64,000 nt of DNA, from positions 1,860,001 through 1,924,000 of the forward strand of contig NC_017075.1 of assembly GCF_000284255.1 (NCBI RefSeq), written 5' to 3'. The stretch is from Rubrivivax gelatinosus IL144 (GTDB lineage: Bacteria > Pseudomonadota > Gammaproteobacteria > Burkholderiales > Burkholderiaceae_C). Position 1 is the stretch's first letter, and each line of letters begins with the position of its first letter. The notes beneath the pieces are model-generated. The model saw only the letters and a program-made list of their open reading frames with translations. It was not told where the DNA came from and did not search any database. This document shows, in pieces, positions 1 to 64,000 of this stretch. A program made the position numbers and the translations under genes.

Positions 1-2781
1 GAGCACTTGGCGGCAAATCGGGCGGTAGCGCTTGAAGCCGAAGGGGTGAAGAGAACTGAGCTGGCGCGCGCCGCGTCAGCCGCCGCGAGTGAGTCGGCCA
101 CTGCGAAGGCTGAGTTCGATGAGGCACACCTCCAGGCGCGACGCTTCGAGACGGGTAGGGCGGCCGATTGGGAGAAGCTCGTAGAGGAACTCCCGAGCCT
201 GAAGGCTCGCGTCCAGACGCTCGAGTCCCAAGTTGGCGCGGCAGAGGCTGTGCAATCCGAGGCGACCGCCAAGTACGCAAGGCTGCAGGAAGAGGCCAAG
301 ACCCGAACCAGCGAGCAGTGCCTTGCTCTGGAGCGCACCAAGGGTCCCCACCGCGAGCGATTGGCGGAAGCGCTCCGTCAGATTGCCGCCGCAGAGACGG
401 GTGCTCTGACGCTATGCGACGAGGTGGCTGTCGCCCGACGGCAAGAGCTGGACGACCAGATGGAGCCCCTGCAGGGGCAGCGCGGCACCTGGGAGACGCG
501 TCAGTCCAACCCCGCGGCCTCTGACGAAGCGCTTCGGGAGGTGCAGGAGGCTGAGACCCGGCTTGAGCGGCATCTGGGAGATGTCAATCAGGTCCAGCAG
601 GTGGCTGGCACAGCCCAGACCGAGCTTCAGGCAGCAAGTCACGCGTTCGAGCGCCAAGAGGCAGAGCTGCGCAAAGCGCGCTCTGACTTGGCTTCGGCCA
701 AAGCCCAGCATGCCGAAGCACTGGCGAGGCTCAACCCTCCAGAAGGGACGTTCCTGGCAGCCCTTCGGGCGCATCCAAGTGACGACTGGAAGCGCAATCT
801 CGCGAAGGTTGTCAACCCGGAGCTTCTCAGCCGAGATGACCTGGACGTCGCCGCGGTCGAAGATGCGGCGAACACTCTCTACGGCTGGAGGCTCAACACG
901 GGCGTTATCGGTGCGCCGGACTGGGCTGATGATGCGCTGGCGCGCCAGTCAGTCGAGACCGCCAGGGCAAGGGTGACCACGGCAGAAGCCAGGGTGGCGG
1001 AGCAAGAGGCTGAGCTTGCCAAGCGTGGCCGCAACCGTGACGACGCGACACTCAAGGTGCAGACGTCGCAGGCCCGGCTGGCCGTGCTTAAGAACCAGAC
1101 GGAAGAGCGCCGAAGTCAGCGCGACGCTGCCCGTCAGCGAGTCGATACGGAGAAGCGGAACGCCCGCGAGAGGGCTGCGGCCGAGCTGGCGAAGGTGCGG
1201 ACCGCCATTGACGAGTTCAAGAAGCAACTCAAGACGCTCGGCGTCGAACACGCCACCTCTCGCGCTGCCGTCAGGGCAGCACATGACAAACAGCGCGTCG
1301 ACGCCCAGCGGCTGTGCGACGAGGCCGTGGCCGCCATCGACGCCCAAGCGGCTCGACTCCAGCAAGAGCTTGAGGCGACGCTTCGCAGCCTCGCGGAGCA
1401 GCTGAACGAGCACCTCAACAGAGCGGGTGTTGATGTTCAGCGCCTCGACGGGCTGCGAACCGAGGTGAAGGGGCTGCGCAAGGGCATCCGCGAGCGGGAA
1501 GACAACCAGGCACTGGTGGAAGCCTGGAGGGTTTGGCTCAAAGCGGGCGGCGCAACGCGCGTTGAGACCCTTAAGGCGGCAGCAGCCAGGTCAGCTGAAG
1601 CTTCCCGGGTAGCGGCCGCAAAGGTCACCGAGTTCGAGCAAGCAGCCGAGAAGTTGGGCCGTGAGTACAACGCTACCGTGGCCTTGCATGAGCGTCGGCT
1701 GGGCGACGTCGCTGACGAAATCAAGGTCCTGCAGGAGATGGATGAGTCGTTCGGCGACTACCTGGCAAGCGGAACTTCCGTCATCGACCCGAACACCTCG
1801 GCTCGCGACCTGCGGTCTAAGGTGCGCACCGTCCGTACGGAAATTGACAAGCTCGAAGAGGCCATCAATCGACGGACCTCGACTCTGCGGCAGACCTTGA
1901 CCGCCAAGAACAGCCTGGTCAAGGAGTTGGTCGACACCAGCCTGGAACAGGCCAGCGGGGACGGCATCATCAGTCGCGCGACGGCGCTCTCCATTTGCTA
2001 CCGGCAGGTCGGGCCCCAGGTTGCGAACGACGTCAACCTCACCTTGCGCACGCTGCTGGCGAACATCGGTGCGTTCCAGAAAGCCATTCAGGCTTTCGAG
2101 CGTGAGGTGTCAGCTTTCAACCGTCGCCTGCAAGAGGGGCTCACCGAGGTCAAGTGCTTCGAGCGGGTCAAGGACCTGCGCCTGGACATCGTCACCAACT
2201 TTGAGGGCCTGGGGTTCTACAAGAAGCTCTCGCGCATGGAAGAAGTCGTTCGCCTGCACGCAAGCGAGGTCGGCAAGGACTACACGCGCGAACTCCCGCC
2301 GGACGAAACCGCCCGTGCTTTGGGTGACTTCATGAGTGTTATCGGCGCGGACGGCAACGTCGAGGTGAACCTCTCTCAGCACATCACGCTGAAGGGGAGC
2401 GTTTCCGACAACGGGCAGCACAAGGAGTTCAAGCGCGCCAGTGAGTTGGAGAACATTTCTTCGGAGGGCTTGACGTCGCTCGTCCTCATCACGCTGATGA
2501 CAGCTCTTCTCAACACGATCCGCGGGACGGAGCCGGTGCATGTGCCTTGGGTCACCGATGAAGTCGGCAAGTTCGACCCCAAGAACTTCCGCGCGCTGAT
2601 GCAGATGCTGCGGGACAACCGCATTGACGTGGTTACGGCCTCGCCGGAGCTCGGGCCGGCGCAACAAGCCATGTTTGCGCAGCGGTACCTGTTCGAGGAC
2701 CGAGGTCGGATTCGTGAGTACAGGCCTCTGGAGGCTCTCGTCGCTGCCGCAGCGACTGCTGCAGAGGAGGTCCAGCCATGA
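1..2781 (+). CDS. SMC-like ATPase, JetC/MksB-type (5' end outside window)
   Basis: The open frame runs in from the left edge, so the N-terminal ATPase part with Walker A is not visible. The 926 visible residues are almost all charged, Ala/Glu/Arg-rich coiled coil. They end in an ABC-type head half: a degenerate signature region (ISSEGLTSLVLITL) followed by a Walker B-like VPWVTDE. This is the layout of the SMC subunits of MukBEF, MksBEFG and Wadjet (JetC). The gene overlaps the next one by ATGA, which implies translational coupling, and the next three products fit KITE, kleisin and Toprim partners. The likely role is a DNA-loop-extruding motor of a plasmid or phage defence complex. DUF3584-type SMC-like proteins are an alternative family label. 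Confidence 0.8.
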   Translation, partial: EHLAANRAVALEAEGVKRTELARAASAAASESATAKAEFDEAHLQARRFETGRAADWEKLVEELPSLKARVQTLESQVGAAEAVQSEATAKYARLQEEAKTRTSEQCLALERTKGPHRERLAEALRQIAAAETGALTLCDEVAVARRQELDDQMEPLQGQRGTWETRQSNPAASDEALREVQEAETRLERHLGDVNQVQQVAGTAQTELQAASHAFERQEAELRKARSDLASAKAQHAEALARLNPPEGTFLAALRAHPSDDWKRNLAKVVNPELLSRDDLDVAAVEDAANTLYGWRLNTGVIGAPDWADDALARQSVETARARVTTAEARVAEQEAELAKRGRNRDDATLKVQTSQARLAVLKNQTEERRSQRDAARQRVDTEKRNARERAAAELAKVRTAIDEFKKQLKTLGVEHATSRAAVRAAHDKQRVDAQRLCDEAVAAIDAQAARLQQELEATLRSLAEQLNEHLNRAGVDVQRLDGLRTEVKGLRKGIREREDNQALVEAWRVWLKAGGATRVETLKAAAARSAEASRVAAAKVTEFEQAAEKLGREYNATVALHERRLGDVADEIKVLQEMDESFGDYLASGTSVIDPNTSARDLRSKVRTVRTEIDKLEEAINRRTSTLRQTLTAKNSLVKELVDTSLEQASGDGIISRATALSICYRQVGPQVANDVNLTLRTLLANIGAFQKAIQAFEREVSAFNRRLQEGLTEVKCFERVKDLRLDIVTNFEGLGFYKKLSRMEEVVRLHASEVGKDYTRELPPDETARALGDFMSVIGADGNVEVNLSQHITLKGSVSDNGQHKEFKRASELENISSEGLTSLVLITLMTALLNTIRGTEPVHVPWVTDEVGKFDPKNFRALMQMLRDNRIDVVTASPELGPAQQAMFAQRYLFEDRGRIREYRPLEALVAAAATAAEEVQP

Positions 2782-3443
2782 ACTCACGTGTCCTGAAGCT
2801 GTTGCTCGCCGGCGAGTACATCTGCTCGGTTCGCTATCGCGATGAGTTCAGCCTTCTTGATGACGATGACGAACAAGAGGCCGTGAACACCTGGCTCGAG
2901 AGCCTGAACATGAGACTCGCCAGGCTCGGGGAAGACGGTGCATTTTTTATGGCACCGGCGTACATCGGGGTGAAGGAAATCACCCAGGTCAAGAACGAGC
3001 TGCTCAAGTTCCGTGACGAGTATGGGCCGGCCGTCCTGCTGCTTGACTTCATTCGGCAAACCGATGCGGGTAGCGTCTTCCTGAGTCCCGGCGAGTACAT
3101 CGCGCTGTACCAGCTTGACGCCGCGGTGTCGCAATCGACGATGATGGAGACCCAACTCAAGAGCCTCCTGAGCGTCATCAGCAACGCCTCGCAGCGAAAC
3201 ACCAATCACGAGAACCTGCGGCGACTCTTGGACCAGTTGGTCAAGGACGGGTACGCCATCCTGGTCAACAAGGACTCGGGCACCTACCAGGTCACTGGCA
3301 AGATTGAGCAGCTGTACGCAGTACTTCAGTTCTTGGACGAGAACAAGGTCATCCCCGACACCGAGGTCGATGACCGCGAAGCGGACGAGGCGGGCGAGGA
3401 CCTCGTCGACGCTGCCCAGGCAGACGAGGGGACGGCAACGTGA
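2778..3443 (+). CDS. JetB/MksE-like (KITE-type) subunit
   Basis: This 221-residue protein has the size, opening motif (LKLLLAGEYICS) and alpha/beta winged-helix feel of MksE/JetB subunits, which bind the kleisin in bacterial SMC complexes. The C-terminal 30 residues are strongly acidic (many Asp and Glu). It starts with an ATG inside the ATGA overlap with the SMC gene and ends in a GTGA overlap with the next gene. Such coupling is expected for subunits made in fixed ratio. The assignment rests mainly on position next to the SMC gene and on general fold features, because KITE proteins are poorly conserved. Confidence 0.6.
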   Translation: MNSRVLKLLLAGEYICSVRYRDEFSLLDDDDEQEAVNTWLESLNMRLARLGEDGAFFMAPAYIGVKEITQVKNELLKFRDEYGPAVLLLDFIRQTDAGSVFLSPGEYIALYQLDAAVSQSTMMETQLKSLLSVISNASQRNTNHENLRRLLDQLVKDGYAILVNKDSGTYQVTGKIEQLYAVLQFLDENKVIPDTEVDDREADEAGEDLVDAAQADEGTAT

Positions 3444-4675
3444 GCGAGCGTGGCGACCAGGTTCAGAAGCTGCTGGCAAGCCTTGCCAAGCACGCGGACC
3501 TCATCGCCGAGGCATTCGACGGAGCCGTCTCCGGCGGGGACAAGCAGCGGAACGCCGGGATTGAAGCGCTGTTCGGGCTGGGCGTCCTCAAGCCTTACGA
3601 CGAGGACAGCTACCGGCTGAATCCTCGCCTGCGCGAGTTCTTCGCTGACTACTTCTCAAGCTACCACGCCTTCCAGGCGCTGCGCAGAGTGTCAGGCACG
3701 ATGCAGCAAGCGCAGGAGCAATGGCGAGAACTGCGTCGGCTCAAGAGGCTCGGTGCTTCGAAAGACGTCGCCCGCCTCTACGCGGCCTTCGATGAGTCCA
3801 TCGTGGAGATGGCGTACTCCATCGAGCACAACCTCGCCATGCTGCACTCGCTGCTGTCGACCCAGTACGGCAACGTCGATGACCTGAGCTCGAAGCTGCG
3901 GCAGAACCGCTACTACTCCAAGCAGGTCACGCAGTTCCTTCGCGACGTCAAGGGCATCGACGCGTTTGTGGAGCAAATCGCTGAAGAAGCCGTTGCTTCA
4001 GGGATGACCGATGTCAGGCACTTGGTCACCCGACGGCTCGGGGCACGATGCCTGAACTGGACCTCGCAAATCAAAGACGCGCAGGCCGTCATCAGCAAGC
4101 GGCTGTTCGAGGCCAAACTGATGGAGGACCGCCTAAAGCGGCTGTCGCGCTTCGCGCTATGGCTGACGCGCCACAAGACGGCTGACGGCTGGGACCTCGC
4201 CGTTGAGAACAGCGCCAGCGAAGCTCTCTTCAGGCCGGAGTGCATCGAGCTTCGACCGCAGCCAGACGTCGCAGACACCGACCCCTCTGCCTGGGACAAC
4301 CTCCTCGTTGCGGTTTCCAAACTTCCGCCCAAGAAGGCCCCGCCTGCGCCGAAGGCTGAGGAGGGTCCACAGCTCCTGCTCGAGGACGAAGCCAACGAGG
4401 TGGTGGAGGTCGTTGACCCAGCGCGAAAGGCGCTGCGGGAGCTTGTGGCCCACGCATCCCAGTTGGACGCGCCAATCTCGTTGCTGCATTGGAAGCGAGC
4501 GAGGCCTGAGCTGGCCGATGTGAGCGACGAAGCGTGGCTGATGTTCTCCTGCTTGCAGCTCAAGGGCGGCGGGATGCGGCTGAGCTTCGTCGAGCAGCCT
4601 GTGCTTGACCCGTTCCCCGTCAACGAGGCGTTCTACGACGTCGAGGTTCGAAGACCGTTGCATGAGGCTGCCTGA
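3440..4675 (+). CDS. JetA/MksF-like kleisin-type subunit
   Basis: This is a 411-residue protein. An N-terminal winged-helix-like part (about 1-75, ending RLNPRLREFFADYFSSYHAF) is followed by a long helical middle (80-240). A Pro/Ala/Lys-rich linker near 295-310 leads to a further C-terminal domain. This matches the MukF/MksF/JetA plan of an N-terminal winged helix, helical bundle and linker that bridges the SMC heads. The start is a GTG within the overlap with the KITE-like gene. The stop overlaps the next ATG as TGATG. The family call is by architecture and context. Confidence 0.6.
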   Translation: MSERGDQVQKLLASLAKHADLIAEAFDGAVSGGDKQRNAGIEALFGLGVLKPYDEDSYRLNPRLREFFADYFSSYHAFQALRRVSGTMQQAQEQWRELRRLKRLGASKDVARLYAAFDESIVEMAYSIEHNLAMLHSLLSTQYGNVDDLSSKLRQNRYYSKQVTQFLRDVKGIDAFVEQIAEEAVASGMTDVRHLVTRRLGARCLNWTSQIKDAQAVISKRLFEAKLMEDRLKRLSRFALWLTRHKTADGWDLAVENSASEALFRPECIELRPQPDVADTDPSAWDNLLVAVSKLPPKKAPPAPKAEEGPQLLLEDEANEVVEVVDPARKALRELVAHASQLDAPISLLHWKRARPELADVSDEAWLMFSCLQLKGGGMRLSFVEQPVLDPFPVNEAFYDVEVRRPLHEAA

Positions 4676-5520
4676 TGACGTTCACATCGCAGCAGATTCA
4701 GTTCCTCCAGCGCCTAGTCAGCGAGCGACCCAGTCAGCGGCGCGTGGGTGACGTGTCGCGGCACTTGAGCGAGCACTACAGCCTTGGAACGATGGTCGGA
4801 CGCCAAGTGGAGTACCGCGACGAACACTTGCGGATGGCTGAAGCGCTCCTTCGAACCCACGACCTTCCGGTGAGTCCGATGGCTCCCTCCGCGACCCGTG
4901 CCGATGTGGCGGCGTTCGGGGGGGTGTCCGAGAAGGCGCTGAGCGCTGCACCCCACGCCGGGTCCATCGGCGTGAAGTGCGTTGGCTCGTGCACGCTGGA
5001 CGGATTACCACTCCGCACGCCGGATGGCACATACCTGGTCGTGACTCCGGAAGTCGCGCGCCGCATCAGGTGTGACCGACTCATGCTGGTGGAGAACCTA
5101 GAGACGTTTCGACAGCTCGAGCGATACGGCTGGATTGACTACCTCGGGTGTTCGGTGCTTGTCATCTATCGAGGGGACTCCGTGCTGTCTACCGGTGAGG
5201 CTCTCCAACTGCTGCGGGTCAGGCGGGAGCCCGTCTGGGCGTTTGTCGATTTCGACCCGGCGGGTCTGGTCATCGCGAACGCGTTGCCAACGGAACGCCT
5301 TGAAAGAATCGTTCTTCCCGAGCAGGCGTGGCTTCGCAAGGCAGCGAACACCTCTCGCGGTCGCCAACTGTTCGAGGAGCAAGAGGCTAAAGCACGTCCA
5401 GGCCTAGAGCGCGCTGTTCATCCGGAAGTACGTAGGGCTTGGGCTGAATTGACCGAGCTGCGCAGTGGCGTGACCCAGGAGCGGATGCTGTCCATTCGGG
5501 GGGAGGCGAAGACCGAATGA
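4675..5520 (+). CDS. Toprim-domain protein, JetD/MksG-like nuclease
   Basis: This is a 281-residue protein with clear Toprim motifs: Glu140 in LMLVENLETF, then Asp192 and Asp194 in AFVDFDPAGL. The same motif pair occurs in JetD/MksG, the DNA-cleaving subunit of Wadjet-type SMC systems, where Toprim acidic residues bind Mg2+. The N-terminal 60 residues look like a small DNA-binding helical region. It is short for a JetD, which is usually nearer 400 residues and carries an arm domain. Start ATG overlaps the kleisin-like stop. It is the last of the four SMC-complex genes. Confidence 0.7.
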   Translation: MTFTSQQIQFLQRLVSERPSQRRVGDVSRHLSEHYSLGTMVGRQVEYRDEHLRMAEALLRTHDLPVSPMAPSATRADVAAFGGVSEKALSAAPHAGSIGVKCVGSCTLDGLPLRTPDGTYLVVTPEVARRIRCDRLMLVENLETFRQLERYGWIDYLGCSVLVIYRGDSVLSTGEALQLLRVRREPVWAFVDFDPAGLVIANALPTERLERIVLPEQAWLRKAANTSRGRQLFEEQEAKARPGLERAVHPEVRRAWAELTELRSGVTQERMLSIRGEAKTE

Positions 5521-5595
5521 GCGCTGGCTGCTAACTGGCGGCGCTATTCTGTGCGTACTGCCCCGGCAGAGGAGCGACCAAGGGAGGCTGAGACT

Positions 5596-8001
5596 GTGGG
5601 TAAGAAGAAGAGCTCTAACACGAGCAGCGGTGTTGTCATCCTGTTGATTGGCGCAGTGGCGCTGATTGCAGCCATTCCCAAAGAGGTCTGGATTGGTGCG
5701 GCCTTGCTCGCTGGGGTCGGCATCGCCGTCTACCTCTACTCCAAGTCAAAGAGCTATCGGTCGCCTGCAGTCGATGAACGTCCCTCTGCGCTCGAGTCGC
5801 GCCCCGCGACCAGGCCTGAAGTGGCGCCCCAGAGGGTCGCCGCGCATACGATTGCTCGCTTCAGTGAGGTTGACGAGCCCGTCAGCACCGGCGCAGGGCA
5901 AGGCCGGGTCTCTGCCTTCCGCATCCCGGCAGCTCCCAAGGGGTTCGGTCAAGCATCCTGGGTTCCTCCTGGGCAGTCCGTTGACGTCGGTGGTGTGACC
6001 ATCCCGGGTGGAATGGTCTACGTCGGCACAAAGCTGCAGACGCCTGCTGGTGCCAACGACCCCTGTCTCATCGACCCGTCGAAGTCGGTCGCTCGGCAGG
6101 GCGACTACACCGAGCGGCAAATGGGTTACTGGCCCAGCTACTCGGAGATTTCCGGTGGGGCACGCCGGGCCTACCTGAACTGGTTGGCAGGCGGGCGCAA
6201 GGGCCCAGAAGCGGACATCGGCTACGTCTTCCTGTTCTTCTACGGCCTGGAGCGCCGTGCCATCATCGACGCGACGAAGGACGAGGCCGCTCGTGCGGAC
6301 TGGCCCGCAATCGCCGCTGAGCTCCGCCGCCTTCTCGGCATCTACGGTGACAAGTCTGGGTCGTTTCGCGGCTACGCAGCAGCATTGCTCGACTGGGTCG
6401 CCCTTGCAGAGCACCCGGTGCGCCTCTACGAGAAGCCCGTCCTCTCTTTCCCCAAGACCTACGAGCTTCCACTTTACGTACGGCTGGCGTTAGGTCAGGC
6501 CGCAGTGGACGGCGCGCCAGTTCCTGTTCACCTCGCACTTGCCTGGGCTCGACTCGAGCCGAACATCTATCTTCGGACGCCGGCCACTCGGTGCGCGGCT
6601 GAGTTTGAACAGCTCTTCGCCGCCAAGTACGCTGAGGCCTTCGGCGCCGGCATGGTCATGCCGCGCAATCGCACCAAGCTCAAGCTCGTCTACCGACCGG
6701 CCTCTGCAGGCTTCCGCGGGTACGACGAGTTCAAGCTCACGTTCCGCGAGACGCCTGACGTGACAGTGCTGACCGCTCCCGTGAAGAAGCTTCAGGAGGT
6801 GGTCGAAGCAGCAACGAAGCCGTTGGAGCCATTCAGTCGGCTGGTCGGCAAGAGTCCCGAAGCCAAGGACTCCCTCGAGGCGTTGCTGCAACTACCAGCG
6901 CCACTCTGGCCTGACAGGGCCAAGAAGACGCTACAGGACCTCAAGACGAGCATGGGCGACGGCATGGTTGCGATGCCATTCCAGGACTTGCTGAGCTCTC
7001 TTGGGGCCAAGACGGCGTTCACCAAGGACAAGACCATCTCGCTTGCCCGAACGCTCGAATCCGCGAACGTGGGCCTCGAGCCCGATGTACTTGCTGGGGC
7101 CAAGGCGCCGAAGCCTGAAGATAAGGTTGTTCTGTTTGCTCTGCCACCGGCTGAGCCGCAGTCTCGCGTGAATGGGCCGTATCTCGCGGCTGCGCTGACG
7201 TTGCAGCTAGCCTCAGCTGTGGCCTCGGCCGACGGCGATTTCGGCACCAAGGAGATGAGCCACCTGCGCGAGACTGTGCTGTCGTGGAACCACCTCACAC
7301 CCAGCCAAACGCGCCGTCTCCTGGCGCACTTGCGGCTGTTGATGCAGGCTCCGGCATCGTTGACCTCCCTGAAGAAGAAGCTCGAGCCGCTTAACTTGTC
7401 CATCAAGGAGACGATTGCCGCGTTCATGGCAACGGTCGCGCAGTCAGACGGCGTTGTGGCCCCGGCCGAAGTCAAGATGCTGGAGAAGGCCTACAAGGCC
7501 CTCGGTGTGGACGCGAAGAAGGTGTTCTCCGATGTTCACGCGGTCGCAGCTGGCGTGACACCGACCGCCGCAACGGTAGCCAAGGTCGAAGAGTCGGGCT
7601 TCAAGCTCGACCCGACTCGGGTCGCTGCGCTCCAGAGGGATACCGAAAAGGTGTCGGCGTTGCTCGCCAACATCTTCACCGAGGCACAGGAGCGCGGGGA
7701 GGAGACAGCGGCTGAATCCGTGGAGGAGGAACCGGGCACCGAGCCGACGGAGTCGACTGAGGTGGCTAAGGGCCTCCTTGGTCTGGATGAAGCTCACTCG
7801 GCGCTCGCCCGGATGATGCTGTCACGCCCGCAATGGAGTCGGGAAGAGCTGCTTGACGTTGCGGCGGACCTCGACTTGATGCTCGACGGGGCGCTCGAAC
7901 ACATCAACGACGCCGCGTTCGATACACACGACATGGCCCTGTTCGAGGGCGACGACCCCGTGACGGTGAACGCTGAGATTGTGGAGAAGGTGGAAGCATG
8001 A
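5596..8001 (+). CDS. Membrane-anchored TerB_N-TerB-TerB_C protein
   Basis: The GTG at 5596 is chosen over the GTG at 5551. An excellent AGGGAGG lies 8 bases upstream, and the protein then opens with a Lys-rich stub and two hydrophobic segments (about 12-30 and 33-50), so the product is probably held at the inner membrane. Then follow a TerB_N-like region (about 150-380, with GYWPSYSEISGGARRAYLNWLAGGR), a TerB-like acidic helical domain with two Asp-Gly turns (SADGD, QSDGV; about 525-640), and a TerB_C-like end (about 690-800). TerB domains bind metal ions. TerB_N/TerB_C proteins are known to occur with DNA-processing genes rather than only in tellurite resistance. It overlaps the next gene by ATGA. 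Confidence 0.8.
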   Translation: MGKKKSSNTSSGVVILLIGAVALIAAIPKEVWIGAALLAGVGIAVYLYSKSKSYRSPAVDERPSALESRPATRPEVAPQRVAAHTIARFSEVDEPVSTGAGQGRVSAFRIPAAPKGFGQASWVPPGQSVDVGGVTIPGGMVYVGTKLQTPAGANDPCLIDPSKSVARQGDYTERQMGYWPSYSEISGGARRAYLNWLAGGRKGPEADIGYVFLFFYGLERRAIIDATKDEAARADWPAIAAELRRLLGIYGDKSGSFRGYAAALLDWVALAEHPVRLYEKPVLSFPKTYELPLYVRLALGQAAVDGAPVPVHLALAWARLEPNIYLRTPATRCAAEFEQLFAAKYAEAFGAGMVMPRNRTKLKLVYRPASAGFRGYDEFKLTFRETPDVTVLTAPVKKLQEVVEAATKPLEPFSRLVGKSPEAKDSLEALLQLPAPLWPDRAKKTLQDLKTSMGDGMVAMPFQDLLSSLGAKTAFTKDKTISLARTLESANVGLEPDVLAGAKAPKPEDKVVLFALPPAEPQSRVNGPYLAAALTLQLASAVASADGDFGTKEMSHLRETVLSWNHLTPSQTRRLLAHLRLLMQAPASLTSLKKKLEPLNLSIKETIAAFMATVAQSDGVVAPAEVKMLEKAYKALGVDAKKVFSDVHAVAAGVTPTAATVAKVEESGFKLDPTRVAALQRDTEKVSALLANIFTEAQERGEETAAESVEEEPGTEPTESTEVAKGLLGLDEAHSALARMMLSRPQWSREELLDVAADLDLMLDGALEHINDAAFDTHDMALFEGDDPVTVNAEIVEKVEA

Positions 8002-9302
8002 CGACGACGATTCGCCCCAAAGACCGCGACGCTGTCATCCAGTCGCTGCGCGCCGGTGTCGTGCCCCGCATGGGGCAGCACCTAGTACAGGTAGGCCGCA
8101 CCCGGGAAATCGAGACGCTTGTCAGCGACATTGAACGCATCGCCGACGGTGGGTCGGCCTTCCGAGTCGTCATCGGCGAGTACGGTGCCGGCAAGACGTT
8201 CTTCCTCAACCTCGTGCGAGCGGTGGGGATGGAGAAGAAGCTTGTCGTCGCGAGTGCTGACCTCAATCCGGACCGGCGGCTGCATGCCAGCGGAGGCCAA
8301 GCCCGTTCGCTGTACGCAGAGCTGATGCGCAACCTCTCGACGCGCACGAAGCCAGATGGCGGCGCCTTGAGCGGCATCGTCGAGAAGTTCATCGCCACGG
8401 CCAAGTCCGAGGCGAAGGGCTCCGGCCAGACCACTGAGGCCGTGCTGCGCCAAAAGCTGGACCAACTGACCGAACTGGTGAACGGCTACGACTTCGCCGA
8501 CGTCATCGCGGCGTACTGCCGCGGCTTCGAGGAGGGCAACGAGCAGCTGAAGTCGGATGCAGTCCGCTGGCTGCGCGGTGAGTTCTCGACCAAAACAGAC
8601 GCCAGGCAGGCGCTGGGCGTGCGGACCATCGTCGACGACGCAGCCGTGTACGACCAGTTGAAGCTGATGGCGCGATTTATCCGCCTTGCCGGGTTCTCCG
8701 GGCTCCTCGTGAGCCTGGACGAGCTTGTGAACCTCTACAAGCTCGCAAACACGCAGGCACGCAACTCCAACTACGAGCAGATTCTCCGCATCCTGAACGA
8801 CTCTCTGCAGGGAACCACAGTGGGTCTGGGCTTCGTGCTCGGCGGAACGCCAGAGTTCTTGCTCGACACTCGACGGGGCCTCTACAGCTACCCGGCGCTC
8901 CAGAGTCGACTCGCGCAGAACACATTCGCAACCAACGGCCTGGTGGACTTCAGCGGGCCGGTGGTGCGACTTTCGAGTCTCACGCCGGAGGACTTCTATG
9001 TCCTCTTGCAGAAGATTCGCGGGGTGTATGCCTTCGGTGACCCCACCAAGCACCTGTTGCCCGACAACGGGGTGATGAGCTTCATGGAGCACTGCTCCAA
9101 GCGCGTCGGCGACGCCTACTTCCGCACGCCGCGTACGACCATCACTGCCTTCATCAATCTGCTGGCGGTGCTGGAGCAGAACCCTGGTGCAGCCTGGCAA
9201 GACTTGCTTGGCGGCATTGATGTCGCTGCCGATACGGGCGGCGCTGGCGACCAGGCGGTTGAGGCAGAAGACGGCGACGAGTTCAGCTCGTTCAAGATGT
9301 GA
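7998..9302 (+). CDS. BrxD-like P-loop ATPase (DUF2791 family)
   Basis: This 434-residue ATPase has Walker A at 60-67 (GEYGAGKT) and a Walker B-like LLVSLDEL. It also has the strongly conserved family segments RAGVVPRMGQHLVQVGR and GGQARSLYAEL. It closely resembles BrxD, the ATPase of type 2 BREX, but no pglX, pglZ or other BREX core gene is present here. BrxD-like ATPases typically pair with an Lhr-like helicase, as in the next gene. The ATGA overlap with the TerB gene argues that the two products work together. Confidence 0.85.
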   Translation: MTTTIRPKDRDAVIQSLRAGVVPRMGQHLVQVGRTREIETLVSDIERIADGGSAFRVVIGEYGAGKTFFLNLVRAVGMEKKLVVASADLNPDRRLHASGGQARSLYAELMRNLSTRTKPDGGALSGIVEKFIATAKSEAKGSGQTTEAVLRQKLDQLTELVNGYDFADVIAAYCRGFEEGNEQLKSDAVRWLRGEFSTKTDARQALGVRTIVDDAAVYDQLKLMARFIRLAGFSGLLVSLDELVNLYKLANTQARNSNYEQILRILNDSLQGTTVGLGFVLGGTPEFLLDTRRGLYSYPALQSRLAQNTFATNGLVDFSGPVVRLSSLTPEDFYVLLQKIRGVYAFGDPTKHLLPDNGVMSFMEHCSKRVGDAYFRTPRTTITAFINLLAVLEQNPGAAWQDLLGGIDVAADTGGAGDQAVEAEDGDEFSSFKM

Positions 9303-9325
9303 GCCTGGATCGAAGGAAGCGGTAG

Positions 9326-11533
9326 GTGTCCGACTCCAGTTCTTTCCACCTCCTCGATGAGCGCATCCAGCGCTTTATCTGGGCGGAGGGCTGGGAGTCG
9401 CTCCGGGAGGCCCAAGAGGCTGCCATCCCCCTGATCGTCAAGGCTGACCGAGACGTCATCGTGGCCGCTGCCACCGCAGCAGGTAAGACAGAAGCGGCGT
9501 TCCTTCCCGCCTTGACGCATTTGATGGCGTTGGAGCCGCCGGGCCTCATCGTCTACATCAGCCCGCTGAAGGCTCTCATCAACGACCAATTTGGTCGCCT
9601 GGACCGACTCTGCGAGCAGTTGGAAGTGTCGGTTTGGCCGTGGCACGGCGACATCTCTTCATCCGTGAAGACGCGGTTCTTGGCCAAGCGGCAAGGGGTC
9701 TTGCTCATCACCCCGGAGTCACTCGAGGCGCTTCTGTGCAACCGCGGCACGACGATTCGCGCAGCCTTCGAGCGACTGACCTTCTTCGTGGTCGATGAGC
9801 TTCACGCTTTCATTGGCGCAGAACGTGGCAAGCAACTGCAGTCGCTGATGCATCGCATCGAACGTGTCCTTGGTCGAACCGTACCTCGCATCGGGCTTTC
9901 TGCCACCCTCGGCGACATGAGCCTTGCTGCCGGGTTCCTGCGGCCTGGCCGTGGGGCGGCGGTGGCGATGGTGGAGTCGAAGTCCGCCGGAAGCGAGCTC
10001 AAGATTCTGGTCAAGGGCTACGAGGAACCCTTGGTTGTTTGCCCAGAAGAGGGCGAGGACCCACCGGAGCCGACGACACCGGCTCAGATTGCTGCGCATG
10101 TCTTCAAGGGCTTGAGAGGCTCGAACAACTTGGTGTTCCCCAACTCCAGGCGCGAGGTGGAGAGGTACACGCACTTGCTCAATAAGCTCTGCACGGCGCA
10201 GCAGGTACCGAACGAGTTCTGGCCCCACCACGGTAGCTTGTCCAAGGAAATTCGCTCGGAGACCGAGTCCGCGCTCAAGCAGAAGGAACGCCCCGCTACC
10301 GCCATATGCACGAACACGCTCGAGCTGGGCATCGACATCGGGGCGGTCAAGAGCGTCGCGCAGATTGGCCCGCCTCCCTCGGTGGCAAGCCTTCGTCAGC
10401 GCCTTGGCCGCTCGGGACGAAGGAAGGGCGACCCTGCAATTCTGCGTGGCTACTGCATCGAGGACGCGCTGGGCGGAAAGTCGTCTATCGCTGACGACCT
10501 TCGACTTGGAACAGTGCAGATGGTGGCGATGATTTCGCTGCTGCTGGAGGGGTGGTTCGAGCCACCGCGGTCGCATGGAGCACACCTCTCGACGTTGATT
10601 CAGCAGGTGCTGTCGTTCATCGCTCAGAACGGCGGAGCCACCATCGGTCAGCTCTATAGCTTGCTGTGCGCCCCGGCCACGCCATTCGCGGGGGTCTCAA
10701 AGGACGAGTTCATTGAGCTCGTCCGTCACCTCGGGCAGAAGGAACTGCTGATGCAGGACTCTGCGGGCACGCTTCTTCACGGGCGCGTGGGTGAGAAGCT
10801 AGTCAACCACTACACCTTCTACGCAGCGTTCGCGACAGACGAAGAGTTCCGCATCGTGGCTGGCGGCAAGACACTGGGTACTCTGCCGGTGTCGCAGGCG
10901 CTCGTCATCGGTCAACGCATCCTGTTTGCGGGCAAGACTTGGCGAGTCGAGGACATCGACGAGGACCAGAAGGTCATATTTGTTGCCCGAGCTGGCGGGG
11001 GCGCTCCGCCGCTGTTCTCTGGTGGGGCGGGGAGGACCCACACGCAGGTGCGGCAACGGATGCGCCAGCTGTTGGAGTCAGCGGAGGTGCCGCCCTACTT
11101 GGACGAAGTCGCGAATCGGTTCTTGGTCGAGGGCCGAGCTTGCTACGCAAGTCGCGGGCTCGGGCAGGCGTACTGGGTGGACCAAGGTTCGGAGCTGCTC
11201 TTGTTGACTTGGCTCGGAGATTCCGCAAACGAAGCGTTGGCTTGTTTGCTGCAGCGTCGCGGCTTCATCGCTACTCCTGGCGGCCCAGGAGTGCAGGTCC
11301 TGAAAGGCAGAAGTACCACCGAGGCCGTCGTAAGCGTCTTGTTCGACGCTGCCGTTGACGAAGCGCCGCCATTGGACATGCTGCTGGCCAAGACAAAGAA
11401 CCTACAGCGTGAGAAGTGGGATTGGGCATTGCCGGACCCCTTGCTGCGAAAGGCATACGCGAGCCTGTACCTAAACATGGGCGAGGCGCTTGCCTGGCTT
11501 CGAGCGCTTCCGAATCGAACTTGCGATGACTGA
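9326..11533 (+). CDS. Lhr-like superfamily 2 DEAD/DEAH-box helicase
   Basis: The GTG start at 9326 follows a GAAGGAAG ribosome site. The 735-residue product has a Q-like motif near 29 (LREAQEAAIP), Walker A ATAAGKTE at 49-56, motif II VVDELH, motif III GLSATLGD, and motif VI QRLGRSGR. The helicase core is followed by an Lhr-type winged-helix and accessory region. Similar helicases accompany BrxD-type ATPases in BREX type 2 and other defence loci. It lies 23 bases after the ATPase gene and is the probable DNA or RNA-DNA translocase of the TerB module. Confidence 0.85.
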   Translation: MSDSSSFHLLDERIQRFIWAEGWESLREAQEAAIPLIVKADRDVIVAAATAAGKTEAAFLPALTHLMALEPPGLIVYISPLKALINDQFGRLDRLCEQLEVSVWPWHGDISSSVKTRFLAKRQGVLLITPESLEALLCNRGTTIRAAFERLTFFVVDELHAFIGAERGKQLQSLMHRIERVLGRTVPRIGLSATLGDMSLAAGFLRPGRGAAVAMVESKSAGSELKILVKGYEEPLVVCPEEGEDPPEPTTPAQIAAHVFKGLRGSNNLVFPNSRREVERYTHLLNKLCTAQQVPNEFWPHHGSLSKEIRSETESALKQKERPATAICTNTLELGIDIGAVKSVAQIGPPPSVASLRQRLGRSGRRKGDPAILRGYCIEDALGGKSSIADDLRLGTVQMVAMISLLLEGWFEPPRSHGAHLSTLIQQVLSFIAQNGGATIGQLYSLLCAPATPFAGVSKDEFIELVRHLGQKELLMQDSAGTLLHGRVGEKLVNHYTFYAAFATDEEFRIVAGGKTLGTLPVSQALVIGQRILFAGKTWRVEDIDEDQKVIFVARAGGGAPPLFSGGAGRTHTQVRQRMRQLLESAEVPPYLDEVANRFLVEGRACYASRGLGQAYWVDQGSELLLLTWLGDSANEALACLLQRRGFIATPGGPGVQVLKGRSTTEAVVSVLFDAAVDEAPPLDMLLAKTKNLQREKWDWALPDPLLRKAYASLYLNMGEALAWLRALPNRTCDD

Positions 11534-11589
11534 CGGTTCAGCAGACCCTACGTGGATGTCGCGGCGAAACCCGATTAGCAGGGGTTCCT

Positions 11590-13533
11590 TTGCCAGCAAG
11601 ATGGTCTGCTGAGGAACGGCGGCGATGGCAGGAAGTGCTCGACCAGGTTGCGAGGCAACCGGCGAGCGATAGCCTGCCGGATGGGCCCGTCGTATCGGCC
11701 CAAGGAGCTGGGACGTCAGAGAAGGCGGCGGCGAGCGAGCTGGCTGCGCCCTCCGCCGTGCCAGCGGAATGTGAGGACACCGTCCGGCTGGACGAGTTCG
11801 ACCGGCTGTTCGGCGCCAAGGCGCCCCAGGTCGAACTCACGCATTCGGTGCCGGACGCGCCGGTGCACGTGGAACAAATTGCTGCTCGCACTTCGGCACA
11901 AGAGTTCAGTTTGCCGAAGCCGCCTGCGCCAGAGCGTCCCCGATGGTATGGCCCCACCCACACTGTTGAGGTGCGCGGTCTCGTCCTGCCAGGACTACTG
12001 AGCGTCGCGCTGAAGCCTCCGCCCAAGGGCGTAGTGCTGCACCCCGCAACCGTCGCGGCGTGGATGCCTGCAGACCTCGGTGTGCCAACAGACGGCGTTG
12101 AACCTATCCGGGATGTCTGGTCCATCCCCAGCTACGCTTCGCTGACCGTCGCCCAGCGAGGCTTGTATCTGAAGTGGCTCGCCTCCGGTAGGGAGCTTTC
12201 CGTGCCGGCGCATCTGGCACTTCTCTTTGTTTGCGGGCTCGAGTCTAGGGTCGTCGAGGCAGGCCCGACCGCCCTCGCGGACGAGGAGCGCCGGGCGATT
12301 GCATGGGCCTCTCGGGACGTTGTCGCTCGGTTTGGGAGTGCGTTGCCGCAGCTTCGCGAACACTGCCTTAACCTGGCGGGCTTCTTGGATGCGGTTGACG
12401 CGCCAGCCCGCTGGTACTTGCTCGATGTCCCAGAACTCGCAGAGACCTATGACCCTTCGGCCCCTTTGCAAGTGGCCCTTGGGCAAGCGGCCCGTGACGG
12501 CGCGTTCCTTCCCCCCGCTTGGGCGCTTGCATCCGTGCTGAGTGACGTGCGTGTGCCAAAGAAGACGCCCGTTGGCCGCTGCCCCGAGGAGATGCGCGAA
12601 CTGTTCTGTATCCACTTTCAGTCAGCTTTTCCAAAGGGACTGAAGGTGGAGCGCAGGCCGTTCAATGCGCTCAAGGTCGTCTACCGGGGTACGCCTGACC
12701 GACGTACGGGTGCGCCGGCAAGCACTTCGGTTGTTGTCCCGTCCGCTGACCAGACTTGGTTCACACAGGACCAGGTTCAGGCTATCAGAGAGGCATTTGA
12801 CCGATGCGCTGATGAGTTGTCGGCGTACAGTAGATTCATCGGCCGCATGCCTATCGCAAAGGGTACTCCCGATGCCGAAGTGCGCCTGCCGCTAAGCCTC
12901 CTTCGGCGGCGGCTTGCCGCCAACTTCGAGGTGCTGAGTGCAAGTCTCGGTCGACGCAAAGAAGTGTCATTGGACCAAGCTTGGATGGCTCTGTGGGGGA
13001 AGCTGCCCGAGCGCAAGGACAGTACGTCTTTCTTGCGCGCACTGCTTGAGGCGGAGGGGTTAACTGTCGTCGCGACGTTGCCGGTGTCTACCCAAAGGGC
13101 GGGCGTCCCATCCCCTCCAGGGCGGCCGTTCCGGCTAGACCCAGAGAGGCTCGAGAGGGTCCGCAAAGACGAGGCTGCTGCTACCAAGCTGCTCTCGGCT
13201 CTCTTCACCGACACAGCGGAACAGGCCACGCCTGCATCGCCGGCGACCGTGCATGTCGACCCGGACCGGGCGTTGTTTCCGCAGCTCGATGACGACCACT
13301 TCCGGCTCTTGATAAGCCTACTCAATGCAGACGCCTGGACTCGGGAGCGACTGAAACAAGCGGCCAGCCAGCTCGGCCTGATGTTGGATGGTGCGCTGGA
13401 GGTCATAAACGATGCCGCGTTCGAGCTGACTGGCGGGCCTCTGGTGGTTGACAACGGTGACTTGGGGGTGGATTCGGCGACTGCTCGCCAGATCGGTGGA
13501 GCGCTGGTGTCGTTTCGGCAGGCGCTCCGTTGA
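11590..13533 (+). CDS. Second TerB_N/TerB_C protein, lacking central TerB
   Basis: The 647-residue product resembles the protein encoded at 5596-8001 at both ends. A TerB_N-like region contains YASLTVAQRGLYLKWLASGR near 182-201. A TerB_C-like tail contains LGLMLDGALEVINDAAFEL. There is no membrane segment and no recognisable central TerB domain. No ATG or GTG is available near the expected N-terminus, so the start is taken as TTG at 11590, with a GCAGGGG about 5 bases upstream; a start slightly further in is possible. A likely reading is a soluble partner of the membrane-anchored TerB protein. Confidence 0.7.
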   Translation: MPARWSAEERRRWQEVLDQVARQPASDSLPDGPVVSAQGAGTSEKAAASELAAPSAVPAECEDTVRLDEFDRLFGAKAPQVELTHSVPDAPVHVEQIAARTSAQEFSLPKPPAPERPRWYGPTHTVEVRGLVLPGLLSVALKPPPKGVVLHPATVAAWMPADLGVPTDGVEPIRDVWSIPSYASLTVAQRGLYLKWLASGRELSVPAHLALLFVCGLESRVVEAGPTALADEERRAIAWASRDVVARFGSALPQLREHCLNLAGFLDAVDAPARWYLLDVPELAETYDPSAPLQVALGQAARDGAFLPPAWALASVLSDVRVPKKTPVGRCPEEMRELFCIHFQSAFPKGLKVERRPFNALKVVYRGTPDRRTGAPASTSVVVPSADQTWFTQDQVQAIREAFDRCADELSAYSRFIGRMPIAKGTPDAEVRLPLSLLRRRLAANFEVLSASLGRRKEVSLDQAWMALWGKLPERKDSTSFLRALLEAEGLTVVATLPVSTQRAGVPSPPGRPFRLDPERLERVRKDEAAATKLLSALFTDTAEQATPASPATVHVDPDRALFPQLDDDHFRLLISLLNADAWTRERLKQAASQLGLMLDGALEVINDAAFELTGGPLVVDNGDLGVDSATARQIGGALVSFRQALR

Positions 13534-13696
13534 AGTCAAATCTGTTGAGGGGCGCTGAAGCCCCCCTCGAAGGTTCAGCTTTGCCCCTGCAGGTGGAGAA
13601 GCTGTCGTCCAAGGCGTTGAGATGAGGGGCAAGTTGCCCAAGTGGGCGCCTTCTTCCCAGTGCCCGGTCTGGACTCCTCACGGCTGATGGTAAAAA

Positions 13697-13717
13697 CGTG
13701 TTGCAATTTGCAATACG
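13697..13717. promoter_or_regulatory. 21-bp palindrome, candidate operator
   Basis: The arms are CGTGTTGCAA and TTGCAATACG around a central T. Each arm contains the self-complementary hexamer TTGCAA, and only one base pair outside the centre mismatches. It lies 12 bases before the ATG of a ribbon-helix-helix-like gene and upstream of zorA. The position fits autoregulation of that small gene and of the zor operon. Function is inferred from symmetry and position only. Confidence 0.55.
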
Positions 13718-13729
13718 GGTCCTTGACGC

Positions 13730-13943
13730 ATGAACGCTGAGAAATCGGTCGGACTGACCTTCCGGGTGACACCGAAGACCAAGCGGCTCCTCGTCGCAGC
13801 GGCTGAGTACGAAAAACGCACCTTGACCAACATTGTTCGAGGTGCTTGTGGCGGAGTTCTGCCAGCGCGCGGGGATAGTGGAAGCTGAGGCGAGGAACGC
13901 CCCGAAGAGGGCCGCAAGTTCAGGGAAGAAAGTGCATGAGTGA
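13730..13943 (+). pseudogene. Frameshifted ribbon-helix-helix-like regulator
   Basis: From ATG 13730 the frame reads MNAEKSVGLTFRVTPKTKR and then a helical stretch typical of short RHH/Arc-like proteins, but it stops after 52 residues at 13888. Shifting frame by one base at ATTGTTCGAG (about 13830-13838) restores a plausible helix (FEVLVAEFCQRAGIVEAEAR). It ends in a basic tail whose stop overlaps the zorA start by 8 bases, giving about 70 residues. One extra T explains the break. The near-perfect palindrome just upstream would suit an RHH repressor. It could be a real mutation or a sequencing error; no slippery heptamer is seen that would suggest programmed shifting. Confidence 0.6.
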
Positions 13944-15939
13944 AACTGCGAAGCTGCTAGGCGGCATCCACCCGTCTCTGCAGACCCTTCATGGGCTGCC
14001 GCTGTGGGTCTTCCTGTTGGTCGTCCTGCTGACCAGTATTTTCCTTCTGGGTTACTTGCTCAAGGGAACGCAGGTCTGGTGGCAACTGAGGTCAACTGTC
14101 CGCGCGGTGCGGTCCTTTGGGGGGCAGAAGGCGCCGCCAGACCCGAAGGCGGTTGGTCGGGCCTTCCAGTCGGAGCCCCTGAAGCACCTATGGGAAGAGT
14201 ACGACGACACCTTGCATGAGCTGCGCAAAGCAGCCTCTGGAGAGGTTGCCCTCGTCGAGGTCCGGGCAACTGTGCCAGCCGAGGCGATGTTCACGAGGGA
14301 TGTACTCGTGGACAGCCGGCTCTTCGACGACTTCACCCGTCACCTGCCTGGCGTTCTCACTGGCCTAGGCATTATCGGTACCTTTGCAGGGCTGCTCGCT
14401 GGCCTGCAGGACTTCAAGCCATTTCCTATTGAGGAGGCGGTCAAGGGGCTGGGGCCGCTGCTGCTCGGGGTTCAACATGCTTTCGTTGCCTCGGGCGTGG
14501 CCATCGGCTGCGCCATGGTTGTCGTGTTCGTCAGCCGATTCACACTGGCGTACCTGTATGGGCTCGTCGAGCAGCTAACGCATGGCATCGACAGCCTCTA
14601 CTCCACCGGCGCCGGTGAGGAGTACTTGGCCCGGCTCGTCAGGTCCTCGGAGCAAAACGCAGCCAGTACCGCACAGCTCAAGGACGCGCTTGTGGAAGAC
14701 CTCCACAAGATGATGACCAACCTGGTTGACCGGCAGATTGCCGCTCAGGAGGCCTCAACGCTAGCGCTGGGCAAGCACATCGGCGAAGCCATCTCGACCG
14801 CTGTCGCAGGACCCATGGAGCGAATGGGCAACGCCATGGAGGCGACCGCCCGCGGAAACGGAGAGCAGGTCAACTCGATGCTTGAGACCTTGCTCACCGG
14901 TTTCATGGCCAAGTTGGAAGACACCTTCGGCGGGCAGATGAGGGGCATCAACGAGCAGATGCAGCGCTCCATGGACTCGATGGCGGCCGTGCAAGCCTCG
15001 CTGCAAGGGTTGCTCGCAGACATCAAGCAGACCAACGAGCATGCGGCAACACAGATGTCCGGCACTCTCGAGGAGGCCATGAAAAGGGCAGCGGACAACC
15101 AGCAGCTGCTGACTGACCAGATGCGGGAGTTCGTTCAGGACTTCCGGCGCCTTGTGACCGAGGAGCAGAACAAGTCCAAGGCCGCCATGGACGAGGCCGT
15201 GATGAAGGTGTTAAGAGAAGTCGCCGTCGCGATTGAGGGCCTGGAAGGTGCTCGCAAGGCATCAGCTGCCGAGGAGGCGGGGCGCAACGACCGCTTGGCC
15301 TCGCAAACCAATCAGCTGGTTGGGGGGCTCACCGCTCAGGTCGAGGCGCTTCTGGGTGCCGTCTCCGACCAAGTAGCCAAGACTCAGCGCAACATTGACG
15401 CACTGTCGCAAGTCTCCCTCAGCGCTATCGACGGCATGAACCACGGAGCGCTGACGATGAGCAGTGCTGCTCAGCGATTTGAGACCGCGGGCAGCGCGGT
15501 TTCGACGGTCTTCGAGCGCTCCACGAAGGTTGCCGACACGCTTGCCTCCGCGTCAGCTGCACTCCAGGCGGCATCCACGGCGGTCCAGCGCGGGTTCGAA
15601 CAGTACGACTCGACCAGGCGAACCGTGGACTCTCAAGTCGCGGTACTGACTGGCCTGATTGAAGCGGCCAAGAAGGAAGCTGGCGTTTCCCAAGAGTTGG
15701 TCGCGAGCATCAAGGCAAGCGCTGATTCCATGCGCGCGGCCGAAGCACAGAGCCGGGAGCACCTTGCGGGCGTCAATGCGGCACTGCTGAAGGCTTTTGA
15801 GGACTTCGGGATTCAGCTGGTAAGTCGCATCAAGGACGCCATCGCTGAGACGGACCGCCATCTAGCCCAGGGCACGGGGCACCTGAACGGAGTTGTGCAG
15901 GAACTCGCCAATGCGGTTCAGCGCATGAAGAGGGCCTGA
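13936..15939 (+). CDS. zorA: ZorA, Zorya defence motor channel subunit
   Basis: ZorA and ZorB form a proton- or ion-driven inner-membrane motor related to MotA/MotB and ExbB/ExbD that senses phage entry. This 667-residue protein has a hydrophobic segment at about 21-42, a second at about 137-157 (LPGVLTGLGIIGTFAGLLAGL) and a third near 181-205. A very long helical tail (about 225-667) matches the cytoplasmic ZorA tail. AGGGAAG precedes the ATG. It sits directly before zorB. Confidence 0.93.
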   Translation: MSETAKLLGGIHPSLQTLHGLPLWVFLLVVLLTSIFLLGYLLKGTQVWWQLRSTVRAVRSFGGQKAPPDPKAVGRAFQSEPLKHLWEEYDDTLHELRKAASGEVALVEVRATVPAEAMFTRDVLVDSRLFDDFTRHLPGVLTGLGIIGTFAGLLAGLQDFKPFPIEEAVKGLGPLLLGVQHAFVASGVAIGCAMVVVFVSRFTLAYLYGLVEQLTHGIDSLYSTGAGEEYLARLVRSSEQNAASTAQLKDALVEDLHKMMTNLVDRQIAAQEASTLALGKHIGEAISTAVAGPMERMGNAMEATARGNGEQVNSMLETLLTGFMAKLEDTFGGQMRGINEQMQRSMDSMAAVQASLQGLLADIKQTNEHAATQMSGTLEEAMKRAADNQQLLTDQMREFVQDFRRLVTEEQNKSKAAMDEAVMKVLREVAVAIEGLEGARKASAAEEAGRNDRLASQTNQLVGGLTAQVEALLGAVSDQVAKTQRNIDALSQVSLSAIDGMNHGALTMSSAAQRFETAGSAVSTVFERSTKVADTLASASAALQAASTAVQRGFEQYDSTRRTVDSQVAVLTGLIEAAKKEAGVSQELVASIKASADSMRAAEAQSREHLAGVNAALLKAFEDFGIQLVSRIKDAIAETDRHLAQGTGHLNGVVQELANAVQRMKRA

Positions 15940-15940
15940 G

Positions 15941-16645
15941 ATGCTGACCAGTATCGTCCTCAAGCGGCGCGGCAAGCCTGAGGGGGAAAGTCCGTTCTGG
16001 ATTTCATTCTCTGACCTGATGTCGGCCTTGATGGTGCTGTTTCTGGTCGTGATGGCGGTGACGCTGGTTGCGGTGACGCAGAGCATTGATGCGGCAACGC
16101 GCGCGTCCATCGAGCGTAGCCAGGCCATCAGCAAGCTGATGTCGCTTATTGCCGAGGACTCGAAGAAGAGTGGGGTCGGCGTAGACCAAAGCAACTTCCG
16201 CATCGACCTGGGCAAGGACGTCAGGTTCGATAGTGGCAGCTACACCATCACTCCTGCGGCGCGTCAGTTCCTGCGAAGCTACGTCCCGGTTCTGCTGAAG
16301 GCCAAGGACACACCAGAGGGGAAGCGCTGGCTGCGTAGCGTGGTCATCGAGGGGTTCACCGACGAGGACGGCACGTACCTCTACAACCTCCTGTTGAGCC
16401 TGGACCGTAGCAGAAGCGTCGTCTGTGCGTTGTTCGAGGGTGCCAGCGGGAGCGAGGGCCTACGTCGGGACCAGCTCCAGAAGGTGCAGGAGCTGTTCCT
16501 CGTAGGGGGCTACTCCTTCAACTCCATCAAGAAGGACAAGGCTGAGAGCAGGCGGGTGGAGTTCAAGGTGGACTTCTGGGGCCTCGAGGAGACTCCGGTG
16601 CCGCCCAGTGACGTTCTGAAGGACAAGGAGTTTGGGAAGTGCTAG
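15941..16645 (+). CDS. zorB: ZorB, OmpA-like motor stator subunit
   Basis: This 234-residue protein has one N-terminal membrane helix (FWISFSDLMSALMVLFLVVM). Asp25 in the FSDLM motif corresponds to the ion-carrying aspartate of MotB/ZorB proteins. The periplasmic part is an OmpA-like peptidoglycan-binding domain with the VIEGFTDEDGTYLYN and LSLDRSRSV motifs. It starts one base after the zorA stop, and its end overlaps the GTG start of zorC, as expected for co-translated subunits. Confidence 0.93.
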   Translation: MLTSIVLKRRGKPEGESPFWISFSDLMSALMVLFLVVMAVTLVAVTQSIDAATRASIERSQAISKLMSLIAEDSKKSGVGVDQSNFRIDLGKDVRFDSGSYTITPAARQFLRSYVPVLLKAKDTPEGKRWLRSVVIEGFTDEDGTYLYNLLLSLDRSRSVVCALFEGASGSEGLRRDQLQKVQELFLVGGYSFNSIKKDKAESRRVEFKVDFWGLEETPVPPSDVLKDKEFGKC

Positions 16646-18336
16646 CCGCTCAGGCCCTCCAGGTCCTCACCCGTGACCTTGCGGCTTGCATAGCGAGGAT
16701 GGGCCTGGGCGGTGGCAACTTCGGAGTGCCCGGCCTGGTCGAGAAGCCTGTACGGGAAGCCGAGCGAATCTTCCAGGGCTATGCCAAGGCACAGCCCAGG
16801 CAGGAGGACTCGTACGCAGCAGCCCGCGCCTTCTTGCGAGGTCAAAGGCTCGATGCTTGGCAGCGCGACCTTGTCGCCAGCGCAGTTGCCCAGCCCATCC
16901 GGGAGGCTGGCGACGAGACAGCTCTGGGGTCCCAGCGGTTCGACACGCTTCTTGGCGAGTACCAAGCGGAGGCTGAACGAGGCGACCTTTGGCGCCTGAC
17001 CTGGCACGGCTTGCTTTACTCCTACTTCCAGTACGACATCAGTGCGGCCGGTGGCACTGCTGCCCAAACTGGGTGGGAAAAGCTAAGGGCATTTCTCGAG
17101 CGGACCTGGCCGCTCATCGACCGACAGGTTGGAGCTGGTCTCGTCCCGGACTGGGTGCATGTGCTTCGCAAGGAAGGGGCTGTGCTGTCCAGAAGCCCAG
17201 TCGACAAGTACGCGCGAGGGTACCTTCGAGGCGACTCCGCAGCAGTAGACCAACTGGCGGAGGACCTGGGCATCCCTCCGTCGTCTTGGTTCTGGCACGC
17301 ACTCGTCCTGGGGGCTGTAAAGCGGGCGACCGCCGACTCCGATGCCGAGTTCCAACGTCTGGTGCCGCAGCTGATTCAACTCATCAAGACAAGGCCCGGC
17401 TTCCGGGACGAGGCGCTTGAGTACATTCTTGTGCGGTATCACGCCTGTAGAGCCGCGCCGCAGGACGAGCTGCTTCGCGACTTCGTATGCGCTCCGGCCG
17501 TTTGGAGGAACCCGAAGCTCAAGGCAGCAGGGTATGCCACCGCATGGAACCGTGTTCCCGAGCCCGTTTGGCAGATGGTGCTGGGCTGGGTCAACGAGCG
17601 CAATCTCAAGGACTTCTTCGACATTCTTGCCGCGCGCAACCAAGCCGATGAGGGTCGGCTGGCGTTCTGGTCGCAGTACCTGAAGCAGATTACCTGGACG
17701 AGGCTCGTCTTCGGCGCTGACACGATGGCGCTTCAGCGAAGAAGCCCGGAGGTCAGGAACCTCATCGCACGCGAGGAGGGTGCGTACGCGCGGCTTGACG
17801 GCAAATCGGAGGTTGACGCTTTCATGATGCAGATTGGGTCCTACCTCATCGTCGAGTTCAGCAAGAAGCCCAACGCCTGCTACGCCTACAAGGTTGATGA
17901 GCTGCCGTTCGAGCCCTACGCGAAGCACTACGACGGCGGAACCACCGACCTTGCGTATGGCTACCGCGGAGAGAAGGCTGCCCGAATCGTCCACACGCCG
18001 GGTTGGCAAGCTCGTGCTGCGGAGGAACTCCGACGACTCGGCATTCGGCCGGACCGGCCCGATGCGCAGCGCGTCGTGGGCGGAGGCGCAGCCACTGGCT
18101 CGGCTACAGCAGGCGGGTCAAGACCGGATAGCGCTTCGCCTGGTCCCGACATGCCGGCGCTTGAGGCGTTGATGAGGCGATTCCGAGGGGCCACGATTGA
18201 TGACCGACGCGGTCCTGGGGGCGGCCGACTTTGGGTGGAAGACCCATTGCAGAGGGTGCAGCTTGGCTCTGAGTTGAAGGCTCTGGGCTTTAAGTGGGCG
18301 AATCCCCGCCAGGCTTGGTACTACCCGGAGAGCTGA
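16639..18336 (+). CDS. zorC: ZorC, EH-signature-type Zorya protein
   Basis: This is a 565-residue soluble protein between zorB and zorD. Its position, length and helical EH-signature-like body (FLERTWPLI and WFWHALVLG among the aromatic helices) identify it as ZorC of a type I Zorya system, a DNA-binding effector partner. After a Gly/Ala/Ser-rich linker (about 475-500), the last 65 residues look like a separate small domain ending LGFKWANPRQAWYYPES. A similar GFKW-AWY motif occurs in small domains of plasmid and phage proteins. Start is GTG at 16639, overlapping zorB. Confidence 0.85.
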   Translation: MLAAQALQVLTRDLAACIARMGLGGGNFGVPGLVEKPVREAERIFQGYAKAQPRQEDSYAAARAFLRGQRLDAWQRDLVASAVAQPIREAGDETALGSQRFDTLLGEYQAEAERGDLWRLTWHGLLYSYFQYDISAAGGTAAQTGWEKLRAFLERTWPLIDRQVGAGLVPDWVHVLRKEGAVLSRSPVDKYARGYLRGDSAAVDQLAEDLGIPPSSWFWHALVLGAVKRATADSDAEFQRLVPQLIQLIKTRPGFRDEALEYILVRYHACRAAPQDELLRDFVCAPAVWRNPKLKAAGYATAWNRVPEPVWQMVLGWVNERNLKDFFDILAARNQADEGRLAFWSQYLKQITWTRLVFGADTMALQRRSPEVRNLIAREEGAYARLDGKSEVDAFMMQIGSYLIVEFSKKPNACYAYKVDELPFEPYAKHYDGGTTDLAYGYRGEKAARIVHTPGWQARAAEELRRLGIRPDRPDAQRVVGGGAATGSATAGGSRPDSASPGPDMPALEALMRRFRGATIDDRRGPGGGRLWVEDPLQRVQLGSELKALGFKWANPRQAWYYPES

Positions 18337-21300
18337 TGGGACTCTTTGACTTGTTCAAGCGCGCGGTCCGCGCGAAGTCTGATGAGCCTCAGCTCCAGAC
18401 CTCGTGGACACCGGGCGGCGTGCGCATCGAGTTCGCTTCACGCCTTGCGTCGCCCACACCTGACGGACTCCTTGAGGCTATCCACGACGCCGGGCCGGAT
18501 GAAACGGTGTTGGGCGCGTACCTCGCACAGTTGGCGGCAGAGGACAGGTGTCTTCTGAGCCCGGATGGAGCGTTGGTGCGATGGGAGGACGTTTTCGCCC
18601 TTCAAGCGATGGCGGAGCATGCGGGAGCTTTGCGGCTGCTTGGTCTGCCACCCCAGGGTCCGCTCAGACCGGTCTTGGACTGCACAGGCGGCCTTTCGGA
18701 TGCCGACTTTGAGCTCGAAGTTGCTGGGTGGACCGATGGCTCCCAGCAGGTAAGGCCAGACTCAATTGTTGGTGCTGTAGCGTCTGTTGCCGGCGAGGAG
18801 CAGCTGCTGTCTGCGGCTGCATGGGCCACGCTCACCGAAGTTGAGCGCTTCAGGGCGCGCGATGCATCGGGTCGCGCCCAGCATGAGCAGGAGCTTGCGT
18901 GGGGCCGCATTCGCCGGCTTGCCGACAAGGCCGGCGCCCTCTACGCGAGCACCTTCCTTGAAACGACCTTGGTGCTCACGCCGGATTCGCTTCGTCTGCC
19001 CCTGACAAGGGAGGAGACGCCGTTCGGACGCGTCGTGACGGTCGGCCCCACCTTTGACGGTGCGCCCGACGGCTGGCTCAAGGCGTTCGATGGGTTCAAC
19101 TCTGTTCAACAGCACTATGACTTGACCAAGGGCGGCGGGCGGGTCCGTGTTGTCATCTCGGAGCCCGTGCGCAAGGTTCTGAGCGTCATCAAGCGCGAGA
19201 TGCCTGGTCGGAAGGTGTCGGGCGCCAAGGCAGAGAAGTTCATCCACAACCCGTTTGCGTTCCTGGGGGACGTAGCTCACGAGGTTCTTCGCGAGGAAGA
19301 GTTCGAAGCCGATAGAGCTCAAGCTGGTGCGGTGGCGGCAGTCTTCAGCATTGTTGGCCGCTACGAAATAGGGCGTATCAACTCTGTTGACCTAGTGGTT
19401 ACCGAGCACTTCGGAGACGCCCATTCGCGGACAGACAGCAAGCCATTTGCCTCGCCGGAAGAACTGGAGCAGTTCCTGCTGGCCCTCAAGGCGGCGCTTG
19501 AGCAGGAGCGGGAACGGTTCCCCTGGGACGAGTACGACTTGGACATCGACGGGGAAACCACGATCCAGTTCGAGGCCGGGCTGCAGCTTGCCCACGTCTG
19601 GCGGACCCAGCCAGCCCAGCGCATCAGCTTTGAAGATGTGTACGAGCTTGAGGGCTATAGCGGACGCATCGAAGGAATCGGTGCTGCCAAACCCATCTAC
19701 GTACCGGTGTTCCAGAGGGACAAGAAGGAGGGCGAGGACGGGGGCTGGTTGCCGTCAGACTTAACGCCCATGGTCAAGGTGACGCTCCAGGGCCACGAAG
19801 GGGATGTGCTGATACCGCTGACCAAGGAGTGGGTCCAGGCGTTCGATGAGCAGGTCACCCAAGCCGAAAAGGACGGGCGAGCTGAGGTCAAGAACGACAG
19901 CCTTCCGACAGCGGTGTCGACCCAGCAAGCCCGGGCCTTTGCCGACGCGTTCCAGAACATGGTCGGAGCGCAGGACCGCATCAAGCGCGATGGTGGGTCC
20001 AAGCAGAAGGAACGCAAGGGTCCGCGGCAGACCTTGCTGGTCAAGACGAACTTCCACGGTGTGGACTACCTGGAGGAACGCAGAGCCTCGCTGGCACTAC
20101 CGGAGGGCGCTGCCGCAGACTTGCCGCGCTGCCTGAGGCCCGACATTGAGCTGAAGAAGCACCAGCTCTATGGTGTCGCCTGGTTCCAGCATCTTGTGGG
20201 CAAAGGCACTTCGCAGTGCCGTGGCGCGCTCTTGGCCGACGACATGGGGCTGGGCAAGACTCTGCAGCTCCTGTCGCTGCTGGCTTGGTACTACGAGCGA
20301 AACCCGACCAGCGCTCCGTCCGTCATTTTTGCCCCGAAAAGCTTGCTTGAGAACTGGGCCAACGAATCCAAGAAGTTTTTCACTCAGTCGTTTCCCGAGG
20401 TCGTAGTGCTGTACGGGGATGCACTGAGCTCGCGCAAGCAGCCACTGGGCCTTATCGACAGTCAGTTGCAGGAAATGGGCATCGTCGAGCTACTCAAGCC
20501 CGACTGGGCGGGTAGCTCCAAGGTCATCGTTACCACCTACGAGGTGTTGACCGCTTACGAGTTCTCGCTGGCCAAGCAGCCCTTCGCGCTTGTCATCTGC
20601 GATGAGGCGCAGCGAATCAAGACGCCCGGTACCTTGGTCACGCTGGCTGCCAAGAAGCTCAAGGCTGACTTCCGCATCGCTTGCACCGGAACGCCAGTGG
20701 AGAACTCGCTGGCCGACCTGTGGTGTTTGTTCGACCTGGTTCAGCCCGGTCTGCTCGGCGCGTTGGAGGAGTTTGGCAAGACCTACCGCCGCCCCATCGA
20801 ATGCGAGAGTGAAGACCAAGTTGAGGCGCTCAAGCGTCTGCAGGCTGCGATTGCTCCTCAGACGCTGCGAAGAACCAAGGCCGACATCGCCGCAGACCTG
20901 CCGAAGAAGTACTTCGCCGCCAAGAAGTCCTCAGAGGCAGCGCTCGCGTTCAAGGACTGCCTCGGTGAAGAAGAGCGTCTTGAAGTGCAGCTCACCGAGC
21001 ACCAGCGCATGCTCTACAAGGGTGGCCTCAAGAAGTTGCAGGACGCAGCGCAAGAGTCCAACGGCCGCAAGCGTGCACAGCTTTCCTTTGGTGCCTTGCA
21101 TCTGATGAGGGCGGTTTGCGCAGAGCCCTACTGCCTGCCGGGAAGCAAGTTCCTGGTCGACAAAGGGGGGCGTGAGACTCATCTTGCAAACTCGCCAAAG
21201 CTTGCCTGGTTGCTCGACAGGCTCCAGGAGGTGCGAAACGCCGGCGAGAAGGCTATCGTCTTCACCGAACTGCGCGAGGTCCAAGCTGCCCTGTACTACT

Positions 21301-22199
21301 TCCTGAAGGATGCCTTTGGACTGCGACCGTTCATCATCAACGGAGACTCGCAGGGCCGGCAGGGCTACATCGACCGCTTCTCTGCGACGTCGGGCTTCGA
21401 TGTCATCATTCTTTCAACTCTCGCTGCGGGCGCCGGCCTGAACGTGACGGCGGCCAACCACGTCTTCCACTTCACCAGAGCGTGGAACCCGTCCAAGGAG
21501 GCGCAGGCGACAGACCGTGCCTTCCGCATCGGTCAAGAGCGTGACGTCTTTGTGTACTGCCCGACCGTCGTGGCCGATGACTTCACGACTTTCGAGGTTC
21601 GACTGGACCAGTTGCTCAAGCGCAAGGCCGGTCTGGCTGGCGCCACACTTGACGACGGCGGACTGACGTCCATGCTCAACGGCTCAGGCAAGGATGCCAG
21701 CTATCGAGAGCTCGTGGGCGATGGCGACGGCGGTGAGGCCGTTCCCAAGAGGTTCCTTACGATAGACGATGTCGACCGCATGGACGGGGACTCGTTCGAG
21801 GCGTTCTGCTGCTTGCTGTGGGCCAAGCAAGGGTTCGATGCGACGGTCACACCCAAGCGGGGCGGTGATGGAGGCATCGACGTCGTTGCGCTCAAGGGCA
21901 CCGAAGGTGACCTTCTGCAGTGCAAGAGTTCCAAGTCGGCGGAGGTGGGCTGGGATGCTGTCAAGGAAGTGGTTGCCGGTGCGGCCCGCTACCAAGCTAG
22001 GTTCAAGGGGACGCGCTTTCGTCGCCTGGCGGTGACGAACCAGCACTTCAACCGGGGAGCAATCGAGCAAGCCGAAGCCAACCGGGTTTCGCTGGTCACT
22101 CGTCCCAGGCTTGAGGAACTCCTCGGAGCTCATCCTGTCAGCAACCATGAGTTCGACGAAGCGCTTCACAGCTTCGTGGAGTTCGCTGCCGAGGCATGA
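18336..22199 (+). CDS. zorD: ZorD, SNF2 helicase fused to Mrr-like nuclease
   Basis: The ATG at 18336 overlaps the zorC stop as TGATG and has GGAG six bases upstream. The product is 1287 residues. A long N-terminal region of about 600 residues is followed by a SNF2 motor: Walker A LADDMGLGKT near 633-642, DEAQ at 756-759, and motifs V/VI with TLAAGAGLN and ATDRAFRIGQ. The C-terminal 130 residues are a PD-(D/E)XK Mrr-type nuclease with GGDGGID (1176-1182) and QCK (1195-1197). This is the type I ZorD arrangement, the effector that would degrade phage DNA once the ZorAB motor signals. Confidence 0.93.
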   Translation: MGLFDLFKRAVRAKSDEPQLQTSWTPGGVRIEFASRLASPTPDGLLEAIHDAGPDETVLGAYLAQLAAEDRCLLSPDGALVRWEDVFALQAMAEHAGALRLLGLPPQGPLRPVLDCTGGLSDADFELEVAGWTDGSQQVRPDSIVGAVASVAGEEQLLSAAAWATLTEVERFRARDASGRAQHEQELAWGRIRRLADKAGALYASTFLETTLVLTPDSLRLPLTREETPFGRVVTVGPTFDGAPDGWLKAFDGFNSVQQHYDLTKGGGRVRVVISEPVRKVLSVIKREMPGRKVSGAKAEKFIHNPFAFLGDVAHEVLREEEFEADRAQAGAVAAVFSIVGRYEIGRINSVDLVVTEHFGDAHSRTDSKPFASPEELEQFLLALKAALEQERERFPWDEYDLDIDGETTIQFEAGLQLAHVWRTQPAQRISFEDVYELEGYSGRIEGIGAAKPIYVPVFQRDKKEGEDGGWLPSDLTPMVKVTLQGHEGDVLIPLTKEWVQAFDEQVTQAEKDGRAEVKNDSLPTAVSTQQARAFADAFQNMVGAQDRIKRDGGSKQKERKGPRQTLLVKTNFHGVDYLEERRASLALPEGAAADLPRCLRPDIELKKHQLYGVAWFQHLVGKGTSQCRGALLADDMGLGKTLQLLSLLAWYYERNPTSAPSVIFAPKSLLENWANESKKFFTQSFPEVVVLYGDALSSRKQPLGLIDSQLQEMGIVELLKPDWAGSSKVIVTTYEVLTAYEFSLAKQPFALVICDEAQRIKTPGTLVTLAAKKLKADFRIACTGTPVENSLADLWCLFDLVQPGLLGALEEFGKTYRRPIECESEDQVEALKRLQAAIAPQTLRRTKADIAADLPKKYFAAKKSSEAALAFKDCLGEEERLEVQLTEHQRMLYKGGLKKLQDAAQESNGRKRAQLSFGALHLMRAVCAEPYCLPGSKFLVDKGGRETHLANSPKLAWLLDRLQEVRNAGEKAIVFTELREVQAALYYFLKDAFGLRPFIINGDSQGRQGYIDRFSATSGFDVIILSTLAAGAGLNVTAANHVFHFTRAWNPSKEAQATDRAFRIGQERDVFVYCPTVVADDFTTFEVRLDQLLKRKAGLAGATLDDGGLTSMLNGSGKDASYRELVGDGDGGEAVPKRFLTIDDVDRMDGDSFEAFCCLLWAKQGFDATVTPKRGGDGGIDVVALKGTEGDLLQCKSSKSAEVGWDAVKEVVAGAARYQARFKGTRFRRLAVTNQHFNRGAIEQAEANRVSLVTRPRLEELLGAHPVSNHEFDEALHSFVEFAAEA

Positions 22200-22260
22200 G
22201 CTGGAGGTCTGTCCCGGCCCGCAGTTGCTGGCCTGCTCGCCAGGCGCGCAATCGGCACCC

Positions 22261-22572
22261 ATGGCAAACCTGGCTGCTGTACTGAAGTCTGAAGTTGGTC
22301 GCCTTGCCCGCAATGAAGTGCGAGCCGAAACTGAAGCCTTAAAGAAGACGGTAGCTGCTCAATGAGCTGAACTCGCTGGGCTCAAACGCAAGTTGGCCGT
22401 TCGAGAAGACGCTGGAGGTTTTAGCTCGAACTGCAAGCGCTTCCAAGCCGCCGCAGGAACCAAGCGTGAGCGACGAGGAGGGCGGCCGGTTCCGCTTCCG
22501 CGCCGCTGGCATGACCGCCAACCGCAAGCGCCTCGGGCTGTCGGCTGGGAACTTCGAACTGCTGGTCGGTCC
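22261..22572 (+). pseudogene. Decayed XRE-type small DNA-binding regulator
   Basis: The N-terminus MANLAAVLKSEVGRLARNEV and the coiled coil after it match a widespread family of about 130-residue helix-turn-helix proteins. The frame stops at 22363, continues in the same frame for AELAGLKRKLA, then drops out. The recognisable HTH start (FRFRAAGMTANRKRLGLSAG) lies in another frame at about 22484-22545. Similarity ends abruptly at LLVG near 22572, exactly where the opposite-strand gene begins. Nonsense, frameshift and truncation together mean it is dead. Confidence 0.65.
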
Positions 22573-22573
22573 C

Positions 22574-22963
22574 CTATTTGGGCGGTCTTCCCGCAGCTTT
22601 GCCATCAGCTTTGCCCTTCTCTGTGGCTATGGCACTCAAGTAAGCCATAAGGGTTGTCATTGCTGCTGTCCCAAGCGTGGTGGCAACTGTGCGCAGCTTA
22701 GCGGAGTGCATTTCGCAAAGTTCATTTGCATAATTCTTCGTTGCTTTGGCGTAATTTGTGCAGCCGGGCATGCGGCATTGATAGATTGTGTGCTTGCAGT
22801 GCGGGCATCGAAGTTTGTTGCGTGCAAGTCTCTTGCCCTGTTCAACAAACTCGGGTTGGACATCTTTATTACAGAACGGGCAATTGCCGAGCTCCATAAA
22901 CTTCGGTCGATCAGCTGGCGCGACTGCGTTCTTAACTAGTGGCTGCTGGTTACGTTTTGGCAT
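22574..22963 (-). CDS. Small zinc-ribbon protein of unknown function
   Basis: This 129-residue protein has metal-binding cysteine pairs CPFC and CPHC, then CRMPGC and a later Cys-x-x-His, so it probably binds two zincs. The C-terminal third is helical and ends in basic AAGRPPK. Its codons are noticeably richer in A/T than those of the zor genes, suggesting separate acquisition. I see no strong ribosome site before the ATG at 22963. No specific function is recognised. Confidence 0.55.
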   Translation of the reverse strand: MPKRNQQPLVKNAVAPADRPKFMELGNCPFCNKDVQPEFVEQGKRLARNKLRCPHCKHTIYQCRMPGCTNYAKATKNYANELCEMHSAKLRTVATTLGTAAMTTLMAYLSAIATEKGKADGKAAGRPPK

Positions 22964-23117
22964 AGCTGCGCAGGTCGGAAGTAGGCCACGATAAGTGCTG
23001 CAACCTTCAAAGTGTGCCGCGCGGGACGTCGCGATGGAAGGGAGGCGCTGGCGAGAGCGAGGGGGCAGAGACGCTAACAGGCCCTTGAAGAACTGATCTC
23101 GCGCACGTTCCAGCCCC

Positions 23118-23624
23118 TCAAGATGCGAGGCCCCGAGGTGATCCAGTACGTCGCGGCGGCGGGAGCGGCCTTCCGTAGGCCTTCAAGGCGCCATTTCTCG
23201 CCCCGAAGTCGGCAGTTCCGCGGCTCTTGTCCCCCACTACGCCCTGCAGACGCACTGCGGCCAAGCCGCGCAGTTGCGTGAGGTTGTAGGCGGCCATCGT
23301 CAGCGTCAGCAACTGGTCCACCTTATCCAGTCCGCGCAGCATCACCTATCGCATCCGGCCAACGACCTTGTCCCAGCCGAAGCACTGCTCGATGCACTTG
23401 CGCCGCCGCGGGCTGACGGCGTCGCCGCCGTGCCGCTTGGTGCGCCCGTCGATGGCGCTGCCGCCTCGGCGGCCCAGGTTCTGCGCGACGTGCGGGGTGA
23501 CCTTGTTCTCCCGGCAGACCGTGATGAAGCCGCGGGTGTCGTAGGCCTTGTCGGCGCCCACGGTGATGCGCCATCCCGCGGCTCTCTGAGGGGCTCGACG
23601 AACTAGTGATTGATACATTTTCAC
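23118..23624 (-). pseudogene. IS5-family-like transposase, C-terminal remnant
   Basis: The frame encodes the end of a DDE transposase: TVGADKAYDTRGF with the second catalytic Asp region, then RRRKCIEQCFGWDKVVGRMR and RGLDKVDQLLTLTMAAYNL. A TAG at about 23344 replaces the Gln codon expected between GRMR and MLRGL, splitting the frame. The N-terminal half is missing; similarity begins near AAGWRI. No terminal inverted repeats were found, so this is a fossil and not an active insertion sequence. Confidence 0.75.
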
Positions 23625-23866
23625 GCCATTACTTGATCGGCGTCATCGTGACGTTTTCCCGGTCGAGCACGCTAGCTAATAGTCCTTGAAAGCGGCACTT
23701 GCAACTGGGCGTCTGGATAGGAGGTTCAATGTTCGATTAGGGTTGTGGATTCAACCGGTCGCGAAGGCTCGCTGCCGGGCAAAAGCAGCCATTTGAACGA
23801 AGCGTCCCCATGTTTGGCAAGCATCCATGTCAATATCTTGGTTAATTTGATGCCAAAGGAATAGCC

Positions 23867-24439
23867 TTGAAGAAGAAAATCATACCTTTTAACGGGTCTG
23901 AGTCATCTTATGGTCGCGACTATAAGCTGGAACATACTGAGCGGGAATCAAAAAGAAATATTGAATCGACTGATATATGGTTGTATCTGGGTGCCGATGT
24001 GGTAGATAAAAATTTCGCCAAAATTGGCATTACGATGGGGGACCTCGCGTCAAGATCGTATAGTTCAAGCCGCCCAACTTATTATTTGTTTTGCGCCTTC
24101 AAATTTAAGTGCAACGTATCCGCGCAGGAAGTTAAGCGTGTAGAAGTCGATGTGTTGTCAAGGATTGATGGGCTGCATCGTAATAAGGATGGCTCATCTA
24201 AGAGGATGGTTCATTGCGAGTCGGGTGTGCCTTCAGAGTGTTTTTATCCTGTAGAGTTTTTTGCTTTTTTCAAAGATCTGCATGATGAGATTTATGATCA
24301 TCATCGAGGTAGCTTCGTGATTTCTGGCTATGAAAACGAATGCGGCGTAGAAGATGGAGAGTTTGTTGACTGTATTTTTAGCCCGCTCCAAGAGAGGCGC
24401 CATAACGAATATAGAAAAATGATTCTCCGATATGATTAA
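23867..24439 (+). CDS. GIY-YIG-like (T5orf172/MUG113-type) orphan protein
   Basis: A TTG start at 23867 is preceded by AAAGGA. The 190-residue product has a WLYLGAD segment in the GIY position and FAKIGIT in the YIG position. These are followed by a conserved-looking Arg and by Glu in QEVKRVEVDVL, as in T5orf172-type GIY-YIG nucleases. Composition is strikingly A/T-rich compared with both flanks, a sign of recent transfer. It stands alone with no partner gene. Nuclease activity is inferred from the motif pattern only. Confidence 0.5.
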   Translation: MKKKIIPFNGSESSYGRDYKLEHTERESKRNIESTDIWLYLGADVVDKNFAKIGITMGDLASRSYSSSRPTYYLFCAFKFKCNVSAQEVKRVEVDVLSRIDGLHRNKDGSSKRMVHCESGVPSECFYPVEFFAFFKDLHDEIYDHHRGSFVISGYENECGVEDGEFVDCIFSPLQERRHNEYRKMILRYD

Positions 24440-24890
24440 AAATTGAAGCCGATATGAGAATAAAAGTGACGGCTGACTGCTCTGGGTCGAGTCGAGACCG
24501 TCGCGCGAAAAGGGACCGGTCGTTGACGGCCAATGCCTCCCCGGCGGTGACGCCGCGGGAGTCGGCTGTCTGACGGTTTGCCGACGCCCACGGCATTGCC
24601 GTTCGTAGCGGTGAAGGTCGGCTTGGTGCAGTGACCGTGAGTTCACCCAATGACCGCCACCGGCCGCAATCGCTGCGAAGCTGCCTTCCGTAGCCTGGCG
24701 CACTGCGGATCGCGCCGCCCGCCAGGCGCGGATCCGCCGATCAAGCGAGTCCAGAGTATTGCGAGACGGCCGCTCCGGTAGGTCTGCGATGTAGGTCGGC
24801 GCAGCGTCGTTGAGGGCAGCAAAGCCCACGAAGGTCGGGGCAGAGGCTTGAACGCCTAACATCACTGATTCGATAGTTTTGGAGAACCAG
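24440..24890. other. Intergenic stretch, no gene recognised
   Basis: GC-rich non-coding sequence between the A/T-rich GIY-YIG-like gene and the H-NS-like gene. Open frames on the minus strand here have low-complexity, Arg/Ser-rich translations and look like shadows. No RNA gene or terminator was seen. Confidence 0.5.
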
Positions 24891-25355
24891 TTGGGTGTCT
24901 TGCAGGATGCAGTCGGCGCCGGTGCGCGTGAACGCGCTGCCCAGGAGATCCGCGAGCTTGTTGCTCGCTTCGCGATCAGCGAGACGGACCTTCGCCGGGC
25001 ACTGAGCGAAGTCGAGCGCGAACGCGAGAGGCGGGCACTGGTGGAGAGCCGCAAGGCTGAGCAGGACCATCGGCGCGCACGCGAGCGGGCCCTGCATGTT
25101 GCGCGGCAACTGGTCGAGTTCTGGCGCATTGAGCCACGGGAGCTCGCCGCGCGTCAGCCGCGCGCAGCACAGGTCGAGGCGACGCCAGCGGTTCGGTACC
25201 GACACCCGGTTACCGGTGAGTCTTGGGACGGTCTAGGCGGTCAGCCTGAGTGGCTGCGCCGGGCGCTGGGTAAAGAGGGCTACCGCGTCGCTGAACTGCA
25301 ACCTGGCACCGACGACTTCGCTCGCGCTGCGGCGACCCGGGTTCGGTCCGAGTAG
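24891..25355 (+). CDS. H-NS-family nucleoid-associated protein
   Basis: The C-terminal segment VRYRHPVTGESWDGLGGQPEWL fits the H-NS DNA-binding loop region (consensus KYRNP-TGETWSGRG-PPRWL), although the Gly-Arg-Gly core is replaced by Gly-Gly. The N-terminal 80 residues form an Arg/Glu-rich coiled coil for oligomerisation. TTG at 24891 is preferred because TTGGAG lies just upstream; TTG at 24879 is the alternative. Such island-borne H-NS paralogues often silence foreign A/T-rich DNA, and the neighbouring GIY-YIG-like gene would be a suitable target (inference). Confidence 0.65.
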   Translation: MGVLQDAVGAGARERAAQEIRELVARFAISETDLRRALSEVERERERRALVESRKAEQDHRRARERALHVARQLVEFWRIEPRELAARQPRAAQVEATPAVRYRHPVTGESWDGLGGQPEWLRRALGKEGYRVAELQPGTDDFARAAATRVRSE

Positions 25356-25705
25356 CGGTACTGCTGAGTCTCAGCCGCGCTGGGGCCGTCGCTCTGAAGC
25401 CGGGCATTGCATAGGGGCCGCAGAATCAAGCCTTGGCGAGCGGGAGCCGACGGCAAGCTCCGAGCTAAACTGCGCGTACTTTGCGTCCGAGAGACCCGGA
25501 AAGGCGTCCCGGTGACCAGGCCTGTGCACAGGGCCTGGAGTGATGAAGAAAATGTGCGTCCTAGCGAGGGGAACCTCGGACAACGCGACCGATCAAGGTG
25601 TCGGAAGCTGGGTGCACAGCCGTCCTTCCTTGGATGCAAAGTCTTTTCTTGAGTCCAGCTGACGAGCATTCGCGGCTTGGACGTCGCGTCAGCAGCCGCG
25701 AATGT
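25356..25705. other. Intergenic stretch downstream of dnaE2, nothing recognised
   Basis: This lies between two convergent genes (H-NS-like on plus, dnaE2 on minus). No ORF with plausible composition, no strong hairpin and no RNA gene was seen. Confidence 0.5.
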
Positions 25706-28700
25706 TTACCTGAAGTCCCGACTCTCCGTCGTCAGCCTCCCGAGCAGCGGCGTCAAGTCCTCGACGTGTCCAGCGATCAAGTTGCGGACGTCGCCTTCTC
25801 GCTGCCACCGGCCTTTCACCGCCATCAGCCGCGCCCTGAGCAGCGGCCCACGTAGCCGTTCCTTCACCGCCCGCCAGACGATGACCTGAACGCTGCCCGT
25901 CTCGTCTTCGAGCGAGACGAACATCGTTCCGTGCGCGGTCTCCGGCTGCTGGCGCACCGTCACGATGCCGCAGGCGCTCACCAGCCGCCCGTCGGGCAAG
26001 TTGTGGAGCTGTTCTGCCGTCATCAGCTTTCGGGCTGCAAGCAGCGGCCGCAGGATCGCCAGCGGATGACGCCTCAAGGTCAGCCCGGTGGCCGCGTAGT
26101 CCCAGACCACCTCTTCGCCTTCCGGTGCCTCGGGCAGTTCCAGGTAGGCCTCGTCGACCGGTGCCTCGCGCAGCAGCTTGGGCGTTGACCTGAGCGCCGC
26201 CGCCTCCCACACCTGTTGCCGCCGGTGCCCGGCCAGGCTCATCAGCGCGTCGGCGCCCGCCAGCAGCGTCATCTCGTGCTGTTCCAGCCCGGCCCGGCGG
26301 GCCAGGTCCTCGGCGCTCGTGAACGGCGCCGCTTTCCGCTCCTGCAGGATCCTTTTGGCCGACTCGAGCTTCAGCCCCGCGATCATCCGCAGCCCCAGGC
26401 GCACCGCGGGTGGATCTCCGTCGCCCTCCAGCGTGCAGTCCCAGTCGCTGTCCATCACGTCGGCGCGCCGCACCTCCACGCGATGGCGTTTCGCGTCCTG
26501 GACCAGCTGACTGGGTGAGTAGAACCCCAGCGGCTGCGAGTTCAGCATCGCCGCCAGGAACTCCGCCGGGTGGTGGCACTTGATCCAGCAGCTCGCGTAG
26601 ACCAGCAGCGCGAAGCTCGCCGCATGGCTCTCGGGGAAGCCGTACTCCGAGAACCCCTTGATCTGCTCGAAGATCGCCTCGGCGAAGGCCTTGTCGTAGC
26701 CACGCGCGGTCATCCCGTCGACGATCTTGGCGTAGTAGTGCTGCAGCCCGCCCTTGCGCTTCCAGGCGGCCATCGCTCGTCGCAGGCCGTCGGCCTCCCC
26801 CGGTGTGAACCCGGCGGCCAACATGCTGATCTGCATGACCTGCTCCTGGAACACCGGTACACCCAGCGTTCGACCCAGCGCCTGCTCCAGTTCCGGGCTG
26901 GGGTAGCTCACCGGCTCCTTGCCCTGGCGCCGGTTCAGGTAGGGGTGGACCATGCCGCCCTGGATAGGCCCGGGCCGCACGATGGCGACCTCGATCACCA
27001 GGTCGTAGAAGCGCCGCGGCCGTAGCCGCGGCAGCATGCTCATCTGCGCCCGGCTCTCGATCTGGAAGACGCCGACCGTGTCGGCCTTGCAGATCATGTC
27101 GTAGGTCGCCGGGTCCTCAGACGGGATGTCCTGCATCCCGAAGGCCCAGCCCTTGCGCTGGCCGATGAAGTCCAGGCTCTTGCGGATCGCGGTCAGCATG
27201 CCCAGCGCCAGCACGTCGACCTTGAGCAGACCCAGCGCGTCGATGTCGTCCTTGTCCCACTCGATGACAGTGCGGTCGGCCATCGCCGCGTTCTCGATCG
27301 GCACCATCCGGGACAGGGGGCCCTTGGTCAGCACGAAGCCGCCCGGGTGCTGCGACAAGTGCCGCGGAAAGCCGATCAACTGGCCGGTGAGCTGGATCAG
27401 CTGCCGCACGGCCAGGTCCTGCAGCGACAGGCCCAGCTCGACGAGGCGCTCGGTGCGGATGTTGATGCCGTCCCACCAGGTATGGCCCTTAGCGACCTGG
27501 TCGATGACCGCCTCCGGGAACCCCAGTGCCTTGCCCACGTCGCGGAGCGCCGACTTGGGACGGTAGGAGATCGCCACAGCGGTCAGGGCGGCCCGCTCGC
27601 GCCCGTACTTGGCGTAGAGGTACTGGATCACCTCCTCGCGCCGCTCGTGCTCGAAGTCCACGTCGATGTCCGGCGGCTCGTTGCGCTCCTTGCTGATGAA
27701 GCGCTCGAAGAGCACCGACATGCGCGCCGGATCGACCTCGGTCACGCCCAGGCAGTAGCAGACCACCGAGTTCGCCGCGCTGCCGCGGCCCTGGCACAGG
27801 ATGTGGCGCGACCGCGCGAACGCCACGATGTCGTAAACGGTGAGGAAGTAGTGCTCGTAGTGCAGGTCGGAGATGAGCTCGAGCTCGTGCTCGATCTGGG
27901 CCTGGACCTTGGCCGGCACGCCCTGCGGCCAGCGGCGACCGGCACCTTCGTAGGTGATCTGGCGCAGATAGGACGCCGGCGAGTGGCCCGAGGGCACGAC
28001 CTCATCCGGGTACTGGTAGCGCAGTTCGTCCAGCGAGAAGTTGCAGCGGGCGGCAACCACCAGCGTCTCGGCCAGCAGCTTGTCCGGGTAGGTCTGCGCC
28101 AGGCGCAGTCGGGTGCGCAGATGACGTTCGGCGTTGGGCTGCAACGCGCTCCCACACTCGGTCAACGGCTTGCCCACGCGCGTGGAGGTCATCACGTCCT
28201 GCAGCGGCTTGCGCGAGCGCACATGAAAGTGCACGTCGCCGGTGGCCACCAGCGGGATGGCCGACAGCTCGCTGGCCTGGCGCAGCCGCAGCAGCCAGAC
28301 CTCGTCGTCGAGCTGGCGCAGCAGCTCCACCCCGAGCCAGCAGCGCCCGATGAAGTGCGTCAGCAGCCAGCCTGCCAGGGCCAGCAGTTGCTCGTCGCCG
28401 GCCGATCGCTCGGTTGCGGCGATGACGACGCAGTCTGCCAGCTCGGCGGCGTCGAAGTCTTCAACCGCCAGCCGGTAAGTGCCCTTGTCGGAGCGGCGGC
28501 GCAGCCGGGTGATGAACTGGCACAGGTTGCCGTAGCCGTTGAGGTCGCACGCCAGCGCTACCAGGTGGAACGCTGGCAGCGACGGCTCCGAACCCGGCTG
28601 GACCTGGAACTGCGCCCCGACGAGCAGCTTCAGGCCGATCTTCTTGGCCGCCACGTGTGCGCGCACCATTCCCGCCATCGAACATTCGTCGGTCAGCGCC

Positions 28701-28861
28701 AGCGCCGCGTAGCCCAGTTGCTGCGCGCGCTCGACCAGTTCCTCGGGCAGGCTGGCGCCTTGGAGGAAGCTGAAGTTGCTGACGCAGCGCAGCTCGGCGT
28801 ACTGGGGAATCGCGCCGGACCTGCGGCCGCCGTTCTCGGCAGTGACGTGAGGCTCGTCCAT
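25706..28861 (-). CDS. dnaE2: Error-prone DNA polymerase DnaE2
   Basis: This 1051-residue C-family polymerase is the mutagenic translesion polymerase of the ImuA-ImuB-DnaE2 mutasome. The N-terminal PHP-like domain contains ELRCVSNFSFLQGAS and ALTDECSMAGM. The polymerase core carries PPDIDVDFEHERREEVIQY and QGRGSAANSVVCYCLGVTEV, signatures of DnaE-type palms. The C-terminal OB-fold region (RQQPETAHGTMFVSLEDETG) ends the protein. It starts six bases after the imuB stop, so the three genes form one operon. Confidence 0.95.
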   Translation of the reverse strand: MDEPHVTAENGGRRSGAIPQYAELRCVSNFSFLQGASLPEELVERAQQLGYAALALTDECSMAGMVRAHVAAKKIGLKLLVGAQFQVQPGSEPSLPAFHLVALACDLNGYGNLCQFITRLRRRSDKGTYRLAVEDFDAAELADCVVIAATERSAGDEQLLALAGWLLTHFIGRCWLGVELLRQLDDEVWLLRLRQASELSAIPLVATGDVHFHVRSRKPLQDVMTSTRVGKPLTECGSALQPNAERHLRTRLRLAQTYPDKLLAETLVVAARCNFSLDELRYQYPDEVVPSGHSPASYLRQITYEGAGRRWPQGVPAKVQAQIEHELELISDLHYEHYFLTVYDIVAFARSRHILCQGRGSAANSVVCYCLGVTEVDPARMSVLFERFISKERNEPPDIDVDFEHERREEVIQYLYAKYGRERAALTAVAISYRPKSALRDVGKALGFPEAVIDQVAKGHTWWDGINIRTERLVELGLSLQDLAVRQLIQLTGQLIGFPRHLSQHPGGFVLTKGPLSRMVPIENAAMADRTVIEWDKDDIDALGLLKVDVLALGMLTAIRKSLDFIGQRKGWAFGMQDIPSEDPATYDMICKADTVGVFQIESRAQMSMLPRLRPRRFYDLVIEVAIVRPGPIQGGMVHPYLNRRQGKEPVSYPSPELEQALGRTLGVPVFQEQVMQISMLAAGFTPGEADGLRRAMAAWKRKGGLQHYYAKIVDGMTARGYDKAFAEAIFEQIKGFSEYGFPESHAASFALLVYASCWIKCHHPAEFLAAMLNSQPLGFYSPSQLVQDAKRHRVEVRRADVMDSDWDCTLEGDGDPPAVRLGLRMIAGLKLESAKRILQERKAAPFTSAEDLARRAGLEQHEMTLLAGADALMSLAGHRRQQVWEAAALRSTPKLLREAPVDEAYLELPEAPEGEEVVWDYAATGLTLRRHPLAILRPLLAARKLMTAEQLHNLPDGRLVSACGIVTVRQQPETAHGTMFVSLEDETGSVQVIVWRAVKERLRGPLLRARLMAVKGRWQREGDVRNLIAGHVEDLTPLLGRLTTESRDFR

Positions 28862-28867
28862 GGCCGC

Positions 28868-30181
28868 TCACGCGAAGACCCCGTGCAGGTACCAGGCGGT
28901 CTCGTCGTTGGCCAGCCGCTCCTGGTAGATCCACAGCACCCCGGCGTGCTCGCTCAAGGCCACCCAGTAGTCGCGCTGTACGTTGGCGGTGGTCGCGGCT
29001 TCGCCTTCGCCGATGCGGTGCCACCACCCGCCTTCGACTCGGTGCGGGCCGGTCAGCAGCAGCAGCACGCCCTGGTACATCGGCCGGGGGCCGCGGGTGG
29101 CGAGCTTCAGGGGTTCGGGCAACACCCAGCTCGGCTGGGGCATCGCCTTGATGGCCGCGCTCTTGCGCGGCCGGGGTGCGGCAGCCGGCTGCCACATCTG
29201 CATCCATTCGACCCGGTGGTCGTCGACGATCACCGGCCGCAGCACGCGGTCCGGCCCCAACCGGGCGGCGATGCGCTCCAGCACCAGTTGCAGCGACTCC
29301 CCGTCCTGCGCCGGGTCGGGCAGCAGGCTGGCGCTGGCCGCTTGCAGCGGCACGACTTCGTCCGCCCTGAGTTCGAGGTCGCCCACCGGCGCCGCGAGGC
29401 TCACCTTGGCCAGGTGCTCGGCCAGCAGCCGGCACAGGTGCTCGAGGTCGCGCGTCGGCGCCGCGGTCCGGATCGTCAGCTCGCCACCCTCGCCCGCATC
29501 CCGGGACCGCATTGAGTCGTGCGCCCAGCGCAGCGTGTAGGCCGTCGTGCCGCAGTGCCGCGCCGCCAGCCAACCGCAGAGCTGCTGCAGCAAGCGCCTC
29601 GCCCCGAAGAGCAGGGCCGGCGCCGTCTCGACCCGCGACATCAGCTCCAGCCGGGATTCGAAACGCTCGGGCAGCGCGACCCAGGTGTGGACGCAGGGCA
29701 GCAGCCCGTAGGCCTGGTCGATCGCGGCGAGCAATTCCTTGTCGAAGCGGCGGCTGACGCCGCCCCGGGGCAAGCGGCGGATGTCGCCCAGCGTTTTGCA
29801 GCCCAGGCGGGCGAGCGTCGCCTGGTGCGGGCCGACGGCGCTCAGGACGCCCATCGGCAGGCTGTCCAGGAGGTCCGGCAAGGCACGCTTGAAGCCGTTC
29901 TCGACGCCGACGCGGGCCAAGGCCAGGGCGGCGAGGCTGGTGCCGGCCCAGGCCACGGCCTTGACGCCCTGGTCAGCGGCCTCGTGCACGACCTGGTCGC
30001 GCAGCGCCGTCTTGCCGCCGAACAGACGCACGCTGGCCTGCACCTCCATCAGCACCGCTTCGTCGCACACCGTGACCCGGGGCGTGAACTGCAGCGCCCA
30101 GACCGCCAGGCCCTGCAGCGCCTCAGCGGACGGTGGCGTGCCGTCGGGCCGCGAGGGAAGCAACAGGGCTGCCCAGAGCAT
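28868..30181 (-). CDS. imuB: ImuB, Y-family-like mutasome protein
   Basis: This 437-residue DNA-polymerase-Y-like protein begins MLWAALLLPS and contains the Y-family fold motif GVKAVAWAGTSLAALALARVG and an HhH region (RLGCKTLGDIRRLPRGG). ImuB proteins lack polymerase activity and act as the hub that binds the sliding clamp, ImuA and DnaE2. It overlaps imuA by 59 bases and is followed by dnaE2 after 6 bases. Confidence 0.92.
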   Translation of the reverse strand: MLWAALLLPSRPDGTPPSAEALQGLAVWALQFTPRVTVCDEAVLMEVQASVRLFGGKTALRDQVVHEAADQGVKAVAWAGTSLAALALARVGVENGFKRALPDLLDSLPMGVLSAVGPHQATLARLGCKTLGDIRRLPRGGVSRRFDKELLAAIDQAYGLLPCVHTWVALPERFESRLELMSRVETAPALLFGARRLLQQLCGWLAARHCGTTAYTLRWAHDSMRSRDAGEGGELTIRTAAPTRDLEHLCRLLAEHLAKVSLAAPVGDLELRADEVVPLQAASASLLPDPAQDGESLQLVLERIAARLGPDRVLRPVIVDDHRVEWMQMWQPAAAPRPRKSAAIKAMPQPSWVLPEPLKLATRGPRPMYQGVLLLLTGPHRVEGGWWHRIGEGEAATTANVQRDYWVALSEHAGVLWIYQERLANDETAWYLHGVFA

Positions 30182-30968
30182 GAGGGGCCACCTTGGAGGG
30201 GACGTGAAGGAGCCGGCTGGGGTGCCGCAGCCGCGGCGTCAGCACCGCGCCCAGCCCGCCGGGAATCGACGCCAGCTGGATCACGCCGTCGTATGCCGCA
30301 CCGCGGCGTTTGAGCAGCCGCAGCTGCAGTTCCCAGTCCAGCCCGAAGCTGGCCAGCACCCGCAGCGGGGCCGCCGAGGGCTCGTGCTGGGCCGACGAGG
30401 GCCGAAACAGGAAGACTGGACCGTCGCAGGCCGGAGCGCAGACTTGCAGGCGGCGGATCTGTTCCGGGCGGGCCTGCGGCAGCCAGGCGAGCACCGCGCC
30501 GCAGGTACCGGCCTTGACCAGCTGTTCGGTGCACCACAGCCGCTCAGACGGGGCATCGGCCTGGATCCAGACCAAGTGGGCATCGTCCAGGCCTTCGTGG
30601 CGCAGTCCTGGCAGGTGCGGGGTCTTCGGCGGACCGACCACGACCACCGAGCCACCCCGGCCGACGACGGCGCGCAGCGCCGGGCCGAGCAGCCGCCACT
30701 CCAGCACCGAAGGCTGCGGGCACAGCAGCTCGGTCAGCGACCGGCAGGGCCAGCCGCCGCCAGGCAGCTCGCGGTCCAGCGCCTCGAAACCGCTGCCCAG
30801 CACCGGGCCGGCCTGCAGGCCCAGCTCGGTGCCGCGCCACAGCGCCGACTCGACTTCGGGCGGCAGCTCACCCGGCTGCGAACGCCGTGAGCGGGACTGG
30901 ACGGGACGGTTGAAGGCCTGGACCGGCACTTCCCCGTCGCTGCCGGCCCATTCCAGGGCGGCAGTCAT
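30123..30968 (-). CDS. imuA: ImuA, RecA-like mutasome protein
   Basis: A product of 281 residues from the ATG at 30968 (MTAALEWAG) is preferred over the longer frame from 31025, because the latter would start inside and beyond the LexA box. It contains a RecA/SulA-like core: LGSGFEALDRELPGGGWPCRSLTELL, then RGGSVVVVGPPKTPHLPGL. It is the first gene of imuA-imuB-dnaE2, and a LexA box lies 12 bases upstream of the start. Confidence 0.9.
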   Translation of the reverse strand: MTAALEWAGSDGEVPVQAFNRPVQSRSRRSQPGELPPEVESALWRGTELGLQAGPVLGSGFEALDRELPGGGWPCRSLTELLCPQPSVLEWRLLGPALRAVVGRGGSVVVVGPPKTPHLPGLRHEGLDDAHLVWIQADAPSERLWCTEQLVKAGTCGAVLAWLPQARPEQIRRLQVCAPACDGPVFLFRPSSAQHEPSAAPLRVLASFGLDWELQLRLLKRRGAAYDGVIQLASIPGGLGAVLTPRLRHPSRLLHVPSKVAPHALGSPVASLAARRHATVR

Positions 30969-30979
30969 GTGGACTCCGG

Positions 30980-30999
30980 TACTGTATGGATAGCCAGTA
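30980..30999. promoter_or_regulatory. LexA (SOS) box
   Basis: TACTG, ten bases, CAGTA: a complete match to the outer positions of the gamma/betaproteobacterial SOS box. It lies between imuA (minus) and the SRAP gene (plus). LexA repression would hold the imu operon off until DNA damage, and the same box could also affect the divergent gene 97 bases away. Confidence 0.85.
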
Positions 31000-31095
31000 T
31001 GCCACCAGGAAATCCGGGATGCCAACGGGGCTGGGGCGCGGGCGTTCCGTACACTGCACCGGACCGCGGGCGTCGGTCGAAGGGAAGGCTCAGCG

Positions 31096-32055
31096 ATGTG
31101 CTACAGCGCCATGGTCGTGGCCGACTACATCCGCTACACGCGGGACTACGGCGTCGAGCTGTCGATCCAGGACTTCTACGAGCTGTTCCACCGTCGTCAT
31201 GCCGACCCCAGGATCAAGATCCCGAAGGCGATGGAACTCGGCTTCGCGGGGAACGAGGCGGCCGCGGGACAGCAGATCAACGCCCTAATCGCCGCGTTCA
31301 ACGCCGAGCAGACGATCAAGCTCGAGCAGGAGTTGTTCAAGCAGCGCAAGCGGCTCGCCGACGCCCAGAGGAGTCTGGCGGCCAAGGTGACTAAGACTGC
31401 CGCGGACAGCGAGCGCATCGCCAGCGACAAGGTGCGCTGGGCGCTGGCCAAGCTGGCGGACCTGCGGCGGACCACCCTGGAAGACCGCGACGCCCGCATC
31501 TTCCCCGGGCACTACGCGCCTGTGATCGTGATCGAGGGCGGGCGCCGCGTTTTGAAGCCGATGCGTTACCAGTGCCGGCCGGCGGGCAAGCCGGCGTTCT
31601 ACGACCAGAAGTACCCGGGGACCTACAACGCCCGCCGAGACAACCTGGGCGGGTTCTGGAAGGACCTGTTCGGCTACTCGCACGGTCTCATGCTGGTCAA
31701 CGCGTTCTTCGAGAACGTCGATGCGCACAAGGTCCAGGGCCGAGAGCTGGCTGAAGGCGAGAAGCCGACCAACGTGGTACTGGAGTTCCGGCCCCAACCG
31801 GTGCAGGACATGCTGGTGGCGTGCCTGTGGTCGCGCTGGTCGGCGCCGGGCGAGCCGGAGCTGCTGTCCTTCGCGGCGATCACCGACGAGCCGCCGCCCG
31901 AGGTGGCGGCCGCCGGCCACGACCGCTGCATCGTGCCGATCCGACCCGAGCACATCGACGCTTGGCTCAGTCCGGACCCGAAGAACCTGAAAGCGCAGTT
32001 CGAGATCCTGGACGACCGGGCACGGCCGTACTACGAGCATCGGCTGGCGGCGTAG
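31096..32055 (+). CDS. SOS-response-associated peptidase (SRAP/HMCES-like)
   Basis: This 319-residue protein begins MCYSAM, giving the Cys2 that becomes N-terminal and links covalently to abasic sites in SRAP/YedK/HMCES proteins. The conserved late segment HDRCIVPIRPEHIDAWLSP is present. It is longer than YedK because of a charged helical insertion at about 70-115. AGGGAAGG lies 7 bases before the ATG. It is divergent from the SOS-controlled imu operon and probably shares its damage-response role. Confidence 0.88.
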   Translation: MCYSAMVVADYIRYTRDYGVELSIQDFYELFHRRHADPRIKIPKAMELGFAGNEAAAGQQINALIAAFNAEQTIKLEQELFKQRKRLADAQRSLAAKVTKTAADSERIASDKVRWALAKLADLRRTTLEDRDARIFPGHYAPVIVIEGGRRVLKPMRYQCRPAGKPAFYDQKYPGTYNARRDNLGGFWKDLFGYSHGLMLVNAFFENVDAHKVQGRELAEGEKPTNVVLEFRPQPVQDMLVACLWSRWSAPGEPELLSFAAITDEPPPEVAAAGHDRCIVPIRPEHIDAWLSPDPKNLKAQFEILDDRARPYYEHRLAA

Positions 32056-32198
32056 CGCGACACCCTCATGATCCGATACGAGAAGGACTTTGAGCGCTTC
32101 GTGCCACTCCACGGGATCGGGTCACACACCGATGCCCGGGCGTCCCATCGCGGCGAGCCGGATCCGCGGACGCCGACCTTGCCCTGAACCTCAAGACC

Positions 32199-32771
32199 AT
32201 GGCCGCCACTCACAGCCCTGCCGCCGAGCGCAACCGCGGCCCGATCTTGGCCGAACTGCAGCGCGTGCTGCCGAGTACCGGGCTGCTCCTGGAGATCGAC
32301 AGCGGCAGCGGGCAGCATGCGGCTTTCTGCAGCGAGGGCCTGCCGGGCTGGCAGTGGCAGCCGACCGAAGCCGACGCCGCCGCGCTGGACTCGATTGCGG
32401 CCTGGTGCGCAGGCTTGCCGAGGGTCAGGCAGCCGCTGCTGCTGGATGTGCGCCAGCCCGTCTGGCCATGTCCCGAGCCGGTGGACGCAATCCTCTGCGC
32501 CAACCTGCTGCACATCGCGCCGTGGGCGTGCTGTGCGGCGCTGATGCGGGGCGCGGCCCTCTTGGAAGACGGTCTTCCGACCGCTCCGGGCAACTTGGCT
32601 TTCGACGCCGATCTGAAGCGGCGCAATGCCGAGTGGGGGATCAGGCGGCGGGAGGCCGTGGAGGCAGAGGCGCGGACGGTAGGACTGGCGCTGCACGAGC
32701 GCGTGGTGATGCCGGCAAACAATCTCCTACTGGTGTTCGGACGCGGAGGGGACCCCATCCCGAGGGACTGA
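32199..32771 (+). CDS. DUF938 SAM-methyltransferase-like protein, internally shortened
   Basis: This 190-residue protein has the DUF938 start (AAERNRGPILAEL) and a glycine motif I (LLEIDSGSGQHA, with Asp where Ala is usual). ILCANLLHIAPW and DGLPTAPGNLAFDADLKRRN are also recognisable. Between CAALMRGAA and LLEDG the strand-turn segment normally present (a region like HL-PGG-L-YGPF) is missing, suggesting a deletion of about 15 residues that keeps frame. It may therefore be impaired. Confidence 0.7.
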   Translation: MAATHSPAAERNRGPILAELQRVLPSTGLLLEIDSGSGQHAAFCSEGLPGWQWQPTEADAAALDSIAAWCAGLPRVRQPLLLDVRQPVWPCPEPVDAILCANLLHIAPWACCAALMRGAALLEDGLPTAPGNLAFDADLKRRNAEWGIRRREAVEAEARTVGLALHERVVMPANNLLLVFGRGGDPIPRD

Positions 32772-32810
32772 ATTGCAGTGGGAGCTGTCCGAGGCCTCAG
32801 GTTGTCATCG

Positions 32811-32963
32811 TCACGATGACCGCCGCCTTGCAGTCATCCGCTGCAGCACAGGCGCATCGGACTGAGGGACCGGAGTCCGGCGTGCTGCGGACATCGCCGG
32901 TGCCGAGTCGACGCATGTTCCCGAACGACCGCTTTCCGACCGCCTGAACTGGCGGTCTCGACC
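32811..32963. repeat. Dispersed intergenic repeat, copy 1
   Basis: About 150 bp that recurs in inverted orientation at 41030-41184, with many shared blocks, for example TCACGATGACCGCCG near the start and CCGCCTGAACTGGCGGT near the end. The end forms a hairpin GACCGCC-TGAACT-GGCGGTC (32938-32957). It is non-coding and lies between the DUF938 gene and gajB. Confidence 0.7.
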
Positions 32964-33070
32964 CAGAGCAGTCGATCGCGGCTCCAGATGGGCAGCTCGA
33001 AACTTGACGTTCGGGGCTGGCGTAGGCCAGCGCCAGCTTCCATCGCACAGCTGACTTCCGGAACATATAG

Positions 33071-34780
33071 CTAAAGAAACTGGCACCCGTCTCTCTGGGG
33101 CGTCACGATCGTCGTGCGCCGGATGGCCCGCGTGACCGCGACGCGCAGCGCCAGCCGCGACTGCGCGATGCGCCTTGCGTCGGCGTTCGCAGCCACGATC
33201 CGCCCGGAGTAGGTGCCCTCATAGATCACGACCTCGTCAAACTCCTTCCCCTTGGCCTTGTGGATGGTCATCAGGTGCAGCCCGCGCCACTCCTTCTGCG
33301 CGACGACGAAATGCTCCTGGAGCAGGGCGTCGCGAAGCGCCTCCTCTGCACCGAGATAGTCACCCTGCGTCCTCCACATCTCGCTAAGCGCTGTGCGCAG
33401 CGCAGAGCCCCTGTGCAGCAGGCGGAGAAAGCGAGCGTCCTCGGCCACGCGGGCCACTTGGGGCGCGGCCGAAGCGGCGATCAGCGCGCGCACGGCGGAC
33501 CAATCTTCCTCGGGGTTCCCTGAGAGGCAGAGATCCGCGCGTTCCGCCGCAATCCTCTGGCACTCCATGACGACGAGCTTCCTGTTCTTGCCTCGGATCT
33601 TTCCAGTCGACATATATGCGCCGATGGCGCCAGCGAGGTCCATCTCCACCTGCGCCGGAGCCTTGTTTCCACCACGGCCACGGATGTGGGTGTGCAGCGT
33701 GGCGACTAGGCGTGACGCCAGCGCCGCGATGTCGCCGCCTTCCAGCAACACTGCGATGACGTTCGCCGCCAGAGACGGCGACTCCGCGTCCATCGCAACG
33801 TCATGCCGAAGTGCAGGCAGGCCATCCAGGTCAGACGACAGGTACTGCGAGAACTGCAGCATGAACGCCTTCGACGGCACGAGGACGGACACCGATGTGT
33901 TTGGCTGGTCGCGCAGACGCCGCAGCGCGGCGAGAACCTCCGCCTTCGCCCGAAAGTGCGGGCTCTGGTTCCTGCGGAAGCCATAGCGCACGATCTTCAC
34001 GTGCGTGTACCGTCTGCCGCGGTTCCGATCGGTCAACAGGTCGTTGCCGAAGGCGGCTATGTCCGTTCCGTTGCTGCGGTGGTTCTCGCCCGAGAAATCG
34101 AAGCTCCCCGGTTGGAACGCCTCGACGAACTCACCCAGGCGGCGGGGATCGGCACCGCGGAACTCGTAGATCCGCTGGTCGGGGTCTCCGAGCGCGATTA
34201 GGCGGCTATGCCGACCCAGCTGACGGATCATCGCCCATTCGTCGGCGTTTGTGTCCTGGAACTCGTCCAGGATGACCATGGGATAGGCGTCGCAGTAGAT
34301 GCCCGCCAACCGGGCGCTGCGCTGGAAGAGCTGCGCGACCAGCCGCGCGAACAGGTCGAAGTGCAGCCGCCCCTCCTGCTCGAATAGACGAAGCATCTCC
34401 TGCTCGCGGACGCTTGCGTCCACGTCCGCAAAGTGGGCCGCGGCCTCCGGCGGCGGCAGAAGGGTGATGGACCTCGCGGTGTTCAACAGATAGCCGTGGC
34501 TGCGCAGGATGCTCCATGCGAACCCGTGGTACGTGTTGATCTCGAGGCGCTTGAGTTTTTCCGGCGAGATGAGCTCGGCCGCCTTCTCGAGGATTCGCGC
34601 GACCGTTGGCCTTGCAAAGCTCAGGAACAGCACCTTTTGGCCTGGGTTCAACGCTCCGTGGGCAACCTGCTGCTGGGCTTTGACGAGCGCCACGTGAGTC
34701 TTGCCGGCGCCCGGGCCAGCTAGGGCCAATGCATGTCCGGGGCAGCCCAGGAAGGCGAGCTTCTGCGGACTCCAGACCAT
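33071..34780 (-). CDS. gajB: GajB, UvrD-like helicase of Gabija
   Basis: This 569-residue superfamily 1 helicase has Walker A ALAGPGAGKTHVAL near residue 20, motif II VILDEFQDTNADEW, motif III ALGDPDQRIYEFRGAD, and C-terminal motifs MTIHKAKGKEFDEVVIYEG and RVAVTRAIRRTTIV. It starts 5 bases after the stop of the OLD-type nuclease gene, the gajA-gajB order. In Gabija, GajB senses DNA ends and modulates the GajA nuclease. Confidence 0.85.
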   Translation of the reverse strand: MVWSPQKLAFLGCPGHALALAGPGAGKTHVALVKAQQQVAHGALNPGQKVLFLSFARPTVARILEKAAELISPEKLKRLEINTYHGFAWSILRSHGYLLNTARSITLLPPPEAAAHFADVDASVREQEMLRLFEQEGRLHFDLFARLVAQLFQRSARLAGIYCDAYPMVILDEFQDTNADEWAMIRQLGRHSRLIALGDPDQRIYEFRGADPRRLGEFVEAFQPGSFDFSGENHRSNGTDIAAFGNDLLTDRNRGRRYTHVKIVRYGFRRNQSPHFRAKAEVLAALRRLRDQPNTSVSVLVPSKAFMLQFSQYLSSDLDGLPALRHDVAMDAESPSLAANVIAVLLEGGDIAALASRLVATLHTHIRGRGGNKAPAQVEMDLAGAIGAYMSTGKIRGKNRKLVVMECQRIAAERADLCLSGNPEEDWSAVRALIAASAAPQVARVAEDARFLRLLHRGSALRTALSEMWRTQGDYLGAEEALRDALLQEHFVVAQKEWRGLHLMTIHKAKGKEFDEVVIYEGTYSGRIVAANADARRIAQSRLALRVAVTRAIRRTTIVTPQRDGCQFL

Positions 34781-34785
34781 GGACT

Positions 34786-36603
34786 TCAGGCCGCTGCGGC
34801 TTCTGCTGGGGGCGCAGGCGGCGGAGCCGGAGACGGAGGCGGTGCAGGCGGCAGAGGCTCCACGACCCGGAAGACTCCGTGCAGGCAGCTTGAGATGTAT
34901 TCAGGCATCTCCTGCCAGCCCGCGCAGGACGCCAGCAAGTCGGCCGCTTGGCCGCTGCCCTTGCCCCAGGCGAAGTACTGCGACAGCGCGTTGGCTATCG
35001 AAGCACTATCGGAGTCTGCCCTCGGTGTGACGGGGATCAAGTGCTGCGGCCAGTCGCCGTCGGCAACCACGCCCAGCGCGTAGCGCCGGATCGCGTTCTC
35101 GCTAGTACCCTGCAACACCAGCGACTCGAATCCCTTCATATGCGATTCGTACGGGTAGTCGACAGCGGCACGGATAAGGGCAAGCTGTGTCTCGTCCTGC
35201 TTGTCGAACACAGCAAAGACGGTCTTGCCCAGCCCCCTAAAGAAGTTGCCTAGCGGCGCGACTTGGGAGTCCGACTTGGCGTCGATGATCGCCACGCCGA
35301 GCGCCTCGAGCGACTTGAAATACTGGGGATCGGTCTGGCTGAGTCTGCGCGCGGCGGTCGGCAGCGCGTCGTACTCCGTGCGGCCCTCGACGATGAGGAC
35401 GTACTTGGCGAGCAGAGCCTCGCAGAAGCGCGCCCGGAACTCCGCCTTGTAGGTCTTCGGCTTAATCGTGGGCGGCAGGCTGGCAGGGACGGAGGTCAGC
35501 ACGCCACTCACGCGCTTCAGCACTTTGATCTGAGCGGGTTCGAACTCCTCGAGCACGAATGGAGAGTGCGACGTAAAGAGGGCCTGTGCGGACTTCTCGC
35601 GCACGCTGTTGACGATGCGCTTCTGAGTATGCGGAGGCAGCGCCGTCTCTGGCTCCTCCATGGCGAAGATGACGTTCTGCTTGAGTTCGGCAATGATGGA
35701 CAACAGCGCAAGCACCAGTGTGTTGATAGTGCCGGTGCCCTGATGCTGGTACGGAGCGGCGTAGCTGCTGCCGTCAGGGCGCTTCACGCCGGTACCCATG
35801 AATACTGTAAGCGTGCGACGCAGGGTCTCGCGGGTGAGATCCGAGACGCGCATGTGCGGATCCTCGGCCCAGTCAGACGGAACGAACTTCTTGATCGAGG
35901 CCTGCACCGCGGCCAGTAACGTGGTGACGCCGAGTTCGGGTTTCTCGGCGACCGGTAGGGTGCGCAGAGACACTAGCAGTTCCTCCCACATCTTCAGACG
36001 CGACTCTTGAAGGCGCAGGATTACGTCAAGCAGCGACCCCCGTTCCAGACTGAGTGCGCGCGAGCCGGTACGTACCGTTCGCAGGTAGAGAAATCCGCAC
36101 TTGCGCTTGTCGGAGGCGCGAAACGTCGGGTACTCGCCGGCGCCAATTGGGGCGGGCAGGGCGAAGAACGTGTTGCCAAGGAAGTCGTCTTCTTCAGCGT
36201 CGTACGCGCCGCGAAAGAACACGCGCAGCGCAGGCCCAACACCTGCAGCATCAGTTCCTTCGACGGGCGGGCCGGCTAGCAGCACCTTCGCGTTCGTATC
36301 CCACCATTCGATGTGTTCACGAAAGTGCCGGAGCTGCTCATCGTTAAGGTCCGCAACGATGACTTCGACCGACAGTGGGATCGCCTGGCCGTCAGCGGTT
36401 AGGTATTGGCCGGCGTAGAAGTCGTGCTCGTCGACGACGGGACGGCGTGAGAGTCGCTCCGGGCCCAACACGAGGTCGATCGCCTCAAGCAGCGTGGACT
36501 TGCCAGCGTTGTTGTCTCCGACGAGCACGCTGTGGCCGTCGAAGTGGACAGTACCCTCCGCAATCCCTCGAAAGTTCGCGACCTTGATCTGAACGATCTT
36601 CAC
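34786..36603 (-). CDS. gajA: GajA, OLD-family ATPase-Toprim endonuclease
   Basis: This 605-residue OLD-like nuclease has Walker A VLVGDNNAGKST near 27-38, a signature-like GTGTINTLVLALL, and Walker B IFAMEEPETALPP. Toprim motifs follow: VLIVEGRTEYDAL, IIDAKSD and FAVFDKQDE. This is the GajA plan of ABC ATPase plus Toprim. An unusual C-terminal tail of about 25 residues is nearly all Pro and Ala. It is the first gene of the pair on the minus strand. A lone class 2 OLD/UvrD pair that is not Gabija is the alternative. Confidence 0.85.
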   Translation of the reverse strand: MKIVQIKVANFRGIAEGTVHFDGHSVLVGDNNAGKSTLLEAIDLVLGPERLSRRPVVDEHDFYAGQYLTADGQAIPLSVEVIVADLNDEQLRHFREHIEWWDTNAKVLLAGPPVEGTDAAGVGPALRVFFRGAYDAEEDDFLGNTFFALPAPIGAGEYPTFRASDKRKCGFLYLRTVRTGSRALSLERGSLLDVILRLQESRLKMWEELLVSLRTLPVAEKPELGVTTLLAAVQASIKKFVPSDWAEDPHMRVSDLTRETLRRTLTVFMGTGVKRPDGSSYAAPYQHQGTGTINTLVLALLSIIAELKQNVIFAMEEPETALPPHTQKRIVNSVREKSAQALFTSHSPFVLEEFEPAQIKVLKRVSGVLTSVPASLPPTIKPKTYKAEFRARFCEALLAKYVLIVEGRTEYDALPTAARRLSQTDPQYFKSLEALGVAIIDAKSDSQVAPLGNFFRGLGKTVFAVFDKQDETQLALIRAAVDYPYESHMKGFESLVLQGTSENAIRRYALGVVADGDWPQHLIPVTPRADSDSASIANALSQYFAWGKGSGQAADLLASCAGWQEMPEYISSCLHGVFRVVEPLPPAPPPSPAPPPAPPAEAAAA

Positions 36604-36891
36604 GAAGCCTCCCTCGCCTGCGGCTTGTTATCGCGGCCGCTTTCGCATGATTGTGAACCGGTCGAGTTTCCTCGCGACACTGGATCGAGATGGCGCGGTT
36701 GCTGCAGCGGTTGCAGTCGTAGCTGGCGATCCTGCCATAAGGGAGCCCAGAAGATTCGCTGCCGCAAAGCGGCCGTCGGCGGCTGGCAGCTCGTGGCCGG
36801 GACCGTCCGGACGGCGCGGCACCCGTAAGCCGCCGATCGCCCCTCACCAGTCCGCCGGACTTGGCGTCGCGGCGATAGGCTCCGGACGCAG
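36604..36891. other. Intergenic stretch, nothing recognised
   Basis: Upstream region of gajA and downstream of the broken recombinase. No obvious promoter or RNA gene was recognised. Confidence 0.4.
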
Positions 36892-37518
36892 TCAGATCTC
36901 AGTCTGTTCCGAGATCTCCAGCGCGTCGTCGACCTCGATGCCGAGGTACCTCCTCACTGTCGACTCGAGCTTGGAATGACCGAGCAGTAGCTGGACGGCC
37001 CGGAGGTTCTTCGTCCGCCGGTAGATCAGGGTCGCCTTCGTGCGCCGCATCGAGTGCGTACCGTAGTCCGCGCGATCCAGGCCGAGGTCATTGACCCACC
37101 GGCCGAGGATGCGCGCGTACTGACGGATCCCCAGGTGCGGCGATTCGTGGATACGGCTTGGAAACAGGAAGTCATCGGACTTCAGCCCGGCCTGCTGGAT
37201 CCAGGCCTGAAGTGCTTCCCGGGTCGCTGGCGTGATCTTGAATTGCACGGGTCGCAGCGTCTTGTGCTGCATCACGATGGCCCGCGTCGCGGCCTAGTCT
37301 CCATGGCAGACGTCGCGGACCTTGAGGCCGATGAGGTCGCAGCCGCGCAGCTTGCTGTCGATGCCGAGGTTGAAAAGCGCGAGCTCGCGCACCCGGCCCT
37401 CCATCTGCAGGCGCACCCGCAGCGCCCAGATGTCCTTGACCTTGAACGGCGACTTCTGCCCGACGATCTTGCCCTTGTTCCAAGGTTCGCGATGAACGAC
37501 GGTGGCGTTGGCTTCCAT
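36892..37518 (-). pseudogene. Tyrosine recombinase/integrase with in-frame nonsense
   Basis: A single frame of about 208 residues runs from MEANATVVHREPWNKG to LEISEQTEI, interrupted by TAG at about 37294-37296 after RDVCHGD. The catalytic part has THSMRRTKATLIYRR (His and Arg), LLGHSKLESTV, and the Tyr in RRYLG. The first catalytic Arg region is LGIDSKLRGCDLIGLK. Family members read Gln at the stop position, so one C-to-T change explains the break. It belongs to a short, orphan integrase-like family common in proteobacteria. Confidence 0.8.
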
Positions 37519-37925
37519 GATGGGCTCCCATCAAGTTGTGGGCCAACCAAGATCCGCCTTCGACCTCTCGATGTCGTAGCACCTGCGCAAGAGCGCGAGG
37601 CCGGCGGAGTCAGCGACGCGCCGCCCAGCGACTGGCCGCTTTCGGGCGCACTTGGCTACAGGCGGTCCCGGCCAGGAGCGGTCGCTCGCGGGCGACCCCT
37701 TATGGCGGATTCACTTGGCCCTTGGGACAAGTTGCCGGTCGGCTGACTACCGTCTTCCGCGTCGGAAAGAACCCGTCAATTTCGGTAGCAAGAATAGCCC
37801 AATTCTATCTGCATCGCCGTCGAAGCAAGGAAAGATAGATCGCCCTTCAGAGCCGCTCAGACTGGACGGAAACCATAGCCTGGGACTGCGCGCTGTTTTG
37901 GCGCGCCGCCACCCCTTGCACGAAA
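37519..37925. other. Intergenic stretch, nothing recognised
   Basis: No ORF with convincing composition; overlapping open frames in several phases look like noise. The right-hand part (37760-37925) is more A/T-rich, like the neighbouring small secreted-protein gene. Confidence 0.4.
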
Positions 37926-38255
37926 TCATTTATCAACACACATGCACGAGAAGTTTGTTGGGATGCGCCCTGCGTTTCCGCCCTCATTTATCGCGCAGCC
38001 ATTCTTTTCACCAACCGTGGTAAAACCGGCTCTATCGGCAGTATCATCGGTTACGCCGGGCGTTGCCGGTGCCGAGCAAACGTAGCTTTCCGGATTTCCG
38101 GCGATCCTTCCCAGCAACACAGGCAATTTACCGTCTGGACAAACCGCATCGCAAGTCTTCTCGTTGGCCTTGACCCAAATAGGTTCGGCAGCCGCTGCTA
38201 AAGACGTCGAAATCAAGATAAAGAAACCCGCCGCAATACGAATTAGATTGATCAT
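37926..38255 (-). CDS. Small secreted Cys-containing protein
   Basis: This 109-residue protein has a clear signal peptide (MINLIRIAAGFFILISTSLAAAA, cleavage before EPIW). The mature part contains six cysteines in pairs (CDAVC, CSAPA, C-AIN, CMC), suggesting a disulfide-bonded periplasmic or exported protein. Composition is more A/T-rich than the region average. No family is recognised. Confidence 0.65.
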   Translation of the reverse strand: MINLIRIAAGFFILISTSLAAAAEPIWVKANEKTCDAVCPDGKLPVLLGRIAGNPESYVCSAPATPGVTDDTADRAGFTTVGEKNGCAINEGGNAGRIPTNFSCMCVDK

Positions 38256-38999
38256 TGCAATTCCTTCGCTAGGCCATTCGTTCGAAGGGCGAAGAGAGAA
38301 GCAGCATCATTCTCTGCCTCCGCCTTCGTGAGAACGCACTATAGTCGAAAGCGCCGAAGAGGGGCGCTATTGTCTAGGGGTGATGCCAAAACTTCGGGAA
38401 GGTACGATGCGGGTTACTTTTGCCGCCAGGTGCCAAACCCGACGGCAAGAATTCCGTGGACTAAAGTGTCCCGGCGAAGAGACACTCACAGCCAGCGTCA
38501 AAGCGCGGTTGCGACCGGCAGGTTCGGCTCTACAAGTCAAGAGCGAATGTCTCTTCTGGGTCAGCTGTGACCAGTCAGCGCGACGCTGAGCTGACATCGG
38601 CGCCGGTCACCTACCCCCTAGTTCAAGCGACGGCTGTCGGCGAAGCCGCCCGCAGAGCGGGCCCTGCCATGACAAGAAATCCATGACCGTCCACTGCGCG
38701 GCTGGCCGGCGCCCCACGCGCGCTGTTATCTCGCGTACTAGGGATGCGCCACCGTCGCTGCACGTGTTGAAGTCGCCTGTTATCGAGCATCGGTAGCAAA
38801 TCACATAGCGTAGTCACACGCAGTAGCCGCGCATCGTTTGGCGCACAACATCAAGAAGATCGCGACTCGGGCGGGGAGATCGGCGAAGACCAGGGTCGGG
38901 CCGCGATTCGAGCGGCAAGTCCTGAGCTGGGCGTCAGTGAAATGAAGCTTCTTCCTGCTTCATCCGACGCCCCAACAACGGGAAGACATAGGGGACAAG
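38256..38999. other. Intergenic stretch upstream of metalloproteinase gene
   Basis: A stretch of 744 bases without a convincing gene. Short frames on both strands are Arg/Ser-rich and overlap each other. AGGGG lies about 6 bases before the metalloproteinase start. No terminator or RNA gene was identified. Confidence 0.4.
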
Positions 39000-40901
39000 A
39001 TGATGAGTCAAGCTAAGGGCAAAGCATTTCCCTCGAAGTTAGGTTTGGCAAAAGGTGACGCCGGTGACGACGTTGCACTTCTGCAAGCCTATCTGCAGAA
39101 ATTTGGCTACCTTCGCATTCCTTCTCTCCGTGAAGAGTTTGTTGCTGCGAGAATCCACGCCAAGCCCCCTGTAGGCGAGCTGGGTAAGTTCGATGCCTCA
39201 ACACATGAGGCGTTGCTAAGGTATCAGGCCTTCTTTGGGTTGCCAGCCACCGGCGTTCTCGACCAAGCAACCGTGGACGAAATTAGGAGGCCGCGATGTG
39301 GGTTTCCAGACTTGCCTAGCGATGCACTTGCCGAGTTCGCCTCCCAGGGAAGCCGTTGGCAAAAACTAAATCTGACTTACGGATTCTCTGAATTCTCGCC
39401 TGACTTGGATTCCAATCAAGCACGTGGCGCGGTTCGAGCAGCCCTTGACCTTTGGGCCAATGTCACCTCGCTTACCTTCACCGAGGTATCAGCGACAAAT
39501 AACCCCGACTTCATCATTCGCTTCGTTGCCGGTGACCATGGAGATGGCTCGCCCTTCGATGGGGTAGGTCGCGTTCTGGCCCACGCATACTACCCACCGC
39601 CCGCGGGTGGCGGTCTCGCCGGCGATGCACACTTTGATGAGTCGGAAACGTGGACTGTGATACTACCCCCGCCAGCAAATACTATTGACTACGTTACGGT
39701 AGCGGCGCACGAGTTTGGCCACTCCTTGGGGCTCGCTCACTCGCAAATTGCAGGCGCGTTGATGTTTCCAAGCTACTCAGGACCACATCGCTTCCTGCAT
39801 CAGGATGACATTGATGGAATACGGTCCATTTATCCGTGGGGGTGGGACCATGTGTATCGGCAGGTCGATCCGGGCTCAGGGATCGGTGGCTTTGATCTCC
39901 GCTCACCTGGCGATCGAGTATTCGCTTTTGACTACGAAGGCTCTGGCCGCCTTGATCATCTGGTCTTCTTCCGCCCTGGCACTGGGGCCGTATTCATACT
40001 CAAGAACGCGGGTGGCACGTTCTTGCCGGTCTACTCCCAAGTGGATCCAGGCGCCGGCATCGGCGGCTTTGATCTTCGCTCGCCGCTTGACCGAGCCTTT
40101 GCGTTCGACTACGCCAAGACGGGGAAGCTCGATCACCTCGTCTTCTATCGGCCTGGAACAGGGGCAATCTTCATCCTCAAAAACAATGGCGGTTCCTTCG
40201 CTCCTGTGTACTCACAGGTCGACCCGGGCGGCGGTATTGGTGGCTTCGACCTGCGCTCTCCTGCCGACCAAGGCTTCGCCTTCGACTACGACGGCTCCGG
40301 GCTCCTTGATCATCTGGTCTTCTTCCGCCCTGGCACTGGGGCCGTCTTCATACTCAAGAACGCGGGTGGTACGTTCTTGCCGGTCTACTCCCAAGTGGAT
40401 CCAGGCGCCGGCATCGGCGGCTTTGATCTTCGCTCGCCGCTTGACCGAGCCTTTGCGTTCGACTACGCCAAGACGGGCAAGCTCGATCACCTCGTCTTCT
40501 ATCGGCCTGGAACAGGGTCAATCTTCGTCCTCAAAAACAATGGCGGTTCCTTTGCTCCTGTGTACTCGCAGGTTGACCCCGGCGGCGGTATTGGTGGCTT
40601 CGACCTGCGCGCTCCTGCCGACCAAGGCTTTGCCTTCGACTACGAAGGCTCCGGGCGCCTTGATCATCTGATCTTCTTCCGCCCTGGAACTGGGGCCGTC
40701 TTCATACTCAAGAACGCGGGCGGCACGTTCTCGCCGGTCTACTCTCAACTGGATCCAGGCGCCGGCATCGGCGACTATGACCTGAAGGCTCCCGCCGACA
40801 TCGGTCTGGCATATGACTACAAGAGTTCTGGAAGACTCGATCACCTCCTTTTCTGCCGTCCCGGTCGGGGCGCCATTTTTATTCTTGAGAGAGAGCTATA
40901 G
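39000..40901 (+). CDS. Matrixin (M10)-like metalloproteinase with six repeats
   Basis: This 633-residue protein carries a peptidoglycan-binding-like prodomain (about 10-92) and a canonical cysteine switch PRCGFPD with Cys100. The M10 catalytic domain has the zinc site HEFGHSLGLAH (His237, Glu238, His241, His247), a Met-turn ALMFPSY and a metal-loop segment GDAHFDESETW. Residues 286-633 are six tandem repeats of 59 residues, possibly propeller-like. This order (prodomain, switch, catalytic domain, repeat domain) mirrors animal and plant matrix metalloproteinases. No signal peptide is encoded: the frame upstream of the ATG has no usable start before a stop at 38943. How it leaves the cell, if it does, is unclear. 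Confidence 0.85.
   Translation: MMSQAKGKAFPSKLGLAKGDAGDDVALLQAYLQKFGYLRIPSLREEFVAARIHAKPPVGELGKFDASTHEALLRYQAFFGLPATGVLDQATVDEIRRPRCGFPDLPSDALAEFASQGSRWQKLNLTYGFSEFSPDLDSNQARGAVRAALDLWANVTSLTFTEVSATNNPDFIIRFVAGDHGDGSPFDGVGRVLAHAYYPPPAGGGLAGDAHFDESETWTVILPPPANTIDYVTVAAHEFGHSLGLAHSQIAGALMFPSYSGPHRFLHQDDIDGIRSIYPWGWDHVYRQVDPGSGIGGFDLRSPGDRVFAFDYEGSGRLDHLVFFRPGTGAVFILKNAGGTFLPVYSQVDPGAGIGGFDLRSPLDRAFAFDYAKTGKLDHLVFYRPGTGAIFILKNNGGSFAPVYSQVDPGGGIGGFDLRSPADQGFAFDYDGSGLLDHLVFFRPGTGAVFILKNAGGTFLPVYSQVDPGAGIGGFDLRSPLDRAFAFDYAKTGKLDHLVFYRPGTGSIFVLKNNGGSFAPVYSQVDPGGGIGGFDLRAPADQGFAFDYEGSGRLDHLIFFRPGTGAVFILKNAGGTFSPVYSQLDPGAGIGDYDLKAPADIGLAYDYKSSGRLDHLLFCRPGRGAIFILEREL
39855..40898 (+). repeat. Six tandem 177-bp coding repeats (A-B alternation)
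   Basis: Units start at 39855, 40032, 40209, 40386, 40563 and 40740; the last is shortened to 159 bp. Each encodes YSQVDPG-GIGGFDLRSP, then FDY--(S/T)G-LDHL-F-RPGTG-(I/V)F-LKN-GG-F-PV. Units 2 and 4 are nearly identical to each other, as are 3 and 5, so the true period is a 354-bp pair. Confidence 0.95.
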
Positions 40902-41029
40902 GGACGCTGGTGCCTGCCGGTGTGCCCGATGCAGGGCCCCTTCGGCCGCCTTGCACGGGTTTTAACGGCAGCGACAGGCGCGAGCGGCAGCTTCGTGGCG
41001 ACGAATTCAAGCCAGTGGATGGCACATTC

Positions 41030-41184
41030 GGGTCGCGACCGCCAGTTCAGGCGGTTGGCAAGCGGTCTGCCGCGATCACGTGCCGGCTGGCGCTCGGCGG
41101 TGTCAGCAGCACGCCGGACTACGGACACTCAATCGGATGCGCCCGCGCTGTATCGAATGACCGCAAGACGGCGGTCATCGTGAG
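41030..41184. repeat. Dispersed intergenic repeat, copy 2 (inverted)
   Basis: The reverse complement matches 32811-32963 over most of its length with substitutions. Two internal hairpins are visible: ATGACCGC-AAGACG-GCGGTCAT near the right end, and GACCGCC-AGTTCA-GGCGGTT near the left. It lies just downstream of the metalloproteinase gene. The rest of 40902-41416 shows no gene. Confidence 0.7.
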
Positions 41185-41416
41185 GGCGACCACCGGCGGC
41201 CTACGACAGCACCCGCTGCACTGCAGCCGTCCAGCCACTAGCAACTGCCCTAGACTGGATGCGGTCATCCATGCCCCATCTGGCCGGCGTCCGCGTCGCA
41301 GCGTGCGGTGAGCGTGTCGCCGTCGGCGATGCCGATGTTCAGGCATGAGAGGACAGCTGCAGCGAGGGGCATCAAACCCTCAGCGCATGCAGGGTGCCGC
41401 TGGAGCGACCGAGGGC

Positions 41417-41701
41417 TCAGTTGTGCACGCTTACGGTCGTCACGTTGCCGTCGTCGTCCATCGGGTGCTTGAAGCTCCCCAGGAAGACGGCGGAGCCGAG
41501 CAGCCGGTTGTACTCGTCGACGAAGAATTGGCGCTGATCCCACGCCTCGAAGCACTTCCGGTGCATCACAGCGTCGGAGTACTTCCAGAGCGGGTGGTCG
41601 GAGGAGTCGAGGAACTGGGTCGTGGCGACGATGTCCCGGTCGTCTTCGATCACATGCTCACAGAGGGGGCACGTCGTCACGCCGGGAAACAGGATAGCCA
41701 T
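41417..41701 (-). CDS. Small hypothetical protein with CPLC metal motif
   Basis: This 94-residue protein starts MAILFPGVTTCPLCEHVIEDD. Together with a later His and Cys (VMHRKCFEAW), the CPLC pair could form one zinc site. Composition and amino-acid content (acidic and aromatic residues spread evenly) look like a real protein. The longer plus-strand frame covering it has a low-complexity translation and is rejected. No function is recognised. Confidence 0.6.
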   Translation of the reverse strand: MAILFPGVTTCPLCEHVIEDDRDIVATTQFLDSSDHPLWKYSDAVMHRKCFEAWDQRQFFVDEYNRLLGSAVFLGSFKHPMDDDGNVTTVSVHN

Positions 41702-42019
41702 CAGTTCGCTGGGTCGCAGAGTCGGTTCCGGATTCTGCGACGGTCAGCGCCGGCCCGGCGCAAGGCTGCAGCGGAGAAATCCACCCACCGCCGGACGGCC
41801 AAGGCATCGCTCGCGCCGCGGTGGCTCCAGAGGTCGGCGCTTCCCTCGCCACGGGGCACCCTGAAGCGGGATGCCCAGGAGCCGCAGAGGTTGCAGCATG
41901 GCGCCGCGCCGGGACAGTGGCAGCCGCTGCAGCGGTTGCTGGCCGCGGACCCTCGGGCGAGCGATCGTGCCGGTGCTCCGCGCTATCCTGCGCTGTCATC
42001 TGAACAGCCGGCGCGACAC
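41702..42019. other. Intergenic stretch, nothing recognised
   Basis: GC-rich sequence between divergent small genes. Open frames in several phases are compositionally biased and unconvincing. The promoters of both neighbours should lie here but cannot be pinpointed. Confidence 0.4.
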
Positions 42020-42640
42020 ATGTGCACCCCGGATCTGGAGCGCCTGCGAGCAGCATTTATCGCCTTTCGAGTCGAGTCGGTCGAGCTTCGGGCGCTCTAC
42101 GACACTCACCAGGCGCTGTTCTCCTCGGGTCAGGATGTGGACGCGCTTCTACGCGAGATAGCGCCGCTCTTCTTCTCTGATTTGAGCCGCATGCTTGTAC
42201 AGCAATGGATCCTCGGCGTCGCTCGCCTGACTGATCAGGCGCGGAGCGGAAGGAAAAACCCGCGGAACAACCTCACGGCGGCGCAGTTGTTGCAGCAGTT
42301 GAAGGCGCTTCCGCCAGAGGCCCTGGGCGGCGAAGGTCCGCAGGCGTTGGATCTGATCGACCGCTGCAACGAGCGGCTCGACTCCTACCGCGCGCTCATC
42401 AAGGACGCTCGAGACAAAGTGGTGTCGCATGCCGACTTGGAGGTCCACTTGTCCAGCGCGGTCCTGGGCGAGCATGCGTCGGCAGAAGTCGATGGCTTCC
42501 TGGACTGCCTGCAGGAGTTCAACGATCTCGTAGGTAATGCCTTGGGCGAGGGCTTGCTCGACTTCACAGGCACGGGCGGTCCTGGTGATGCCTACGACCT
42601 GATCCGCGTGCTGAAGGCAGCGCACCATGCCGAGAGGTAG
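42020..42640 (+). CDS. AbiU2/HEPN-like hypothetical protein
   Basis: This 206-residue, mostly helical protein starts at ATG 42020 (MCTPDLERL). The segment IKDARDKVVSHADLEV carries an Arg-five-residues-His motif like the RX4-6H catalytic signature of HEPN ribonucleases. It fits the AbiU2-type context in which that helix follows a WILGVARLTD segment. AbiU2 and HEPN proteins act in abortive phage defence or as toxins, which would suit the island. No partner gene is adjacent on the same strand, and the assignment is by motif only. Confidence 0.55.
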   Translation: MCTPDLERLRAAFIAFRVESVELRALYDTHQALFSSGQDVDALLREIAPLFFSDLSRMLVQQWILGVARLTDQARSGRKNPRNNLTAAQLLQQLKALPPEALGGEGPQALDLIDRCNERLDSYRALIKDARDKVVSHADLEVHLSSAVLGEHASAEVDGFLDCLQEFNDLVGNALGEGLLDFTGTGGPGDAYDLIRVLKAAHHAER

Positions 42641-43235
42641 GCCCACAAGGAACATCGTGCAGCGAGATCAGGCCTGCCGCCAGATCAGATCAGTCGCAGA
42701 CGACTGGTGGGCCTAAGCGAAAACTACAGCGCAGGAGCCGCCTCGAAGTTGTCCTCGGAGCCAAGTTCACCGTTCCGCCGCCTCGCCCGGCGTTCGGAAC
42801 AGCCAGGCGTCTTCATCCTCGCGCTCGATCGGGCACGATTGCGCACTTGTCCTGCTGGCCGGCCGGCGTCACGGGCTGGATCGTGACGGCGATTCTTCCT
42901 TCAACGGCCTGCTAATGCCGGCCGGGCTGTCGACTTCGCAGCAGTGGCGAAGAGGATGAGCTCTGGAGCGTCGCTTCTCGAGGGAGGGCCTGCCGATGAG
43001 CGGGTCGTAGACGACCGGCCTCGGTCATTTCTGATCCTTCGAACTGCGGGCATCGTCTTCCCGCATGTTCGTTGACGGTACCGCTCCAGGTCCCGCACAG
43101 CCGGGATCCGGCCGCTGAGGAACATGACAGCAAGAGCGGGGCTCTCTGACCTTTGCAGCGCACGCCAAGCTGAAGTTCAGAGATTGGGTGCGCCTAACAC
43201 ATTTTTAGAGAAAGGCAAAATGTGGCCGATCGGCA
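42641..43235. other. Intergenic stretch at the island edge
   Basis: About 600 bases with no credible gene; short frames are noise-like. It separates the last island gene from the inverted repeat and tRNA-Ser. Confidence 0.45.
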
Positions 43236-43276
43236 GTTAACCCATAAAGCGGCTATGCGGCCACTTTATGGTTAAC
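43236..43276. repeat. Inverted repeat beside tRNA-Ser
   Basis: Left arm GTTAACCCATAAAG (43236-43249) and right arm CTTTATGGTTAAC (43264-43276) pair along 13 positions with one bulged C, around a 14-base spacer. It lies 36 bases beyond the 3' end of the tRNA-Ser gene. It could be a recombinase or regulator site; no T-tract follows, so it is not a typical terminator. Confidence 0.5.
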
Positions 43277-43311
43277 GGCACAGGCCTAAGTGCTTGTCCT
43301 GCCTGGACTTT

Positions 43312-43399
43312 TGGCGGAAGCGGTGAGATTCGAACTCACGGACGGTTGCCCGTCGCCGGTTTTCAAGACCGGTGCAATCGACCACTCTGCCACGCTTCC
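43312..43399 (-). tRNA. tRNA-Ser (anticodon UGA)
   Basis: The minus strand reads GGAAGCG at the 5' acceptor and CGCTTCC, G, CCA at the 3' end. It has a seven-base loop CTTGAAA giving anticodon TGA, a long variable arm as in class II serine tRNAs, and the T-arm motif GTTCGAATC. CCA is encoded. The length is 88 bases. It marks the junction between the accessory region and the core chromosome. Confidence 0.95.
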
Positions 43400-43453
43400 T
43401 GGGTCGTCCGGCGTGATGCCGGAGCGGCCGATTCTAGGGCGGCGCGGGGCCGT

Positions 43454-44278
43454 TCAGGCCCCCGGTCGCTGCGCCTGGCGGCAGCCGACCTGAACCAGCT
43501 CCTGGCGGCCGCCGTCCACGCGCACGGCGCTGAGCTGGCCGCCCCAGACGCAGCCGGTGTCCAGCGCCATCAGCTCGGGCTCGATCACCAGCCCCAGCGT
43601 GCTCCAGTGGCCGAAGGCGATCGGCTCGCCGGCGCTCCTGCGGCCGGGCACCTCGAACCAGGGCATCAGCCCCGGCGGCGCTTCGGCGGCGCCGTCCTTG
43701 GTCTTGAAGTCCAGCGTGCCGTCGGCGCGGCAGAAGCGGATGCGCGTCAGCGTGTTGACGACGAAGCGCAGCCGGTCGGTGCCCGCCAGCGCGTCGTCCC
43801 AGCGCGCCGGCTCGTTGCCGTACATGCGCTGCAGGAAGGCCTCCAGCTCCGGGCCGCACAGGCAGGCCTGCACCTCGGCGGCCAGGGCCAGCGTCTGCGC
43901 CGCGTCCCATTGCGGCACGACGCCGGCGTGCACGCACAGCCAGCCGGCCTCGACGTGCGCCAGCGGGCGATGGCGCAGCCAGTCCACCCAGGCCGCGGCG
44001 TCGGGCGCGGCGAGGATCTCGCCCAGCGTGTCGTTGCGGTGCAGCGCCCGCACGCCGTGGGCCACGGCCAGCGTGTGCAGGTCGTGGTTGCCCAGCAGGC
44101 ACACCGCCGCGTCACCCAGCTCGCGCAGCCGGCGCAGCACGGCCAGGTTGGCCGGGCCGCGGTTGACGAGGTCGCCGAGCACGACCAGCCGGTCGCGCGA
44201 CGGGGAGAAGCCGATGTCGGCGAGCAACTGTTCCAGCGCGTCCGCGCAGCCTTGCACGTCGCCAGCGAGGTAGATCAT
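43454..44278 (-). CDS. apaH: Symmetrical bis(5'-nucleosyl)-tetraphosphatase ApaH
   Basis: ApaH hydrolyses diadenosine tetraphosphate to two ADP. The 274-residue protein shows the metallophosphatase motifs GDVQG (near 7-11), GDLVNRGP and LLGNHDLH. Conserved family segments CVHAGVVPQWD, MYGNEP and CVWGGQLSAVRVD follow. The length matches the family. It is divergent from the CNNM/CorC-like gene. Confidence 0.95.
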   Translation of the reverse strand: MIYLAGDVQGCADALEQLLADIGFSPSRDRLVVLGDLVNRGPANLAVLRRLRELGDAAVCLLGNHDLHTLAVAHGVRALHRNDTLGEILAAPDAAAWVDWLRHRPLAHVEAGWLCVHAGVVPQWDAAQTLALAAEVQACLCGPELEAFLQRMYGNEPARWDDALAGTDRLRFVVNTLTRIRFCRADGTLDFKTKDGAAEAPPGLMPWFEVPGRRSAGEPIAFGHWSTLGLVIEPELMALDTGCVWGGQLSAVRVDGGRQELVQVGCRQAQRPGA

Positions 44279-44344
44279 GGCGCGGATTCTGCTACGCTCG
44301 CCCGCCTCCCCACAGCCCGTCGCCGCCGTGTCGCGGCGGCTCGA

Positions 44345-45643
44345 ATGGACGTTACCCTTCTCGTCTTCCTCATCCTGCTCAACGGCGTGTTCGCGATGTC
44401 GGAGATGGCGCTCACCGCGTCACGCAAGATCCGGCTCCAGGTGATGGTGGAAGACGGTGCCCCCGGCGCCCAGGCGGCGCTGGCCCTGCACGAGAACCCC
44501 ACGCGTTTCCTCTCGGTGGTGCAGATCGGCATCACCTCCATCGGCATCCTCAACGGCATCGTCGGCGAGAACGCCTTCTCGGCGCCGCTGGCCGACTCGC
44601 TGATCGAGCTCGGCGTGCACGAGCACACCGCGCGCATCGGTGCGACGGCGATCGTCGTCGTGCTGATCACGATCCTCACGATCATCTTCGGCGAGCTGGT
44701 GCCCAAGCGCCTGGGCCAGCTCTATCCGGAGACGGTGGCGCGCCTGGTGGCGCGGCCGATGAACTGGATCTCGCTGGGCGCGCGGCCGCTGGTGCTGCTG
44801 CTGTCGGCGTCGACCAACGCGATGCTGCGCCTGCTGGGCATCCGCGACGACGGCCAGCGTGCGGTCACCGAGGAGGAGATCGCCGCCAGCCTGGAAGAAG
44901 GCCTGGACGCCGGCGTCATCGAGGCCCAGGAGCACCAGATGGTGCGCAACGTCTTCCGCCTCGACGACCGCCAGATCGGCTCGATGATGATCCCGCGGGC
45001 CGAGATCGTCTGGCTCGAGGCCGAGGCGCCGATCGGCGAGGTGCTGGCGCAGATCGCCGAGCACGGCCATTCGCGCTACCCGGTGTGCCGCGGCAGCCTG
45101 GACGACGTCATCGGCGTGCTCGGAGCGCACGCGCTGCTGCTGCCCTTGTCGCGCGGCGAGACGCCGCAGCTGCAAACGCTGCTGACGCCGCCGGTCTTCG
45201 TGCCCGAGACGCTGTCGGGCATGGAGCTGCTGGAGCACTTCCGCCAGTCGCGCGCCGACCTCGTGTTCGTCGTCGACGAGTACGGCGCGGTGCAGGGCGT
45301 GATCTCCGAGCGCGACCTGCTCGAGGCGATCACCGGCGAGTTCGGCAACCAGACCGACGAGGACGCCTGGGCCGTGCAGCGCGAGGACGGCAGCTGGCTG
45401 ATGGACGGGCTGATCCCGGTGCCCGAGCTGAAGGACCGGCTCGAGCTGAAGGAACTGCCCGACGAGGAACGCGGCCGCTACAACACGCTGGCCGGGATGG
45501 TGATGCTGCTGCTGGGCCGGCTGCCGAAGACGGCCGACTCCGTGACCTGGCAGGGCTGGCGCTTCGAGGTCGTCGACCTCGACGGCAAACGGGTCGACAA
45601 GGTGCTCGTCTCGCGCACTGACAACACAGGAGAAAACGAATGA
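44345..45643 (+). CDS. CNNM/CorC-type membrane protein (DUF21, CBS, CorC_HlyC)
   Basis: This is a 432-residue protein. The N-terminal DUF21 transmembrane domain (about 1-190) includes LLVFLILLNGVFAMSEMALTASR and the family hallmark FGELVPKRLG. Then follow two CBS-like units (about 215-340, with MIPRAEIVWLE and VVDEYGAVQGVISERDLLEAITGEFG) and a CorC_HlyC domain at the C-terminus. Members transport or regulate Mg2+/Co2+ at the inner membrane; older annotations call them hemolysins. Its stop overlaps sapC as ATGA. Confidence 0.9.
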   Translation: MDVTLLVFLILLNGVFAMSEMALTASRKIRLQVMVEDGAPGAQAALALHENPTRFLSVVQIGITSIGILNGIVGENAFSAPLADSLIELGVHEHTARIGATAIVVVLITILTIIFGELVPKRLGQLYPETVARLVARPMNWISLGARPLVLLLSASTNAMLRLLGIRDDGQRAVTEEEIAASLEEGLDAGVIEAQEHQMVRNVFRLDDRQIGSMMIPRAEIVWLEAEAPIGEVLAQIAEHGHSRYPVCRGSLDDVIGVLGAHALLLPLSRGETPQLQTLLTPPVFVPETLSGMELLEHFRQSRADLVFVVDEYGAVQGVISERDLLEAITGEFGNQTDEDAWAVQREDGSWLMDGLIPVPELKDRLELKELPDEERGRYNTLAGMVMLLLGRLPKTADSVTWQGWRFEVVDLDGKRVDKVLVSRTDNTGENE

Positions 45644-46392
45644 TCAACCCGCTGCTGCACCGCAAGCCGGTGCCCGTGGACCGCAACGAGCACCGCTCCG
45701 TCCAGCTGACGCTGCCGGTGCAGGACTGGAGCATCGCCTCCGAGCTCAACTCCGTCTTCATCGCCGCGTCGGAGTTCGCCGACGTCGCGCGCGAGTTCCC
45801 GATCCTCTTCGTGCAGGCCGGCACCGACGAGGCCGGCAAGCCCGAGATCGCGCCGATCGCCGTCTTCGGCCTGGTGCAGAAGCAGAACCTGTTCGTCGAG
45901 CAGGGCGGCTGGCGCGCGACGTCGATGCCGACCACGCTGCGCATCTATCCGTTCTGCGTCGGCCGCGTCGACGCCGAGCGCTGGGCGGTGTGCCTGGACG
46001 CCGGCTGGAGCGGCGTCGTGAGCGAAGGCGGTCATGCGCTGTTCGGCGCCGACGGCGAGCCGACCGACATGCTCAAGGACGTCGGCCGCCAGCTCGAAGC
46101 CTTCGAGGCCGTGACGCAGCAGACCCGGGTGCTGTTCCGCCGTCTGCGCGACCTGGATCTGCTGCGCCCGATGCGCTTCGACGCCAAGCTGCCCGACGGC
46201 AGCACGCTGGGCGTCGACGGCTTCCTGACGGTCGACGAACAGAAGCTCCAGGCGCTGGACGCGGCGACGGTCTACGAGCTGTTCAAGTCCGGCCTGCTGG
46301 GGCTGGTGCACGCCCACATGGTGTCGCTGGGCCACGTGCGCAAGCTGCTGGACTGGCACATCGCGCGCCTGCCGGCCGCTCCCGCGGCCTGA
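45640..46392 (+). CDS. SapC family protein
   Basis: This 250-residue protein matches the SapC family (N-terminus with HRSVQLTLPVQDWSIAS, then FPILFVQAG and LRIYPF). The family was named from S-layer-associated proteins, but most proteobacterial members have unknown roles. ATGA overlap with the CNNM/CorC-type gene indicates co-translation. No signal peptide is visible. Confidence 0.85.
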   Translation: MINPLLHRKPVPVDRNEHRSVQLTLPVQDWSIASELNSVFIAASEFADVAREFPILFVQAGTDEAGKPEIAPIAVFGLVQKQNLFVEQGGWRATSMPTTLRIYPFCVGRVDAERWAVCLDAGWSGVVSEGGHALFGADGEPTDMLKDVGRQLEAFEAVTQQTRVLFRRLRDLDLLRPMRFDAKLPDGSTLGVDGFLTVDEQKLQALDAATVYELFKSGLLGLVHAHMVSLGHVRKLLDWHIARLPAAPAA

Positions 46393-46395
46393 AGC

Positions 46396-47382
46396 TCAGG
46401 TGACGGCGTCGGCCTCGGCCGGCGCCGGCTCGCCGAACATCAGCGCCTCGACGCGGCGCGCGTCGTTGGTTTCGCGGATGCGCGCGAAGGCCTCGCCGGC
46501 CTCCGGAAAGCGCCGCCGCATCAAGCCCAGCCACTGCTTGAGCCGCCCGGCGCGGTGGCGCGCCTCGACGCGCGTGCCGACGCTCGCCCAGAAGCGCCGC
46601 AGCTCGGGCTGCAGCGCGTCCCAGCCGGGCACCGGCTCGCCGCGGATCGCACGCGCCAGCCCCGGGTCGGCGACCATGCCGCGGCCCAGCATCAGCGCGT
46701 CGCAGCCGCTCTCGGCCAGGCAGCGGCGCGCGTCGTCCACCGTCCAGACCTCGCCGTTGGCGACCACCGGCAGCGCCACCGCCTCCCGGATCTCGGCGAT
46801 GCGGTGCCAGTGCGCCGGCGGCCGGTAGCCCTCGGCCTTGGTGCGCGCGTGCACCACGAGCTCGGCGGCGCCGCCGTCGGCGATCGCATGCGCGCAGTCC
46901 AGCATGCGCGAGTCGTCCAGGTGGCCCAGCCGCATCTTGGCCGTCACCGGCACCGCGGCCGGCACCGCGCGCCGCACCGCGGCGACGATGGCGTGCACGA
47001 GCTCGGGCTCGTCGAGCAGCACCGCGCCGCCGCGATGCCGGTTGACCACCGGCGCCGGGCAGCCGAAGTTGAGGTCGACGCCGGCCGGTGACAGCTCGGC
47101 CAGGCGCGCGGCGTTCTCGGCCAGGCAGACCGGGTCGCCGCCCAGCAGCTGCGCACGCACCGGCGTGCCGGCGGCGGTGCGGCCGCCGGTCAGCAGCTCG
47201 GGTGCGATGCGCGTGAACACGCGCGCCGGCAGCAGCTGGTCGGTGACGCGGATGAACTCCGACACGCAGAGCTCGACGCCGCCGACACGCGTCAGCACGT
47301 CGCGCAGGCTGCAGTCGAGCAGCCCCTCCATCGGGGCGAGCAGCAGGCGCGGGGCGGCGGGCGGGGCAGGGCGCAGGGTCAT
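46396..47382 (-). CDS. dusC: tRNA-dihydrouridine(16) synthase DusC-like
   Basis: This flavoenzyme reduces uridine in the tRNA D-loop. The 328-residue frame has LLAPMEGLLDCSLRDVL at the FMN-binding start, VDLNFGCPAPVVNRHRGGAVLL with the catalytic Cys, VTAKMRLG, VHARTKAEGY, VVANGEVW and LMLGRGMV. An alternative ATG four codons upstream (47394) is possible; neither has a clear ribosome site. It is convergent with sapC. Confidence 0.9.
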   Translation of the reverse strand: MTLRPAPPAAPRLLLAPMEGLLDCSLRDVLTRVGGVELCVSEFIRVTDQLLPARVFTRIAPELLTGGRTAAGTPVRAQLLGGDPVCLAENAARLAELSPAGVDLNFGCPAPVVNRHRGGAVLLDEPELVHAIVAAVRRAVPAAVPVTAKMRLGHLDDSRMLDCAHAIADGGAAELVVHARTKAEGYRPPAHWHRIAEIREAVALPVVANGEVWTVDDARRCLAESGCDALMLGRGMVADPGLARAIRGEPVPGWDALQPELRRFWASVGTRVEARHRAGRLKQWLGLMRRRFPEAGEAFARIRETNDARRVEALMFGEPAPAEADAVT

Positions 47383-47475
47383 CGGGGCGCGCATGATGCC
47401 GCAAGCCGCCGGTCGCGCCCGCGACGCGGGACAATCACCGCTTTTGCCTCGTCGCCCGTGGGCGACCTGCCGCCG

Positions 47476-48849
<1,374 letters not shown>

Positions 48850-49914
48850 TCAGGCACGCGCCGCCCCCGGCGCGGCCGGCCGGCGCGGCGGCACGACGAC
48901 GCGCAGCGCGCGTGCCGGCGCCACCGGAGTGCCCACCGGCTGCGCCGTGCCGGGCGTCACGCGCCGCGGCTGGCGCGCGGTGGCGGCTTCGACGGCACGC
49001 TCCAGCAGCCGCAGCACGCCGGTCTCGCCCAGACCGAAGGCCAGGGCCTGCCAGCGCTGGTTGACGCGGCGGTCGGCCCAGGCGTCTTCCAGCGCCTGGC
49101 GCACGGCCCGCGGGTCCCGGCCGGCCCGCGCTTCGATGACGCGTGCGGCCAGCGCGCCGGCCAGCAGGTGGAAGTCGTGGCGCAGCGCGTCGCCGCCTTC
49201 GGGCGGCAGCAGCGCCGCCAGGCGGCGAATGCGCTCGCTCCAGCCGCCCGAGGCGAACTGCAGCGTCACCAGCGCCTGCAGGCGCTGTGCGGCGTTGACC
49301 GGCCGCAGGCCCGGCGGCGGCAGCACGCGCAGCGGCACGCGCACCGATTCGACGAAGGGCAGCGGCGTCGCCAGGCTGGCCAGCACCGCCAGGCGCCAGG
49401 CTTCGGCCGGCGTCAGGCCGCCGGGCGCTTCGGCCAGGCCGGCCTGGGCCTGCGCCGCACGGCGCAGCAGCGCCGCTGCGTCCAGGCCTTCGCGGGCCGC
49501 CTCGGCCTGGGGGCAGAGCATCGCCAGCGCGCCGGGCGCGTAAGCCGGATCGGAGCCCAGGCGGGCGACGACGGGCGCGTCGGCGCCGCCGAAAGCACGC
49601 CGCGTCACCGGGCAGTGGCCGGTTTCGATCTCGGAGAGGTGACGCCATGTGACGCGCCCCGGATCGAGCGCGACGCCGCGTCGCCAGGCATCGGTGCGCA
49701 GCGCCAGCCAGCGCCGCACCAGGCGCGTGGGGGTCAGCGTGCGCCGGCCGAACACCGCCTTGGCGGCGCGCCAGCCCTGGCCCACCGGCGTGCCGTCGAG
49801 CAGCAGCCCGGGCGCCGGCACGAGGCCGTGGCGGGCGTGGTCCCAGCCCAGTTCGAAGCCGCTGCGGTCGCAGGCCTCGGCCTGCGGGTCGAAGTCCAAG
49901 ATCGCCTGGTTCAT
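48850..49914 (-). CDS. Hypothetical protein, mostly helical
   Basis: This 354-residue protein starts MNQAILDFDPQAEACDRSGFELGWDHARHGL. It is Ala/Arg/Leu-rich and without signal peptide or membrane segments. A segment GRVTWRHLSEIETGHCPVTRR could bind metal (Cys and His), and the C-terminal 50 residues are Pro/Arg-rich and probably disordered. I do not recognise a named family. ATG 49914 is preferred over the preceding GTG. It is convergent with the M17 gene with no gap. Confidence 0.7.
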   Translation of the reverse strand: MNQAILDFDPQAEACDRSGFELGWDHARHGLVPAPGLLLDGTPVGQGWRAAKAVFGRRTLTPTRLVRRWLALRTDAWRRGVALDPGRVTWRHLSEIETGHCPVTRRAFGGADAPVVARLGSDPAYAPGALAMLCPQAEAAREGLDAAALLRRAAQAQAGLAEAPGGLTPAEAWRLAVLASLATPLPFVESVRVPLRVLPPPGLRPVNAAQRLQALVTLQFASGGWSERIRRLAALLPPEGGDALRHDFHLLAGALAARVIEARAGRDPRAVRQALEDAWADRRVNQRWQALAFGLGETGVLRLLERAVEAATARQPRRVTPGTAQPVGTPVAPARALRVVVPPRRPAAPGAARA

Positions 49915-50011
49915 CACGGTCTCCCGGTCGGCGGCCGGGCCCGATGCCCGACGCTGGAAGACAGTGTGGAGGCTCAGTGGCTCATGGGTGGAGCCACCAC
50001 TGTAAAGAAAT

Positions 50012-50323
50012 TCAGGGGTTGGGCCGGCGCCGGAACAGGCGCGACAGCGCCCAGGCGACCAGCAGGCCGGCGGCGTCGGCCAGCATGTCGGCGGCTTCTG
50101 AGCTGCGGCCAGGCACGTAGGCCTGCACCAGCTCGATCAGCACGCCGTAGCCCAGCATCGCCGTGGCGATGCGGGGGAAGCCCCATCCGGGCCAGGCTTT
50201 CCAGGCCACCAGGGCCATCGAAGCGAAGGCAAACGCGTGGTTGGCCTTGTCCCAGCCGACACTCGCCTCGGGCGGCGGATGCGGCGTGAACGCCAGCCAC
50301 GCCACGCCCGAGCCGAGCAGCAC
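50012..50323 (-). CDS. VanZ-like small membrane protein
   Basis: This 103-residue protein has about four hydrophobic segments and the VanZ-like features DKANHAFAFASMALVAW and YGVLIELVQAYVPGRSSEAADMLADAAG. The frame is open upstream to the stop of the DUF4397 gene and encodes LAWRLLFVLLGSG. The true start may therefore be a few codons earlier, at a non-ATG codon; GTG 50323 is the first standard start. Function is unknown. Confidence 0.75.
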   Translation of the reverse strand: MLLGSGVAWLAFTPHPPPEASVGWDKANHAFAFASMALVAWKAWPGWGFPRIATAMLGYGVLIELVQAYVPGRSSEAADMLADAAGLLVAWALSRLFRRRPNP

Positions 50324-50368
50324 GAACAGCAGGCGCCAGGCGAGGCGGGCGGATGGGGGTGGAGTCAG

Positions 50369-51664
50369 TCAGCGATCCTTGCGCAGCACACCGGTCGGCG
50401 ACGTGTTGCCGCCGAGCAGGAACACAGTGTAGACGCCGTAGGACTGCAGGTTCGTGTCCTCCTGGGTGAACAGGTATTCGCCGCCCGAGGACGTGGTGAC
50501 GTCGACGCGCGCCTCGTCGTCGGTGGTCGCGGTGACGAAGCTCGACGCGCTGCCGGCCGCGACGTCGGTGATCAGTGCCGCGTAGTCCACCGACAGCGTG
50601 ATCGGGGCCGAGGTCGAGGCGGCGTTGATCAGGCGCACGCGGTAGCGCGTCGACGCGGTCGGCAGGCGGTTGTCGTCGTTGATCAGCGAGATGGCGGCGT
50701 CGCTGCCGGCGCTGCCGTAGGCCAGCAGGGTGTAGTCGGCACCGGGCTTGAAGGTCTGCGTCGCCGAGCTGATCGTCGTGCCGCCGATCTTGACGGTCAG
50801 CGTGCTGCTGCCGGCAGCGATGCGCTGGTAGCTGCCGACCGAGGGCGAGACGAGGGTCGCCAGCGTGCTGCCGTCCAGCGTCGCGTTGACCGTGCCGCGC
50901 GACTCGGCGCCGGCGATCACGCGGATGCGTGCCTGGGTGTTCTTGGCCAGCGTCATGTCGCCTTGCTGCACCAGCACCGCGCCGTTGACGAGCACGCCGC
51001 CGGTGCCGGCGGTGATGATCAGCGTCGAGTACTCGTGCTCGTTGATCGTGATGCCGCTGACGTCCAGGCGCACGTCGTCGGAGTCGCCGGCGGTCGTCAC
51101 GCGCAGCCGGTAGGTGCCGATGCCGACGTCCTTGTAGCTGCCCAGCGTCGCCGAGCTGACGCTGCTGGCCAGGGCGCTGGCGTCGGCCAGGTCGGCGTCT
51201 TCCTGCGTCAGGTAGACGTCGAACGAGCCGGCGTCGGTGGTCGCGTTGTAGACGCGCAGCTGGCCGTAGCCGTCGTCGATGTCGTCGGTGTCCGAATCCT
51301 CGGGCAGCGTGACGAACTTCAACGCCCCGCTGCGGCCCCAGACGACGCCGGTGTAGTGCTTGCTCTTGGCCAGCGTGTAGCTGCCGGTGACGAGCGTTGA
51401 CGTGGCGCCGTTGGCGCGCACCTTCAGCGTGTAGGTGTCGGCGTCCAGCTTGGTGTAGCCGGTCACCGCGTCGGCGGCCACGGCCGAGAATTCGGTCGTG
51501 CCGTCGACGTCGACGTCGACCGAGTCGACATCGGAGCTGGCGTTGAGCACGCGCAGCTGGGCCGAGCCGCTGCTGCTACCGCCGCCGCCGCAGGCGGAGA
51601 GCACCAGGGCCGAAGCCGCGAACAGCGCGAACAGGCCGCGCCGCGCGAACAGGGAAAGCATCAT
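50369..51664 (-). CDS. DUF4397 lipoprotein
   Basis: This 431-residue protein starts with a lipoprotein signal peptide ending LVLSACGGGG (lipobox LSAC). It is followed by at least three DUF4397-like beta repeats of the form LRVLNAS--VDSVDVDVDG, YGQLRVYNATTDAGSFDVYL and ARIRVIAGAESRGTVNATLDG. It is Thr/Ser/Asp-rich, typical of surface or periplasmic beta proteins. AAGGAA lies 7 bases before the ATG pair. Confidence 0.88.
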   Translation of the reverse strand: MMLSLFARRGLFALFAASALVLSACGGGGSSSGSAQLRVLNASSDVDSVDVDVDGTTEFSAVAADAVTGYTKLDADTYTLKVRANGATSTLVTGSYTLAKSKHYTGVVWGRSGALKFVTLPEDSDTDDIDDGYGQLRVYNATTDAGSFDVYLTQEDADLADASALASSVSSATLGSYKDVGIGTYRLRVTTAGDSDDVRLDVSGITINEHEYSTLIITAGTGGVLVNGAVLVQQGDMTLAKNTQARIRVIAGAESRGTVNATLDGSTLATLVSPSVGSYQRIAAGSSTLTVKIGGTTISSATQTFKPGADYTLLAYGSAGSDAAISLINDDNRLPTASTRYRVRLINAASTSAPITLSVDYAALITDVAAGSASSFVTATTDDEARVDVTTSSGGEYLFTQEDTNLQSYGVYTVFLLGGNTSPTGVLRKDR

Positions 51665-51859
51665 CGTCGTTCCTTCGAAGGTCTGGCGCCTTCGGGCGCC
51701 GCCCGGCGATTGCAGCGCGGGCGCGCGACGCGCACATTGCCTGGCCGTTGCCGGCGGCGACGATCGATGACGCGAGATTTCCCGCCACCCGGGACGCGGG
51801 CAACGCGAAAATCAACGCTGCGCTACATCCGGAAACACGGCGCGACTAGGCTGCCGGCC

Positions 51860-52591
51860 ATGGACACGACCCCGCACCACCTCTTCGTCGTCGAGGACGA
51901 CCCCGCGATGCGCGACATGCTGTCGGCGTACCTTGAACGCCAGGGCCTGTCGGTGACGCCGATGTCCAGCGCCGAGGAGATGATGCGGCGCATCCACCGT
52001 CGCCGGCCCGACCTGATCGTGCTCGACGTGATGCTGCCCGGCGAGTCGGGCGTCGACGCCTGCCGCCGCCTGCGCGCCGAAGGCGACCGCGTGCCGATCA
52101 TCCTGCTGACCGCGCGCACCGAGGAGGTCGACCGCGTGCTGGGGCTGGAGATGGGCGCCGACGACTACCTCGGCAAGCCGTTCTCGGCGCGCGAGTTGCT
52201 GGCGCGCATCCGCGCCGTGCTGCGCCGCACGAGTTCGCTGCCCGGCGTGCCCGCGCCCAGCGACCGCGAGGTGCGCATCGGTGCGCACACCTTCGTGCCG
52301 GCGACACGCAGCCTTCACGCCGCCAACGGCGAGCTGCGCGTGCTGTCCACCGTCGAGTACTCGATCCTCGCCGAGCTGGTGGCCAACCCGCACGTGCCGA
52401 TCTCGCGCGAGCGCCTGCTGTCGGTGTCGCACACGCGCGGCGAGGAGCTGCTGGCGCGCACCGCCGACGTCGCGGTGATGCGGCTGCGCAAGATCGTCGA
52501 GCCCGACCCGGCGATGCCGCGCTACATCCAGACGGTGCGCGGCCACGGCTACATGTTCGTGCCCCACCTGCCGCGGCCGATGGCCGCCTGA
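51860..52591 (+). CDS. OmpR-type response regulator
   Basis: This 243-residue protein has an N-terminal receiver with acidic pocket VVEDDP, phospho-acceptor Asp in LIVLDVMLPGESG, and LLTART and GKPF. A C-terminal winged helix of OmpR type follows (ending YIQTVRGHGYMFVPHLP). The ATG at 51860 begins MDTTPHHLF. The sensor kinase gene follows after 7 bases, so they are a pair. No target can be named. Confidence 0.93.
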   Translation: MDTTPHHLFVVEDDPAMRDMLSAYLERQGLSVTPMSSAEEMMRRIHRRRPDLIVLDVMLPGESGVDACRRLRAEGDRVPIILLTARTEEVDRVLGLEMGADDYLGKPFSARELLARIRAVLRRTSSLPGVPAPSDREVRIGAHTFVPATRSLHAANGELRVLSTVEYSILAELVANPHVPISRERLLSVSHTRGEELLARTADVAVMRLRKIVEPDPAMPRYIQTVRGHGYMFVPHLPRPMAA

Positions 52592-52598
52592 CGCCGGC

Positions 52599-53981
52599 AT
52601 GGGCAACGCCGCCACCGGCACGCTCGTCGGCCGCCTGACGGCCGGCGTCGCGCTCGTCGGCGCGCTGGCCTTCCTGACGCAGGCGCTGGTCCTGCATTTC
52701 TGGCTCTCGCCGCTGTTCGACGAGCTCGGCAACGAGACGGCCGCGCACGCGACGACGATCGCCACCGCGCTGGCGGCCGCGGCGCCCGCGGACCGTTCGG
52801 CGCTGGCGCGGCGCCTGTCCGACGAACGGGTGCAGGTCGGCATCACGCCGCCCTGGGGCCCGACGCTGAACCTGGACGAGCACGGGCCGGGCTCGCCCGA
52901 GGACGGCCATCGCAACGGCCCCGACGGGCCGCAGCCGGCCGTCTCGTCGCTGATGGGCTCGCCCGGCAACGGGCCGCTGGAAGGCCTGCAGCGCGAGCTG
53001 CAGCGCCGCCTGGGTTCGGACGCCGTGGTGCGCCACGGCCCGGGCCCGGCGGGCATGCGCACGCTGCTGGTCGGTCTGTCGGTGGACGGCCAGCGCTGGT
53101 GGATCTCGTTTTCCAACCAGCTGCCGCGGCCGGCGCTGTTCGAGACCCTGCTGGCCTGGCTGGGCGTGCTGTCGGCGCTGGTCTTCGTCGCGCTGCTGCT
53201 GTCGGCACGCTACGTGGCGCGGCCGATCCAGCGCCTGGCCGACGAGATCGCCAGCCAGCGCGCGCCGCTCAAGCCGATCGCCGAACACGGCCGCGGCAGC
53301 GACGAACTGCGCTCGCTGGCGGCGTCGTTCAACTCGCTGGTGCGCGTCGTCGAGGCCGGGCGGCAGACGCGGCAGAACCTGCTCGCCGGCCTGTCGCACG
53401 ACCTGCGCACGCCGCTGGCGCGCCTGCGCCTGCGCGCCGAGACCCAGTGCGAGCCCGCGGTGGGCGACGCGCTGATCGCCGACCTCGGCTCGCTCGAGCG
53501 CATCGTCGACCAGTTCCTCGCCTACGTGCAGCTGGAGCGTGCCGAAGGCGTGGGCCGCGACGCGCCGCTGGCGCGCACCGTCGAGGACGTCGTGCGCCGC
53601 CACGTCGAACACGGCGAGCCGGTCGAGGCGCAGATCGCGCCGTTGGACTGGCTGATGCCGGACCTGGCGGTGCAGCGCCTGGTCGGCAACCTCGTCGACA
53701 ACGCGCTGGCCTACGGCCGCGCGCCGGTTCGCGTGGAACTCGTCGAGCACGAGGGCGGGGCGCTGCTGCGTGTGCTCGACCACGGCCACGGCATGAGCGC
53801 CACCGAGTTCGAGCTCGCCCAGCAGCCCTTCGTGCGCCTGTCGCCGGCGCGCAGCGGCGAGGGCCATTGCGGCCTGGGGCTGGCGATCGTCGCCGAGATC
53901 GTGCGCCAGTGGGGCGGCGAGCTGCGCCTGGCGCCCAGCGGCGCGACGACCGGCATCGAGGCGACGATCCCGCGGCGCTGA
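52599..53981 (+). CDS. Two-component sensor histidine kinase
   Basis: This 460-residue EnvZ-like kinase has a membrane helix at about 10-35 and a periplasmic domain of about 130 residues, Gly/Pro-rich in the middle. A second helix comes near 190-205, then HAMP. The H-box GLSHDLRTPLARLR is followed by N-box LVGNLVDNALAYG and G-box GLGLAIVAEIVRQWGG. It works with the upstream regulator. Confidence 0.93.
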   Translation: MGNAATGTLVGRLTAGVALVGALAFLTQALVLHFWLSPLFDELGNETAAHATTIATALAAAAPADRSALARRLSDERVQVGITPPWGPTLNLDEHGPGSPEDGHRNGPDGPQPAVSSLMGSPGNGPLEGLQRELQRRLGSDAVVRHGPGPAGMRTLLVGLSVDGQRWWISFSNQLPRPALFETLLAWLGVLSALVFVALLLSARYVARPIQRLADEIASQRAPLKPIAEHGRGSDELRSLAASFNSLVRVVEAGRQTRQNLLAGLSHDLRTPLARLRLRAETQCEPAVGDALIADLGSLERIVDQFLAYVQLERAEGVGRDAPLARTVEDVVRRHVEHGEPVEAQIAPLDWLMPDLAVQRLVGNLVDNALAYGRAPVRVELVEHEGGALLRVLDHGHGMSATEFELAQQPFVRLSPARSGEGHCGLGLAIVAEIVRQWGGELRLAPSGATTGIEATIPRR

Positions 53982-54108
53982 GCGCGGCCGGCACGCAACG
54001 CGGCGTCATCTTCACGGCTTTTGCTGCCGCTGTTCGGCGTTTCGGCCGGCGGCGGCGAGGAAGACGATGCTGTCCTCGGCGGACCGTCAGCCGCCGCTGG
54101 AGAAGAAC

Positions 54109-54321
54109 ATGACCCGACCCCCTTGCGCCGGCCTGCCGCCGCCGGACGCCACGGCCGCCGACGGCGCGGCGGTGGACGACGACGCGGCGCTGGCCGCACT
54201 GTTCGACGCTTTCCGCGACGGCCGCAGCCCCGCGGCGCAGATCGCCCAGCGGCTGCGCCGCGTGCTCGCCGAAGAGGGCGAAGCGCCGCGTGTGCGGCCG
54301 GGCACGTCGCGTCCGTCCTAG
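54109..54321 (+). CDS. Small hypothetical protein
   Basis: This 70-residue frame from ATG 54109 has GGAGAAG just upstream. The product has a Pro/Asp-rich start and a helical LAALFDAFRDGRSPAAQIAQRLRRVL segment. A longer frame from 54067 exists but lacks a ribosome site. No family is recognised. It sits between the kinase and aceE genes. Confidence 0.45.
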   Translation: MTRPPCAGLPPPDATAADGAAVDDDAALAALFDAFRDGRSPAAQIAQRLRRVLAEEGEAPRVRPGTSRPS

Positions 54322-54361
54322 ACTTGCGGCCCCCGGCCCACGAGGCCGGCATGGAGCCGCG

Positions 54362-56956
54362 ATGGGTGCACCCGAATCTTTTGAATCTCCCGATCTCGAC
54401 CCGCAGGAAACGCGGGAATGGCTGGAAGCGCTGCAGGCGGTCGTCGCCGACGCGGGGCCCGAGCGCGGCCTGTTCCTGCTCGAGCAGCTCGAGCGCCAGG
54501 CCCAGCAGCTGGGCGTCGTGCCGCACGTGCCGCCGTACTCGGCCTACCGCAACACGATCCCGCTGGAGCGCCAGGGCGCCTACCCGGGCGACCTGCGCCT
54601 CGAGGAGCGGCTGACCGCCGTCCTGCGCTGGAACGCGCTGGCGATGGTCGTGCGCGCCAACGAGGCCTACGGCGAGCTCGGCGGTCACATCGCCAGTTAT
54701 GCCTCGGCCGCCGAGATCTTCGAGGTCGGCTTCAACCACTTCTTCCGCGGCAGCGCCGACGGCCAGTCGGGCGACCTCGTCTTCTTCCAGCCGCATTCGG
54801 CGCCGGGCATCTACGCCCGCGCCTTCCTCGAAGGGCGGCTGAGCGAGGAGCAGCTCGCCAACTATCGCCAGGAGATCGCCGGGCCCGGGCTGTGCTCGTA
54901 CCCGCACCCCTGGCTGATGCCCGAGTTCTGGCAGTTCCCCACCGGCTCGATGGGCCTGGGGCCGCTGAACGCCGTCTGGCAGGCGCGTTTCATGCGCTAC
55001 CTGCAGGCGCGCGGGCTGCTGCAGAGCGAGGGCCGGCGCGTCTGGGGCGTGTTCGGCGACGGCGAGATGGACGAGCCCGAGTCGATTGCCGGCCTGACGC
55101 TGGCCGCGCGCGAGCAGCTCGACAACCTGTGTTTCGTCGTCAACTGCAACCTGCAGCGCCTGGACGGCCCGGTGCGCGGCAACGGCCAGATCATCCAGGA
55201 GCTGGAGTCGCTGTTCAAAGGCGCCGGCTGGAACGTCATCAAGGTGCTGTGGGGCAGCGACTGGGACGCGCTATTCGCGCGCGACACCCAGCACGTGCTG
55301 CTGAAGGCGCTGGCCGGCACCGTCGACGGCCAGTACCAGACGCTGGGCGCCAACGACGGCGCCTACAACATCGAGCACTTCTTCCGCGTGAACCCCGAGG
55401 TGCAGCGGCTGGTGGCGCACATGAGCCCGGCCGAGATCGACGCGCTCAAGCGTGGCGGCCACGACCTGCGCAAGCTGCACGCCGCCTTCGCCGCGGCCCA
55501 GGCGCACCGCGGCCGCCCGACCGTCATCCTGGCCAAGACCAAGAAGGGCTTCGGCATGGGCGGCGCCGGCGAGAGCCGCATGACCGCGCACCAGGCCAAG
55601 AAGCTCGACGTCGAGGCGTTGAAGGCCTTCCGCGACCGCTTCGCCTTGCCGCTGGACGACGCCGACGTCGCGGCGCTGAAGTTCTTCAAGCCCGCCGACG
55701 ACAGCCCCGAGATGCGTTATCTGCGCGAGCGCCGCGCCGCGCTCGGCGGGCCGCTGCCGCGGCGCAACGCCGCCGCGCCGGTGCTGCCGGTGCCGCCGCT
55801 GGCGGCCTGGGGCAGCTTCGCGCTCGATGCCGACGGCAAGGAGATGAGCACGACGATGGCCGCCGTGCGACTGCTCGGCGGCCTGCTGAAGGACCCGGTG
55901 CTCGGCCCGCGCGTCGTGCCCATCGTCGCCGACGAGGCGCGCACCTTCGGCATGGCGAGCCTGTTCCGCCAGATCGGCATCTACGCGCCCGGCGGCCAGC
56001 GCTACGAGCCCGAGGACGCGGCCTCGATGCTGTACTACCGCGAGTCGGCCGACGGCCAGCTGCTGGAAGAGGGCATCAACGAAGCCGGCGCGATGAGCTC
56101 GTGGATCGCCGCGGCGACGAGCTACGCGGTGCACGGCCTGCCGATGCTGCCGGTCTACATCTACTACTCGATGTTCGGCTTCCAGCGTGTCGGCGACCTG
56201 ATCTGGGCCGCCGCCGACCAGCGCGCGCGCGGCTTCCTGTTCGGCGCCACCGCCGGCCGCACGACGCTGGGCGGCGAAGGCCTGCAGCACCAGGACGGCT
56301 CCAGCCTGGTCGTCGCCGCCACCGTGCCGACCTGCCGCGCCTGGGACCCGGCGCACGCAGGCGAGCTGGCGGTGATCCTGGAACACGGCCTGCAGCGCAT
56401 GCTGGTCGAGCAGCGCGACGAGTTCCACTACGTCACGCTGACCAACGAGAACGTCGCGATGCCCAGCCTGCCCGAAGGCGTGCGCGAGGACCTGCTGCGC
56501 GGCCTGTACCGGCTGGAGGCGCACGGCGACGGCCCGGCGCGGGTGCGGCTGGTCGGCTCGGGCGCCATCCTGCGCGAGGTGCAGGCCGCGGCGCGCACGC
56601 TGGCCGCCGAGCACGGCATCGCCTGCGAGGTGTTCAGCGCCACCAGCTTCTCCGAGCTGGCGCGCGAGGCGGCCGAATGCCGGCGCCTGGACCGGATCGA
56701 GCCGCAGGATGCGCCGCGCGTCTCGCACGTCGAGCGCCTGCTGGCCGGCGACGCGCCGGTGGTCGCGGCCACCGACTACGTGCGCGCCTGGCCGCAGCTG
56801 ATCGCCGAGTACGTCGACGCGCGTTACGTCACGCTGGGCACCGACGGCTTCGGCCGCAGCGACACGCGCCGGCGCCTGCGCGAGTTCTTCGAGGTCGACG
56901 CTGCGAGCATCGTGCAGGCTGCGCTGCAGGCGCTGCGCCGGCCGCGGCGGGGCTGA
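54362..56956 (+). CDS. aceE: Pyruvate dehydrogenase E1, homodimeric type
   Basis: The 864-residue thiamine-diphosphate enzyme decarboxylates pyruvate and acetylates the E2 lipoyl group. It starts at ATG 54362. Recognisable are SAYRNTIPLE, GHIASYASAAEIFEVGFNHFFRG, the ThDP motif GDGEMDEPES ending in NCNLQRLDGPVRGNG, and EGINEAGAMSSW with the cofactor Glu. No E2 or E3 gene is adjacent, which is odd since aceE is often followed by aceF. Its 3' end is closed by a strong hairpin. Confidence 0.95.
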   Translation: MGAPESFESPDLDPQETREWLEALQAVVADAGPERGLFLLEQLERQAQQLGVVPHVPPYSAYRNTIPLERQGAYPGDLRLEERLTAVLRWNALAMVVRANEAYGELGGHIASYASAAEIFEVGFNHFFRGSADGQSGDLVFFQPHSAPGIYARAFLEGRLSEEQLANYRQEIAGPGLCSYPHPWLMPEFWQFPTGSMGLGPLNAVWQARFMRYLQARGLLQSEGRRVWGVFGDGEMDEPESIAGLTLAAREQLDNLCFVVNCNLQRLDGPVRGNGQIIQELESLFKGAGWNVIKVLWGSDWDALFARDTQHVLLKALAGTVDGQYQTLGANDGAYNIEHFFRVNPEVQRLVAHMSPAEIDALKRGGHDLRKLHAAFAAAQAHRGRPTVILAKTKKGFGMGGAGESRMTAHQAKKLDVEALKAFRDRFALPLDDADVAALKFFKPADDSPEMRYLRERRAALGGPLPRRNAAAPVLPVPPLAAWGSFALDADGKEMSTTMAAVRLLGGLLKDPVLGPRVVPIVADEARTFGMASLFRQIGIYAPGGQRYEPEDAASMLYYRESADGQLLEEGINEAGAMSSWIAAATSYAVHGLPMLPVYIYYSMFGFQRVGDLIWAAADQRARGFLFGATAGRTTLGGEGLQHQDGSSLVVAATVPTCRAWDPAHAGELAVILEHGLQRMLVEQRDEFHYVTLTNENVAMPSLPEGVREDLLRGLYRLEAHGDGPARVRLVGSGAILREVQAAARTLAAEHGIACEVFSATSFSELAREAAECRRLDRIEPQDAPRVSHVERLLAGDAPVVAATDYVRAWPQLIAEYVDARYVTLGTDGFGRSDTRRRLREFFEVDAASIVQAALQALRRPRRG

Positions 56957-56960
56957 ATAC

Positions 56961-56992
56961 GACGACGCCCGGGTCGCGGCCCGGGCGTCGTC
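56961..56992. terminator. Strong hairpin after aceE
   Basis: A perfect 13-bp stem GACGACGCCCGGG (56961-56973) pairs with 56980-56992 around a six-base loop. Only a very short T run follows. It lies four bases past the aceE stop and 30 bases before the small minus-strand ORF end, so it may act in both directions. Confidence 0.75.
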
Positions 56993-57022
56993 TTCACCGG
57001 GCCTCTCGGGGCCCGGAACCGG

Positions 57023-57142
57023 TCACAGGTTCAGCGCATACGGCAGCAGCGGCACCAGGGCGATGGCGGCGCTGGCCAGCATCGCCAGGCGGTCGAGCTG
57101 GCGCAGTTCGGTCTCTTTGGCAACGGCAGTTTCGTGACGCAT
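57023..57142 (-). CDS. 39-residue single-pass small membrane protein
   Basis: From ATG 57142 the product is a charged helix (KETELRQLDRL) followed by one hydrophobic segment (MLASAAIALVPLLPYALNL). GGAG lies 9 bases upstream. It is well below usual gene-finding length limits. The good ribosome site and amphipathic-then-membrane layout support a real gene. Function is unknown. Confidence 0.5.
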   Translation of the reverse strand: MRHETAVAKETELRQLDRLAMLASAAIALVPLLPYALNL

Positions 57143-57344
57143 GGCAGTTTCTCCGACGGTAGGTGAGGGACGCTAGAGGCAGACAAACGCGCTGGTCATT
57201 TGGTGACTGCGCGGTCACGAAATATACGGGTCGGGCAAAACCGCGTCGGACGGCTGTTTCTTGCCCGTGCGGGTGGTACGGGCATCGTGCGGCAGCGCGG
57301 CACCCGCTCGCGCTCCTCGGTGAGCCGTCTGTCCGACGAAGCAC

Positions 57345-57375
57345 TTGCGGAACCTTCGCCAAAGCGTGCTATAGT
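57345..57375 (+). promoter_or_regulatory. Sigma70-like promoter for tRNA-Thr
   Basis: TTGCGG (57345-57350) and a good TATAGT (57370-57375) are spaced by 19 bases. The -10 ends 14 bases before the tRNA 5' end. Confidence 0.55.
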
Positions 57376-57389
57376 CATGGGCTTACGCC

Positions 57390-57465
57390 GCCGGTGTAGC
57401 TCAGTTGGTAGAGCAGCGCATTCGTAATGCGAAGGTCGGGAGTTCGACTCTCTTCACCGGCACCA
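57390..57465 (+). tRNA. tRNA-Thr (anticodon CGU)
   Basis: A 76-base cloverleaf: acceptor GCCGGTG pairs with CACCGGC, D-arm AGCTCAGTTGGTAGAGC, anticodon stem GCATT-CGT-AATGC, T-arm GTTCGACTC, encoded CCA. It reads ACG threonine codons. Confidence 0.95.
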
Positions 57466-57471
57466 AACAGC

Positions 57472-57502
57472 AAAAAGGCCTGGCTTCCCGCCAGGCCTTT
57501 TT
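57472..57502. terminator. Rho-independent terminator, probably bidirectional
   Basis: AAAAAGGCCTGGC pairs with GCCAGGCCTTTTT around loop TTCCC: a 13-bp stem with A and T tracts on either side. It ends both the tRNA-Thr transcript (plus) and the MBL-fold gene (minus). Confidence 0.93.
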
Positions 57503-57512
57503 CGTTTGCGTC

Positions 57513-58400
57513 TCAGAGCCGGTCGAGCGGGATCTTCAGGTAGCGCACGCCGTTGTCCTCGGGCGGCGGCAGGTGGCCGGCGCGCATGTTGACCTGGACG
57601 GCCGGCAGCATCAGCGAGGGCAGGCGCAGCGTGGCGTCGCGCGCCCGGCGCATGGCGACGAAGTCCGCCTCCTCGATGCCGTCGCGCACGTGCAGGTTGG
57701 CGTCGCGCTGTTCGCCGACGGTCGTGAAGGCGAGAGCGTCGCGACCCGGCGGCGGGTAGTCGTGGCACAGGTACAACCGGGTCGGCCTGGGCAGCGCGAG
57801 CAGCCTGCGGATCGAGCGGTACAGCGTCGCGGCGTCGCCGCCGGGGAAGTCGCAGCGCGCGGTGCCGACGTCCGGCGCGAACAGCGTGTCGCCGACGAAG
57901 ACGGCGCAGCCGTCTCCGGACGCGACGACATAGCTCACGCAGGCCGGCGTGTGGCCGGGCGTGTGCAGCACCGTGACCGGCAGCGAGCCGATCTCGAAAC
58001 GCTCGCCGTCGTCGAACAGGTGGTCGAACTGGCGGCCGTCGCGCGCGAAGCCCGGCCCGGCGTTGAACAAGTCGCCGAAGATGCGCTGCACGGCCGTGAT
58101 CTGGCGTCCGATCGCCACCCGGCCGCCGAGCCGGCGCTGCAGGTACGGCGCTGCCGAGAGGTGGTCGGCATGCACGTGCGTCTCCAGCAGCCATTGCACG
58201 CGTGCACCGAGCGCCTGAACGCGGGCGATCAGGCGCTCGGCCGAGTCGGTGGAGGTCCGTCCCGACGCCGCGTCGTAGTCGAGCACGCAGTCGACGATGG
58301 CGCAGTGCCCGCTGGATCGGTCGAGCACGAGATGGCTGCAGGTCGAGGTGGCGCTGTCGATCAGCGATTCGACGTGCAGCGCGGCGGCAGGATCGTTCAC
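57513..58400 (-). CDS. MBL-fold metallo-hydrolase, ETHE1/Blh-like
   Basis: This 295-residue metallo-beta-lactamase-fold protein has the metal motif THVHADH, later HTPGHTP, GDTLF and CHDY ligands. The layout is close to persulfide dioxygenase-like (ETHE1/Blh) hydrolases, including ADHLSAAPYLQRRLGGRVAIG. The substrate is not determined by sequence. Confidence 0.88.
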   Translation of the reverse strand: MNDPAAALHVESLIDSATSTCSHLVLDRSSGHCAIVDCVLDYDAASGRTSTDSAERLIARVQALGARVQWLLETHVHADHLSAAPYLQRRLGGRVAIGRQITAVQRIFGDLFNAGPGFARDGRQFDHLFDDGERFEIGSLPVTVLHTPGHTPACVSYVVASGDGCAVFVGDTLFAPDVGTARCDFPGGDAATLYRSIRRLLALPRPTRLYLCHDYPPPGRDALAFTTVGEQRDANLHVRDGIEEADFVAMRRARDATLRLPSLMLPAVQVNMRAGHLPPPEDNGVRYLKIPLDRL

Positions 58401-58512
58401 GAGCGCGGGCTCCCCGGCGGGCCGCGCGGCGGCGGCGGTGGCCCATGCTAGCGAGGAGCGTGCCCGTGCCGGGCCGGCACGACTGCGGAGGCCTCGCGCG
58501 CCGCTGACGGGC

Positions 58513-59168
58513 TCAGCGCAGGTCGTCCAGCAGTGCCAGCCCGCCGTCGCGTGCCGCGGTGCGTGCGGCGTCCAGGGTGCCGAGGCTGGCGCCGATGTTC
58601 AACGCGCCCGGGTAGCGCTTGGCGACGAAGGCGCGCAGCAGGCGGTCGTTGCTCGCGTCGTAGACCTCGACGGCGTAGCTCAGCGAGCCCGAGAGCGAAC
58701 CCTGTTCGTCGTAGGCGCTCTTGATCGAGTTGCGGATCAGCCCGATCGGCAGCACCTTGGTCAGCGTCGCCAGCACCGGCGTGTTCTTCTCGAAGCCGGT
58801 GAGCGTCAGGCGCAGCTTCAGCGTGCGCGGGCCCGGCTCGTCGACGATCGTGTAGCGGCGGCGCAGCGCGGCCTCGAAGGAGCTGCGCAGCGCCGCCATC
58901 ACCTGGCGCTTGTCGTCGTCGCTGGCGTCGCCGAACTGCGCGTCGGCGCCGGCGTACAGCACCACCGGCTGCAGCAGCACGCGCGTGTAGTCGTTCCAGC
59001 GGGCATCGCTGGCCCGGAAGGAGTAGGGCTGGCGCGGGTCGGCGCCCGCGGGGCTGGGCGCGAGATCGGCGGCCGAGGCCAGCGCCGTCCGCGGCAGCGG
59101 GCGATCGGGCGTCGCGCAGCCGGCCAGCACGAAGGCCGCGCACAGCAGCGCGGCGGTGCCGTGCGCGC

Positions 59169-59175
<7 letters not shown>
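58513..59175 (-). CDS. DUF3313-like lipoprotein
   Basis: This 220-residue protein opens with a lipoprotein signal peptide ending VLAGCATP. A GTG start (59175) overlaps the KAS III-like stop by 7 bases. The mature part alternates strands and helices and ends LDAARTAARDGGLALLDDLR, resembling DUF3313-type outer-membrane-linked lipoproteins. The overlap suggests co-expression with the upstream enzyme. Confidence 0.72.
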
Positions 59176-60290
<1,115 letters not shown>

Positions 60291-60421
60291 GGGTGTGTGA
60301 CGGGGTGATGAACGGGCAAACGCGCCAGTGTAGAGCCGCAGGCACCGTCGCGGTGCGCTGCGGTTCGAGTCTCCGCTCCAGAGCCGTTGCGCCGGCTGTC
60401 CGGCCGGGCCACGATGGCCGC

Positions 60422-61129
60422 ATGGCGACACCGACCGAGCCCCAGGCCGACGTCCCGGCGGCGCATCGACGCCTGGAAGAGCACGAACAGGCGCGCTGGC
60501 AGGACTTCTACGCCGACCGCAGCCGCAACCGTCCGTTCTTCGTCGACGAGCCCGACGAGAACCTCGTCGACTGGTGCCGGCGCGGCTGGCTCGCACCGGG
60601 CGCGGCGCTGGACGTCGGCTGCGGCAACGGCCGCAACGCGGTCTTCCTGGCCGAACAGGGATTTGTCGTGCAGGGTGTGGAGCTGTCGGCGCAGGCGCTG
60701 GCCTGGGCCGCCGAGACGGCGCAGCGCCGTGGCGTCGAGCTCCAGCTCCGGCAGGCCTCGATCTTCGAGCAGCCGCCCGCTCCCGCAAGCCTCGATCTCG
60801 TCTACGACTCCGGCTGCTTCCACCACATCGCCCCGCACCGTCGGCAGGACTACGTCGCCTTGCTCGCTCGCGCGCTGCGCCCCGGCGGCCGGCTCGGGCT
60901 GGTCTGCTTCAGGCCGGAAGGCGGCAGCGGCCTCGACGACGAGCAGGTCTACCGCCAGGGTTCGCTCGGCGGTGGCCTGGGCTACGATGAAAGCACGTTG
61001 CGCACGCTGTGGGGCGAGGCCTTCGAGATCATCGAGCTGCGCCGCATGCACGAGCCGCCGGCGGGCGCCGCCTTGTTCGGTCTGGGCTGCCTGTGGGCGA
61101 TGCTGGCGCGCCTCAAGCCAATCCCGTGA
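60422..61129 (+). CDS. Class I SAM-dependent methyltransferase
   Basis: This 235-residue protein has motif I LDVGCGNGRNAVFL, then VELSAQALAWA and DLVYDSGCFHHIAPHRR, and a GGRLGLVCF strand. These resemble thiopurine/tellurite-type small methyltransferases. Substrate is unknown. The start is the ATG at 60422. Its 3' end overlaps the convergent ABC permease by 17 bases. Confidence 0.85.
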   Translation: MATPTEPQADVPAAHRRLEEHEQARWQDFYADRSRNRPFFVDEPDENLVDWCRRGWLAPGAALDVGCGNGRNAVFLAEQGFVVQGVELSAQALAWAAETAQRRGVELQLRQASIFEQPPAPASLDLVYDSGCFHHIAPHRRQDYVALLARALRPGGRLGLVCFRPEGGSGLDDEQVYRQGSLGGGLGYDESTLRTLWGEAFEIIELRRMHEPPAGAALFGLGCLWAMLARLKPIP

Positions 61130-62246
61130 TCGACTCGCGGAAACGCTTCAGCGAGATCCCGAACAGCACGGTGCCGATCGCCGCGATCGCCAGCAGCTGC
61201 GGCCAGACGACGTCCAGCCCGGCACCGCGGTAGAGCACGGCCTGCGCGGCGGCGACGAAGTGTGTCGTCGGCGCCGCGAGCATCACGTCCTGCACCAGCG
61301 CCGGCATGCTCTCGCGCGGCGTGACGCCGCCGGACAGCAGCTGCAGCGGCAGCAGCACCAGCACCAGCAGCATGCCGAAGCGCGGCATCGAGCGCGCCAT
61401 CGTCGCCAGGAAGATGCCCAGCGAGGTGGTGGCGAACAGGTGCAGCGCCGCGGCCAGCAGGAACACCGCGACCGAACCTTCGACCGGCACCTGCAGCACA
61501 CGCTGCACGACGAAGGCCAGCGAGAACCAGGCCGCGCCCAGCACCACCAGGCCCATCGACCAGACCTTGGCGACCATGATCTGCGCCGGCGTCACCGGCA
61601 TCACCAGCAAATGCTCCAGCGTGCCGTGCTCGCGCTCGCGCAGCAGCGCCGCGCCGGTGAGGATGATCGACAGCATCGTGACGTTGTTGATCAGCTCCAT
61701 CAGCGAGCCGAACCACATCGACTCGAGGTTCGGGTTGAAGCGCATGCGCATCGCCAGCTCGACGCCGGTGGCCGCGCCGCCGCGCTGGCGGGCGACGAAC
61801 TCGGCGACCTCGGCGGCGACGATCTGCTGCACGTGGCCGCCGCCGGTGAAGGCCTGGCTGATGCGCGTCGCATCGACGTTGAGCTGCACCGCCGGCTTGC
61901 GCCCGGCGAGCACGTCGCGCTGGAAGCCCGGCGGGATGTCGAGCACGAAGGTGTAATCGCCGCGGTCCAGCGCCGGGTCGACCTCGGCGATCGTCAGCGG
62001 CGCCGGCGTGCGGAACTGCGGCGGGTAGAAGGCCTGGGTGATGCGCTGCGACAGCGGCGAATCGTCCTCGTCGACGATGGCGATCGTCGCGTGGTGCAGC
62101 GGCTCGGGCATCGCGGTGGCCGCGGCGTAGATCGCCACCGTGAAGGTGTAGGCGATCAGCGCCAGCATCATCGGGTCGCGCAGCAGGCTCCAGAACTCCT
62201 TGATGCCCAGGCGGTAGACGGTCGCGAACCAGTCTTTGCGCATCAT
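61113..62246 (-). CDS. ABC-2 type transporter permease
   Basis: This 377-residue ABC-2 permease has an N-terminal membrane helix ([19 protein letters not shown]). A large extracytoplasmic domain ([16 protein letters not shown] onwards) and five C-terminal helices follow, with [24 protein letters not shown], a hallmark of the YhhJ/YbhR group. Its ATG overlaps the RbbA-like stop by 4 bases. It forms an export system with that protein. Confidence 0.9.
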
Positions 62247-64000
62247 CTTTCCTGCTTCTTCAGCAACACCAGCGCCAGCCCCAGCACCACCGGCACCGTG
62301 AGCGCCAGCGCCCAGTACGACGGCGCCAGGTCCGCCGCGTCCAGCCCCTTGGCGAAGATGCCTCGGCTGATCGTCAGGAAGTGCGTCGCCGGGTAGACGC
62401 TGCCGATCACGCAGCCCAGGCCTTCGAGCGAGCTCGTCGGGTGGATCAGGCCGGAGAACTGCACCGCCGGCAGCACGGTGCCGATGATCGTGACGAACAT
62501 CGCCGCGACCTGCGTGTTCGTGAAGGTCGAGGCCAGCAGCCCGAAGCCGGTGGCGATGACGACGAACATCAGCGCCGCCAGTGCCAGCGACAGGAAGCTG
62601 CCGCTGATCGGCACGCCGAAGACGGCGACCGCCAGCACGCTCATCAGCACGAAGTTCAGCATTGCCAGCAGCACGTAGGGCAGTTGCTTGCCGAGCAGGA
62701 ACTCGGCGCGCGTGACCGGCGTGACGTAGAGGTTGACGATCGAGCCCAGCTCCTTCTCGCGCACCACCGACAGCGCCGCCAGCATCGACGGGATCATCAG
62801 CAGCAGCAGCGGGATCACCGCCGGCACCATCGCCGGCAGGCTGCGCACGTCGGGGTTGTAGCGATAGCGCAGCTCGATCGAGCTCGGCGCGGCCAGCGTC
62901 GCGCCCAGGCGCTCGCGGGCCTGCGTCGCCAGCCACTGCAGGTGCATGGCCTGGACGTAGCCGCGCACGGTCTCGGCGCGTGTCGGCATCGCGCCGTCGA
63001 TCCACACGCCCAGCGTCGGCGTGCGCCCGTGCAGCAGGTCGCGCTCGAAGCCGGGCGGGATCTCCACGGCCAGCGCGATCTCTCCGGCGCGCATGCGCCG
63101 GTCCATGTCGGCATGGCCGGCCAGCGGCGGTTTCTCGATGAAGTAGCGGCTGCCGGCGATCTGCAGCGCGTAGTCGTGGCTGAGCACGGTGTCGTCGCCG
63201 TCGAGCACGGCGAACGGCAGGTCCTCGACGTCCATGCTGATGCCGTAGCCGACGATGAACATCAGGATCGCCGTGCCCAGCAGCGCCAGCGTCGCGCGCA
63301 CCGGGTCGCGGCGCAGCTCCAGCGCCTCGCGCGAGCTGTAGCTCAGGAGCCGGCGCAGGCTGAACCAGGCGTGGCGTCTGGGCGCGGCCGCCGGCACCGG
63401 TGCCGGCGTGGTGGCCGGCTGCGGCGCGGCGGGCGCGGGTGCGGCGGCGGGTGGCGCGGCATCGCCGGCGGCTTCACGCAGCCAGGCGATGAAAGCCTGT
63501 TCCAGCGTCGCCGCGCCGCGGGCTTCGCGCAGCGCCTGCGGCCGGTCGCTGACCAGCACACGGCCGGCGTGCATCAGCGAGATGCGGTCGCAGCGCTCGG
63601 CCTCGTTCATGAAGTGCGTGGAGATGAAGATCGTCACGCGGTCGCGGCGCGCGAGTTCGATCAGCAGCTCCCAGAAGCGGTCGCGCGCGATCGGGTCGAC
63701 GCCCGAGGTCGGCTCGTCGAGGATCAGCAGCTCGGGCCGGTGGACCATCGCCACGGCCAGCGACAGGCGCTGGCGCATGCCCAGCGGCAGCTTCTCGGGC
63801 AGGGTCTCGGCTTCGGCCTGGAGGTCGAAGCGCTCCAGCATCTCGTCGACCCGCGCGCCGATCGCCTCCTCGGGCATCTGGAACAGGCGCGCGTGCAGCA
63901 CCAGGTTCTGGCGCACCGTCAGCTCGCCGTAGAGCGAGAAGGCCTGCGACATGTAGCCGACGCGCCGGCGCGTGCCGATGTCGGCGGCGTCGACCTCGTG
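62243..64000 (-). CDS. rbbA: RbbA-like ABC ATPase-permease fusion (5' end beyond window)
   Basis: The frame is open to the right edge, so the N-terminus and first Walker A are not visible; the first visible codons read HEVDAADIG. The visible 585 residues contain the end of an ATP-binding cassette ([45 protein letters not shown]). A Pro/Ala-rich linker and a full ABC-2 membrane domain follow ([23 protein letters not shown]). Fusion of cassette and permease in one chain is the RbbA/YhiH form. It is co-translated with the separate permease. Confidence 0.88.

Follow-up and report, generated by a model that had tools for sequence, protein, structure and literature searches.

A Wadjet/Mks-like SMC-Toprim gene module directly upstream of Shango genes in Rubrivivax gelatinosus IL144

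Eight packed genes and their surroundings

The window analysed here, 64,000 bases of Rubrivivax gelatinosus IL144 (G000:C1:1860001-1924000), is part of a single 5.04 Mb contig. L002 denotes a stretch of the same genome that includes the DNA upstream of the window, and the other L numbers denote loci read for comparison. Gene calling on the window confirmed eight tightly packed genes on the plus strand at positions 1-13533 (Table 1), as a previous reading of the sequence alone had described them. The window edge truncates the SMC gene, whose true start lies 924 bases further upstream (L002:16078-19782, 1234 aa). The junctions from SMC through KITE and kleisin to Toprim overlap by 4, 4 and 1 bases and that of SngA and SngB by 4 bases, while gaps of 23 and 56 bases separate SngB from SngC and SngC from gene 8. 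Between Toprim and SngA there are 30 bases, or 75 if the shorter SngA start is used, the database gene call (P0241) being 15 residues shorter than the protein starting at 5551.

Table 1. Genes of the Rubrivivax gelatinosus locus and its neighbourhood, with one protein of a related locus (positions without prefix are those of the window)
Feature	Position	Strand	Evidence
Tn7-type core-like genes (three), upstream of WYL	L002:8200-13358	same strand, all three	
WYL-domain regulator, upstream of SMC	L002:15079-16038	divergent from SMC	WYL 4.4e-14
SMC ATPase (DUF3584), 3' part	1..2781	+	PF12128 3.6e-137 with full protein
KITE-like subunit, MksE family	2778..3443	+	PF21980 MksE 1.4e-7
Kleisin-like subunit, probably MukF/MksF type	3440..4675	+	weak fold match and position
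Toprim nuclease (predicted), MksG/JetD-like	4675..5520	+	DUF7281 1.1e-21
SngA	5551..8001	+	PADLOC SngA 4.2e-109
SngB ATPase, BrxD-like	7998..9302	+	PADLOC SngB 2e-181, BrxD 2.6e-46
SngC helicase, Lhr/BrxHI-like	9326..11533	+	PADLOC SngC 2.3e-270; DEAD, Helicase_C
Gene 8, second TerB_N/TerB_C protein	11590..13533	+	TerB_N 1.9e-39, TerB_C 2.2e-18
ZorA (type I Zorya)	13936-15939	+	PADLOC ZorA1 1.6e-261
ZorB (type I Zorya)	15941-16645	+	PADLOC ZorB1 8.8e-96
ZorC (type I Zorya)	16639-18336	+	PADLOC ZorC1 1.5e-276
ZorD (type I Zorya)	18294-22199	+	PADLOC ZorD1 0
GajB (Gabija)	33071-34780	minus	2.3e-231
GajA (Gabija)	34786-36603	minus	1.6e-260
1429-aa protein, two TerB_N and one TerB_C (Rubrivivax MAG52)	L077:10725-15014	beyond SngC, convergent with SngC	

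Further defence genes lie close by. A type I Zorya system, which we did not count in the composite, starts 402 bases after gene 8, and a Gabija system follows on the other strand. Upstream of the WYL gene, the three Tn7-like genes encode a 912-aa protein (weak TnsA-like N-terminus at 1e-4, rve, Mu-transpos_C), a TnsC-like TniB/AAA protein and TniQ. A comparison of two flanks of this element gave no terminal repeat longer than 12 bases, and no tRNA was found in L002 or near the island.

The short gap between Toprim and SngA suggests that transcription from a WYL-controlled start before the SMC gene could reach Shango. A simple promoter scan of positions 1-14200 found no consensus promoter anywhere. 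A weak terminator-like stem lies between Toprim and SngA (5527-5542), in a scan that performed at chance level (10 found, 10.5 expected).

Identity of the two halves

The sequence-only reading had named the first four products as SMC, KITE, kleisin and Toprim. Domain or fold matches support three of these, while the kleisin was assigned from a weak fold match and its position. The SMC protein of the window carries a Walker A motif (GDNGVGKT), a signature motif (SSEG) and a Walker B motif (TDEVG). In a pattern search of ten relatives including the window, Walker A was present in all ten, a DEVG-type Walker B in nine and an SSEG-type signature in five. By sequence, the SMC protein had no match in the PDB. 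The KITE match to MksE (PF21980) reached 32.5 bits at a cut-off of 27. The kleisin-like protein matched neither Pfam nor, by sequence, the PDB; its three top PDB chains in Foldseek were all MukF (E 4e-3 to 2e-2, from a model with a pLDDT of only 67). On this structural likeness, the third gene product is probably a kleisin of the MukF/MksF type. In the Toprim protein the acidic residues E140 and D192-x-D194 are conserved, and its predicted fold is closest to MksG (8b7f) and JetD (7til); a sequence search of the PDB gave two weak hits that look unrelated (best 5.6e-4, mL100), and a profile search gave none.

By analogy with Wadjet and MksBEFG, the first half together with the WYL gene forms a candidate module of this kind, which is predicted to block plasmids and to cut circular DNA. 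The four-gene order is kept in distant relatives such as L019, L055 and L060. A divergent WYL gene also accompanies three distant SMC operons (L065, L074 and L038, about 22-32% identity), so this regulator may have joined the SMC module long ago. The kleisin is patchily distributed, occurring in 2 of 399 genomes of the order, 11 of 399 of the family and 4 of 81 of the genus. Among plasmid records it was found in 6 and SngB in 694, and viral contigs yielded no confirmed relative of kleisin, SngB or Toprim.

Genes 5-8 had previously been taken for an unnamed mixture of Ter and BREX parts. This view has to be given up for genes 5-7, which by their PADLOC matches are the named anti-phage system Shango (SngABC), in the order SngA, SngB, SngC on one strand. 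Shango has been described as a three-gene system of a TerB protein, an ATPase and a helicase with modest anti-phage activity, lowering phage plating in Pseudomonas PA14 (PMC10250203). SngA contains TerB_N (3.1e-72), TerB_C (5.9e-38) and TerB (6e-10) domains, and a hydropathy peak near residues 21-64 marks a hydrophobic N-terminal stretch. SngB matches the Pfam domain BrxC_BrxD. Judged by its profile match, gene 8 is paralogous to SngA (PADLOC SngA 1.4e-35); the domain search did not detect the central TerB domain in it, and none of its 19-residue windows reached a hydropathy of 1.6.

Recurrence, separation and exchange of the halves

The pair recurs in Rubrivivax MAG52 (L004/L077) in another arrangement. 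There, a WYL gene separates the SMC-KITE-kleisin-Toprim genes from SngABC, and WYL, SngA, SngB and SngC are on the strand opposite to the SMC module. The gene beyond SngC encodes a protein of 1429 aa that combines two TerB_N domains with a single TerB_C domain; a TIR-domain protein is encoded near it (L077:7966-9174). Searching 13 genomes for gene 8, we found a second TerB_N/TerB_C protein in two, that of the window and Rubrivivax MAG52 (G717); eight SMC-free genomes with SngA gave only SngA, and three gave no match. Such a second protein was present at 2/2 SMC-linked loci versus 0/15 other SngB loci (Fisher p 0.007; SngABC is complete at 11 of the 15), where the two linked loci come from one genus and do not count as two independent events.

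For a wider view we compared contig sizes, taking it as a proxy for co-location when the longest contig of a SngA homologue was exactly as long as that of a kleisin or Toprim homologue. Equal size is a strong sign of a shared contig when the contig is long and says nothing about order and orientation. The lists compared comprised 119 homologues of SngA, without the protein of the window itself, 120 of kleisin and 120 of Toprim, in each case the nearest ones. Exact matches were obtained for 11 of the 119 SngA homologues listed, compared with an average of 0.80 and a maximum of 6 in 2000 draws of jittered lengths. On contigs of at least 10 kb there were nine matches, with 0.12 expected (maximum 2). 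These metagenome contigs measure 1112133, 73934, 43481, 32613, 19343, 18019, 14151, 12948 and 11883 bases. Chance may account for the other two matches, on shorter contigs of 6131 and 7223 bases, a range in which about 0.7 are expected. For scale, the neighbouring genes kleisin and Toprim yield 45 exact matches among the homologues listed. Among the 15 Toprim rows of at least 76% identity on contigs of at least 10 kb, five match SngA and five match kleisin. We dropped the idea of a one-off abutment of unrelated systems, since SngA homologues lie on contigs equal in size to those of SMC-half homologues.

In the SngA tree, a clade of ten with 99% support unites the window, five of the 11 matched rows and others. 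Drawing at least five of nine from 11 of 119 has a probability of 0.0003, in a comparison whose partner lists are centred on the window and so favour window-like SngA. The labels are scattered over the tree, with ten changes for 12 labelled rows in a raw, unshuffled count, and the tree of SngB gives no resolved grouping of the window and L004. For the matched pairs, the identities of SngA and Toprim to those of the window correlate with a Spearman coefficient of 0.76 (p 0.018, nine pairs), or 0.67 (p 0.066) for the eight pairs on contigs of at least 10 kb.

Most often, the halves are found apart. This is the outcome that the sequence-only reading had named as refuting its composite, and it applies largely, though in view of the recurrence not wholly. 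Duplicate loci were merged (L010=L053, L004=L064=part of L077, L003=L071, L014=L043), and G525/L057 was dropped because of a weak profile match and the lack of a tblastn match at 1e-8. This left 24 other SMC loci (L003-L010, L018, L019, L038, L052, L054-L056, L058-L061, L065, L072-L075), among which contig ends truncate L054 and L056, only kleisin and Toprim remain in L018, and L073 is a remnant. Shango genes were near two of the 24, L004 and, as a remnant, L059. The latter, on a Variovorax plasmid, is a SngC remnant without SngA and SngB (L059:14626-16227, minus strand; 71% identical over residues 204-728) next to a distantly related SMC-KITE-kleisin-Toprim operon, which is on the opposite strand. 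Conversely, none of the 15 SngB loci read outside L004 (L033-L037, L039-L045, L015-L017) had an SMC module nearby. A kleisin-profile search of the genome collection returned eight loci, all with the same four-gene order and one, L004, with Shango in the stretch read. SngB was found in one of 13 kleisin-bearing genomes searched, again Rubrivivax MAG52 (G717). In the order sample (399 genomes) kleisin occurred in two and SngB in six genomes, in the family sample (299 genomes) in seven and eight, and in both samples the only shared genome was that of the window. If the two genes were independent, the probability of no further overlap in the family sample would be 0.87; the lack of overlap is thus expected by chance, and the samples show separateness rather than avoidance. 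By these neighbourhoods, each half is a discrete transferable unit that is usually found alone. In P. aeruginosa, Shango and Wadjet have been reported at different hotspots, with Wadjet rare in the Shango-holding one (PMC10250203), which speaks against a general link between SMC and Shango.

The place behind the Toprim gene can be filled differently. Among the relatives that could be read, the one closest to the SMC half is L003 from a Burkholderiaceae MAG. Its DNA is 89.0% identical to the window along an alignment of 7435 columns that begins shortly beyond the WYL gene and stops 31 bases short of the Toprim gene's end; no other stretch matched in the 47 kb compared. Starting 22 bases behind its Toprim gene, L003 carries three genes on the same strand (L003:12095-18128): one without a Pfam match, one with PLDc_2 and a helicase. 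Their matches to ZacA (1.2e-4), ZacB (4.9e-15) and ZacC (2.6e-19) make "Azaca-like" a loose name, because that to ZacA is weak and the helicase fits PDC-M27C better (5.1e-35); by their sequences, the three are possibly a distinct system. In L005, a 2204-aa Hhe/PDC-S37-like gene stands some 600 bases further on behind the SMC module, and L007 has metabolic genes in the corresponding place. On a SngA-matched contig of 1,112,133 bases, the Toprim shares 94.6% identity with its L003 counterpart, indicating that partners change between very close modules.

Interpretation and likeness to named systems

We consider it likely that two known kinds of defence machine have repeatedly been joined behind one control region, where they most likely act side by side. 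Wadjet and Mks complexes have been reported to extrude loops on small circular DNA, which is then cleaved by the Toprim subunit (PMC12287153, PMC10123090). By analogy, the SMC-KITE-kleisin complex would entrap DNA and extrude loops until it stalls on a small circle, which the Toprim subunit would then cut. SngABC, as judged from the phenotypes of Shango, would block phages by means of its ATPase and helicase, here with a TerB protein held in the membrane. Read-through under WYL control may switch on the anti-plasmid and the anti-phage system together. Within one set of beta-proteobacterial lineages the two have probably come together, or stayed together, more than once, and systems other than Shango can also occupy the position after the Toprim gene.

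Next in our ranking comes a plain defence island: the two halves would then be neighbours by chance in a crowded hotspot next to Tn7-like genes, and their adjacency would mean nothing for regulation or function. We regard this as possible, yet clearly less probable than side-by-side action. Zorya directly behind the eight genes, Gabija nearby, TnsAB-, TnsC- and TniQ-like genes upstream, and the presence of other systems in that slot (L003) or further back (L005) all fit such an island. The same-strand spacing of 30-75 bases argues against it, as do the closely related SngA proteins on contigs matching those of SMC-half homologues and the WYL side shared with L004, a recurrence that exceeds one random juxtaposition.

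The sequence-only reading had taken the packing to imply one machine; this is possible, but we rank it third and think it unlikely. Here, the SMC extruder would find or spool foreign DNA, and SngABC and the extra TerB protein would anchor and process the same DNA at the membrane, with the parts in physical contact. The recurrence of the pair, which we see in Rubrivivax MAG52 and, by size matches, on about ten further contigs, is consistent with such a machine. So are the rough co-variation of SngA and Toprim identities over the matched pairs, and the second TerB_N/TerB_C protein, which is encoded next to Shango at both of the SMC-linked loci that were read and is absent genome-wide from the eight Shango-bearing, SMC-free genomes searched. 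Yet many genomes carry one half without the other (2/24 SMC loci and 0/15 SngB loci have the other half near), both SMC-linked loci belong to one genus, and L003 has another system in the slot despite the near identity of its Toprim to a SngA-matched one. That in one lineage SMC-Toprim, Shango and the second TerB_N/TerB_C protein form a co-inherited machine, widening an anti-plasmid device to phages, seems similarly doubtful. Far less probable than any of these is that the SMC half is a chromosome-maintenance complex of the MukBEF/MksBEF kind and not a defence system: its nearest named relatives are indeed MksE and MukF, but its patchy distribution, its presence on plasmids (six records), the MksG/JetD-like Toprim subunit and the neighbouring defence genes all speak against such a role.

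The pair, an anti-plasmid-type SMC complex and anti-phage Shango in one gene row, may represent a partnership that merits testing. Should a lineage of Shango be tied to a plasmid-cutting SMC-Toprim complex, the pairing would offer a tangible way into the question of what Shango senses. Moreover, the different systems behind the Toprim of near-identical modules may serve as a natural experiment in the shared control of defence systems. This SMC family (DUF3584, MksE-like KITE, DUF7281 Toprim, in the order B-E-F-G) has probably been missed in surveys, because neither the defence models nor the NCBI models applied here recognised it. The titles and abstracts searched describe no SMC-Shango unit, and the earlier statement that no named system unites all the parts holds as far as this literature goes.

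Compared with MksBEFG and Wadjet (JetABCD), the window likewise has an SMC protein, an MksE-type KITE and an MksG/JetD-like Toprim, together with a probable, weakly matched MukF-like kleisin. It differs in the order SMC-KITE-kleisin-Toprim (B-E-F-G) instead of mksFEBG, which is given as the conserved order in PMC10123090, and in the length of the Toprim, 281 aa, where the solved chains of MksG and JetD have 368 and 374 residues. None of the Jet models of PADLOC and NCBIfam matched at E 0.01, in a scan run without a known Wadjet as positive control. Lamassu was rejected: the SMC protein has 1234 aa, matches LmuB only at 4.9e-6 and has the Walker B glutamate, and no LmuA is among the scanned genes. 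BREX type 2 is a distant likeness, through SngB and BrxD (2.6e-46) and SngC and BrxHI (3.1e-114); both proteins match the Shango models much better, and a scan of genes at 1-22199 gave no match to PglX, PglZ or PglW. The Azaca-like set of L003 occupies the same slot behind the Toprim of the same SMC family, with genes unrelated to Shango. Closest to the second half is Shango itself, whose TerB-domain protein, BrxD-like ATPase and DEAD/Lhr-like helicase stand in the same order here; the window differs from it by the SMC module directly upstream and by the second TerB_N/TerB_C protein behind SngC.
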